Origin: an uncultured Sphingorhabdus sp.
Lineage (GTDB): Bacteria; Pseudomonadota; Alphaproteobacteria; Sphingomonadales; Sphingomonadaceae
NCBI GenBank assembly: GCA_905479715.1
Contig: CAJQNR010000038.1
Location: 1-40,450 of the forward strand
Length of the DNA: 40,450 nt
Direction of reading: 5' to 3'
Position 1 is the first letter of the stretch. Each line of letters opens with the position of its first letter. This document shows positions 1-40,450 of this stretch, piece after piece. The notes under the pieces were generated by a model that made no database searches, was not told where the DNA came from, and was given only the letters and a program-made list of their open reading frames with translations. A program made the position numbers and the translations under genes.

Positions 1-140
1 GGGCCAAAGCGGCCAGTCAACCGCCAGCTATTTGGGGAGCGCGGCTGACTGGCCGCCGCCATTTTGCACCCATCACGCTCAACCAAAAACTGGTCTACTT
101 TTGCGCCGCCATATGGCCTGATTTTACTCCGCCGTTGACA
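1..140. mobile_element. Probable right end of an IS21-family element (non-coding terminus only)
   Basis: Two imperfect direct repeats of the form TGGyCTnnTTTTnCnCCGCC lie at 91-110 and 114-133, 23 bp apart, and the second runs into CCGTTGACA ending at 140. Iterated terminal repeats ending in CA are typical of IS21-family (istA/istB) elements. No istAB coding sequence is in the window; it would lie to the left. An 11-bp inverted repeat (9-19 with 46-56) sits in the same stretch. The junction at about 140/141 abuts an IS481-type remnant, suggesting one element inserted into the other. The family assignment is from the end pattern only. Confidence 0.4.
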
Positions 141-325
141 ATTATGACAGCCATGCCCAGCTGACCGCGCATCTCAACGACTTCATTGACGCCTACAATT
201 ATGGTCGGCGGCTGAAGACCCTCAAGAGACTCACACCCTTCGAATACATCTGCAAAATGTGGACAACTGAACCAAACAGATTTACACTTAATCCAACTCA
301 TCAAATGCCTAGACTAAACACCTAG
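141..325 (+). pseudogene. IS481-family transposase, 3' fragment
   Basis: The frame ending in TAG at 323-325 translates to about 61 residues that read like the C-terminus of IS481-family DDE transposases: an N-Y-D-S-H start, then NYGRRLKTLKRLTP, FEYICKMWTTEP and the terminal HQMPRLNT. The catalytic core and N-terminus are absent; the frame is cut on the left by the IS21-type end. Only the final fifth of the usual length (about 320 aa) remains, so it is inactive. It marks the left end of the window as mobile-element debris next to the catabolic operon. Confidence 0.7.
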
Positions 326-411
326 CTTCAAATCAAGGTATCAAAATTCATATTTGGTATTCTCGACCACCCAATTCATCGAAGATATGACAGGTCATTC
401 TAACATTGCGG

Positions 412-1395
412 TTAGCGTTCGTGGGAGCTTTTCCAAAAAGAAAGAACGCTCCTGAGAGCTGCGACAAAGGCCAATGGCTGATCGAGCATCAGGTGGTGGC
501 GGGCTTCCGGTATGGCTATTATCGGGATGTCGTTTCCACCCATCTCGCGGATGTAATCGGCAGAATCCTGTGAGAAGAGCAGACTGTTACCGCCGTGCAC
601 GATTGCTTTGCGGCCCGGCGCTTGCACCAGCCGCTTACCCATGTTCAGCCACTCCTCGGGCCTATTGCTCCGCCGGAAAACCTCTGGTGAGAATTTCCAC
701 GTCCAACTGCCTCTTTTATGCTTCAGCGAATGATACGCAATATAATCTAGCAGGAATGGCTCCTCGGCGGGCTGAGGCGGCGATAGGATGTAGCGCGCAC
801 GCGCTGCTTCATAGCTGGGATAGCGCTTGTTGGGCTTGTCCGGATTCCCTGATCCCGGGCTCGACCGATCGTTCTTCCAGTATTTTTCAAGCAATTCAGG
901 GCGCATGATCATAAGGTCGCATACGACCACTCCAGCAAAGGCGTCGGGCGACTGGGTCACGGCTGTCAGCGCGGCACCCGAACCGAAGCTGTGCGCGATG
1001 ATCGTTGGCTTTTGGCCATCCGCAAACATGTTCAGGGCCTCGGCAACCTCGGTGAATTCCCTCCCGCGGGCCGCCGTGTCAGCTGCCCCCCGCATTTCGC
1101 TGTCCCCCATACCCGCCAAATCGAATGCCACGACATCATATTCTTCCGCGAAGAACGGCGCAATAAAAGCGAAGCAGCGGGCATGGGCGAGGAAGCCATG
1201 TGTCATTAGCAATTTGGGCTTATCGGGGCTGCCCCAGCGGAGATAGTGCACCTTGGCACCGGAAATCTCTACATAAGCTTCTTCGCGCGGCACGTTCAGT
1301 GCTGCTATGAACCATTCGGGCAGGTGCGAACCGTCCCCGGCCCACAAGGAATCGATGTCAGTCGGAAGGTTGTTTACAGGGGTCATTTCATTCAT
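412..1395 (-). CDS. Alpha/beta-fold hydrolase (probable ester/lactone hydrolase)
   Basis: 327 aa from the ATG at 1395, chosen because AAGGAA lies about 12 nt upstream and homologous-looking sequence begins there; the open frame extends further upstream but overlaps the BVMO gene. Visible motifs: oxyanion-hole HG at residues 65-66 (THGFLAH), nucleophile elbow A-H-S-F-G with Ser136, and His300/His301 near the C-terminus as the candidate general base. It is the last gene of the operon, 29 nt after the Baeyer-Villiger monooxygenase. The natural reading (inference) is hydrolysis of the ester or lactone the BVMO makes. Epoxide hydrolase or haloalkane dehalogenase-like activity cannot be excluded from sequence. 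Confidence 0.85.
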   Translation of the reverse strand: MNEMTPVNNLPTDIDSLWAGDGSHLPEWFIAALNVPREEAYVEISGAKVHYLRWGSPDKPKLLMTHGFLAHARCFAFIAPFFAEEYDVVAFDLAGMGDSEMRGAADTAARGREFTEVAEALNMFADGQKPTIIAHSFGSGAALTAVTQSPDAFAGVVVCDLMIMRPELLEKYWKNDRSSPGSGNPDKPNKRYPSYEAARARYILSPPQPAEEPFLLDYIAYHSLKHKRGSWTWKFSPEVFRRSNRPEEWLNMGKRLVQAPGRKAIVHGGNSLLFSQDSADYIREMGGNDIPIIAIPEARHHLMLDQPLAFVAALRSVLSFWKSSHER

Positions 1396-1424
1396 TGCGC
1401 GAAAGGTTCCTTGTTGGTGAGTTT

Positions 1425-3029
1425 TTAGGTGGCGAATCCGCGATAGGCATTTTGCGCTACGTCGTCGCATACGGCGGCATAGCCAACCACGCTTGGGAAA
1501 TTGATAAGCTGGCGCTTCTTGCTCGGGATGTTTGCGCCCATGTACCAGGAGTCCGCTTCGGGAAAGAGTGTCATCGCGCCAGCTTGGGCGACTATTTCGG
1601 TCCAGGTCGTCTCGGCCTGCGGTTCGGCATCGAAGAGCTTGATCCCGCCTTGCCTCAGCCATATCAGAAAGTCGCAAATCCAGTCGCCTTGTATCTCAGC
1701 GCTCGTTGGGCCGTTCGCAAAACCTGATGGGCTCAGGGGACCGTAAGAAAACAGCATATTGGGAAAGCCCGTCACGGACATGCCCAGATAGGCGCGCAAG
1801 CCATCGTTCCAGGCCTGTGCCAAACCGAGCCCGCCCAGCCCGGTTATATTCATGTCGATCAGTCCGCCGCGTCCGGCATCGAAGCCTGTTGCAAAGACGA
1901 TCAGATCGCAGTCAAACGCCCCATCCTGAGTTTCGATACGGTCCGCGCTGATCCGGACGATCGGCGTTTCCTTCAGATCGACGAGCGCGACATTTTCCTG
2001 CGCAAAAATCTCGTAATAATTCTGTTCCAGCGATGGCCGCTTGGTGCCGAAGGGGTGGGGCGGCTCGGCAGGAGCAAGTTTTTCCGCAAGCGCCGGATCG
2101 ACGATCCGCTCCCGGACTTTGTCGCGCCAGAAATCATAAGCGTAGCGGTTTGCTTCGCGGTTGGTGAGCATATCCGCAAAATTGTGATACCAAAATTTTA
2201 GACCGCCGCGCTGCCAGAGATGCTCGAAATGTGCGGTGCGCTCCTCATCGCTAACCTCAAGTGCCGATTTTTCCAGCGACTGGTATTCAAAACCCCCGCT
2301 GGTCTGCTTGCGTTGTTCGAAAATGGCCGGATACCCCTGCTTTTCGCACACCTGCCCTTCCTCGGTCATTGTCTCCTGGCGCATGGGAAGGGCCAGGATC
2401 GGCGTCCTCTGAAACAGTGTCAGCCGGTCTGCTGATTTTGCTGCCTCCTGTGCCACCTGCACACCGCTGGCGCCGGTGCCGATCAGGCAAATCTTGCGGC
2501 CTGCCAGATCAATGCCTTCCTGAGGCCAGCGCGCGGTGTGGCACCATTCGCCAGCGAAGGTGTCGAGGCCGGGAATGTCGGGGACATAAGGCTTCGACGC
2601 GAAGCCGAGAGCCGGCAGGAGAAACCGCGCTGTCACCGTGTCCCCACCGTCCAGATGCAGGCGCCAGAGCGATGCCTTTTCGGCGAAGCGCGCGCTTTCG
2701 ACCCTCGTGCCCAAACGCATGTGCGGCCACAGATCGAGGGTATCGCAGACATGACGAAAATAGGTGCGCAGCTCTTCCCATCCGGGAAAGCGCTCGGTCC
2801 AAGACCATGTCTGCCATATATCTGGGAGTGAGAATTCGTAAAGCGGAACCTGCGAATCGACCCGCGCGCCCGGATAGCGGTTCCAGTACCAGATGCCGCC
2901 GGGCTGGGCGGCAGCATCGACCAGCAGGATATTGAACCCGGCCTCGCGCAGTTTGTGAAGCAGGTAGATGCCGCTGAAACCGGCACCGACGATCACCGCG
3001 TCATAGTCTGGCGTGGTCTTGCCGCTCAC
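1425..3029 (-). CDS. Baeyer-Villiger flavin monooxygenase
   Basis: 534 aa with a GTG start whose GTGA overlaps the stop of the upstream CoA ligase by 4 nt, indicating translational coupling. The FAD-binding Rossmann motif GAGFSG is at residues 15-20, the NADPH-binding GTGASG at 184-189, and between them the BVMO fingerprint FxGxxxHTxxWP is complete at 158-169 (FAGEWCHTARWP). The length is normal for type I BVMOs (cyclohexanone or steroid/phenylacetone type). These enzymes insert one O atom next to a carbonyl using NADPH and O2, giving an ester or lactone; the hydrolase gene directly downstream fits cleavage of that product. Substrate is not determinable from sequence. Confidence 0.93.
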   Translation of the reverse strand: MSGKTTPDYDAVIVGAGFSGIYLLHKLREAGFNILLVDAAAQPGGIWYWNRYPGARVDSQVPLYEFSLPDIWQTWSWTERFPGWEELRTYFRHVCDTLDLWPHMRLGTRVESARFAEKASLWRLHLDGGDTVTARFLLPALGFASKPYVPDIPGLDTFAGEWCHTARWPQEGIDLAGRKICLIGTGASGVQVAQEAAKSADRLTLFQRTPILALPMRQETMTEEGQVCEKQGYPAIFEQRKQTSGGFEYQSLEKSALEVSDEERTAHFEHLWQRGGLKFWYHNFADMLTNREANRYAYDFWRDKVRERIVDPALAEKLAPAEPPHPFGTKRPSLEQNYYEIFAQENVALVDLKETPIVRISADRIETQDGAFDCDLIVFATGFDAGRGGLIDMNITGLGGLGLAQAWNDGLRAYLGMSVTGFPNMLFSYGPLSPSGFANGPTSAEIQGDWICDFLIWLRQGGIKLFDAEPQAETTWTEIVAQAGAMTLFPEADSWYMGANIPSKKRQLINFPSVVGYAAVCDDVAQNAYRGFAT

Positions 3030-4639
3030 GCTGCCGCCCTGCTGCCTTCCGCAATTTTCTTTGCCGCTGCGTAATCCGCCTTTCCGTTCGAGGCGCGCAG
3101 AGGCGTGTCGGTAGGATGGATCGCCTTGGGCGTTTTATATCCCGCCAGCTGCTGGCGGACGTGATCCTTTACAGCTTGCTCATCAAATTCAGCCTGCTTG
3201 TCGAGATGAACCACGGCGGTTACCGCTTGACCCCATTTTTCGTCCGGCACGCCGACCACCAGCGCATCGGCGATGGCGGGGTGGGTCTTCAGCACTTCTT
3301 CGACTTCTTCGGGATAGACCTTTTCACCAGCGGTGTTGATGCACACGCTGCCCCGGCCGAGCAGGGTCAGGCTGCCATCGGTCTCCACGTGGCACCAGTC
3401 GCCCGGTATCGAGTAACGCACACCGTCGATTGTCTTGAAAGTCTTGGCCGACTTTTCGGGGTCCTTGTAATAGCCGACCGGGATCGCACCCTTGCGCGCG
3501 ATAAAGCCGGGCACGCCGCTGCCCGGTTCGACCGTCTGGTCGTTCTCGTCGAACACGTCGCAGAACTCGCCGATGCCGAATTTGGCGGTGTTGGTGCCGC
3601 CTTGCGCGGTGGTGACCGAAAGGCCGTAGCCGAGGCCTTCGGAAGCGCCGAAACTGTCCATCAGGATGACTTGAGAAATGTGCTTGCAAAGACCGGCCTT
3701 GACCTCCTTGCTCCACATCACGCCGGACGAGATGATCGACACGAGGCTGCTGGTATCCCAGCGGCCGGGATGTTCGTCGAGGGCGCGAAGCATCGGCTTG
3801 GCGAAAGCGTCACCCACGATTGCGATACTCTCGACCTTGTGTTTCTCGACCGTCTCCCACAACTCTTCGGCATCGAATGACGGGTCGGAGAGTGTAACGA
3901 TTGCACCGCCCGACATCAGCGCGCCGATCCCGGTGATAAAGCCTGTGCCGTGCATCAGCGGGCAGGAGGGGAGGGTGCGGCGTCCCGGCCCCTGGCTCTT
4001 GATCAGCGCGACGTTTTCTTCGTGCGACTGCGGCACCGGGCCGAGCAGCTTTTGCGCGTCGAGCTGCGCCTTGCGCATGTCGTCGTGCCGCCACATCACG
4101 CCCTTGGGCATGCCGGTGGTGCCGCCGGTATAGATGAACAGCAGATCGCCTGGTGAGCGCTCGATGCCTAGAGGCGAACCGTCTCCCTGCGTCGTGAGAT
4201 GTTCATAGGGAACGGCGAAAGGGGCGATTTCCGACGCATCACCGATCTCGACGAAAGTGTGGACCTTCTCAAGCCGGTCCTTCAGCTCAAGGATATAGTC
4301 GCGAAATTCGGAGCTGTAGACGATCACCTCGCTGTCGGAATCGTCGAAGATGTAGAATACTTCTTCGGGCACGTAGCGATAATTGATGTTCACATGCGTG
4401 AGCCGACCCTTGAAGCAGGCCGCCATCAGCTCGCCGTATTCGGGACGGTTTCGCATGTAGAACGCCACCTTCGCTCCGTCGACGGCACCGCGTTCCCGCA
4501 GGTTGCGCGCGAGATTGTTCGAACGGACTGACATTTCCGGCCATGTGATGATCCGGTCGCCATGGATCAGCGCGGGCGCATCCTTCGGCATGGCCGGTTC
4601 GATAGCATCAAGAATGTCGCCAAGGTTCCAGTCGATCAC
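3026..4639 (-). CDS. Acyl-CoA synthetase (FadD3/FadD19-like AMP-forming ligase)
   Basis: 537 aa from a GTG start. The ANL-superfamily phosphate-binding loop TGGTTGMPKG is at residues 171-180; the C-terminal domain has the GEKVYPEEVEEV region and the adenylation lysine in NGK near residue 520. It should activate a carboxylic acid as a CoA thioester via an acyl-AMP. Overall it resembles ligases used for steroid or terpenoid side-chain or ring acids more than long-chain fatty acid FadD (inference from overall look). It follows the acyl-CoA dehydrogenase pair after 62 nt and overlaps the BVMO start by 4 nt, so it supplies the CoA esters for the rest of the operon. Confidence 0.9.
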   Translation of the reverse strand: MIDWNLGDILDAIEPAMPKDAPALIHGDRIITWPEMSVRSNNLARNLRERGAVDGAKVAFYMRNRPEYGELMAACFKGRLTHVNINYRYVPEEVFYIFDDSDSEVIVYSSEFRDYILELKDRLEKVHTFVEIGDASEIAPFAVPYEHLTTQGDGSPLGIERSPGDLLFIYTGGTTGMPKGVMWRHDDMRKAQLDAQKLLGPVPQSHEENVALIKSQGPGRRTLPSCPLMHGTGFITGIGALMSGGAIVTLSDPSFDAEELWETVEKHKVESIAIVGDAFAKPMLRALDEHPGRWDTSSLVSIISSGVMWSKEVKAGLCKHISQVILMDSFGASEGLGYGLSVTTAQGGTNTAKFGIGEFCDVFDENDQTVEPGSGVPGFIARKGAIPVGYYKDPEKSAKTFKTIDGVRYSIPGDWCHVETDGSLTLLGRGSVCINTAGEKVYPEEVEEVLKTHPAIADALVVGVPDEKWGQAVTAVVHLDKQAEFDEQAVKDHVRQQLAGYKTPKAIHPTDTPLRASNGKADYAAAKKIAEGSRAAA

Positions 4640-4701
4640 GTTTCCATCTCATCTCTTGGCGGGGCGCCGCTTGTCTCGCGGCGTCCCCGCAGCTACTTAA
4701 A

Positions 4702-5793
4702 TCACGCTGCCCGGGTCCACCCCTGCCGCGCTGCTGCTTCGGCTCTCACCGCTTCGGGGCCGCCAAGAACCTGGCGATCGAAACCGATCCGCTTGAACCA
4801 ATAATGGAGCCCAAGCAGGTCGGTGAAGCCCATCCCGCCATGCACTTCGGTGGAAGTGCGCGCGACGAAGCGATACACCTCGCCGGTATGCGATTTCGCA
4901 TGGCACGCGGCGAGCGTGGCTTCATCCGACGCCGCGTCGAAAGCATGCGCTGCGTACCAAATCAGGGAGCGGCATGGTTCGTGACGGGCTGCCATTTCCG
5001 CGCACATATGCTTGACCGCCTGAAAGCTGCCAATGATCCGCCCGAATTGTTCGCGCTGTCCGGCATAATCGACCGCCTTCTCAATCATGGCCTGACCCGC
5101 GCCGAGGCTGTCAGCGGCCAGGATCACCCGGCCCGCATCGCGCAGCCGTGCCGCAGTCGCTCCGCCATCGTTGGCCAGTGGTTCGGCCGCAACGGTCTCG
5201 AACCGCATTTCCCCTACGCTGCGGGTGCGGTCGATCGTCGTCAGCGGGATTTTCTCCAGCCCCGGTGCATCGGCGGGGACGAAGTGCATCCGCCCCGCGG
5301 TATCGGCCACCAGGAAGGCCTCGGCGCCGGTGAAATCGAGTGCGAACAGCGCCGTGCCGTCCAGCTTGCCGCTGTTGCAGGTTACGCCCGCCCCGTCGCG
5401 CGCCTCAATAGTCTCGGCAATGGCAACGGCGATCTGCGCTTTGCCGCTGGCGATCTGAGGCAACCACTCAGCCTGCTGCTGCTCGTTGCCGGCTTGCGCC
5501 AGCGCGATGGGTGCAAGCACATGGCTGGCGAGAAACGGCACCGGAGCGACCGCATAGGCAAGCTGTTCGGCCACAATAGCTGCATCTAGCAAGGTCATAC
5601 CGAGGCCGCCATGCTGTTCGGGAACCATCATTCCTGTGATGCCCAGTTCGCTCAGTGCAGACTGCACCTTTTCGCTGTAAGAAGCTTCGCCTTCGGCGCA
5701 CTCACGCACATGGTCGAGCGGGCAGGTGTCGGCGAGGCATCGCGCGACTGTATCGCGCAGCATCTGCTGGTCTTGCGACAGTCCGAAATCCAT
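4702..5793 (-). CDS. Acyl-CoA dehydrogenase, small-type subunit
   Basis: 363 aa; ATG start shares one base with the stop of the upstream acyl-CoA dehydrogenase (TGATG). The ACAD N-terminal helical domain, middle domain and C-terminal helical domain are recognisable (PEQHGGLGMTLLDAAIVAEQ; REQFGRIIGSFQAVKHMCA; STEVHGGMGFTD). It is shorter than usual and has no YEGT-type catalytic segment; after HGGMGFTD the sequence goes straight to a diverged C-terminus. That is the pattern of heteromeric alpha2beta2 ACADs of steroid side-chain degradation, where two adjacent genes give one enzyme (known for M. tuberculosis FadE pairs). The partner is most likely the gene immediately upstream. Confidence 0.9.
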   Translation of the reverse strand: MDFGLSQDQQMLRDTVARCLADTCPLDHVRECAEGEASYSEKVQSALSELGITGMMVPEQHGGLGMTLLDAAIVAEQLAYAVAPVPFLASHVLAPIALAQAGNEQQQAEWLPQIASGKAQIAVAIAETIEARDGAGVTCNSGKLDGTALFALDFTGAEAFLVADTAGRMHFVPADAPGLEKIPLTTIDRTRSVGEMRFETVAAEPLANDGGATAARLRDAGRVILAADSLGAGQAMIEKAVDYAGQREQFGRIIGSFQAVKHMCAEMAARHEPCRSLIWYAAHAFDAASDEATLAACHAKSHTGEVYRFVARTSTEVHGGMGFTDLLGLHYWFKRIGFDRQVLGGPEAVRAEAAARQGWTRAA

Positions 5794-7043
5794 CAGGCGG
5801 CTCCCTGTTTCTGGCGGGCCGCGACGGCGGCGCCCTGTTCGGCCGGCGCAGGTTTGGCCAGCTTAGGTTCGCGCGGCATATCGAGACCGCGTTCGGCGAT
5901 GATGTTCTTCTGGATCTGCGCGGTACCTCCACCGATGATAAGGCCCAGCTGGAACATGTAGTTCCACTGCCACGCGCCTCCTTCGCGCTCGCGATTGCTA
6001 CCGTGATAAAGGATGCCGATCTCGCCCATGGCGTCGATCGCCAGAGCCGATATCTGATGCGCCAGTTCGCAGCTTTGCAGCTTGACAATCAGCTTGGCCA
6101 TGCCGCCGGGTTCGCCCTTCAGATTGTCCGAAAGGATACGCATTCCGTTGTATTTCATCGCTGCAACTTCGGCCTGAAGCGCCGCCAACCGGTCGCGCAG
6201 CACGGCATTGTCGATCGCGCGGCCTTGGCCGACACGTTCTTTCTGCATTAGCTTGACCAGTGCCTGAAATCGGTTTTCCAGCGCATCGGGATCGCCCAGC
6301 ATGCCGCGTTCGTGACCCAGTGTCGCATTGGCGACGAACCAGCCTTGACCACGCTGGCCGACGATCTGGTCCATCGGCACCCGCACGTCGGTGAAGAACG
6401 TCTCGTTAAATTCGGCGTGACCGGTCATGGTCTTGAGCGGACGCACCTCAATCCCCGGCGTATCCATCGAGAATATCAGATAGGAAATGCCGCCGTGCTT
6501 GGGCGCGTCAGGTTCGGTCCTGACCAGGCAGAAGATCATGTCCGCCTGCTTGGCCGTGCTGGTCCAGATCTTCTGGCCGTTGATCACGAATTCGCCGTTT
6601 TCGATCCGCGCGCTGGTTTTCAGGCTGGCAAGGTCCGATCCCGCGCCGGGCTCGGAATAGCCCTGGCACCATACGACCTCGCCTTTCAGCGTCGGCTCGA
6701 CCCACTGGCGTTTCTGTGCCTCAGTTCCCAGTTCCAGCAGTGTAGGGACCAGCATCGATATGCCTTGGTTGGCAAGTCCGCCGGGAATGCCGGCGCGCGC
6801 GAATTCCTCGGCGATGATTCGCGATTTGAGAATGTCGGGCTCGGCCCCGTAACCCCCGTATTCCGTGGGGATCGTGCGCGCGGTATAGCCATGTTCGATC
6901 AGCAGCTTTTGCCACTCGACCGCCTCGGGACAGGGGCGGGCGGCCCGGCCCTGCTCGGCTGGCGCACGATTCCCGTACGTCTTTAAGAATTGTCGCACTT
7001 CCTCGCAGAAAGCGTCATATTCGGGTCCATATTCGAGATCCAT
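5793..7043 (-). CDS. Acyl-CoA dehydrogenase, large-type subunit
   Basis: 416 aa, ATG start 7 nt after the DUF35 gene. Typical ACAD features: PTEYGGYGAEP, the FAD/substrate stretch WCQGYSEPGAGSDLASL, INGQKIWTSTAKQAD, and the FAD-contacting GGGTAQIQKNIIAERGL near the C-terminus. Where medium-chain ACADs have catalytic Glu in YEGT, this protein has IIGGGT, so Glu is replaced by Gly. The base must come from another position (for example helix G, as in isovaleryl- or long-chain ACADs and steroid FadEs). Coupled with the downstream small subunit. Expected reaction: alpha,beta-dehydrogenation of an acyl-CoA with a bulky or branched substituent; electrons pass to ETF. Confidence 0.9.
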   Translation of the reverse strand: MDLEYGPEYDAFCEEVRQFLKTYGNRAPAEQGRAARPCPEAVEWQKLLIEHGYTARTIPTEYGGYGAEPDILKSRIIAEEFARAGIPGGLANQGISMLVPTLLELGTEAQKRQWVEPTLKGEVVWCQGYSEPGAGSDLASLKTSARIENGEFVINGQKIWTSTAKQADMIFCLVRTEPDAPKHGGISYLIFSMDTPGIEVRPLKTMTGHAEFNETFFTDVRVPMDQIVGQRGQGWFVANATLGHERGMLGDPDALENRFQALVKLMQKERVGQGRAIDNAVLRDRLAALQAEVAAMKYNGMRILSDNLKGEPGGMAKLIVKLQSCELAHQISALAIDAMGEIGILYHGSNREREGGAWQWNYMFQLGLIIGGGTAQIQKNIIAERGLDMPREPKLAKPAPAEQGAAVAARQKQGAA

Positions 7044-7050
7044 TTCGTGC

Positions 7051-7527
7051 TTATCCTTCGTGGGGTAGGTTCGTATCGGGGCGGAAAACCGGCAGGCGGA
7101 AATCCGCGCCGATCAGTTCGAAATCGAGCGTTACCGGAAGGTCCAGCTCTAGCTTGTCGCGGTCGCAATCGATCAGACGCGTGGCCATGCGGACGCCTTC
7201 TTCCAGTTCCACCACCGCCGAGACGAACGGAATGTCAGCGGCAAAGGCAGGGTGCAGAGCCTGATGTGTGACCGTCCAGGAAAACAGCGTACCTTTTCCG
7301 CTGCTTTGCTCCCAAGAAAAGTCGGGCGAGCCGCATTTTGCGCACATGTAGCGCGGCAGGTGGCGGAAGGTGCCACATTCGCCGCAGCGCTGGAAATAGA
7401 GATTGCCGTCCTGGCAACGGTTCCAGAATTCCTGTTCCACCGGATCCTGCGGGCGCGGTTGCGGCTTTGGCGGCGCCTTCTGCGCCGAGGCACGCATTTT
7501 GGGCGGAAGATTCTTCTCGTCGCTCAT
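7051..7527 (-). CDS. Zn-ribbon/OB-fold protein (DUF35 family), thiolase partner
   Basis: 158 aa from the ATG at 7527, which overlaps the thiolase stop by 4 nt; an in-frame extension upstream lies inside the thiolase gene. A rubredoxin-like zinc ribbon is formed by Cys48, Cys51, Cys62 and Cys65, followed by an OB-fold region ([15 protein letters not shown]). The first 30 residues are Pro/Lys-rich. DUF35 proteins pair with thiolase-fold proteins; in actinobacterial steroid degradation the DUF35 domain of ChsH2 binds Ltp2 and makes a retro-aldolase. Here the DUF35 is stand-alone, not fused to a MaoC hydratase domain. Adjacent thiolase gene supports the same partnership. Confidence 0.9.
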
Positions 7528-8714
7528 GCAAACCTCCTCAGGATAGCGATACTGCCATCGCCCAAGTCGCCCCAGCCGGTGACCAGCCCGGTCTGCGCGC
7601 CTTCGACCTGGCGTTCGCCGCAATCGTGGCGCAGTTGACGCACCGCCTCGACCACGTGGTTGAGGCCCCAGACATGCGCTTCGCTCAGCAGGCCGCCATG
7701 GGTGTTGACCGGATAGCGCCCGCCCAGCTCGATCTGCCCGTCGGCGACAAATTCACCCTGTCCGCCCGGTTCGCAATAACCCAGCGCTTCGAGCTGTAGC
7801 AGGACGACATAAGTAAAGCAGTCGTAGATCTGCAGGAAATCCATGTCCTCGCGGCGAACGCCCGCCATGTCGAAGGCGCGCGGGGCGGCATAGCTGAGGC
7901 CGATTTTGAACGGATCGGGCCGGGAAGGAATGTCGTCGGCCGGATAGGGATGTCCCTCGGCTGCGCCCGCAATGCTGACGGGGACATGCGGCATGTCTTT
8001 TGCCCGGTCCATCCGCGAGACGACGACCGCGCAGGCTCCGTCGGTTTCCAGGCAGCAATCGTAAAGGCGGAAAGGTTCGGAAATCAACCGCGCCGAGTGA
8101 TAGGTTTCCGCGTCCAGCTCGCGCCCATAGGTAAAGGCCTGCGGATTCATCTGCGCATGGCGGCGGCAGGCCAGCGCGACGGCCGCCATTGCGTCAGGCC
8201 CGACGCCGTAAAGCTTTGAATGGCGGGTCGCGAGCCAGGCATACATTTGCACCGGCAAAAACACGCCATAGGGACTGTAATAGCCTTTGACCGTGTTGGT
8301 CAGCGTGTTCATGTTCATCGGCCGCGTCGGCGGCGCACCTGGCTTGGGCCTGAGCGCCGAATATCCGTTCCAGCCCAGCGTTATGAGCACATGGTCGCAC
8401 AGGCCGCTGGCGATCGCCATTGCCGCGTTTTGCAGCGCCGTAGTCGGGCTGGCCCCGCCCATATGCACTGTGGCGGCATAGCGCAGCACATCGATACCCA
8501 GATTGGCGGCCATTTCCTCTGACGTCGTATAGATCGGCGGCGGCACCATGCCATCGATATCGGAAGGTTTCAGCCCGGCATCCGCGATGGCGCGGCGCGA
8601 TGCTTCCAGCATCATGTCCACTGCGGTGCGTTCGGTGCCTTTGACGAAAGCGGTTTCGCCAACGCCAGTGATAGCGGACCTGTCGCTGAAGCTTAGGGCG
8701 GCGGTACCGTTCAT
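7524..8714 (-). CDS. Thiolase-like protein (SCPx/Ltp2-type, probable acyl-CoA retro-aldolase)
   Basis: 396 aa, ATG start overlapping the COQ4-like gene stop by 4 nt. Thiolase fold is indicated by [16 protein letters not shown] (residues 86-101), [14 protein letters not shown] (292-305), the [11 protein letters not shown] block with His339, and the C-terminal [10 protein letters not shown] glycine loop. At the position where thiolases carry the nucleophilic Cys it has Ala-Ser (88-89), so classical thiolytic cleavage is unlikely. Tyr297 and His339 remain in the active-site motifs. Together with the coupled DUF35 gene this matches Ltp2-type non-thiolytic aldol-lyases that remove propionyl-CoA or acetyl-CoA from 3-hydroxyacyl-CoAs. 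Assignment to that reaction is inference. Confidence 0.87.
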
Positions 8715-9490
8715 GCCTGCAGCTCGCCTTGCCGGCGCGCCTGAAACTCACGCTCCAGTCGCTGTGAAAGATCACGCACGCCTACATATACTGCCGGGGG
8801 CTGGAGGTTCAGATCGCGGCGCACTTCCTCAAGCGGGTGATCGAGGTACCTTTCCCAATAGAAAGTGGTCAGGTCCGCTGCCTTGCGACCCAGTCGCCAC
8901 GCCTCAAACGCGGCGCGCGCGACGGGGAGCTGCCATTGCTCCGCCAGCAGTTTGGGAATACCGACCGCAACGATGAAGGTGATGCCGTGATTGTAGAATT
9001 GTGCATTGCCAAAAGAGAGTACGCACAATTCGCCCAATGCATCGCGGCCATAACCGGTCACCACATGGAACAGATCGTGCGAATCGCGCAGACGTTGGCG
9101 ATAGAGCGTGACCGCAGGATCGCTGAATTCTGCCATGCCGCTTGCCTCGCTCGCCTCGGCCAAGCCCTGAGCGGTCAGTCCCTCGCCATAGACGAAATCG
9201 AGATAAGCGCGGCCAAGCGTCCCCGGCGCGCAGCGCGCCAGACGCTCCCGGTCGCTGAGCGTGCCGAGCAAATCGGCCCGTTCCGTCAGGATCGTCTGCC
9301 CTTGCGGCGAGGCGGCGAAGCGGCGGAAGTTGCGGTAGTAGGAATTGCCCGATAGCGCCTGGACGATGCGAAATACCTGCGAAGTGTCTTCCTTGTCCGC
9401 TATCAGCCGGCGCATTGCCGAAAAGGCTTCTCCAGGGCGAATGCCGCGGCGCAATTCGTGCCCTTGCGGCAAGTTTGGTACTTCGTTCAT
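8711..9490 (-). CDS. COQ4-like protein
   Basis: 259 aa from the ATG at 9490, preceded by GGAGGT 7 nt upstream; a weaker GTG at 9514 overlaps the upstream stop. The COQ4 metal-site signature HDxxH-x11-E is complete: His138-Asp139, His142 and Glu154. The remaining sequence is helical and soluble, with conserved-looking [10 protein letters not shown] and AQFYNHGIT segments. In eukaryotes COQ4 supports ubiquinone head-group processing, and recent work assigns it an oxidative decarboxylation step. Here it sits between an FMN oxidoreductase and a thiolase in a catabolic operon, so a role on a catabolic intermediate rather than quinone synthesis is likely (inference). Confidence 0.85.
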
Positions 9491-9510
9491 GACAATACCT
9501 CCGTCGCGGT

Positions 9511-10653
9511 TCACGAGTAGGACTTGGCGGATGAAAGCGCCTCTTCGGCCCCCGTGACGAGATCCTGCATGACCTCGGAGGCGGGACGGATCGCGTCGAT
9601 CAGTCCGATCCCCTGACCTGCGAAACCGGGAATAACGTCTTTTCGCTCCGCCTTGATGCCGGAGGCCATTACCGGCCCGGAAATCATCGATTGGTACGGC
9701 ATGGGGAGGGGCTCTTTGCCCGCCTCAACCCATGCATCGGCCCATCTGTTGCGAATCATGCGCGCAGGCTTGCCGGTAAGAGAGCGGCTGACCACCGTGT
9801 CGTCCTCGCCGCTTTCGGTGATCGCTTCTTTCTGGAAGTGTTCGATACCCGCTTCCTCGGTCGCGAGGAACGCCGTTCCGATCCATGCGCCCTCGGCGCC
9901 CAGCATCATCGCGGCAGCAACGCCGCGGCCATCCGAAATGCCGCCGGCACCGATGACGGGAACGCGATCGCCTACCGCATCGACCACTTGCGGGATGAGC
10001 GAGATGGTGCCGATCGGCGAATTGTGACCGCCACCATCGTGACCCTGCGCCACAATCATGTCGATGCCCGAACCGACCACTTGCTCGGCATGTTTAACCT
10101 TGCCGATCACCGCCATGACCTTGGTGCCATTGGCATGCAGGCGGTCCATCCACGGTTCGGGATTGCCAAGACCCGCAGCATAGACGGACACTTTTTCCTC
10201 GATCACCACTTCCATCTGCGCTTCAAAGAACTCCTTCGAGAAGAGCTGAGGCCCGCCTTTCCCCATTTCGGGGGCGCCAGCCGCCCGCATGGCCGCCTCA
10301 GTATCAACTTGAGGAAGGCCTTCGCGGTCCATGAAATCGCGGGTGAACTGCTGGTATTCGCCCAGCAGTTCCATCGGATTTTCGGGTGCGCCACCGCTCT
10401 GCGGTGCGGATCCGCGCGTGACCGAGGCGGGCAGCAGCGTATCGACGCCGAAGGGCTTGTCGGTCAGCTCGCGGGTCTGACGAATCCAGTCGCGCAGCTG
10501 TTCAGGCGAACACGCCGCCGCACCCAGCACGCCCAACCCGCCCGCATTCGATACTGCCGCGGCCAGTGCCGGAACGCTTGCACCGCCCATGCCGGCCAGC
10601 AGGATCGGATATTCGATTCCCAGCATTTCACAAATTCGGCTTCTCAGTGCCAT
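9511..10653 (-). CDS. FMN-dependent oxidoreductase, nitronate monooxygenase / FabK-like family
   Basis: 380 aa from the ATG at 10653, behind an AG-rich GGAGAGGAAG ribosome-binding site; further upstream extension lacks one. TIM-barrel FMN enzyme features: N-terminal YPILLAGMGG, AQGHDGGGHNSPIGT with the active-site His region, VPVIGAGGISDGRG and MLGAEGAWIGTAFLATEEA for the FMN phosphate. The family covers nitronate monooxygenases, FabK-type enoyl-ACP reductases and uncharacterised reductases that recur in steroid and terpene clusters. In this context reduction or oxidation of an unsaturated CoA ester is more plausible than nitronate oxidation (inference). It is the first enzyme gene after gntR (55-nt gap). 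Confidence 0.88.
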   Translation of the reverse strand: MALRSRICEMLGIEYPILLAGMGGASVPALAAAVSNAGGLGVLGAAACSPEQLRDWIRQTRELTDKPFGVDTLLPASVTRGSAPQSGGAPENPMELLGEYQQFTRDFMDREGLPQVDTEAAMRAAGAPEMGKGGPQLFSKEFFEAQMEVVIEEKVSVYAAGLGNPEPWMDRLHANGTKVMAVIGKVKHAEQVVGSGIDMIVAQGHDGGGHNSPIGTISLIPQVVDAVGDRVPVIGAGGISDGRGVAAAMMLGAEGAWIGTAFLATEEAGIEHFQKEAITESGEDDTVVSRSLTGKPARMIRNRWADAWVEAGKEPLPMPYQSMISGPVMASGIKAERKDVIPGFAGQGIGLIDAIRPASEVMQDLVTGAEEALSSAKSYS

Positions 10654-10708
10654 TTTCTCTTCCTCTCCGCATGGATGCCTTTTGGCACGCTTCAATTGGT
10701 TACAACTG

Positions 10709-11449
10709 CTAAATTTGCCCCCATTTGACCCGTTGGGACACCAGTTCCGGGCTGCGTTCCGCAAGATAGGATGCCGAGCCCGAGACGAGGCGGCTCATCG
10801 CCTGCCGCGCAGCTGCCTGGTCGCCAGTGCGCACCGATTCGAGAACGCTGCGCAAAAATCGTAGTTGGACCGCTCGCTCTTGTGCCGAATACCCCAGCGA
10901 GTTCGAGAATTCGCGGGTCAGCAAATGCATCGTCGAGGTTAGCAAGCCAAAGAGCGGATTGCCGCTTGCCCAGCCAAGCAGGTCGTGAAAACGGCGGTTC
11001 AGTTCCTCGAAATTATTGTCGGCTTCATTGCGCTCCAGTTCTTTGAAGCAATCGGCAAGTGCACTCAGGTCGCCCGTGGTCGCGCGCAGCGCGGCATAGG
11101 CAGCGACATCGGGCGCAATCGCCTCGCGCAGTTCCAGCAATCCGCGCAGGTCCGCTTCCATGAAATGCAGGATCAGCGACAGGCTATTGGCGAAATCACC
11201 AGTCTGCGGGCGTGCCACCACCGGCCCGCCTCCGCGCCCCAGTTGCAGGTGGATCACGCCCTGGAGTTCCAGGAAGCGCAAGGCTTCGCGCAAGGTCGCA
11301 CGGGCAACCTCGTAGCGCGCCAGCATCTCGTCCTCGTGCGGCAGCCGGTCCCCAGGAGAATGCGCCCCCGCCTCGATGTCGCGCACGATGTTCTGGGCGA
11401 GCGATAAGGCGCGCTTGGTTTTCTTCACTGTTTCGACCTGCGGCTGCAT
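10709..11449 (-). CDS. GntR/FadR-type transcriptional regulator (FCD domain)
   Basis: 246 aa from the ATG at 11449, preceded by AGGGG five bases upstream. The longer in-frame start at 11479 falls inside the predicted -10 box and is rejected. N-terminal winged helix (residues about 14-80: LPHEDEMLARYEVARATLREALRFLELQG, split here by family convention into helix-turn-helix and wing GRGGGPVV), then an all-helical FCD ligand-binding domain with LLELREAIAP and NRRFHDLL. FadR-subfamily members are usually repressors released by an organic or acyl-CoA ligand. It heads the minus-strand operon and faces the P450-ferredoxin pair, so it probably controls both and itself. Confidence 0.9.
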   Translation of the reverse strand: MQPQVETVKKTKRALSLAQNIVRDIEAGAHSPGDRLPHEDEMLARYEVARATLREALRFLELQGVIHLQLGRGGGPVVARPQTGDFANSLSLILHFMEADLRGLLELREAIAPDVAAYAALRATTGDLSALADCFKELERNEADNNFEELNRRFHDLLGWASGNPLFGLLTSTMHLLTREFSNSLGYSAQERAVQLRFLRSVLESVRTGDQAAARQAMSRLVSGSASYLAERSPELVSQRVKWGQI

Positions 11450-11477
11450 CGTTGCCCCTTGGCTAAAGTCGTATAAC

Positions 11478-11506
11478 ATTTAAAAGCGTTCAATGCCCGC
11501 TGTCAA
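11478..11506 (-). promoter_or_regulatory. Predicted sigma70-type promoter for gntR and the catabolic operon
   Basis: Reading the minus strand, TTGACA (11501-11506) is followed after exactly 17 nt by TTAAAT (11478-11483). Transcription would start near 11471 and leave about 22 nt before the gntR ATG, which carries the AGGGG site. Consensus match at -35 is perfect; -10 matches 4 of 6. It shares the 180-nt divergent region with the P450 promoter, where a GntR operator would be expected. Confidence 0.5.
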
Positions 11507-11558
11507 TGGCCTTGAAACGATAGGGTGGGGTAAAAAGTAGAAAATATTATAAGCTTTC

Positions 11559-11587
11559 TTGACAAGAATCGGCTAGACCATTATTTT
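11559..11587 (+). promoter_or_regulatory. Predicted sigma70-type promoter for the P450-ferredoxin pair
   Basis: TTGACA at 11559-11564, 17-nt spacer, TATTTT at 11582-11587 (4 of 6 to consensus). Transcript would start near 11594, about 38 nt ahead of the P450 ATG at 11632, which has GGGAGAGGAAG as ribosome-binding region. An AT-rich stretch (11535-11556) lies just upstream and could hold a regulator site or UP-like element. Confidence 0.5.
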
Positions 11588-11631
11588 TGTAAGATTAGGG
11601 CAGGATTGCTTGCGGGAGAGGAAGACAGGAT

Positions 11632-12894
11632 ATGAATACCCAGATCATGGAAATGGATACTGCAGACAAGATCGCCGCGATTCCGATTGAAGAGATCGAC
11701 GTTGCCCGGCCAAGCCTGTTCCAGAACGATACCATCGGATTGTTCTTTGATCGGCTGCGCAAGGAAGATCCGGTTCATTACTGCCGCGACAGCTATGTCG
11801 GCCCTTATTGGTCGATCACCAAGTTCGACGACATCATGGCGGTCGATACCAACCACAAGGTGTTCTCGTCCGAGGCGAAGCTTGGCGGTATCGCGATTCA
11901 GGACATGCATTCGGTTGAGGGTGCGCTTGACCTGGAAATGTTCATTGCCATGGATCCACCCAAGCACGATCAGCAGCGAAAGGCTGTGACGCCCTCGGTC
12001 GCGCCGTCCAACTTGCAGCAGCTGGAACCGATCATTCGCCAACGTGCCGCCAAGATTCTCGACGACCTGCCGGTCGGTGAGGAGATTGACTGGGTCGACA
12101 AGGTTTCGATCGAATTGACCACTATGACGCTCGCGACGCTGTTCGACTTTCCCTGGGAAGAACGGCGCAAGCTCACCCGCTGGTCGGACATCACAACGGC
12201 TGCGCCGGAAACTGGCATCGTCGAATCCTACGAGGCGAGGCGCGAAGAGCTCATCGAGTGCGCAATGTATTTCAAGGGGCTGTGGGAACAGCGCATCAAT
12301 GAGGAGCCAAAGAACGACCTGATCTCCATTATGGCGCACTCCCCGGCGACAAGGGACATGCCCTTCCTGGAATTTCTGGGTAACCTTCTGCTGCTCATCG
12401 TGGGCGGCAACGACACGACCCGCAATTCGATCAGCGGAGGCGTGCTGGCTCTTAATGAGAACCCCGATCAATATCGCAGGCTGTCGGACGACCCTTCGCT
12501 CATTGGCAGCATGGTGCCGGAAATCATCCGGTGGCAGACGCCGCTGACCCATATGCGCCGCACTGCGCTCCAGGATTGGGAGATCGGCGGCAAACAGATT
12601 AAAAAGGGCGACAAGGTCGTGATGTGGTATCTCTCCGGCAACCGCGACGGCAGCGTCATCGACCGAGCGGACGAATTCATTATCGACCGCAAAAATCCGC
12701 GCCATCACCTCTCTTTTGGCTATGGAATTCATCGCTGCATGGGCAGCCGCCTCGCCGAACTGCAACTGCGTATCATCTGGGAAGAGATTCACAAGCGTTT
12801 CTCAAGGGTCGAAGTGACCGGCGAGCCTGAGCGCCTGTTTTCAAATCTGGTGCGGGGAATCACCAATCTGCCGGTGCGTTTGCATGCCCGCTGA
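11632..12894 (+). CDS. Cytochrome P450, CYP153-like
   Basis: 420 aa, the usual CYP153 length. The oxygen-activating I-helix motif is GGNDTT (residues 258-263), the ExxR region is PEIIRW, and the haem loop FGxGxHxCxG is complete at 362-371 with Cys369 as axial ligand. Stretches such as MHSVEGALDLEMFIAMDPP, LALNENPDQY and GEPERLFSNLVRG look like the CYP153 family of alphaproteobacterial class I P450s, which hydroxylate terminal carbons of alkanes and other hydrophobic chains. The ferredoxin gene follows 30 nt downstream. In this cluster it may perform the first hydroxylation that starts side-chain degradation (inference). Confidence 0.92.
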   Translation: MNTQIMEMDTADKIAAIPIEEIDVARPSLFQNDTIGLFFDRLRKEDPVHYCRDSYVGPYWSITKFDDIMAVDTNHKVFSSEAKLGGIAIQDMHSVEGALDLEMFIAMDPPKHDQQRKAVTPSVAPSNLQQLEPIIRQRAAKILDDLPVGEEIDWVDKVSIELTTMTLATLFDFPWEERRKLTRWSDITTAAPETGIVESYEARREELIECAMYFKGLWEQRINEEPKNDLISIMAHSPATRDMPFLEFLGNLLLLIVGGNDTTRNSISGGVLALNENPDQYRRLSDDPSLIGSMVPEIIRWQTPLTHMRRTALQDWEIGGKQIKKGDKVVMWYLSGNRDGSVIDRADEFIIDRKNPRHHLSFGYGIHRCMGSRLAELQLRIIWEEIHKRFSRVEVTGEPERLFSNLVRGITNLPVRLHAR

Positions 12895-12924
12895 TTGTCC
12901 GAACCAAATATTGCGGAGATAGAA

Positions 12925-13251
12925 ATGGTAAAGGTAACGTTCGTCGCGAGCGACGGAGAGCGCCGGGAAGTCGAGATCGACAAAGGCGAAACCGCGCGCG
13001 AAGCGGCATTGTTCAACGACGTGCCGGGTATCGACGGCGATTGCGGAGGCGTTTGCGCCTGCGCGACCTGTCACGTTCATGTCGACCCCGAATGGATCGA
13101 CAAGGTCGGTCGGCTGCAGGAAGACGGGATGGAAGCCGAACTGCTGCAGTTCGCCGAAGGCACTACAGAATACAGCCGCCTCGCGTGCCAGATTCCGATG
13201 AAGCCGATGCTGGACGGCCTAGTGCTTCACGTGCCCGAACAGCAATATTGA
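12925..13251 (+). CDS. [2Fe-2S] ferredoxin, adrenodoxin/putidaredoxin type
   Basis: 108 aa from the ATG at 12925, with GGAG 9 nt upstream; a TTG at 12895 directly after the P450 stop is in frame but lacks such a site. Cluster ligands fit C-x5-C-x2-C...C: Cys40, Cys46, Cys49 and Cys88 (an additional Cys44 lies inside the loop). It is the electron donor expected for the P450 upstream. The FAD-dependent ferredoxin reductase that would complete the class I chain is not in this window. Confidence 0.92.
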   Translation: MVKVTFVASDGERREVEIDKGETAREAALFNDVPGIDGDCGGVCACATCHVHVDPEWIDKVGRLQEDGMEAELLQFAEGTTEYSRLACQIPMKPMLDGLVLHVPEQQY

Positions 13252-13292
13252 TCCATCGAGATAGATCTCGCAATCCTCGCCCAATCGATGGA
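13252..13292 (+). repeat. Inverted repeat downstream of the ferredoxin gene
   Basis: TCCATCGA (13252-13259) and TCGATGGA (13285-13292) are perfect inverted arms starting right after the ferredoxin stop codon; the enclosed loop holds a second small stem GAGAT/ATCTC. No T-tract follows, so it is not a classical intrinsic terminator; it could stabilise the 3' end of the P450-ferredoxin mRNA or be a chance structure. Confidence 0.35.
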
Positions 13293-13321
13293 GAAGCAAC
13301 CCTGATCCTCAGATGGAGACC

Positions 13322-13680
13322 ATGATGGCGACCCAGCTGAAAGAGAACACCCACGCGGACGACGACGCGTTTCGCACAGAAGTACACGAATTCCTTAGCG
13401 AAAAATTCCCGCAAGAACTCAAGAGCAAGGTCAACCTTGCTAGCAGGCCTGAAAATTCCGACAAACGAAACGCCTCTTCATACAAAATGGCGTGAGTCAT
13501 ATTGGTGCTCGGGGCTGGGCACGCCCACTGGACCCAAGGCATATGGAGGCAGTGGCAGGCTGCTGCCGAGATGCTCGATTTGGCGCAGGCATTGTTCGAC
13601 AGCACGCTTGACTACCTGAAGCAGCACGTGCGGTTCAACCAGATGCTCGCTTCTTAGCGCTTCAATACCGCGCTGAGCTT
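13322..13680 (+). pseudogene. Acyl-CoA dehydrogenase, decayed and internally deleted
   Basis: The start (ATG 13322 or 13325, with GGAG just upstream) opens a frame with EVHEFLSEKFPQELKSK, like the N-terminus of acyl-CoA dehydrogenases. The frame stops at 13495, but the next frame continues the family pattern with KWRESYWCSGLGTP and PKAYGGSG. From about 13571 a third piece reads LAQALFDSTLDYLKQHVRFNQML, a stretch that belongs to the C-terminal helical domain, and stops at 13656. So there is at least one frameshift, a deletion of most of the central domain, and a stop. It probably once followed the ferredoxin in the same transcript. Confidence 0.7.
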
Positions 13681-14044
13681 TCGCCTGCCGCTAGCTGCGC
13701 GAGGAAGGCTAGCTAAGCGGCATGTGGGCACGCAACTCTCGCGCCCACGATCCGAGCGGTCGTCTCATCCGCCCGATCATTTTTCGCAGGTGCTGAGACT
13801 GTCCGTCGAACAGCACAGTGGAGGTTTAAATGCATTCGGGCCTACTTCTTTCGTAAGCGAGTTCGGCACCGACTTGCTGCCAACCTCTGCCTTCCTCTCA
13901 GCAGGTTGATTCTTCCCCCGTCAATTCTGTCCGCCCCCGAGTCCAATCAGAACAGCCCGGGCTGGACGGCCTGCGAATAGGCGGAACTGTTTGCCCTTCA
14001 TTCGAACACCCATTCGTTCAGGAGCTATCGGGAATGCAATCTCG
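13681..14044. other. Gene-free stretch
   Basis: I see no supported coding sequence, RNA gene or clear repeat here. Short open frames exist on both strands but have no ribosome-binding site or recognisable protein. The stretch separates the plus-strand ACAD remnant from the minus-strand NUDIX remnant and is probably degraded former coding or recombination junction DNA. Confidence 0.5.
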
Positions 14045-14815
14045 TCAACCTACTACTTCACTGGCTGCCCCATAACCCGCACTCTCGGGAATGGTGAGAA
14101 TGTTCTTCCCGTCACGCTGAACGATTTTCGGGAGGACTGGCGCGATCAAGCGCGCTTCGGCACGTTCGACGCAGTCCTGCGCACTGCTGGCCTGGGCCAG
14201 CAGTTCCAGGTTCAGCCTGGTGGGAAAGATAATCGTCCGCTCCCCGGCTTCGCCCATAGCCAGTGCGCCGCCAGGTGATAACCATTCGGCATCCACGGTT
14301 TCGTAGCCATCGCACGCCGCGATCTGGCGTTCGGGAGCGCGGGCGACGTAGAACCAAGTGTCGAAGCGCTTGTTCATGAAGGTGGGTGTGATTCACCGAG
14401 CGAAATCGCTAAGCCTGTCCAGCCGCAATTGCACATCGGCCTCACGAACCACGTCGAGGAACGCGAGTTCGCCTTGTTCGACCGCCTTGCGGCTTGCCGG
14501 GTCGCAGGAACCCTCGAAAGCGCTGCCATCGCTTTTATCGGCCAGCAGGATGCCCGCTTCCTCATAGGCTTCGCGAACTGCGGCGATCCGCAGGGTCCGC
14601 TGTGTCGGTTCAAGTGTGTCCCAGCCGGCGCAATGGTCGGCCCATTGCGCAGCATCATCACCCGTAGCTGGTTTCCCACCCGGAAAGACCAGCGCGCCGG
14701 AGGCAAAGTCGATCTGGTGGTGCCGCTTTACCATCAGCACTTGGAATTCCGGCTCGTCGCGCAGCAACAACATGGTGGCTGCGGGGACGGGATCGACGGG
14801 TTGCGGGCTGGTCAT
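14045..14815 (-). pseudogene. NUDIX hydrolase (NUDT7/NUDT19-like) with an in-frame nonsense codon
   Basis: From the ATG at 14815 (GGAGAGAG site upstream) the protein reads VLMVKRHHQIDF, FASGALVFPGGK and then the NUDIX core REAYEEAGILLA, with an insert between G and REUxEE typical of the acyl-CoA diphosphatase-like subgroup. The frame meets TGA at 14393-14395, exactly where a Trp is expected (LSDFAR-stop-ITPTF), and then continues in the same frame for 115 codons (FDTWFYVARAPE, DAEWLSPGGAL) to its natural stop at 14045. A single TGG-to-TGA change explains the break. Full length would be about 255 aa. Confidence 0.8.
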
Positions 14816-14880
14816 ATTTCTCTCTCCGGTTTGATCTTCGCTTATTTGTGTTGGCTTTAAGACATGGGCAGTCGGCTGGT

Positions 14881-16389
14881 TCAATTCCATTTCCGGACCA
14901 ATGCGATCAGTGCGAGCGCTAGGGTGATCCCTGCCAGCACCCACGACTGGTCGGGTCGATGGTCACGGGAATCGAGCCAGATCGGGCGATAATGGTGGCA
15001 TTGCCGATTAGGTCTGGCAGGGAAGCCGAAAGACCGAACAGTCGGCGGCGCAGCTTGGTGAGCTGGCTGCGGGTCGCACCGAACGAGAACCGTTCCGACA
15101 GCAGTTCAATAAGGATGGGTCTGGTCTCTTCGGCAATGTTGTAGTCTGGCGCGAACGCGAGGACAGGGCCTTCGGTCGTCAGCAGTGTGCGCAGCAGGAT
15201 GGCAAGATCGGGCGGCAGGACGAGGCTGTATTCGCGCAGAAGGCCGAAAACCCGGTCGAAAAGCGCCGATAATTCGATCCCCGACAGCACCGTGCCGCGA
15301 AATTCTTCGATGATATGGTCCAGATCGAGGGCGAGCTGGTCGCGATCCACCGCCGGATTGCCGGCCCAGTCGAGCAGCAGATCGGCAACGTCCTCCGCCT
15401 GTTCGTCGGCGATTGCGAGGATCAGACGGACGATTTCCTGCCGACTCGCTCCGCTGAGAAAACCGACCGCGCCGAAATCGATGAAGCCAACCTGGTCAGC
15501 ATCCATCCGGAAAATATTACCGGGATGGGGGTCGCCATGGAATTTGCCATTGAGGATCATCATCCGCAGCACAGCATCGGCATAGCGTTTGGCAAATACG
15601 ATGTTTCGCGCCTTCTCCGCCACACGGTCGATCTGCGATGCGGTGCGATCTCAACCGGTCGATGCAACACAGGCGTTCCAGCACATTCACCCGCAGGCCG
15701 GTGAGATGCCAGTGTATCGCCGGGGACTTCGCTCCCAGCGTTTCAAGGTAGCCGCCGATCCGCTCGCAGGCCCGCGCTTCTGCAGCGAGGTCCATCTAGC
15801 GGGCCAGGTTCTTGCCGAAGGTCTGGAGGAACTCGACTGGACGATAGCGGGCGATGTCGCTCGACCGCCGCTCGGATAGCTTCGCCAGCCGCACCAGTAT
15901 GCGCATGTCTGCTTCCAGTCTGGCCGCAGTGCCCGACCGTCGAACCTTCACGATCACGTCACTGCTATTCAGCAAGGTTGCCGTATAGGTTTGGGCGATA
16001 GAGGCGGAGGCCATCGGATCGCGCTCGAATGCCGTGAAATCTTCCTCCCACTTCTCGCCCCAACTGGCGACGAGAACAGGCTCGATCGCGTCAAACGGCA
16101 GGGGCTCGACCCGGTCCTGAAGACTGGCCAAGGCGTCTATCCACTCGTCAGAGAACACATCGCCGCGCGTTGCGAGAAGTTGGCCGAGTTTCACACCGAT
16201 CGGGCCAATATCGCGCAGCAAGGCAACCATTGATTTCGGTCGCAAGTGCTCTGGACTGACATCTTCTTCCGGAAAAGGTGCAATTCCAAGGGCATTACCC
16301 AGATTCATTGCACCGTGACGGGCAAAAATTCGACCGAGTTCCGCCAATCGCGAAAGGTCGCCTATGAGTTTTTCCGAATCTCCGGGCAT
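14881..16389 (-). pseudogene. ABC1/UbiB-family (COQ8-like) kinase, several lesions
   Basis: Start ATG 16389. N-terminal part has LLRDIGPIGVKLGQLLATRGD (the KxGQ motif of ABC1 kinases) and SIAQTYTATL; C-terminal part has FHGDPHPGNIF and FIDFGAVG (catalytic and metal loops). The frame is broken three times: TAG at 15796-15798 after KNLAR, in frame with the continuing MDLAAEARACERI; a frameshift near 15640-15660 before DRVAEKARNIVF; and a second shift near 14970, after which a hydrophobic tail (WVLAGITLALALIALV) ends at the TGA of 14881-14883. UbiB proteins support ubiquinone synthesis; this copy is dead, and a functional one must be elsewhere. Confidence 0.8.
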
Positions 16390-16394
16390 CTGGC

Positions 16395-16505
16395 TCAGTC
16401 CGTTGCGTCCGGGAGTTTTTCAAGGTTCTTGGATATCCGATCATCGTCAGTGATTATCTCCCGACGGTCTTTCGATTCGCGCACTTGGAGTTCATAGATG
16501 GCCAT
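16395..16505 (-). CDS. Possible 36-aa leader ORF upstream of the ubiB remnant
   Basis: An ATG at 16505 opens 36 codons ending in TGA 5 nt before the ubiB-type start codon. The peptide is charged (ESKDRREIITDDDR). Its position just ahead of the ABC1 kinase gene suggests a coupled leader or small partner, but there is no obvious Shine-Dalgarno sequence and I recognise no family. It could be chance. Confidence 0.25.
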   Translation of the reverse strand: MAIYELQVRESKDRREIITDDDRISKNLEKLPDATD

Positions 16506-16615
16506 GGGATTGCTTTAGCCAACTTGGTATGAAACACCAAACAAATATAATAAAGTGCTTTACGATCTGTAGGGCTATCTCTAACTCACCCGTTAAATGA
16601 ATCGGGATCGATAGA

Positions 16616-17755
16616 GTGAGCGGACAAATGAAGGATATTTCCGAAGCTGTAGAGGGCGACAATGAACCGGCTGCGGGATCGCGTTCCAACAGGAAACTAC
16701 GCCTGTTCATCCTCGCGGCGGTGATCGTGGCCGTTCTTGCAGGTGCCTGGTGGTATTATCGTTATGTTACCTACGGGCAATACATGCAGTCAACCGACAA
16801 TGCCTACGTTGCAGCGGACAGTGTGGTGGTCTCTTCCAAGGTGGCCGGATACGTCGATGCGGTGCTGGTTTCGGAAAACCAACAGGTTGCCCGCGGCGAA
16901 GCACTGGTCCAGCTCGACCTGCGTGATTACCGCGCCCAAGCCGCTCAGGCACGCGCCCAGATCGCGGCCACGGTGGCCGGTGCCGACACGATCCGCTCGC
17001 AGGTGAGCGAACAGAACGCCGCGATCCGCCAGGCGCGCGCGCAATTGGCCGTCGCGCGCGCGACGCTAGACCTTGCCAACAAACAGGTGAACCGCTATCG
17101 CCCGCTCGCCGCCAGCGGGGCGGAACCGCGCGAAAAACTCGACCAGTACGTGACACAAGCGCAGCAGGCTCGGGCCGAACTTGCCTCCGCGCAGGCTGCG
17201 GTCGCGGCCGCCACAGGGCGCCGCGCCACGTTGTTTGAGCAGATCGAGCAGACCCGGGCACAGGCCGATGCTGCTCGCGCGCAGCTCGATGTTGCCGACC
17301 TCAATGTCTCTTCGACCCGGCTGGAAGCGAGCAGGGCAGGGCGCATTGGTGACCTGTCGGTCCGGGTCGGGCAGTTCGTCCAGCCCGGCCAGCGGCTCAT
17401 GACTCTGGTGCCGGTGAGCCAGATCTACGTTACCGCCAATTTCAAGGAAACGCAGGTCGGTCTCGTGCGACCGGGTCAGCCGGTCAGACTCGAAGTGGAT
17501 GCATTGCCAGATGGCAAGATTGCTGGAACGGTGGACAGCATCTCGCCCGGAACCGGGGCCGAATTTTCGATTTTGCCACCAGAAAACGCGACCGGGAACT
17601 TCACCAAGATCGTCCAGCGTATCCCGGTCCGCATATCCATCGACGCAGCACCCGAAGTGCGCCGCCTGCTCGTGCCCGGCATGTCGGTCGTCGCTACCAT
17701 CGACACCCGCGGTGCCGTCGGCGAACTCGAAGAGATTTCGAGCGCTGCCGAATGA
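16616..17755 (+). CDS. emrA: Membrane-fusion protein of an EmrAB-type efflux pump
   Basis: 379 aa from a GTG at 16616; ATG at 16628 is an alternative and neither has a strong site. One N-terminal membrane anchor (about residues 28-48, LFILAAVIVAVLAGAWWYY), then a biotinyl-lipoyl-like domain (STDNAYVAADSVVVSSKVAGYV), a long Ala/Gln/Arg-rich coiled-coil hairpin (about 100-245) and a beta-barrel domain (VSQIYVTANFKETQVG). This is the HlyD/EmrA layout: a periplasmic adaptor linking the inner-membrane MFS pump to the outer-membrane channel. It overlaps the MFS gene by 4 nt and the NodT-type channel follows. Confidence 0.92.
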   Translation: MSGQMKDISEAVEGDNEPAAGSRSNRKLRLFILAAVIVAVLAGAWWYYRYVTYGQYMQSTDNAYVAADSVVVSSKVAGYVDAVLVSENQQVARGEALVQLDLRDYRAQAAQARAQIAATVAGADTIRSQVSEQNAAIRQARAQLAVARATLDLANKQVNRYRPLAASGAEPREKLDQYVTQAQQARAELASAQAAVAAATGRRATLFEQIEQTRAQADAARAQLDVADLNVSSTRLEASRAGRIGDLSVRVGQFVQPGQRLMTLVPVSQIYVTANFKETQVGLVRPGQPVRLEVDALPDGKIAGTVDSISPGTGAEFSILPPENATGNFTKIVQRIPVRISIDAAPEVRRLLVPGMSVVATIDTRGAVGELEEISSAAE

Positions 17756-19323
17756 CCGAGGCAGCGCCTGCCCAAGCTGGCCCGACCGGTGCTCCAACCA
17801 AGCCGCAGAATGCCGACGTCACTGCCTGGGTCGCGGTGGTGGCGGGCGCGCTCGGCGCTATGCTGGCGACCTTGGACATCTCAATCGTCAATTCCGCGCT
17901 TCCCGTCATTCAGGGCGAAATCGGGGCGACCGGTACCGAGGGCACCTGGATCGCTACCTCCTTTCTCGTCGCCGAGATTGTCGTCATCCCGCTCAGCGCC
18001 TGGCTGGAGCGCCTGTTTGGCTTGCGTACGCTGCTCATCATCGCCGTGACTGCGTTTACAGGCTTCTCGATACTATGCGGGATCGCGACCGATCTGACGA
18101 CTATGATTATCGGTCGTACAGGTCAGGGATTTATGGGCGGCGTACTGATTCCGACTGCGATGACGATCGTGGCGAAGCGGCTGCCTCCCCACCAGCAACC
18201 CATCGGTATGGCGCTGTTCGGCATGACCGTCGTCTTAGGTCCGGTCATGGGGCCGCTGATCGGCGGATGGTTGACTGAGAATCTTAGTTGGCACTACGCC
18301 TTCTTTGTCAATGTCCCGGTCTGCGCGACCCTCCTCTTGCTCCTATTCGTAGGTTTGCCACACGAAAAGCCGAACTGGGAATATCTGACCCAGGCAGACT
18401 GGGCCGGTATCCTTGGCATGATTCTCGGGCTTGGTGGACTGACGGTCGTGCTGGAGGAAGGCCACCGCGAGGAATGGTTCGATTCCTCTCTCATCCGATG
18501 GCTTACCCTGATCACTGTAATCGGGTTCGCGTCCCTCATCTACGGTCAATTGTACGCCTCCAAACCCGTTCTTAAACTCCGGCTACTCTTAAGTCGGCAA
18601 TTCGGGAGCGTCGCTGTGATGGCGCTCGCGTTGGGGATGGTGATGTATGGCTCGATCTACGTTATCCCACAGTTCCTGGCGATTATATCTGATTACAACG
18701 CCTTCCAGACCGGGCTGGTAATCTTCTGGATGGGTGTGCCGGCGTTCCTGTTGATGCCGGTTCTACCCTTCATGATCCGTCGCGTTGATATCCGCATCGC
18801 AGTAGGGGCTGGTATGCTCTTGATGGCCCTTAGCTGTTTTGTGAGCACCAGCCTTACAGCCGAATCCGGTGGCGCAGTGTTTACCGAAAGCCAGCTAATA
18901 CGCGGGGTGGGTATGATCCTGGCGATGATGTTCCTCAACCAGGCGACTGTTGCCTCGGTGGCGAAGGACGAAGCCGGCGATGCTTCGGGCATCTTCAATG
19001 CCGCGCGCAATCTGGGGGGGTCATTCGCATTAGCGGGCCTCGCCTCGTTCCAGGACCAGCGCACCTGGCATCACAGCCGCCGGATGGAAGAAACTCTGAA
19101 TGCAAACAGCGTCTCGCTGCAGAGCTACCTGGATTCGCTGGCGCGGACCTTCGGCGGTATGGATGAAGCAATGGCCGTGCTGGACCGGACCATCCAACGT
19201 GAAGCCTTTGTTATGACCTATAACGACGTGTTCTTCGTGATGGGTCTGTTGACGGTGATAACGGTGCCGCTTGTCGTGTTCCTCAAGCCGCTGCCCAAGA
19301 ACGTTTCCCTCTCGATGCACTGA
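17752..19323 (+). CDS. emrB: MFS drug:H+ antiporter, DHA2 family (EmrB type)
   Basis: 523 aa with hydrophobicity compatible with 14 transmembrane helices. DHA2 hallmarks: ATLDISIVNSALPVIQ in helix 1, IATSFLVAEIVVIPLSAWLERLFG between helices 2 and 3, the motif C-like GPVMGPLIGGWL in helix 5, and WHYAFFVNVPV. Exports amphipathic compounds using the proton gradient. Coupled to emrA by an ATGA overlap and followed 7 nt later by the outer-membrane factor, giving a complete tripartite pump. It may export toxic substrates or intermediates of the neighbouring catabolic cluster (inference). Confidence 0.93.
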   Translation: MTEAAPAQAGPTGAPTKPQNADVTAWVAVVAGALGAMLATLDISIVNSALPVIQGEIGATGTEGTWIATSFLVAEIVVIPLSAWLERLFGLRTLLIIAVTAFTGFSILCGIATDLTTMIIGRTGQGFMGGVLIPTAMTIVAKRLPPHQQPIGMALFGMTVVLGPVMGPLIGGWLTENLSWHYAFFVNVPVCATLLLLLFVGLPHEKPNWEYLTQADWAGILGMILGLGGLTVVLEEGHREEWFDSSLIRWLTLITVIGFASLIYGQLYASKPVLKLRLLLSRQFGSVAVMALALGMVMYGSIYVIPQFLAIISDYNAFQTGLVIFWMGVPAFLLMPVLPFMIRRVDIRIAVGAGMLLMALSCFVSTSLTAESGGAVFTESQLIRGVGMILAMMFLNQATVASVAKDEAGDASGIFNAARNLGGSFALAGLASFQDQRTWHHSRRMEETLNANSVSLQSYLDSLARTFGGMDEAMAVLDRTIQREAFVMTYNDVFFVMGLLTVITVPLVVFLKPLPKNVSLSMH

Positions 19324-19330
19324 TACCGAC

Positions 19331-20788
19331 ATGATCCGAAAATCAATTCCTTTTCTTCTTATTGCCGCCACTCTGGCAGGATGCACCGCCGGCCCAGACT
19401 ATGCGGGGCCGCCCGAGTTGGCTGCCGCCGGCGGAGCCGGGGGTTTCATCCGGGCCGGCGACAAAGTGAGCAGCACAGTGCCGGAACTCGCCGAGTGGTG
19501 GATTCTACTCGACGATCCCGGACTCGATCGACTGATCGAGGCGGCGCTCGCCGATAATCCTTCGCTGGAGGCGGTGGGTGCGCGCATCGCGCAGTCCCGC
19601 GCATCCCTCGCGCAGGAAAATGCAGGCCGTCTGCCATCGCTTGGCACCCAAGCAACGGTCGTGCAGGGCCGTCTGCCGGGTTTAGACATTCAGGGCGGTC
19701 CGCCACTTCCTCCAGGGACGCCCGGAATGCCGCCAGAAGAGGAAGACGATACCATCAGTTTTTATAATGCCGGCCTCAACGCCAATTGGGAGATCGATTT
19801 TGGTGGCGGGACCGGGCGGCGGATCGAGGCAGCCAATGCACAGTTGGCCGCTGCCGTAGCGAATGCCGAGGATGCGCGAGTCCAGCTAACTGCAGACGTC
19901 GCCAACGCCTATGTGAACCTGCGCGAGGCACAGCAGCGGGTCGTGCGGTACCGCCTGCAAAGCGAGTTGCAGGAGCAGATACTCGTTCTGACCTATCAGC
20001 GTTATCAGCAAGGTACCCTACCGCTGTTTCCGGTCGGAAATGCTAATGCAGAACTGGAGTTGCTCAAGTCGCAACTGGCCGAGGCCGAAGCAGATGAGGC
20101 CGTGTTGCTCGATGCGCTCGCCGTTCTGACCGGGCGCGCTCCGGGAGCGCCTTCTCTCGAAGTTGCACCGATTGGCGAGATCCCCCTGCCGCCCGAAAGA
20201 GTGGCGGTAGGTGATCCCGCTAGTCTCATCGCGCGGCGGCCCGATATCCGCGCCGCTGAACGCACCTTGGCCGCCGCGACGGCGCGGGTCGGTGTGGCCG
20301 AGGCTGCGAAGTTTCCGAAACTCTCGTTCATGGGCATCCTCGGGCTGGGGGGAACCTCGCCGGAAGATATCTTCGACGTAGGCGAGTTTTCTGCCATTGC
20401 GATTCCGCGCCTGCAATGGAATTTCCTTGATTTCGGAAGGGTCGACGCGTCGATCGACCGGGCAGGTGCGGCTCGCCGCGAGGCTGCTGCAAATTACCGG
20501 CAGACCGTGCTTGCAGCTTTGCAGGATGCCGAGCGCGCCTTAGCCCGTTTCGCGCAGCAGCGCGCTGCGCTGGCGGCTTTGATCCAGGTCAAGCGACATG
20601 CCGATAAATCGGCGGATCTCAACCGGCAGCGCTTTGAGTCGGGGGCGATCTCGCGCATCGATCTCAACCGGACTTTGCGCGAGCAGGAGAAGGCCAATAC
20701 GGACTTGGCCCGGGGCAGAGCTGCCCTTACTCTTGCGTGGATTGCGGTGCAAAAATCGCTCGGCCTGGGATGGCAGGCGCCATCCTAG
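19331..20788 (+). CDS. Outer-membrane efflux lipoprotein, NodT/TolC family
   Basis: 485 aa from the ATG at 19331, 7 nt after emrB; earlier in-frame ATG lies inside emrB. A type II signal peptide with lipobox LAGC puts the lipidated cysteine at residue 18. Two OEP repeats are seen: ALADNPSLEAVGARIAQSRASL and the later RPDIRAAERTLAAATARVGVAEAAKFPKL stretch (NodT hallmark RRPDIRAAE). Coiled-coil helices rich in Ala, Gln and Arg follow. It forms the outer-membrane exit duct for the EmrAB-type pump. The stop is 9 nt from the convergent thioesterase stop. Confidence 0.92.
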   Translation: MIRKSIPFLLIAATLAGCTAGPDYAGPPELAAAGGAGGFIRAGDKVSSTVPELAEWWILLDDPGLDRLIEAALADNPSLEAVGARIAQSRASLAQENAGRLPSLGTQATVVQGRLPGLDIQGGPPLPPGTPGMPPEEEDDTISFYNAGLNANWEIDFGGGTGRRIEAANAQLAAAVANAEDARVQLTADVANAYVNLREAQQRVVRYRLQSELQEQILVLTYQRYQQGTLPLFPVGNANAELELLKSQLAEAEADEAVLLDALAVLTGRAPGAPSLEVAPIGEIPLPPERVAVGDPASLIARRPDIRAAERTLAAATARVGVAEAAKFPKLSFMGILGLGGTSPEDIFDVGEFSAIAIPRLQWNFLDFGRVDASIDRAGAARREAAANYRQTVLAALQDAERALARFAQQRAALAALIQVKRHADKSADLNRQRFESGAISRIDLNRTLREQEKANTDLARGRAALTLAWIAVQKSLGLGWQAPS

Positions 20789-20797
20789 ATGCCGACC

Positions 20798-21220
20798 CTA
20801 CAGGTCACCGCATATATAGGCACCGCGCCCGCTAGCGAGCAATTTTTCATTCGGCCCGGTAACGCTGGTTTCGGCCACTGAAATTTGCTGACCGACTTTC
20901 ACAATCAAACCGGTTGCGACGAGCGGGCCTGAGGTTGCCGGGCGATGATAATCGACCCGCAGATCGGCAGTAGCCTTTACTTTCGTGCCCTGTGCAATGA
21001 GGGCGTAGAAACCGGTCAGGTCGATCAGAGACGCAAGTACGCCGCCATGGGCCGATCCGATTATAGGATTGGAAACGATTTCGTCGCGCCATGGCATTTC
21101 GAGCTCCAGCCGCTGCGGAGTCAGCGACCTAACCTTCAGATCGAGCCACGCATGGAAAGGCGCGATACGGAGAATTTCCTCTATGCGTGCCCGATCTATT
21201 CGCGCTGGCGCCTCGCTCAT
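20798..21220 (-). CDS. PaaI-type hotdog-fold thioesterase
   Basis: 140 aa, ATG start overlapping the stop of the alpha/beta hydrolase by 4 nt. The hotdog active-site stretch is GSAHGGVLASLIDLTGFYAL, followed by the strand DLRVDYHRPATSGPL, both typical of PaaI/YbgC-like acyl-CoA thioesterases. It would hydrolyse an aryl- or acyl-CoA, for example to rescue CoA from a dead-end intermediate. It forms a two-gene minus-strand unit with the hydrolase and is convergent with the efflux operon. Confidence 0.88.
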   Translation of the reverse strand: MSEAPARIDRARIEEILRIAPFHAWLDLKVRSLTPQRLELEMPWRDEIVSNPIIGSAHGGVLASLIDLTGFYALIAQGTKVKATADLRVDYHRPATSGPLVATGLIVKVGQQISVAETSVTGPNEKLLASGRGAYICGDL

Positions 21221-22104
21221 GTTTCTCGCCCCCGCATGGAGTGATGTCGTTTCAGGAAATCGAGAATGGCGTGAGAAAACGAATCGTTCGCATCGCCCAC
21301 AACCATGTGAGTGGCGCCGGCGATGTCGGTATATTCCGCATGCGGCGCAAGTTCGCGTAGATGCTCCACCGCGTCTTCGGAAACGAGGTCGCTCGAACCG
21401 CCGCGAATGAGATGGACCGGCAAGGTGAGGTTCTGGGTCGCCTGGCTTAATGCTTCAAATTGGCGTTGATGGCGCCCTTCATCGCGTTTGCTGACCGTCC
21501 TGCTGCTAAGGATAAAGGCTGGATCCCAATGCCAGTAATACCGCCCATCGGCTTTGTGTCGTAGATAGTTACGCAGCCCTTCGCCGCTCGACCGCTTGCG
21601 TCGAAGGGGCATATAACGCGCGATCGCTTCCGACGCCTCTTCGGGCGAGGCGAAACCGGTTTCGATATGCTCTTCCATAAATCCGACAATGCGGTTGACC
21701 CCGCTTACTTCCATCTGCGGTGCGATGTCGACAAGTGTCAGGGAAGCGAAGCTGCCGGGCGCCAAATCCCCTTCGGCGAGTATACCGGCCATTCCGCCCA
21801 GCGACGCCCCGACCAGCGCAAGCTTGCGCTCCATCCGTGATACGATGGCGACCAGATCGGACGCGAAATCGTGTGTTTCGTAAGCGCCATCGGCTGCCCA
21901 TTCGCTGTCGCCGTGGCCCCGCATGTCGATGGCGATTGCGTGGAAACCCGCCTCCGCAAGGTCGCCGACCACGTTCTTCCATGCACGACGTGTTTGCCCA
22001 CCACCATGAGCGAGCAGGACGGGCATCGCACCACTCTCGCCGTTGGCTTCGGCTGTGAGGGTCAAGCCTCCAGCTCCTTCAATGCTGACTGTTTCGCAAT
22101 ACAT
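21217..22104 (-). CDS. Alpha/beta-fold hydrolase
   Basis: 295 aa from the ATG at 22104, behind AGGGGGTAG; the frame continues to a TTG at 22134 but without a site. Oxyanion motif HGGGQTRR at 33-40, nucleophile GASLGG with Ser101, and GATHMVVGD with His266. RGHGDSEW is also typical of the fold. The C-terminal cap is helical. Substrate unknown; genes like it hydrolyse esters, lactones or C-C bonds in aromatic and steroid pathways. Its coupling to a CoA thioesterase suggests a catabolic role. Confidence 0.85.
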   Translation of the reverse strand: MYCETVSIEGAGGLTLTAEANGESGAMPVLLAHGGGQTRRAWKNVVGDLAEAGFHAIAIDMRGHGDSEWAADGAYETHDFASDLVAIVSRMERKLALVGASLGGMAGILAEGDLAPGSFASLTLVDIAPQMEVSGVNRIVGFMEEHIETGFASPEEASEAIARYMPLRRKRSSGEGLRNYLRHKADGRYYWHWDPAFILSSRTVSKRDEGRHQRQFEALSQATQNLTLPVHLIRGGSSDLVSEDAVEHLRELAPHAEYTDIAGATHMVVGDANDSFSHAILDFLKRHHSMRGRET

Positions 22105-22281
22105 GGGACTACCCCCTAGCTTCCGGCGCCCCAAACAGTAAAGTTATTTAATGTCTCGCCTTTGAAGGAAACTCACCAGCTTATAGCTGGTAGAAGGCTT
22201 CAGCCGTTATTGTTTGCTCAGCACTATCCTCCAGAAAATGACCCGCTCGCAGACGAAGTCATTTTCTCGAGGGTTGTGCTC

Positions 22282-22721
22282 ATGCCATATTCATGCGGGA
22301 GCCACACGGCTTTTCATCATCATTATCATATTGTCCGGACTCCAAAATACCGCTTCAAGGTGCTGCATGGGGAGGTCCGCCTGCGGGTGCGGGAGATCAT
22401 CCGGCAGGTCTGCAGCGAACTGGGCGTGAAGATCATCCATGGCGTTCTGTCACGCGATCATGTGCATATGATCATGTGCATATGTTTGTCGAGATCCCGC
22501 CCCATATTGCAGTCAGCGACTTCGTGCGCCGGGCAAAGGGACGCTCATCGCGCAAGATACAGCAGGAGTTCGAGCATATCCGCAAACGCTACTGGGGCCA
22601 GCGCTTCTGGCAACGAGGCTATTTCTCGACCACCTCAGGCAATATCACCGACGACGTGATCCTCAATTATCTCGACAAGCATACTAACCCAAACAAAGCT
22701 GGCTTCAGCCCCAACCCGTGA
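22282..22721 (+). pseudogene. tnpA: IS200-type TnpA (Y1 HUH transposase), frameshifted
   Basis: The ATG at 22282 starts HTAFHHHYHIVRTPKYRFK and continues through VREIIRQVCSELGVKIIHG to LSRDHVHM, the HUH metal-binding motif. There a 14-bp tandem duplication (22456-22483) throws the frame out by two, and the rest (FVEIPPHIAVSDFVRRAKG, WGQRFWQRGYFSTTSGNITDD) continues in another frame to about 22721. Without the duplication the protein would be about 140 aa, normal for IS200 TnpA. The catalytic tyrosine region lies after the break, so the element is dead unless the duplication is lost. Confidence 0.85.
22456..22483. repeat. 14-bp perfect tandem duplication inside tnpA
   Basis: GATCATGTGCATAT is present twice head to tail (22456-22469 and 22470-22483) and encodes the HUH motif region of TnpA. 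The unit itself contains the near-palindrome ATGTGCAT, which may favour slippage. Confidence 0.95.
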
Positions 22722-22804
22722 ACCTACATGGAGTAATCGCGGGAGCGTGTCGCCTTGACGGCATTTATGCAGTAAAGGGCTTTATATTATATTGAATTTA
22801 CGAT

Positions 22805-23290
22805 ATGGTCACTATCATGACAACCGAAACAGCTACAATGAGCGCAAACGCGCAAGACGGCTTCCTGAATGAGACCGATGAGTTTGCGTTTTTGCTGGAG
22901 GAAGTACCGCGAGTCCTGCGCAAGTCATTTGATGAATCGATTGCCCAGTTCGGCTTGTCCCGCACCCAGTGGAGAACATTGGCCTATCTGATCAAGACCG
23001 AGGGAATGACGCAAACCGAGCTGGCAGTTTGCCTAGAACTGGAACGAGCTACGATCGGATTGACGATTGATCATCTTGAAAAACTGGAATTTGTCGAACG
23101 TCGGTCCGCAGAAGATGACCGGCGTGTCTGGCGGATATTCCTGCGTCCAAAGGCAATCGACATTATTCCGGAACTTCGGAAAGAAGCCAACGCCGTTTAT
23201 CAGAAGATGTTCAAAGGCATTTCCAAAGCAGACTTGACCATCATACGAACCGCGATGGAAAAAATGGTTGGGAATCTAAGGGTGTGCTGA
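22805..23290 (+). CDS. MarR-family transcriptional regulator
   Basis: 161 aa from ATG 22805 (ATG 22817 is an alternative; neither has a clear Shine-Dalgarno site). Winged-helix MarR features: FGLSRTQWRTLAYLIKTEGMTQTELAVCLELERATIG as helix-turn-helix (about 50-85), DHLEKLEFVERR and the wing EDDRRVWRIFLRPKA. MarR proteins bind as dimers to palindromes and are usually released by phenolic or lipophilic ligands. The ATTATATTG-rich DNA just upstream is a plausible promoter/operator. It ends in a strong terminator and has no coupled partner, so its target may be itself or the nearby efflux or hydrolase genes (inference). Confidence 0.9.
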   Translation: MVTIMTTETATMSANAQDGFLNETDEFAFLLEEVPRVLRKSFDESIAQFGLSRTQWRTLAYLIKTEGMTQTELAVCLELERATIGLTIDHLEKLEFVERRSAEDDRRVWRIFLRPKAIDIIPELRKEANAVYQKMFKGISKADLTIIRTAMEKMVGNLRVC

Positions 23291-23347
23291 ACACGTCAGA
23301 TCCCAAAATCTAACTGGTTCTGATCCTTCTCTCCCATAGGATCAGCT

Positions 23348-23382
23348 GGAGCGAGTGGCTGGGGCCACTCGCTCCCTTTTTT
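23348..23382 (+). terminator. Intrinsic terminator after marR
   Basis: GGAGCGAGTGG (23348-23358) pairs perfectly with CCACTCGCTCC (23365-23375) over an 11-bp stem with a 6-nt loop, followed by C and six T. It lies 58 nt after the marR stop and should end that transcript efficiently. Confidence 0.92.
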
Positions 23383-23647
23383 GGTATAAGCCAGTTATTG
23401 GCGTTGCTAGCGATCGACTCCTGCCGGAGCATAAATCAGGCAGTCATCCGCGGCTAGAAGTTGCTTAACGGGATGTACGACGTGGATAGAGTAGATATCC
23501 TCATCCTTATATACAGCGGATATGATCTACACTGCGCCATGTAGCCGTTGGACGGCATAGCGCCCGAGACTACCGAGAATCTCCCAGCGCGGATTGTGTT
23601 TGCTTGTAAGAATACCGAAGAGGTGGTCGACCGACCGACAAGAGGGC

Positions 23648-23775
23648 GGGTTGTGTTGAAAAACTCGGTCTTGTCAGCATTGTAGAGATGCGATTCAGCA
23701 TTCCTGTAGAGGCGGGAGATGCTGCGATGATGGGCGAGCGGACGGTGATGCAGGAGGCGCTGTTTTTCGGGTCGA
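23648..23775 (+). mobile_element. IS1182-type element, left-end remnant with transposase N-terminus
   Basis: TTGTGTTGAAAAACTC at about 23651 resembles the terminal inverted repeat of IS1182-type elements. From ATG 23727/23730 (GGGAG upstream) the frame reads MMGERTVMQEALFFG, the familiar start of this transposase group, and then changes abruptly after about 15 residues into unrelated sequence belonging to the fumarylacetoacetase remnant. Only the left tip of the element is left. The 260 bases before it (23383-23645) hold nothing I can support. Confidence 0.55.
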
Positions 23776-24644
23776 TGGTCCGGCAACCAATTTGCTCGCT
23801 GTTTTCGGTGACTGGCAAGTGGTTCAGCCGAGCGTTGCCAAAGCACTTGATCGCCTTTTTTCGGGGGAAGGTGAAGAGTTTGCGACCACCGACTGTGCTG
23901 CGCTGATGCCGCGCAGCTGGCAATGGCTCGACGGCTCTGCCTTTTCAACTCATGGAGACCTTATGCAAGTCGCGTTTGGTCTGGATCCAATCAATACCGA
24001 CAAACCGCTCATGTATCAGGGTGTTCGGATCGGTTTTTCGGCCCGACCGAAGATGTGTCGTTGCCCACTATCGAACATGGTATTGATTTTGAAGGCGAGT
24101 TCGGTGTTATTGTAGATCATGTTCCAATGGGAACATGCGCTACGGACGCAACGAAACACATCAGACTAATCGTCAAAATCAACGACTGCTCTTTGCGCGC
24201 GATTGCTCCGATAGAAATGGCAACCGGCTTTGGTTGGGTGCAGGCAAAACCGGCCTGTTCGATGGTGCCCTTTGCGGTGACACCCGATGAACTGGGTGAA
24301 GTCTAGAAAGATGGCGTGTTTGACACGACTTATAAATTGACTTGTACGGTGAACGTTTTGGTGCAGCCATGGATTTTGGTTTCCAGGGACTGGTTGCTCA
24401 TGCTGCATTGACGCGCGATCTGGTAGCGGCAACGATTATTGAGTCGGGTACCGTTTCCGATTCAAACTATACAGAAGTCGGATCAAGCTGTATTTCAGAG
24501 GTTCGTGCGATCGAGGTGATCCGCGACAAGGGCCTAGCCACAACGCCGTTCCTGTCTTTTGGTGACCCTATTCGCATCGAAGGGCGCGGAATTGACGGCT
24601 CATCCCCATGTGGTGTGATCGACCAGCAGGTCGTTCAAGCCTGA
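23776..24644 (+). pseudogene. Fumarylacetoacetate hydrolase (FAH) family, decayed
   Basis: Pieces in three frames align into one FAH-fold protein: PRSWQWLDGSAF and KPLMYQG; then FFGPTEDVSLPTIEHGIDFEGEFGVIV with the metal-binding E-x-E; KPACSMVPFAVTPDELGEV; then FGFQGLVAHAALTRDLVA, IIESGTVSD, GSSCISE and FGDPIRIEGRG. Lesions: loss of the first 30 or so residues at the IS junction, a one-base deletion near 24020, a TAG at 24304-24306 where Trp is expected (GEV-stop-KDG), and a frameshift near 24345. FAH enzymes cleave C-C bonds of acylpyruvate-type compounds or end tyrosine degradation; this copy is inactive. Confidence 0.85.
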
Positions 24645-24705
24645 CGTGCGACTGCCACTTTCTGAAAATAGTATAGGAAAGCCTGATTTGTCATGCCAAG
24701 ATCGC

Positions 24706-24729
24706 TCAATTGAAATTGTTTTCAATTGA
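24706..24729. repeat. Perfect inverted repeat, 10-bp arms
   Basis: TCAATTGAAA (24706-24715), loop TTGT, TTTCAATTGA (24720-24729). Each arm is itself largely palindromic. It follows the FAH remnant and no T-run comes directly after; it may be a weak terminator, a protein-binding site or an element end. Confidence 0.8.
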
Positions 24730-24791
24730 ACCTATTTGGTTGATCTTTTTGACCATGTTCTAGAATGAGCGTGAAATCCATAGGGTGCGAT

Positions 24792-24916
24792 GAGAACAAA
24801 AAGAGAGTATCCGCACTTACATTGCACTTACAGCGGTGATATAAGAATTCAGCATTTTGAAAAAATGGCTGAAAACTGGCCGGGACGAGAGGATTCGAAC
24901 CTCCGATCCCCCCCAG
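24792..24916. repeat. attachment-site-like copy of tRNA-Pro 3' half plus flank
   Basis: About 125 bp that repeats, with a handful of mismatches and a 1-base gap, at 25691-25819. It contains the doubled GCACTTACA motif (24813-24821, 24824-24832), the stretch ATATAAGAATTCAGCATTTT, and the tRNA-Pro T-arm and acceptor 3' strand on the minus strand (from about 24916 to 24879), but no D-arm or 5' acceptor strand. It is therefore not a tRNA gene but the displaced half of an integration site. Confidence 0.85.
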
Positions 24917-25093
24917 CATCGACTGCTCAGGATAACGCGATCATCTTTAGCCAGGATTGTTCAATCAGTGTTTATTTTTGTCAGAAAAAAAGATTACCAT
25001 GACACATCTTATTCGTCTGCCCTCTGGTGTTGTTTCGCTGAACACCTAAAGCTCTTGTTCGCATCGCAATTTGAATCGTGATACAACGCAACT

Positions 25094-25279
25094 ATGACCA
25101 AGCCAGATCCAGCAACATTGAAAATTGTGGCGGCGCTAATTCGAACCCGCATGGACCGCCTTTCCGGCGATCAGCGACTTGATGGTCTAGAGCGCCTTGG
25201 AGCATATCGTGAGTTCAATCAATTGGCGAAAGATCTTGACGCGACCGCAGTCGAGTTTACTCGCGACGAGAAATGGTAG
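25094..25279 (+). CDS. Small hypothetical protein (61 aa)
   Basis: ATG at 25094 opens 61 codons: KIVAALIRTRMDRLSGDQRLDGLERLGAYREFNQLAKD and an acidic end. It is soluble, helical in appearance and similar in codon use to surrounding DNA. No family recognised and no strong ribosome-binding site. It lies between the two tRNA-derived att-like repeats, so if real it is cargo of a small integrated remnant. Confidence 0.4.
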   Translation: MTKPDPATLKIVAALIRTRMDRLSGDQRLDGLERLGAYREFNQLAKDLDATAVEFTRDEKW

Positions 25280-25426
25280 CAGGCGCCGCTACCGGAAATC
25301 GTTTTTACATTTATCACTGTTTTGGGTTGGATGGTTCGTTGGTTTAGCAATCAACGCTGTTGTATTCCCTACCTTTGAAAGAACTGGTCCATCATCAGTT
25401 CTTCGAATATTGGAATTTCTTCCATT

Positions 25427-25448
25427 TGCTACCCAAAATGCTACCCAA
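25427..25448. repeat. Two direct copies of TGCTACCCAA, 12 bp apart
   Basis: TGCTACCCAA occurs at 25427-25436 and 25439-25448, about 65-85 bp from the tRNA-Lys 3' fragment. Iterated short direct repeats next to a tRNA fragment look like integrase arm-type sites of an attP-derived end (inference). Confidence 0.6.
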
Positions 25449-25467
25449 GTTGCAAATATTGCAACTT
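25447..25467. repeat. Perfect inverted repeat, 9-bp arms
   Basis: AAGTTGCAA (25447-25455), ATA, TTGCAACTT (25459-25467). It overlaps the second TGCTACCCAA repeat by two bases and sits 44 bp left of the tRNA-Lys fragment; candidate recombination-factor or regulator site. Confidence 0.8.
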
Positions 25468-25510
25468 CGAATATCATTCTGTCAGAAAATCGTTTATCTT
25501 CAACGTATTA

Positions 25511-25559
25511 TGGTGAGCCCTGCTGGGTTCGAACCAGCGACCTACTGATTAAAAGTTAG
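25511..25559 (-). tRNA. tRNA-Lys(UUU) 3' fragment (not functional)
   Basis: On the minus strand this reads from the anticodon loop (CTTTTAATC) through variable loop, T-arm (GGTTCGAACC core) and the 3' acceptor strand to CCA at 25511-25513. Upstream of the anticodon arm (right of 25559) the sequence diverges, with no D-arm or 5' acceptor strand. Hence an att-type duplicate left by an element that uses a tRNA-Lys gene, or a truncated tRNA. Confidence 0.8.
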
Positions 25560-25690
25560 TATTTGCGGCAAGTGTCCGGATGGTGATGTTTGGCACTATT
25601 CCAATTCAGGCGATCTCATATTTGAAGAACCTATCTGGTTGGCGCAAATATTCCTCCGATGATGATCCCCGGGATGATGGTGATGCTTTG

Positions 25691-25819
25691 GAGAACAAAA
25701 ACAGAAAATCTGCACTTACATTGCACTTACAGCAGTGATATAAGAATTCAGCATTTTAAAAAATGGCTGAAAACTGGTCGGGACGAGAGGATTCGAACCT
25801 CCGACCCCCACACCCCCAG
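25691..25819. repeat. Right copy of the tRNA-Pro att-like repeat
   Basis: Second copy of the roughly 125-bp repeat (see 24792-24916). It includes the doubled GCACTTACA at 25712-25720 and 25723-25731, and overlaps the 3' part of the intact tRNA-Pro gene. Weaker similarity continues left: GAACCTATyTGGTTG occurs at about 24727 and 25627 at matching distance. Confidence 0.85.
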
Positions 25820-25851
25820 TGTGATGCGCTACCAGGCTGCGCTACGTCCCG
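25775..25851 (-). tRNA. tRNA-Pro(GGG)
   Basis: 77 nt including an encoded CCA. Acceptor strands CGGGACG/CGTCCCG pair perfectly, D-arm GCGC/GCGC, anticodon arm TCACA/TGTGG with loop CTGGGGG giving anticodon GGG, T-arm GGAGG-TTCGAAT-CCTCT with discriminator A. It reads CCC and CCU proline codons. Its 3' end faces the accessory region and is the apparent integration target. Confidence 0.95.
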
Positions 25852-25863
25852 ACCGAGGCTGCG

Positions 25864-25892
25864 CATATATGGAGGTCGATGGGGCTTGGCAA
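25864..25892 (-). promoter_or_regulatory. Predicted promoter of tRNA-Pro
   Basis: On the minus strand TTGCCA (25887-25892), a 17-nt spacer and TATATG (25864-25869), placing the start about 6 nt before the mature tRNA 5' end. The bases between -10 and start are GC-rich (CGCAGCC), as in stringently controlled stable-RNA promoters. Confidence 0.55.
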
Positions 25893-26052
25893 GTCGTTTG
25901 CGACATGCGTCCAACCTTTCCGGTATACGGATTATATTGCGCCGTCGGTGAGCGCGTGATAGGCGCGCGCATCATTGGGGTTGGCAGTTCAGGGGCTTGA
26001 AACATGAGCCGCGCCACCACACATAAAAATTTGTAATAATTGGGACGGGTTC

Positions 26053-26385
26053 ATGACAAGTATTTCTATATTATCTGCCGCAGCGGGCGCTGGTGGCGCC
26101 GGGGGTTTTCTGATGTCGATCATGCCGCTGGTGCTGATTTTTGCGGTTTTCTATTTCTTGCTGATCCGCCCCCAGCAGAAGAAGATGAAAGAACATCAGG
26201 GCAAGATCGGTGCGGTCAAGAAGAATGACGAAGTCGTGACCGGTGGTGGACTGGTTGGCAAGGCCGTAAAGGTTGACGATGAATTTGTAGAAGTCGAGAT
26301 TGCCAACGGTGTCCGCGTCAAAGCGGTCAAGGCGACTCTGACGGATGTCATGCCACGCGGTGGTGCCAAACCTGCGAACGACTGA
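26053..26385 (+). CDS. yajC: Preprotein translocase subunit YajC
   Basis: 110 aa. One transmembrane helix near the N-terminus (SIMPLVLIFAVFYFLLI, about residues 22-38) followed at once by the family motif RPQQKKMKEHQ and by the conserved cytoplasmic part KKNDEVVTGGGLVGK. YajC is a small inner-membrane partner of SecDF that assists proton-driven completion of protein export. It precedes secD by 27 nt and starts the yajC-secD-secF operon, the first core genes right of the tRNA boundary. Confidence 0.96.
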   Translation: MTSISILSAAAGAGGAGGFLMSIMPLVLIFAVFYFLLIRPQQKKMKEHQGKIGAVKKNDEVVTGGGLVGKAVKVDDEFVEVEIANGVRVKAVKATLTDVMPRGGAKPAND

Positions 26386-26412
26386 ACGCGGTGATATAGA
26401 AAGTTAGTTTCG

Positions 26413-28017
26413 ATGCTCGATTTCCCGCGCTGGAAAGTCATTTCCATCTCTCTGCTGCTGGCCTTTGGCGTGCTGATGTCAATTCCCAGCCTGATTGGCG
26501 AGAGCGGTCAAAAATATTGGCCTAGCTTTTTACCGAATGAAACCATCAATCTGGGGCTCGATCTTCAGGGCGGCAGTCACATCTTGCTGGAAGCCGATCC
26601 GGCTGATGTCGCGACGACCCGTCTCGAGACGATGGAAGAATCGGTGCGGGCGGAAATGCGCCGCGCCAACCCGCGGATCGGTATCGGCGATATTTCCCGC
26701 AAAAACGGCGTGTTGAGCTTCATGGTGCGCGACAGCACCCAGGTTGATGCTGCACGCGAAGCAATTCTGCCGCTGACCAGCGGTGCTGGTCTGACCGGCC
26801 AGCGTGACTGGGATATTGAAGTGCGCGATGACACGCGCTTTGTTCTGACTCCAACGGCAGCGGGTCTGGAAAATGCTGTCGAGAACGCCATGGAAACCGC
26901 AACCGATGTGATCCGTCGCCGGATCGATGAAATGGGTACGCGTGAACCTACGATCATCCGGCAGGGAGACAACCGGATTGTTGTACAGGTCCCGGGACTC
27001 GATGACCCCGAAGCGCTAAAGGCGTTGCTGGGCCAGACCGCAAAACTCGAATTCAAACTGGTTGATTTTGAAGCGGATCCCAATGCCGTGGCAGAGGGCC
27101 GTCCACCGGTAGGCAGCCAGATTTTTCCCTATCCCGACAATCCGACCGGACTGCCCAATATCGCGGTCAAGCGTCTTGGCGGCATTAGTGGCGACAAGCT
27201 GACCGATGCCGGTCAGGGTTTTGACCAGCAAACCAACGCACCGGTCGTCAATATCACCTTCGATAGCGAGGGGGGCGCAAAATTTGCCCGTTTGACGCAG
27301 AATAATGTCGGGCGGCCCTTTGCCATCATATTGGATGGTCAGGTGCTTTCTGCGCCCAATATCAACGAACCGATTCTTGGCGGGTCTGCTCAGATCTCCG
27401 GTAATTTTACCGTTGAAAGCGCGAACCAGTTGGCTATCGCGCTGCGATCCGGCGCGCTACCGGTGGAATTGAAGATCGTTGAGGAACGCACGGTTGGCCC
27501 TGATCTTGGCAAGGATTCGATCGACAAAGGCATGATCGCCTCGATCATCGCCACCGTTGCTGTCTTGACGTTCATGGTCGTCACCTATGGCCGATTTGGC
27601 ATGTATGCCAATTTCGCTCTCGCTCTAAATCTGTTCATCATTGTCGGGGTGATGGCGATGTTCAATGCCACTCTGACATTGCCGGGTATTGCGGGCTTTG
27701 TCCTTACCGTGGGGTCGGCTGTCGACGCCAATGTGCTGATCAATGAACGGATCAGGGAAGAGCGCAGGCGAGGGCGACGCGTGGTCCAGGCGATTGAAGT
27801 GGGCTATAAGGAAGCATCGCGAGCCATTCTCGATGCCAACGTAACCAATGTGATTGCCGGTGTCTTGCTCTTCATGTTCGGTTCCGGTCCGGTCAAGGGG
27901 TTCGCGGTCGTACTGATGATCGGCATCGTTTCTTCCGTATTCACCGCCGTTGTCGTAACCCGGATGCTGGTGGCGCTCTGGGTCAGACGCGCCCGTCCGC
28001 AGGAGTTGGTGATATGA
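26413..28017 (+). CDS. secD: Protein translocase subunit SecD
   Basis: 534 aa. N-terminal helix, then the hallmark LGLDLQGGSHILLE, a large periplasmic P1 region with DVIRRRIDEMGTREP, the P4-type head (INEPILGGSAQISGNF) and five C-terminal helices with GSAVDANVLINERIREE, which contains the Asp/Arg residues of the proton path. With SecF it pulls exported proteins across the membrane using the proton gradient. Overlaps secF by 4 nt (ATGA). Confidence 0.97.
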   Translation: MLDFPRWKVISISLLLAFGVLMSIPSLIGESGQKYWPSFLPNETINLGLDLQGGSHILLEADPADVATTRLETMEESVRAEMRRANPRIGIGDISRKNGVLSFMVRDSTQVDAAREAILPLTSGAGLTGQRDWDIEVRDDTRFVLTPTAAGLENAVENAMETATDVIRRRIDEMGTREPTIIRQGDNRIVVQVPGLDDPEALKALLGQTAKLEFKLVDFEADPNAVAEGRPPVGSQIFPYPDNPTGLPNIAVKRLGGISGDKLTDAGQGFDQQTNAPVVNITFDSEGGAKFARLTQNNVGRPFAIILDGQVLSAPNINEPILGGSAQISGNFTVESANQLAIALRSGALPVELKIVEERTVGPDLGKDSIDKGMIASIIATVAVLTFMVVTYGRFGMYANFALALNLFIIVGVMAMFNATLTLPGIAGFVLTVGSAVDANVLINERIREERRRGRRVVQAIEVGYKEASRAILDANVTNVIAGVLLFMFGSGPVKGFAVVLMIGIVSSVFTAVVVTRMLVALWVRRARPQELVI

Positions 28018-28997
28018 AACTACTGAAACTTGTCCCGGATGATACCAATATCGGTTTCCTGAAATGGCGCAATATCGCCATGGCATTCAGCATATTGACG
28101 ATCATAGCATCGATCGGGCTGGTTGCTACCAAGGGCCTGAATTTTGGCGTCGACTTTATTGGCGGCCAGATGATTCAGGCGACTTTTACCGAGACCGAAA
28201 CCGCGCCGATTGCCGAATTGCGTGATCGGATCGGTGGCCTTGGCTACGGTGAAGCAACGATTCAGCGATTTGGTGATGCCAATGAGGTGTCGATCCGGAT
28301 GCGGCTGCCAACCGAAGCGGAATCACGTCCGGAAGCCGCTAATGAAATGACCGAAAAGATCGTATCAACGATCAAGGCAGATTATCCCGATGTCCGCATC
28401 GACGGGGTGGAGTCGGTGTCCGGTAAGGTGTCGGCGGAACTTTTTGAAACCGGCGCATATTCGCTGCTGTTCGCAATGATCGCGATATCCATCTATATCT
28501 GGATACGTTTTGAATGGCAGTTTGGTATTGGCGCCCTGTTCGCGCTGGTCCATGACGTAGCGCTGACCTTTGGCTTGTTTGCGCTGACCCAGATGGAGTT
28601 CAATCTCAATATTGTCGCGGCACTGCTGACAATCATCGGCTATTCGCTAAACGATACGATCGTCGTGTTTGACCGGGTTCGTGAGAATCTGAAGAAATAT
28701 CGCAAGATGGATATCATCGCCTTGCTCGACCTGTCGGTTAACGAGACGCTGGCACGGACGGTGATGACCAGCCTGACCATGCTGATCGCACTTGGCGGTC
28801 TGATCCTCTGGGGCCCCGATGTGATTTTCGGTTTCTCGGTGGCAATGTTCTTCGGCGTCTTTGTTGGCACCTATAGTTCCGTCTATATGGCTGCTCCGAT
28901 CCTGATCTGGCTCAAGGTCGGACCGGATACATTCGTACCGACGGATTCAGGCAGCGACAAAGCCGAGAGGGTGGGCGGACCGGAGCAGGTTGGCTAA
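28014..28997 (+). CDS. secF: Protein translocase subunit SecF
   Basis: 327 aa. N-terminal helix then LNFGVDFIGGQMIQATF, a small periplasmic domain, and a five-helix C-terminal part with LNIVAALLTIIGYSLNDTIVVFDRVRENL and the AMFFGVFVGTYSSVYMAAP ending. Length and motifs are normal for SecF. Coupled to secD; the last 20 residues are charged and cytoplasmic. An Mth938-domain gene follows 3 nt later. Confidence 0.97.
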   Translation: MKLLKLVPDDTNIGFLKWRNIAMAFSILTIIASIGLVATKGLNFGVDFIGGQMIQATFTETETAPIAELRDRIGGLGYGEATIQRFGDANEVSIRMRLPTEAESRPEAANEMTEKIVSTIKADYPDVRIDGVESVSGKVSAELFETGAYSLLFAMIAISIYIWIRFEWQFGIGALFALVHDVALTFGLFALTQMEFNLNIVAALLTIIGYSLNDTIVVFDRVRENLKKYRKMDIIALLDLSVNETLARTVMTSLTMLIALGGLILWGPDVIFGFSVAMFFGVFVGTYSSVYMAAPILIWLKVGPDTFVPTDSGSDKAERVGGPEQVG

Positions 28998-29000
28998 ACT

Positions 29001-29381
29001 TTGGTAGAGCTGCGCAAAGATGTCGATTTTGTCGGCCCGGTTATCACCGGATTCACATCCAATGGCTTCAAGATCGGCGATCAGCGGTTCAACCAGGGGC
29101 TTTTGATTTCGCCCGAACAGGCTTTGGGCTGGACCAGTTCGAATTTGGATGGGCTTGATCTTGCTGAGATTTTGTCCTGCTTGAACCTCTCTCCCGCTCC
29201 TGAATTTCTGCTGTTGGGCAGCGGCCCGTCGATGTTGCAGCCGCCGACCGCCTTCCGGCGCGAAGTAGAGGCGGCGGGCATGGGACTGGAGGTCATGGAC
29301 AGCCGGGCTGCGGCGCGAACATGGGGTATATTGCGAGCTGAAGAACGCTGGATAATCGGCGCATTTCTGCCTCTGACCTAA
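29001..29381 (+). CDS. Mth938-like domain protein (NDUFAF3/DUF498 family)
   Basis: 126 aa from a TTG start, with GGAGCAGG upstream and only 3 nt after the secF stop. The family pattern includes FTSNGFKIGDQRFNQGLLISP, EFLLLGSGPSM and a C-terminal EERWIIGAFLPLT. The fold is small and soluble; eukaryotic NDUFAF3 relatives help assemble respiratory complex I. Position right behind yajC-secDF is common in sphingomonads and suggests cotranscription with an envelope or respiratory role. Its stop overlaps the convergent glycosyltransferase stop by 3-4 nt. Confidence 0.88.
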   Translation: MVELRKDVDFVGPVITGFTSNGFKIGDQRFNQGLLISPEQALGWTSSNLDGLDLAEILSCLNLSPAPEFLLLGSGPSMLQPPTAFRREVEAAGMGLEVMDSRAAARTWGILRAEERWIIGAFLPLT

Positions 29382-30556
29382 ATTTTTCCTGCGGCTTTGG
29401 CCAATATCGTCCGCAATTGATCGCCATTGTTTTTCCAGCTGAACCGATTGACCGATGATCGGACCATCTCCTGTTCCGGCGGTTGTTTCAGGATTGCCTT
29501 GATGGCCGTAATAATCGCTTCGACATTCTGATCGACAATCCGTCCGGTGACTGGACTGGTCACCAGTTCCCGCGCACCACCCGCTTCGCTGATAATCACC
29601 GGCGTTCCGCAGGCAAGCGCTTCGACCCACGCATTGGCAAGGCCTTCGGACTTGGAAACGAGAATCGCGATATCCGCTGCTGCGGTTAGTTGAGGCAGTT
29701 GATCATGCGGAACGCTGCCCAAGAAGCGGATACGGTCGGAAATGCCCAGTTGCTTGGCCAGCGTCCTGTAATTTTGCTCTTCTTCGCCCTTGCCAGCGAG
29801 CACCAGCTGGGCATCGGGAAAGCTTGCCATGGCGCGGATCACCAGATCCTGATTCTTGCGCTTGATTAGTGCTCCAGTGGTGATGAACAACGGACCGCTC
29901 ACGCGCAGTGCCCGCTTGGCCGCGTTCCTGTCAACCGGGATAAACTTGTTCTGGTCCAGCCCGGTATAATGGACGGTTATCTTGCCACCATCCATGCCGA
30001 GTGCGATCATATCTTGCTTCAGTGCTTCGGATACCGCCAATAAGGCGGTCGCCTTCCTGGCTGCTTGCAATATTTGATCCCGGCATTTCGGATCGCTGCT
30101 CCAGTGATGGATGTCCGCACCGCGTGCCTTTATCGTGAAGGATATGCCGAGCGCCGCAGCCAACCGCATCGCGGCGGGGCCATCGGGGTAGAAAAATTCT
30201 GCATCAATGACATCAAATGGAGCCTTCTCGTGCAATTCCTTTATCAAGGGCAGCAGGGCATCGGCGATCCGCCTTGGATTGCCAGCGCCACCGATCTTCG
30301 GAATAAGCTTGAAGCGGGGACGGTAGATATCGAGCCCGTGCCATTCTTCATGCTCAGGGAGAGCGTTCAACGCTCGATATTGCCCTATTTTGTTCAATGG
30401 CCAGGGTGGAATACCGATGGGATTTATGACCGTCAGTGAAGTTGCTGTACGACCGGCTAGTTCGGCTGTTTGCCGTTCGACAAATATCCCGAAATTCGGC
30501 GCTCCGGCATTGGGGAATAACGTCGATAGCGTCAGAATATGGAGCGGTTGGGTCAT
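29378..30556 (-). CDS. Glycosyltransferase, GT4 family (GT-B fold)
   Basis: 392 aa. N-terminal Rossmann-like domain beginning with HILTLSTLFPNAGAPNFGIFVERQ, acceptor-side motif KARGADIHHW, and the donor domain with TTGALIKRKNQDLVIRA, LVLAGKGEEE and the nucleotide-sugar-binding SKSEGLANAWVEALACGTPVI, including the E-x7-E motif. A retaining enzyme that adds a sugar to a lipid or polysaccharide precursor at the cytoplasmic face. No other polysaccharide genes adjoin it, so the product is unknown. Confidence 0.9.
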   Translation of the reverse strand: MTQPLHILTLSTLFPNAGAPNFGIFVERQTAELAGRTATSLTVINPIGIPPWPLNKIGQYRALNALPEHEEWHGLDIYRPRFKLIPKIGGAGNPRRIADALLPLIKELHEKAPFDVIDAEFFYPDGPAAMRLAAALGISFTIKARGADIHHWSSDPKCRDQILQAARKATALLAVSEALKQDMIALGMDGGKITVHYTGLDQNKFIPVDRNAAKRALRVSGPLFITTGALIKRKNQDLVIRAMASFPDAQLVLAGKGEEEQNYRTLAKQLGISDRIRFLGSVPHDQLPQLTAAADIAILVSKSEGLANAWVEALACGTPVIISEAGGARELVTSPVTGRIVDQNVEAIITAIKAILKQPPEQEMVRSSVNRFSWKNNGDQLRTILAKAAGKI

Positions 30557-30580
30557 GGCAGGGTACCTAGCACAATGGCC

Positions 30581-31144
30581 CTAAAGCTCCCTTACCAGCC
30601 GCACTGCGACTCCGATCCATTCGGGATCGCTGACAATCTGCTGTCGTGCACCGCTGCCGAGGGGAAGAATCTGCAAGCGATTGCCTTCGCGACCGATCAG
30701 GCGGCCGAACAAATAGCGCCCCGCGGGGCGAGGGACCAATATGTCACGATTGAGAGCGGCGCTAAATTGTTCAGGGGTACGCCGTGATAGCCAGACATCG
30801 TCGCCGGCACGATAATCGCCGACGCTGCTCTTGACCCGTAGCGCTACCATCGCCGGTTCGATTGTTGGCTGATAAATATTCTCGATCTTGCCCAATGCGT
30901 GTGCACCTTTGTGGTCGAGTATTGCTGCCACCGGCAGTTCTTCCTGATCTGGCAACGCAAGGAGCGCCGCGCTGTCGACGCCCAGGGCATTGGCAATCCG
31001 GTTCAACCAGCCAAGGGACAAGGTGCGTGCGCCGGTTTCGAGTCGCCCGATGGTTTGCGCGGTCGTCGGCGGTTCGCACCGTCCGGCAACTTCGTCGAGC
31101 GTCAACCCTTTGGCCTTGCGCACGTCTCTGATACGGCTGATCAT
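30581..31144 (-). CDS. XRE-family helix-turn-helix regulator
   Basis: 187 aa, ATG 31144 with GGAG 7 nt upstream. The N-terminal HTH (residues about 4-58) reads RDVRKAKGLTLDEVAGRC and TAQTIGRLETGARTLSLGWLNRIANALGV, typical of the lambda Cro/C1-like XRE fold. The remaining 120 residues form a beta-rich domain (MVALRVKSSVGDYRAGDDVWLSR; GRYLFGRLIGREGNRLQILPL) resembling the LexA/S24-like fold but without an obvious Ser-Lys protease dyad that I can assign. Divergent from the DUF6456 gene across a symmetric 88-nt intergenic region, so autoregulation is likely. Confidence 0.85.
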   Translation of the reverse strand: MISRIRDVRKAKGLTLDEVAGRCEPPTTAQTIGRLETGARTLSLGWLNRIANALGVDSAALLALPDQEELPVAAILDHKGAHALGKIENIYQPTIEPAMVALRVKSSVGDYRAGDDVWLSRRTPEQFSAALNRDILVPRPAGRYLFGRLIGREGNRLQILPLGSGARQQIVSDPEWIGVAVRLVREL

Positions 31145-31149
31145 TTTGT

Positions 31150-31229
31150 ATCTCCAAACCTATATGGATTTATCCTTTCCTACAATATGGCTGAAATGGC
31201 AAGGATATAAAAGCAACCAATTTGGAGAT
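31150..31229. promoter_or_regulatory. Symmetric divergent promoter region between xre and DUF6456 genes
   Basis: Two nested perfect inverted repeats: ATCTCCAAA (31150-31158) with TTTGGAGAT (31221-31229), and TATCCTT (31171-31177) with AAGGATA (31201-31207). The outer arms contain the Shine-Dalgarno sequence (GGAG) of each divergent gene. Promoter boxes of both genes must lie inside this 88-nt interval; the dyads are natural operator candidates for the XRE protein. Confidence 0.6.
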
Positions 31230-31232
31230 GTC

Positions 31233-31754
31233 ATGCCAACAAAAATCGCCAAAACGCCATCGGATCCTCGCTTGCTTGCAGAGCGCGCGCTACCGCAGGA
31301 TGGGGATGAGCGATATGATCGCCGATCAAAGCGGAAACGCGTGCGAAGCGTAACGGTCAATTTGTCGGAATCTCCCCTGGGCTGGCTTCATGCGAGAGGC
31401 CATTTGTCCGACCGGCAGTTTGACGCGGGCGAAAAGCTACGTGCCGATTGGGAAAGAGCCAATCTGGCGCCGCATATTACGATGCGCTGGGACGCAGCGC
31501 CGGTGGCAGGGGGAAAACGCGGTGCATCGGTAATGTTGAACGAGTCCGAAGCTCAGCTAGCGGCCAAGTTACGCTTCGAAAATGCCATCGACCATTTGGG
31601 AAGTGACCTGTCGGATATTGCCTGGCGGATCATTTGCGGCGGGGAAGGGACGCCGGTCGCTGAAAAGAATCTCGGTTGGCCTGCGCGGTCCGGAAAGCTG
31701 GTGCTGAAAATCGCGCTCGACCGGCTGGCAATTTTCTACCGCCTGCCGGGCTGA
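31233..31754 (+). CDS. DUF6456-domain protein
   Basis: 173 aa from ATG 31233 with GGAG 5 nt upstream. Basic N-terminal segment (RRSKRKRVRSVTVNLSESPL), then WLHARGHLSDRQFDAGEKLRADWERANLAP and AIDHLGSDLSDIAWRIICGG, the pattern of the DUF6456 family, which looks like a DNA-associated helical domain (LGWPARSGKLVLKIALDRL). Function unknown. In alphaproteobacteria the domain commonly sits near XRE regulators, as here. Its TGA abuts the TGA of the convergent ABC-F gene in the palindrome TGATCA (31752-31757). Confidence 0.75.
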   Translation: MPTKIAKTPSDPRLLAERALPQDGDERYDRRSKRKRVRSVTVNLSESPLGWLHARGHLSDRQFDAGEKLRADWERANLAPHITMRWDAAPVAGGKRGASVMLNESEAQLAAKLRFENAIDHLGSDLSDIAWRIICGGEGTPVAEKNLGWPARSGKLVLKIALDRLAIFYRLPG

Positions 31755-33569
31755 TCAGGAGTCGCCAAGGCGTTCGACTTCTTCCGCCAGTTCCAGCCAC
31801 CGCATCTCGGCAGTATCTTTTTCGTCGATCAACGCGCTATTCTCTTTGGTCAATTCTTCAAAGCGGGGGAAATCCCGCGTGTAGAGATTGGGATCCGCCA
31901 GCGCCTCTTCGATTTCCGCCATGCGCTCGTCGATTGCTTCTATCCGATCGGGTAGCTGATCATAATCCCGTTGGTCCTTGTAGCTCAGTTTCTTGCTGGA
32001 ATTCGTGGTTTTGGGCGCTCCCAGATTAGCCGGCTGCGCTGGTTTTGATGCCGTTTTCTGTGCCGGGGTTCGCGGCTTGCGCCGGGCTTCCCATTCGGCA
32101 TAGCCGCCGGCAACAATGTCCACCGTTCCGCTACCATCCAACCCGAGCGTCACGGTCACCGTACGATCGAGAAAATCGCGGTCATGGCTGACCAGCAGTA
32201 CGGTGCCTTCATAATCGGCGATCACTTCCTGCAGAAGGTCCAGCGTTTCTAGGTCGAGATCGTTGGTTGGTTCATCGAGCACCAGCAGATTGGACATCCG
32301 AGCAAATTCCCGCGCCAGCAGCAGCCGCGACTGTTCTCCGCCAGACAATGTGCCGACTTTTGCATCGATCAGCGACGGAGCGAACAGGAATTCCTTTAGA
32401 TAGCCCTGCACATGTTTCTTGTCGCCGCGCACATCGACCCAGTCGCTGCCATCTGCGAGCACATCACGGACCGATTTATTGCCTTCGAGCAGGCTGCGCT
32501 GCTGGTCGATGAAAACGCCATTGAGCGTCTTGGCGAGAGTCACCTTTCCACTATCTGGTTTGAGTTCGCCGGTGAGCATCTTCAGCAATGTGGTTTTGCC
32601 GGCGCCATTGGCGCCGACTATGCCGATCCGGTCGCCGCGCTGAATGCGCAGCGAAAAGTCGCGGATGATCTGGCGGGCATTTTCGCCTTCGCCAAACGAT
32701 TTTGAGATATTCTCCGCAGTGATCACCGATTTTGTCCGGCTGTCGTCATTCTGGATCTTGAGATTGGCCGTGCCAGCGGGGCCGATCATTGCTGCGCGAG
32801 CGGCGCGCATTTCCCACAATTTCTCAAGCCGCCCCTGATTGCGCTTGCGCCGTGCTGTGACACCGCGTTCCAGCCAGCGTGCCTCGAGCTTCAGCTTTGC
32901 GTCAATTTTGCTGGCGGCCTGTGCTTCGTCAGCATGGATTTTCTCCATCCACGCATCATAGCCGCCAAAACCGATTTCCTGCCGCCGCAATGCGCCGCGA
33001 TCCAGCCAGATCGTCTGTTTGGTCAGCCGGGTCAGGAAGGTTCTGTCGTGCGAAATGGTGATGAAAGCGCCTTTATAGCGGCCGAGCCAGTCCTCCAGCC
33101 AGTCAATCGCGCCAAGATCGAGGTGGTTGGTCGGTTCGTCGAGCAGCAAAAGATCGGGATCGGAGGCCAATGCCCGGCAGATCGCCGCCCGGCGTTTCTC
33201 ACCGCCGCTGGCTTTTGCCGCTGCCTTGGAAAGATCGGTGCCCAATTGATCGGCGATCGCTTCGACCTCGTGCGGGGCAGGGCCTTGCTCGCCCGATATG
33301 GCAAAATCACGCAAAGTTTCGAACGGAGTGAAATCGGGCTCCTGCTCCAGATAGACGATATTCGTGCCCGGCTGGATCATCCGCTGGCCCTTGTCCGCTT
33401 CGATCTGGTCGGCGATCAGACGCAGCAGCGTCGTCTTGCCGGCGCCGTTGCGGCCGATCAGGGCAAGCCGGTCGCGGGGCCCGACGTGCAGGTCGAGATT
33501 TTCAAATAGCCAGCCTTCCCCCTGATGGAGCGACAGATTCTCATATGCAAAGATAGGGGGTTGAGCCAT
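31755..33569 (-). CDS. uup: ABC-F family ATPase, Uup-like
   Basis: 604 aa, two ABC domains and no membrane segments. Domain 1: Walker A GRNGAGKT (39-46), signature ASGGEKRR, Walker B LLLLDEPTNHLDL. Domain 2: Walker A GANGAGKT, signature LSGGEQSR, Walker B LLVLDEPTNDLDLE. The interdomain linker is rich in Arg/Lys (ARRKRNQGRLEKLWEMRAAR). A Pro/Ala/Lys-rich spacer leads to a C-terminal coiled-coil (about 535-604) typical of Uup. Such proteins act on ribosomes or DNA rather than in transport. Confidence 0.9.
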   Translation of the reverse strand: MAQPPIFAYENLSLHQGEGWLFENLDLHVGPRDRLALIGRNGAGKTTLLRLIADQIEADKGQRMIQPGTNIVYLEQEPDFTPFETLRDFAISGEQGPAPHEVEAIADQLGTDLSKAAAKASGGEKRRAAICRALASDPDLLLLDEPTNHLDLGAIDWLEDWLGRYKGAFITISHDRTFLTRLTKQTIWLDRGALRRQEIGFGGYDAWMEKIHADEAQAASKIDAKLKLEARWLERGVTARRKRNQGRLEKLWEMRAARAAMIGPAGTANLKIQNDDSRTKSVITAENISKSFGEGENARQIIRDFSLRIQRGDRIGIVGANGAGKTTLLKMLTGELKPDSGKVTLAKTLNGVFIDQQRSLLEGNKSVRDVLADGSDWVDVRGDKKHVQGYLKEFLFAPSLIDAKVGTLSGGEQSRLLLAREFARMSNLLVLDEPTNDLDLETLDLLQEVIADYEGTVLLVSHDRDFLDRTVTVTLGLDGSGTVDIVAGGYAEWEARRKPRTPAQKTASKPAQPANLGAPKTTNSSKKLSYKDQRDYDQLPDRIEAIDERMAEIEEALADPNLYTRDFPRFEELTKENSALIDEKDTAEMRWLELAEEVERLGDS

Positions 33570-33696
33570 GGTTCCCGGGCGTTAGGGCCAAGCGCGCTCC
33601 GGCTCAAGTCTTCTCTTTCGATCAAAGGCATTGACCTGCCGCGCCTTATCGGATTGTAAGGCGTGGAATTGGCAATTTGTGCGATGGGAACGGGAA

Positions 33697-34554
33697 TTGG
33701 AAACAGTCTATCTCAACGGCGATTATCTTCCCAAAACATCTGCCAAGATCTCGATATTTGACCGTGGACTGCTTTTTTCGGACGCGGTTTACGAAGTGAT
33801 ATCCGTTATCAATGGCCATTTGATTGATATGGAGCGTCACATTGCACGGCTGGAACGGTCGCTGGGCGAACTTTCGATCAACGCTTTTGCCGACTGGTCA
33901 TCCATATCGGAAAATCTGGTTGCGGAAAACGGTCTCCGAGAAGGGCTGGTCTATCTGCAGGTTTCACGTGGGGTGATGGATGAGCGGGACTATCGCTGGC
34001 CTGCACCGGATACTACCCCGACGATATTTGCCTTTACCCAGAACCGCGTACTGATCGAAAATCCTATGGCGGATCGCGGAATGCGGATCATAACTCGGCC
34101 GGATCTCCGCTGGCAACGATGCGACATCAAGACGACACAGCTGCTTTACGCCTCTCTTATGAAAATGGAGGCGGTGGCTGCCGGAATCGACGATGTCTGG
34201 ATGACGCAGGATGATATGGTTACCGAAGGGACCTCCCAGAACGCACATATTATCAATCGGGACGGTGTCCTGATTTCACATCAGCTCGACCGCCGTATTC
34301 TGCCCGGTGTTACCCGGATAGAAATGCTCGCACAGGCAAAGGCCATGGGGCTGACGATCGAGGAGCGCGCCTTTTCGATCGAGGAAGCAAAAAATGCGGC
34401 AGAAGCATTTGTTTCTTCATCGACCTTGTTGGTTATGCCCGTTGTCGAGATCGATGGTCGTCATATTGGAGATGGACAACCGGGTAAACACACGCGTAAA
34501 ATCCGTTATAATTATATAGGTGCGGTTCAGGCTAACCATTCTAAACGGGACTGA
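33697..34554 (+). CDS. Aminotransferase class IV, D-amino-acid transaminase-like
   Basis: 285 aa from TTG 33697 (GGGAACGGGAA just upstream), giving the usual N-terminus METVYLNGDYLP; GTG 33679 is an in-frame alternative. Fold-type IV PLP features: FDRGLLFSDAVYEVI, the PLP lysine in RCDIKTTQLL (Lys145), TEGTSQNAHI with Glu177, and GVTRIEML. D-alanine transaminase interconverts D-alanine and pyruvate with D-glutamate, feeding peptidoglycan precursors; branched-chain aminotransferase or aminodeoxychorismate lyase are relatives but the motifs fit Dat best. Confidence 0.85.
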   Translation: METVYLNGDYLPKTSAKISIFDRGLLFSDAVYEVISVINGHLIDMERHIARLERSLGELSINAFADWSSISENLVAENGLREGLVYLQVSRGVMDERDYRWPAPDTTPTIFAFTQNRVLIENPMADRGMRIITRPDLRWQRCDIKTTQLLYASLMKMEAVAAGIDDVWMTQDDMVTEGTSQNAHIINRDGVLISHQLDRRILPGVTRIEMLAQAKAMGLTIEERAFSIEEAKNAAEAFVSSSTLLVMPVVEIDGRHIGDGQPGKHTRKIRYNYIGAVQANHSKRD

Positions 34555-34570
34555 ACAAATGGAGGAAAGC

Positions 34571-35281
34571 ATGAAATTTTCAATCTTATTGGCCGGTTCG
34601 GCTTTAGCCCTTTTTCCTTCAAGTATTGCGCAAGCTGCAAATGTCGAGATTGTCGCCCAGAATCCGGTAATTGAACTTAGCGTGTCGGAACAGGTCGACA
34701 GCGCGCCGGATACCGCCACATTCAGCACCGGTGTCGAAACCAAGGCTCCGACCGCGACGCAGGCCCTCCGTGACAATTCGGTACAGGCACGCGCAGTAAT
34801 TGACCGGCTCAAATCGCTGGGCATTGTCGAAAAAGATATTCAGACCACGGGAATCAATCTGCGGGCGGATTATGATTATGATCAGGAAAGCCGGGAGAAC
34901 CGCTTTGTCGGCTATGTTGTCTCCAATCAGGTTTCTGCGACCGTGAAGGATATTTCCAAGCTCGGCAAGATTCTCGATGCGATTGTCAGCAGCGGCGCCA
35001 CCAATTTGAATGGCCCGTCTTTCTCGATTAGTGATGATAGCCAATTGAAGGATATGGCGCGGGAGCGCGCGCTTGACAGTGCCAGAACGCGGGCGATGAG
35101 CTATGCGCGCGCCGAAGGTTATACAGGCGTCCGGGTGCTTTCGATCAGCGAAGGCATGTCCCACCAGTCCGAAGCCCTCATGATGCGGATGGAGGCATCC
35201 ACTGCATCGTCTCCGCCGGTGGTGCCGGGGCAGGTTGGAACCGTCGTTTCGCTGAACATAACATATGAAATGACCCGTTAA
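34571..35281 (+). CDS. Periplasmic SIMPL-domain protein (DUF541)
   Basis: 236 aa from ATG 34571 with a strong GGAGG site 5 nt upstream, inside the transcript of the transaminase. Signal peptide of about 22 residues (LLAGSALALFPSSIAQA, cleavage after AQA). SIMPL features: ISERVS-like opening LSVSEQVDSAPDTATFSTGVETKAPTA, QTTGINLRADYDYD, and a C-terminal RTRAMSYARAEGYTGVRVLSISEG. Function of the family is poorly known; related to oxidative-stress or signalling roles in the envelope. Confidence 0.88.
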   Translation: MKFSILLAGSALALFPSSIAQAANVEIVAQNPVIELSVSEQVDSAPDTATFSTGVETKAPTATQALRDNSVQARAVIDRLKSLGIVEKDIQTTGINLRADYDYDQESRENRFVGYVVSNQVSATVKDISKLGKILDAIVSSGATNLNGPSFSISDDSQLKDMARERALDSARTRAMSYARAEGYTGVRVLSISEGMSHQSEALMMRMEASTASSPPVVPGQVGTVVSLNITYEMTR

Positions 35282-35350
35282 TCGAACCGTCCCTAGCCTG
35301 AACCTGCCATTCACCTGATGTTAAAACCGCCGAGACTAGTAAAGGGAACG

Positions 35351-35659
35351 ATGTTGAAGAAAACCGCCTTTTTATCGCTTCTTGTGGTCGGCCTGACGGC
35401 GATCACACCGCAGTTGCTTTCGGCTAAGGATCGTCGCGGCGAGCAGAATGAAGCACGCGCGCAGATGATGGCCGGCAAGGTGAAATCAATCCGTTCGATC
35501 GAGAACCAGATTTTACCAAGAATGGCGGGCAGTGAATATATAGGTCCGGAATTTGATCCCAGCGCGCAAGTCTATCGGCTGAAGTTCATCCGCGATGGGC
35601 GGGTTGTGTTCATTGATGTTGATGGTCGAACGGGTACAATCTTGCGCCAGACCCGCTGA
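35351..35659 (+). CDS. Periplasmic PepSY-domain protein
   Basis: 102 aa from ATG 35351 with AGGGAACG upstream; an ATG at 35318 is in frame but less likely. Signal peptide (KKTAFLSLLVVGLTAITPQLLSA), then one PepSY-like unit ending in the typical YRLKFIRDGRVVFIDVDGRTGTIL. It stands 116 nt before the response regulator/kinase pair. Small periplasmic proteins of this kind next to PhoQ/FeuQ-like kinases can act as inhibitors of the sensor domain; that role here is inference. Confidence 0.85.
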   Translation: MLKKTAFLSLLVVGLTAITPQLLSAKDRRGEQNEARAQMMAGKVKSIRSIENQILPRMAGSEYIGPEFDPSAQVYRLKFIRDGRVVFIDVDGRTGTILRQTR

Positions 35660-35709
35660 GCGGGATCGGCTATTTCTTCTATTTCCAAACTCTCGGATTT
35701 TCTAAATCA

Positions 35710-35737
35710 TTGTGCGTTTTCGGGATGGTGATATAGG
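35710..35737 (+). promoter_or_regulatory. Weak candidate promoter for the two-component pair
   Basis: TTGTGC (35710-35715), 16-nt spacer, TATAGG (35732-35737), about 38 nt ahead of the response-regulator ATG with CGGAGGAC as ribosome-binding site. Match to consensus is modest and alternatives in this AT-rich gap are possible. Confidence 0.3.
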
Positions 35738-35775
35738 CTATTCTACAGAATTAAGCATTATTTCGGAGGACAAGC

Positions 35776-36441
35776 ATGCGGGTCTTGATCGTTGAAGACG
35801 AACCCACGCTGGGACAACAGCTCAAATCGACATTGGAAGCCAATGGCTATGCCATCGACCTGTCGACAGACGGCGAGGATGGCCATTTCATGGGTTCGAC
35901 CGAAGATTATGACGCGGTGATTCTGGATCTGGGGCTGCCCGAAATAGACGGACTGACCGTACTGGATCGCTGGCGTAAGGAAGAGCGCAATTTTCCGGTG
36001 CTGGTGCTAACGGCCCGCGATAGCTGGTCGGACAAGGTTGCCGGGCTTGATGCCGGTGCCGATGATTATCTGGCAAAACCGTTTCAGACCGAAGAATTGA
36101 TTGCCCGGCTGCGGGCGCTTATCCGTCGCGCCTCTGGCAATGCTTCGTCGGAGCTTACTGCGGGTGCCGTGCGTCTTGATACGCGATCAGGCAAAGTTAC
36201 GCTGGATGGCAGTCCGGTCAAGCTGACGGCACAGGAATATAAGCTCTTGTCCTATCTGATGCACCATAAGGGAAAAGTGGTGTCCCGGACTGAGTTGATT
36301 GAACATATTTACGATCAGGATTTCGATCGGGATTCAAACACTATTGAAGTATTTGTTACCCGCATTCGCAAGAAACTCGGTGCGGACGTTATTTCGACGA
36401 TCCGCGGGCTTGGTTATAGTCTAGAGGATCCTGAAGCCTGA
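35776..36441 (+). CDS. OmpR/PhoP-family response regulator
   Basis: 221 aa. Receiver domain: acidic pair E7-D8, phospho-acceptor Asp51 (AVILDLGLPEIDG), Thr79 and Lys101 (DYLAKPF). C-terminal winged helix (about 128-220): LTAQEYKLLSYLMHHKGKVVS, NTIEVFVTRIRKKLG and the RGLGYSL hairpin. It should be phosphorylated by the kinase encoded immediately downstream and bind direct repeats in target promoters. CGGAGGAC precedes the ATG. Confidence 0.95.
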   Translation: MRVLIVEDEPTLGQQLKSTLEANGYAIDLSTDGEDGHFMGSTEDYDAVILDLGLPEIDGLTVLDRWRKEERNFPVLVLTARDSWSDKVAGLDAGADDYLAKPFQTEELIARLRALIRRASGNASSELTAGAVRLDTRSGKVTLDGSPVKLTAQEYKLLSYLMHHKGKVVSRTELIEHIYDQDFDRDSNTIEVFVTRIRKKLGADVISTIRGLGYSLEDPEA

Positions 36442-36536
36442 ATGAATCCAGCCAGATAGATATTCCGGTCGATGAAAAGGCACCGACAACCCATTCTCGG
36501 CTAGGCACCCAGACCACCGGCTCACTCGGTCGCCGG

Positions 36537-37856
36537 ATGATCGGGATTGCTGCGGCATGGATTGTCATTCTGCTTTTTGGCGGTGGCTTCGCGCTGGACA
36601 GGGTCCTTACCGACGCGGTAACCCGTAATTTCGACAATCAGCTGGAATATGTGCTGACGGCAATGATTGCGTCGGCCGAGATCGGACCAGATGGCGAGGT
36701 ATTCCTGAACCGCCCTCTGGGTGATCAGCGCTTTCTCGAACCCAATAGTGGTCTGTATTGGCAGATCAGCGGGGAAGGGCATGATGACTTCCCTTCCCGG
36801 TCGCTGTGGGACCGGACGCTGGAAGCGAATACCAGTCACGATGACCGTGAAACACATATATATGACAGCAAACAATTTCCTGACGAACCGTTACGGTTAC
36901 TGGAACGCACAATTATCCTGCCGGATTCCGATACGAAATGGTTGTTTCAGGTCGCACAGAGCCGCGATGGCCTGGATGCCCAGATTGCCAATATTCGCTC
37001 GATCTTGGTCAACAGTTTTCTGATTCTGGCGCTCGGACTGATCGGTATGGCGGCGCTGCAGACACTCTATGGTCTGTGGCCACTACGTAAAATTCGTAGC
37101 GCTATTGCAGCGATGCGAACCGGACAACAACGCCGGGTGGTGGAACCGATGCCCAATGAAGTCACCCCGATGGTGGATGAACTCAACGCATTGCTCGACC
37201 ATAATGAGAAACAGGCAGAGGAAGCGCGCCGGCATGCCGGAAATCTGGCTCATGCGCTGAAAACGCCGCTCACCGTGATAATGAACAGTGCCACCGCCAA
37301 AGCCGACGATCTCGCTGATACAGTGATTCGCGAAGCCGGCGTGATGCGGCGACAGGTCGATCATCATCTTGCCCGCGCGCGGGCAGTGGGACGTCGCGGC
37401 CATGCTCACAGCCGAGCCAAGGTCTGGCAAAGCCTGCAGGCCGTGGAACGTGCCGTCGGACGGCTCTATCCGCATGTCCGTATCGATATCGATGGCGACA
37501 AAGAAGCGGTCGTTTCAGTCGAGCGCCAGGATCTTGACGAAATGATCGGCAATCTTGTCGAAAATGCTGCCAAATATGGTGGCGGGAGTGTGTTCATTAC
37601 CGTCGAGGCCAGTGACGAATTTGTCGAATTGCTGATCGAAGATGATGGCCGCGGTATCCCTGAAGAAGATCGGCAGCGGATATTTGACCGCGGCGCACGG
37701 CTCGACAGCGGCAAGCCCGGTACGGGGCTGGGTTTAGCCATTGTCCGCGATGTCGCAGAAATTTATGATGGTTCGGTATCGCTGGAAGAAAGCGAGGACT
37801 TGGGCGGGTTGCTGGTGCGGCTGAGATTGCCCAAATCAGAAGGTGCCGACGCTTAG
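36537..37856 (+). CDS. Sensor histidine kinase, PhoQ/FeuQ-like
   Basis: 439 aa from ATG 36537. Two transmembrane helices (about 3-20 and 159-183) flank a periplasmic sensor of about 135 residues; a HAMP-like linker leads to the H-box NLAHALKTPLTVIMNSA with His239, N-box NLVENAAKYGGG, and G-boxes DDGRGIP and GTGLGLAIV. The H-box form HALKTPL is that of the PhoQ/FeuQ group. The frame is open for 33 more codons upstream (from CTG 36438, overlapping the regulator stop) and contains SLGRRMIG just before the first helix, so the true start may be upstream. Stop overlaps the convergent chorismate mutase by 4 nt. Confidence 0.92.
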   Translation: MIGIAAAWIVILLFGGGFALDRVLTDAVTRNFDNQLEYVLTAMIASAEIGPDGEVFLNRPLGDQRFLEPNSGLYWQISGEGHDDFPSRSLWDRTLEANTSHDDRETHIYDSKQFPDEPLRLLERTIILPDSDTKWLFQVAQSRDGLDAQIANIRSILVNSFLILALGLIGMAALQTLYGLWPLRKIRSAIAAMRTGQQRRVVEPMPNEVTPMVDELNALLDHNEKQAEEARRHAGNLAHALKTPLTVIMNSATAKADDLADTVIREAGVMRRQVDHHLARARAVGRRGHAHSRAKVWQSLQAVERAVGRLYPHVRIDIDGDKEAVVSVERQDLDEMIGNLVENAAKYGGGSVFITVEASDEFVELLIEDDGRGIPEEDRQRIFDRGARLDSGKPGTGLGLAIVRDVAEIYDGSVSLEESEDLGGLLVRLRLPKSEGADA

Positions 37857-38137
37857 TCTGTTTCGCCCCGAATCCGTTCGTGATGGCGGATCACTTCATC
37901 AATGATGAATCGCAAGAATTTTTCTGAAAATTCGGGATCGAGCTTGGCATCGCTGGCAAGCTGACGCAGGCGTGCAATCTGCTCCCGTTCACGCGCACCG
38001 TCGGCCGGTGGCAGATCATTTTTGGCTTTATATTCGCCTACTGCCTGGGTCACCTTGAAACGTTCGGCGAGCATGAACACTAGCGCGGCATCGATATTGT
38101 TGATGCTTTCGCGAAATTGTTGCAGCTTTTCATCCAT
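37853..38137 (-). CDS. Chorismate mutase, AroQ class
   Basis: 94 aa from ATG 38137; upstream in-frame extension has no family resemblance. All-helical AroQ pattern: the first helix FRESINNIDAALVFMLAERFKVTQAVGEYKAK carries the active-site Arg and Lys residues, followed by DGAREREQIARLRQLA and FLRFIIDEVIRHHERI. Converts chorismate to prephenate for Phe and Tyr synthesis. Stand-alone short form, as is common in alphaproteobacteria. Its stop overlaps that of the kinase gene by 4 nt. Confidence 0.93.
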   Translation of the reverse strand: MDEKLQQFRESINNIDAALVFMLAERFKVTQAVGEYKAKNDLPPADGAREREQIARLRQLASDAKLDPEFSEKFLRFIIDEVIRHHERIRGETD

Positions 38138-38253
38138 GATTTGTCGCCCGGTTTTTGCCTTTCGTAGATTTTGCCATGCATGCGCGCGACGCAACCCCAA
38201 ATGGTCTGATTTCACTTGCCTTATCCCTAGTGAATTGCCACATCCGGTGCAAC

Positions 38254-39267
38254 ATGTCAGCAACGATCCATCAATTCGGGCGGGATTCCGCACCTTCGCT
38301 TGAGCCCATCATGTCTCTGGTCGCCAGCGACATGAATCAGGTCAACAGCGTGATTCTGGACCGGATGCAATCGGAAATTCCTCTTATTCCTGAACTCGCC
38401 GGACATCTTATTGCTGGGGGTGGCAAGCGGATGCGTCCGATGTTGACTCTGGCCGCAGCGAAGCTGATCGGATATTCGGGGGATCGCCATTTCAAACTGG
38501 CGGCTGCAGTAGAATTTATTCATACCGCGACCCTGCTTCACGATGATGTTGTAGACGGTTCGGATTTGCGGCGTGGTAAAGCCGCTGCCAATTTGATTTT
38601 TGGCAATCCGGCAACGGTTCTCGTCGGCGATTTCCTGTTCAGCCGCGCCTTCGAACTAATGGTTGAAGATGGGTCGCTGAAAGTGCTGAAGATTTTATCC
38701 AATGCATCGGCCGTAATTGCCGAAGGGGAAGTCAATCAGCTCACGGCCCAGCGCAAGATTGATACCAGCGAAGATAGATATCTTGATATTATTGGTGCGA
38801 AAACGGCTGCTCTATTTGCCGCTGCCAGCAGGATATCTGCGGTTGTTGCAGAATGTGATGAAGAAATTGAATTGGCCTTGGACAGCTATGGCCGCAATTT
38901 GGGGATAGCGTTCCAGTTGGTCGATGATGCGATCGATTATAGCTCTGACCGCGAAACGATGGGCAAAGATGCCGGCGATGATTTCCGCGAAGGCAAGGTA
39001 ACCTTGCCGGTCATATTGGCCTATTCGCGGGGTAGCGAGGAAGAGCGTAAATTCTGGAAAGATGCGATTATCGGTCATAAATCGTCGGACGATGACCTCA
39101 TCCGCGCGACAGGCTTGCTGCGCACAACGGGTGCGATTGACGACACAATGTCGCGGGCCCGGCACTATGGTCAGCGTGCCATTGACGCGCTGGGTATTTT
39201 TGCTTCCGGAAAAGGTCGCGACGCAATGACCGAAGCGGTTGAATTTGCCATTTCCCGCGCTTATTGA
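38254..39267 (+). CDS. ispB: Long-chain polyprenyl diphosphate synthase (octaprenyl/decaprenyl type)
   Basis: 337 aa from ATG 38254; a longer frame begins at 38155 but family similarity begins here. First aspartate-rich motif DDVVD at 97-101, preceded by GGGKRMRP (55-62), second motif DDAID at 224-228, and the LVGDFLFSRAFELM helix. Makes the isoprenoid tail of ubiquinone from FPP and IPP. Chain length (8 to 10 units) cannot be read with certainty. Located 24 nt upstream of a complex I subunit gene, a respiratory-chain grouping. Confidence 0.9.
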   Translation: MSATIHQFGRDSAPSLEPIMSLVASDMNQVNSVILDRMQSEIPLIPELAGHLIAGGGKRMRPMLTLAAAKLIGYSGDRHFKLAAAVEFIHTATLLHDDVVDGSDLRRGKAAANLIFGNPATVLVGDFLFSRAFELMVEDGSLKVLKILSNASAVIAEGEVNQLTAQRKIDTSEDRYLDIIGAKTAALFAAASRISAVVAECDEEIELALDSYGRNLGIAFQLVDDAIDYSSDRETMGKDAGDDFREGKVTLPVILAYSRGSEEERKFWKDAIIGHKSSDDDLIRATGLLRTTGAIDDTMSRARHYGQRAIDALGIFASGKGRDAMTEAVEFAISRAY

Positions 39268-39291
39268 TGCGGCTCAGGACAGGAACTTAAA

Positions 39292-39570
39292 ATGTCTGCA
39301 CGAATATATCAAAATCCCAGAAACGCGATGCAGTCGGGCCGGGCGCTGACCGATAAATGGGTGCTGGAATTTGAACCGTCAGAACCGCGAAAACCCGATC
39401 CGCTCACCGGTTGGGCAGGATCCGGTGATACGCAGCGGCAGGTGAAGCTGACCTTTTCCTCCTGTGAAGCGGCAAAGGCCTATGCGGATAAGCATGCAAT
39501 CGATTATCTGATCATTCCGACACCAGAAAAAAAGCTGAAGATACAGGCTTATGCGGATAATTTTCGCTAG
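39292..39570 (+). CDS. NADH-ubiquinone oxidoreductase accessory subunit (NDUFS4-like, ETC_C1)
   Basis: 92 aa. The family pattern is complete: ARIYQNPRNAMQSG, WVLEFEP, DPLTGWAGSGDTQRQVKLTFSS, EAAKAYADKHAIDYLI and the lysine-rich end KLKIQAYADNF. This accessory subunit binds at the peripheral arm of complex I and is typical of alphaproteobacteria and mitochondria, which supports the taxonomic inference. Confidence 0.93.
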   Translation: MSARIYQNPRNAMQSGRALTDKWVLEFEPSEPRKPDPLTGWAGSGDTQRQVKLTFSSCEAAKAYADKHAIDYLIIPTPEKKLKIQAYADNFR

Positions 39571-39602
39571 CAGTTTTTGTCGGATTTCTGTCAGTAGGAT
39601 GT

Positions 39603-40127
39603 CTATCCTAATGGAAAAAACAGTAAAAGTTTAACATCTATAGCAAGGCCTTCAAGGCGCTTCTGTTGAATGAAGCTCGCCATGTCGGTCAATGCGACGC
39701 GATGGACGGTGATATTTTCGCTGTCGACGCCACCACCTTCACCGACTTTCGTCAAGCCATGGGCTTTGAAAAGCGAAAAGCTTTCCGACACCATGCCCGG
39801 TGAAGAAAAATATTCGCCGCAATTCTCCATCGTTTTTGCCCGATAACCGGTTTCTTCGTCCAGTTCCCGGATTGCCGCGATCGATGCGTCTTCGTCGGCA
39901 TTGTCGTCATGATCGCCGACCAGTCCAGCTGGAAGCTCGATGCAGTTCTTGCCGAGCGGCACACGATATTGCTCGACCAGAAGCACATGATCTTCGTCAA
40001 TCGCCAGAATCACGGCAGCCCTGATTCCCCGGCTGCGCGAGACATATTCCCATTTGCCTTCGCGCTTGGCCGTGATGAACCGACCTTCCCACATGATTTC
40101 GACTATTGCGCCGTCTCCGTCGCTCAA
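39603..40127 (-). CDS. NUDIX hydrolase, ADP-ribose pyrophosphatase-like
   Basis: 174 aa, ATG overlapping the TPM gene stop by 4 nt. Features: VLLVEQYRVPLGKNCIELPAGLVGD ahead of an extended Nudix box with the core RELDEETGY, then YFSSPGMVSE, the arrangement of ADP-ribose and nucleoside-diphosphate-sugar pyrophosphatases. The insertion of acidic residues (HDDNADEDA) inside the box is a small peculiarity. Needs Mg2+ or Mn2+ via the Glu residues. Confidence 0.9.
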   Translation of the reverse strand: MSDGDGAIVEIMWEGRFITAKREGKWEYVSRSRGIRAAVILAIDEDHVLLVEQYRVPLGKNCIELPAGLVGDHDDNADEDASIAAIRELDEETGYRAKTMENCGEYFSSPGMVSESFSLFKAHGLTKVGEGGGVDSENITVHRVALTDMASFIQQKRLEGLAIDVKLLLFFPLG

Positions 40128-40450
40128 AGTTCGATCAACCTGTCAGGAAGCTCGTTGGGGTTGTGTTCAGTTTTTGGAAAATGTTCCGACAGGACGATGC
40201 CCATTTGGCGCACGGCCTCCGCCATTCCTTCGCCCGGCGCGCCCGAGCGCACAAGATCAATCATCGCAACCATTGCATCGCCCCATATCGATGGCTCCAC
40301 CTTTGCCAAAATGGCGTCGTCTGCCACAATCTCGGCACGATGTTCGCGCATCGACAGATAGAGCAATATGCCGGTCCGTCCGACCGTGCGATGGTCAGTC
40401 GAAACCCGGAATAACGATGTCGCACGTTTGCGCACCCGGGCTTTCTTGAT
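40124..40450 (-). CDS. TPM-domain protein, C-terminal part (gene runs off the right edge)
   Basis: The frame is open to the end of the window; about 108 residues are visible. RATSLFRVSTDHRTVGRTGILLYLSMREHRAEIVADDAI is the end of a TPM (TLP18.3/Psb32/MOLO-1) domain, followed by a helical tail. A GTG at 40435 could be read as a start, but the domain continues before it (KKARVRKR), so the gene is simply cut. Such proteins are usually membrane- or periplasm-associated; function unclear. Confidence 0.85.
   Translation of the reverse strand: MKKARVRKRATSLFRVSTDHRTVGRTGILLYLSMREHRAEIVADDAILAKVEPSIWGDAMVAMIDLVRSGAPGEGMAEAVRQMGIVLSEHFPKTEHNPNELPDRLIEL

Follow-up and report, generated by a model that had tools for sequence, protein, structure and literature searches.

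A Coq4-family gene as an optional part of a mobile gene cluster that looks built for hydrocarbon degradation

Bacterial COQ4 proteins have, to our knowledge, no assigned role, and the question raised by the DNA analyzed here (40,450 nucleotides from an uncultured Sphingorhabdus sp., in the following called the window) is what a member of this family, otherwise associated with ubiquinone synthesis, contributes to an operon of catabolic appearance. The chemistry of COQ4 has been reported in two ways in the accessible text of the sources, for the ancestral protein as plain Zn-dependent C1 decarboxylation without hydroxylation (PMC7615680) and for the human protein as one-step oxidative decarboxylation (as cited in PMC11495197). 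A literature search, outside of which most subscription papers fell, retrieved no work joining COQ4 with CYP153, COQ4 with Sphingomonas and an operon, or COQ4 with oxidative decarboxylation and alphaproteobacteria; one genome report contains both COQ4 and nitronate monooxygenase.

The gene lies on the minus strand at 8711..9490, with its ATG at 9490 and its stop codon ending at 8711, and encodes 259 amino acids; an alternative GTG start at 9514 would yield 267. A preliminary description of this DNA had given the same coordinates, to which we add the strand, and had reported a complete metal site and an FMN oxidoreductase gene preceding COQ4, both of which are borne out. The protein matches the Coq4 family of Pfam (PF05019; 81.3 bits, E 8.1e-23, gathering score 22.9), is predicted to adopt the all-helical Coq4 fold and carries the motif HD-x2-H-x11-E in the form HDLFH(138-142)-x11-E, with H138, D139, H142 and E154 as its residues. 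This motif is intact in 52 of 52 cluster loci examined, which comprise 27 distinct aligned sequences. The N-terminal frame is shortened in 22 of the 52 loci, in 21 of them to 230 amino acids, and part of the COQ4 clade may therefore be decaying.

The COQ4 stop codon overlaps the start codon of the next gene (ATGA, 8711..8714, minus strand) in 51 of the 52 loci, L063 being the exception. The preliminary description had taken the partner for a thiolase gene, and here the overlap stands while the identity does not. The product of 7524..8714 (minus strand) has a thiolase fold, and we tried and rejected an assignment as SCP2-type thiolase: GGASP is found in 52 of 52 orthologues where the N-terminal nucleophilic cysteine would be expected, a position that we judged from the alignment to 6OK1 and the thiolase motif and presume to be the nucleophile site. 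Its best match in the PDB is chain A of 6OK1, the aldolase TcLtp2. Both GGASP and YDCF are kept in all 52 orthologues of at least 80% identity, and the protein combines the Y-D-[CH]-[FY] motif with an adjacent DUF35 partner, as is typical of Sal/Ltp2 proteins. The equivalent of YDCF reads YDHF in TcLtp2, YDCY in CtSal and YDCF in TbSLP, according to the accessible text of PMC12329534. Judged by these features, the partner of COQ4 is probably a retro-aldolase of the Sal/Ltp2 type.

Read along the minus strand, the operon starts with a GntR/FCD regulator (10709..11479, family match) and the NMO/FabK-like FMN enzyme (9511..10653, family match) immediately upstream of COQ4. Downstream of the aldolase follow a DUF35/OB-fold protein (7051..7527) with a C-x2-C-x10-C-x2-C zinc ribbon and ChsH2 DUF35 (6OK1_B) as its best PDB match, the large and the small partner of an acyl-CoA dehydrogenase pair (5793..7043, best match Tcur3483, 6WY8_B; 4702..5793, best match Tcur3481, 6WY8_A), an acyl-CoA synthetase (3026..4639, PRK07798 subfamily, above cut-off), a type I Baeyer-Villiger monooxygenase (BVMO; 1425..3029, 6JDK, 680 bits) and an alpha/beta hydrolase, possibly an esterase or lactonase (412..1386, with an internal start assumed at 1386). 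Genes for a CYP153-type cytochrome P450 (11632..12894, plus strand; CYP153A7, 635 bits) and a 2Fe-2S ferredoxin (12895..13251, plus strand, family match) diverge from this operon. The same block occurs in eight genome loci (L035-L042; the P450 match of L039 extends over just 136 residues, and a ferredoxin was not seen there) and on two plasmids, one from Sphingopyxis fribergensis and one from Sphingobium yanoikuyae, which are typed as mobilizable and conjugative. Farther away in the window, a 4HBT/PaaI thioesterase (20798..21220) and a second alpha/beta hydrolase (21217..22134), both on the minus strand, have relatives within the block in its Novosphingobium and plasmid versions. Taken together, this mobile cluster looks built to degrade blocked or branched hydrocarbons.

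The surroundings of the cluster yielded several further observations. An HlyD/MFS/OEP efflux set occupies 16616-20788 (plus strand), and relatives of this set border the cluster in Novosphingobium as well as on the S. yanoikuyae plasmid. A NUDIX hydrolase relative (14048-14815, minus strand) is 85% identical to its counterpart in L063 and recurs near the cluster in several loci. The ABC1/UbiB-family gene of the window (14919-16389, minus strand) is interrupted by frame changes and an in-frame stop and occupies two open frames; relatives with a long open frame adjoin the cluster in L063, L033, L147 and L149, where they represent a second CoQ-associated family. UbiD-family genes (318-327 bits) are found about 35-80 kb from the aldolase cluster on the same contig in genomes G217, G215, G240, G280 and G294. 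Many versions of the cluster (L059, L063, L068, L149-L151) have a second dehydrogenase pair beyond the ferredoxin, with about 80-89% identity from locus to locus. The window agrees at 100% identity in 16 of 16 matches to cluster and flanks, one of them spanning only 53 residues, with both Parasphingorhabdus flavimaris SW-151 and a MAG that bears the label Sphingopyxis NORP11 (L055/L056), and the label of the MAG may be wrong. A polyprenyl synthetase gene (38155-39267, plus strand, 248 bits) is separated by about 25 kb from the end of the cluster at which the ferredoxin lies, and the DNA around it looks like housekeeping DNA.

In order to place the protein among its relatives, genome contigs were scanned with two peptide patterns, which gave 146 relatives, and the best 80 were kept. 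Within this set the FMN gene of the cluster lies just upstream of COQ4 in 45 of 45 loci with at least 54% identity and in none of the 35 loci with at most 49% identity, some of the latter on short contigs. The aldolase block is present in 41 of the linked loci (partially in L058 and L072, which are located at contig ends); the other four (L096-L099) represent another setting, and in L099 a 4HBT thioesterase is inserted between the FMN gene and COQ4. Two trees without eukaryotic COQ4 and without an inferred root were calculated, a quick one of 80 rows and a careful one of 74, and in the latter all 16 linked rows fall on one side of a single branch (support 99/94) that was recovered in 98% of 200 bootstrap trees. 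The cluster-linked copies, which occur in Sphingomonadales, Hyphomonadaceae, one Roseovarius MAG and two plasmids, form a clade of their own apart from the unlinked alphaproteobacterial proteins. They do not group with these general copies, which are putative ubiquinone-pathway proteins, as the refutation of a catabolic recruitment set out in the preliminary description would have required. Y101, G102, S137, N162 and H168 are among the residues that are almost invariant in the clade and seldom found in other proteins (19 versus 29 rows); of these, S137 sits beside H138, N162 on the helix of E154 and H168 where the following helix begins. In the FMN-linked protein of L099, which was excluded from both sets, positions 162 and 168 are Y and R. 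COQ4 distances follow cluster distances closely (Mantel r 0.90 for 16 loci and 0.94 for 13, neither reached in any of 9999 permutations). Since it belongs to a separate clade, tracks the operon and is distinct from unlinked COQ4, this copy belongs to the catabolic operon.

Belonging to the operon does not make COQ4 a necessary part of it. Aldolase orthologues (E 1e-120 or better) are encoded in 17 of 296 genomes of the order and cluster COQ4 (at least 59% identity) in nine, and nine otherwise complete clusters (L143-L151, of which L143-L146 are near-copies) lack COQ4. These represent eight genomes without any cluster COQ4 and a second cluster in G294; no listed open reading frame of at least 100 amino acids is common to all nine and absent from the COQ4-bearing clusters. 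COQ4 can therefore not be an indispensable cluster-encoded step. On a cluster tree calculated from nine concatenated genes (23 rows, five of them with less than half of the columns), supported branches force four changes between presence and absence, of which three concern aldolase-bearing clusters (L148, L149 and the group L143/L147/L150/L151) and the fourth concerns the other setting (L153). L149 retains the first 34 and about 66 end bases of COQ4 in the space that separates its FMN and aldolase genes, identical to L036 at 31 of 34 and 62 of 66 positions, values not reached in any of 500 shuffles for either piece, and we read these remnants as a deletion scar. As COQ4 distances track those of the cluster, loss is favored over repeated gain. 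Where the gene is present, selection on it is purifying, as five diverged pairs with omega values of 0.08-0.21 show; it is less constrained than the FMN and aldolase genes (0.03-0.08 in the same pairs) and about as constrained as the DUF35 and hydrolase genes. The pairs not used had few synonymous changes (COQ4 0.42-0.72) or, in one case, were saturated. COQ4 is thus an optional, often lost part of the mobile cluster.

The FMN gene, for its part, is found in eight of 385 genomes of the class, including that of the window. Among seven other FMN-gene loci read outside the order, COQ4 is the neighbor in L152 and absent in six (L153-L158), and in L153 and L158 a BVMO gene takes its place. The association of the FMN gene with oxidative catabolism is therefore broader than its association with COQ4.

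What, then, could an optional member of this operon do? The explanation that we tentatively prefer, with a confidence approaching but not reaching an even chance, is that COQ4 is an accessory metalloenzyme of the Coq4 fold whose substrate is a hydrophobic intermediate of a mobile hydrocarbon operon and which can be replaced in trans. A Coq4-fold metalloprotein would have joined the ancestral operon downstream of the FMN gene and would have been inherited with it since. In the order of steps that we infer, CYP153 would oxidize an end of the hydrocarbon, the CoA ligase would activate the resulting acid, and the ChsE1E2-like dehydrogenase pair would form an enoyl-CoA in which a (methyl) branch or a ring blocks the beta-carbon. 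A beta-hydroxyl group would be added before the retro-aldol step, in which the Sal/Ltp2-like aldolase with its DUF35 partner would convert the beta-hydroxy-CoA to a ketone, to be opened by the BVMO and the hydrolase. From its gene content, the pathway fits hydrocarbons with a blocked beta-carbon, be it by a methyl branch or a ring. COQ4 most likely acts near the FMN and aldolase steps as an accessory, where it may bind a hydrophobic acyl or ring intermediate and perform metal-dependent chemistry; the oxidative decarboxylation, hydroxylation or handling of a CoA intermediate proposed in the preliminary description are guesses. In clusters that have lost the gene, its part may be taken over by some other enzyme, for which an unlinked COQ4 paralogue is a candidate. 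All eight genomes whose only cluster lacks COQ4 do carry another COQ4, which is weak evidence for such cover because COQ4 is common in the order (164 of 296 genomes).

An unlikely alternative is a non-catalytic handler that binds hydrophobic intermediates or serves as a scaffold for the dehydrogenase, the FMN enzyme and the aldolase. The closest solved relative by fold contained oleic acid and Mg, a structural role in a complex has been proposed for eukaryotic COQ4 (accessible text of PMC11495197), and a scaffold would be useful yet dispensable, which matches the optional nature of the gene. However, a mere scaffold might not need the metal motif that all 52 loci have kept.

It is somewhat less probable that the cluster copy is an extra ubiquinone-pathway protein which, by C1 or oxidative decarboxylation, raises the quinone supply while the cells grow on hydrocarbons and their acyl-CoA dehydrogenases load the pool. 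Such a role would agree with the published chemistry as far as accessible (PMC7615680, PMC11495197). An ABC1/UbiB-family gene is present near some clusters (the window, where it is broken, L033, L055, L056, L063, L067, L147 and L149). In a selection of 20 cluster genomes that represent some of the 45 linked loci, UbiD was undetected in 19 (one match, 327 bits), and 16 have a further, unlinked COQ4. The four with a single COQ4 are the MAGs L058 and L063 and the drafts of Pacificimonas aurantium and Actirhodobacter atriluteus, completeness not given; both drafts have cluster COQ4 only and no UbiD match. As for the second COQ4 about which the preliminary description had asked, the window's own MAG (89.5% complete) contains one COQ4 and no UbiD match, and P. 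flavimaris, whose cluster proteins are identical to those of the window, has two. Order-wide, 85 of 296 genomes have a UbiD-family match; none exceeds 327 bits in the window's family (f1, which we take to be Sphingomonadaceae), and full-length matches elsewhere in the order score 496-551 bits. Yet a UbiD match is also missing from the 20 listed f1 genomes without COQ4, and both genes are present in family f5, so that COQ4 is not simply a substitute for UbiD; the position in a clade of its own, the residue changes close to the metal motif and the co-inheritance with catabolic genes likewise argue against a quinone role.

Quite improbable, in our estimation, is that COQ4 supplies the aldolase with its tertiary beta-hydroxyacyl-CoA as a metal-dependent hydratase or hydroxylase, filling the position that MaoC hydratases occupy in steroid igr-type operons. 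COQ4 and aldolase genes overlap, four neighbors find their best PDB matches in the Thermomonospora curvata Ltp2/ChsH2 and Tcur3481/3483 structures, and Pfam found no MaoC or crotonase among the 30 window proteins scanned, short and unscanned reading frames lying outside this set, and no MaoC domain in the DUF35 protein. On the other hand, the aldolase persists in nine clusters that have neither COQ4 nor a visible local replacement, a housekeeping enoyl-CoA hydratase could perform the step, and we know of no Coq4 hydratase activity. That a duplicated COQ4 was caught in the operon as a passenger without pathway role and is drifting to loss is very improbable: repeated absence, the scar, shortened frames and a dN/dS above that of the FMN and aldolase genes would fit, but purifying selection in diverged pairs, the universal motif and long co-inheritance would not.

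If the clade were a new metal-dependent enzyme that hydrates or hydroxylates the blocked beta-carbon of CoA-bound or ring intermediates in the MaoC slot, a long shot at present, Coq4 proteins would gain a catabolic function outside quinone synthesis. Independently of this, the operon-coupled clade offers defined candidate substrates and natural plus/minus strains for probing the Coq4 fold, and the cluster, whose carriers include a 'Diesel'-named MAG and two plasmids, is a candidate for the degradation of petroleum components that beta-oxidation cannot attack.

Comparison with known systems sets this COQ4 and its operon apart from each of them. Unlinked alphaproteobacterial COQ4 proteins (sphingomonads, Caulobacter, Parvibaculum) are about 35-49% identical to that of the window among the rows listed, and all those extracted have the strict metal motif except the Cupriavidus plasmid row L034. 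Some of their genes occur in tandem pairs, and the neighbors in L050 are, judged from their sequences, presumably serB, miaA, a nitroreductase and purL. From other members of the family (eukaryotic COQ4, which lies outside our trees, Alr8543 of Nostoc, 6E12, and Npun02000094, 3MSQ), the window protein differs by its setting in a hydrocarbon operon and by its own clade with S137, N162 and H168. The dehydrogenase pair, the DUF35 protein and the aldolase find their best matches in the machinery of steroid igr-type operons (ChsE1E2, ChsH1H2, Ltp2) and of CtShy-CtSal; both dehydrogenases match the two partners of a single structure, 6WY8, which we take to belong to steroid side-chain degradation. 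Since the bit scores of all these matches are moderate (94-235), we do not call the proteins orthologues. In the igr-like set of Comamonas the hydratase is a MaoC enzyme (accessible text of PMC12502768). By its predicted gene products the window operon resembles such a side-chain operon without the MaoC hydratase, with COQ4 inserted and with CYP153 and BVMO added. In contrast to CYP153 alkane hydroxylase systems, with which it shares a P450 closest to CYP153A7 and a ferredoxin, it would couple the P450 to a route through the aldolase and the BVMO rather than to simple alkane oxidation.
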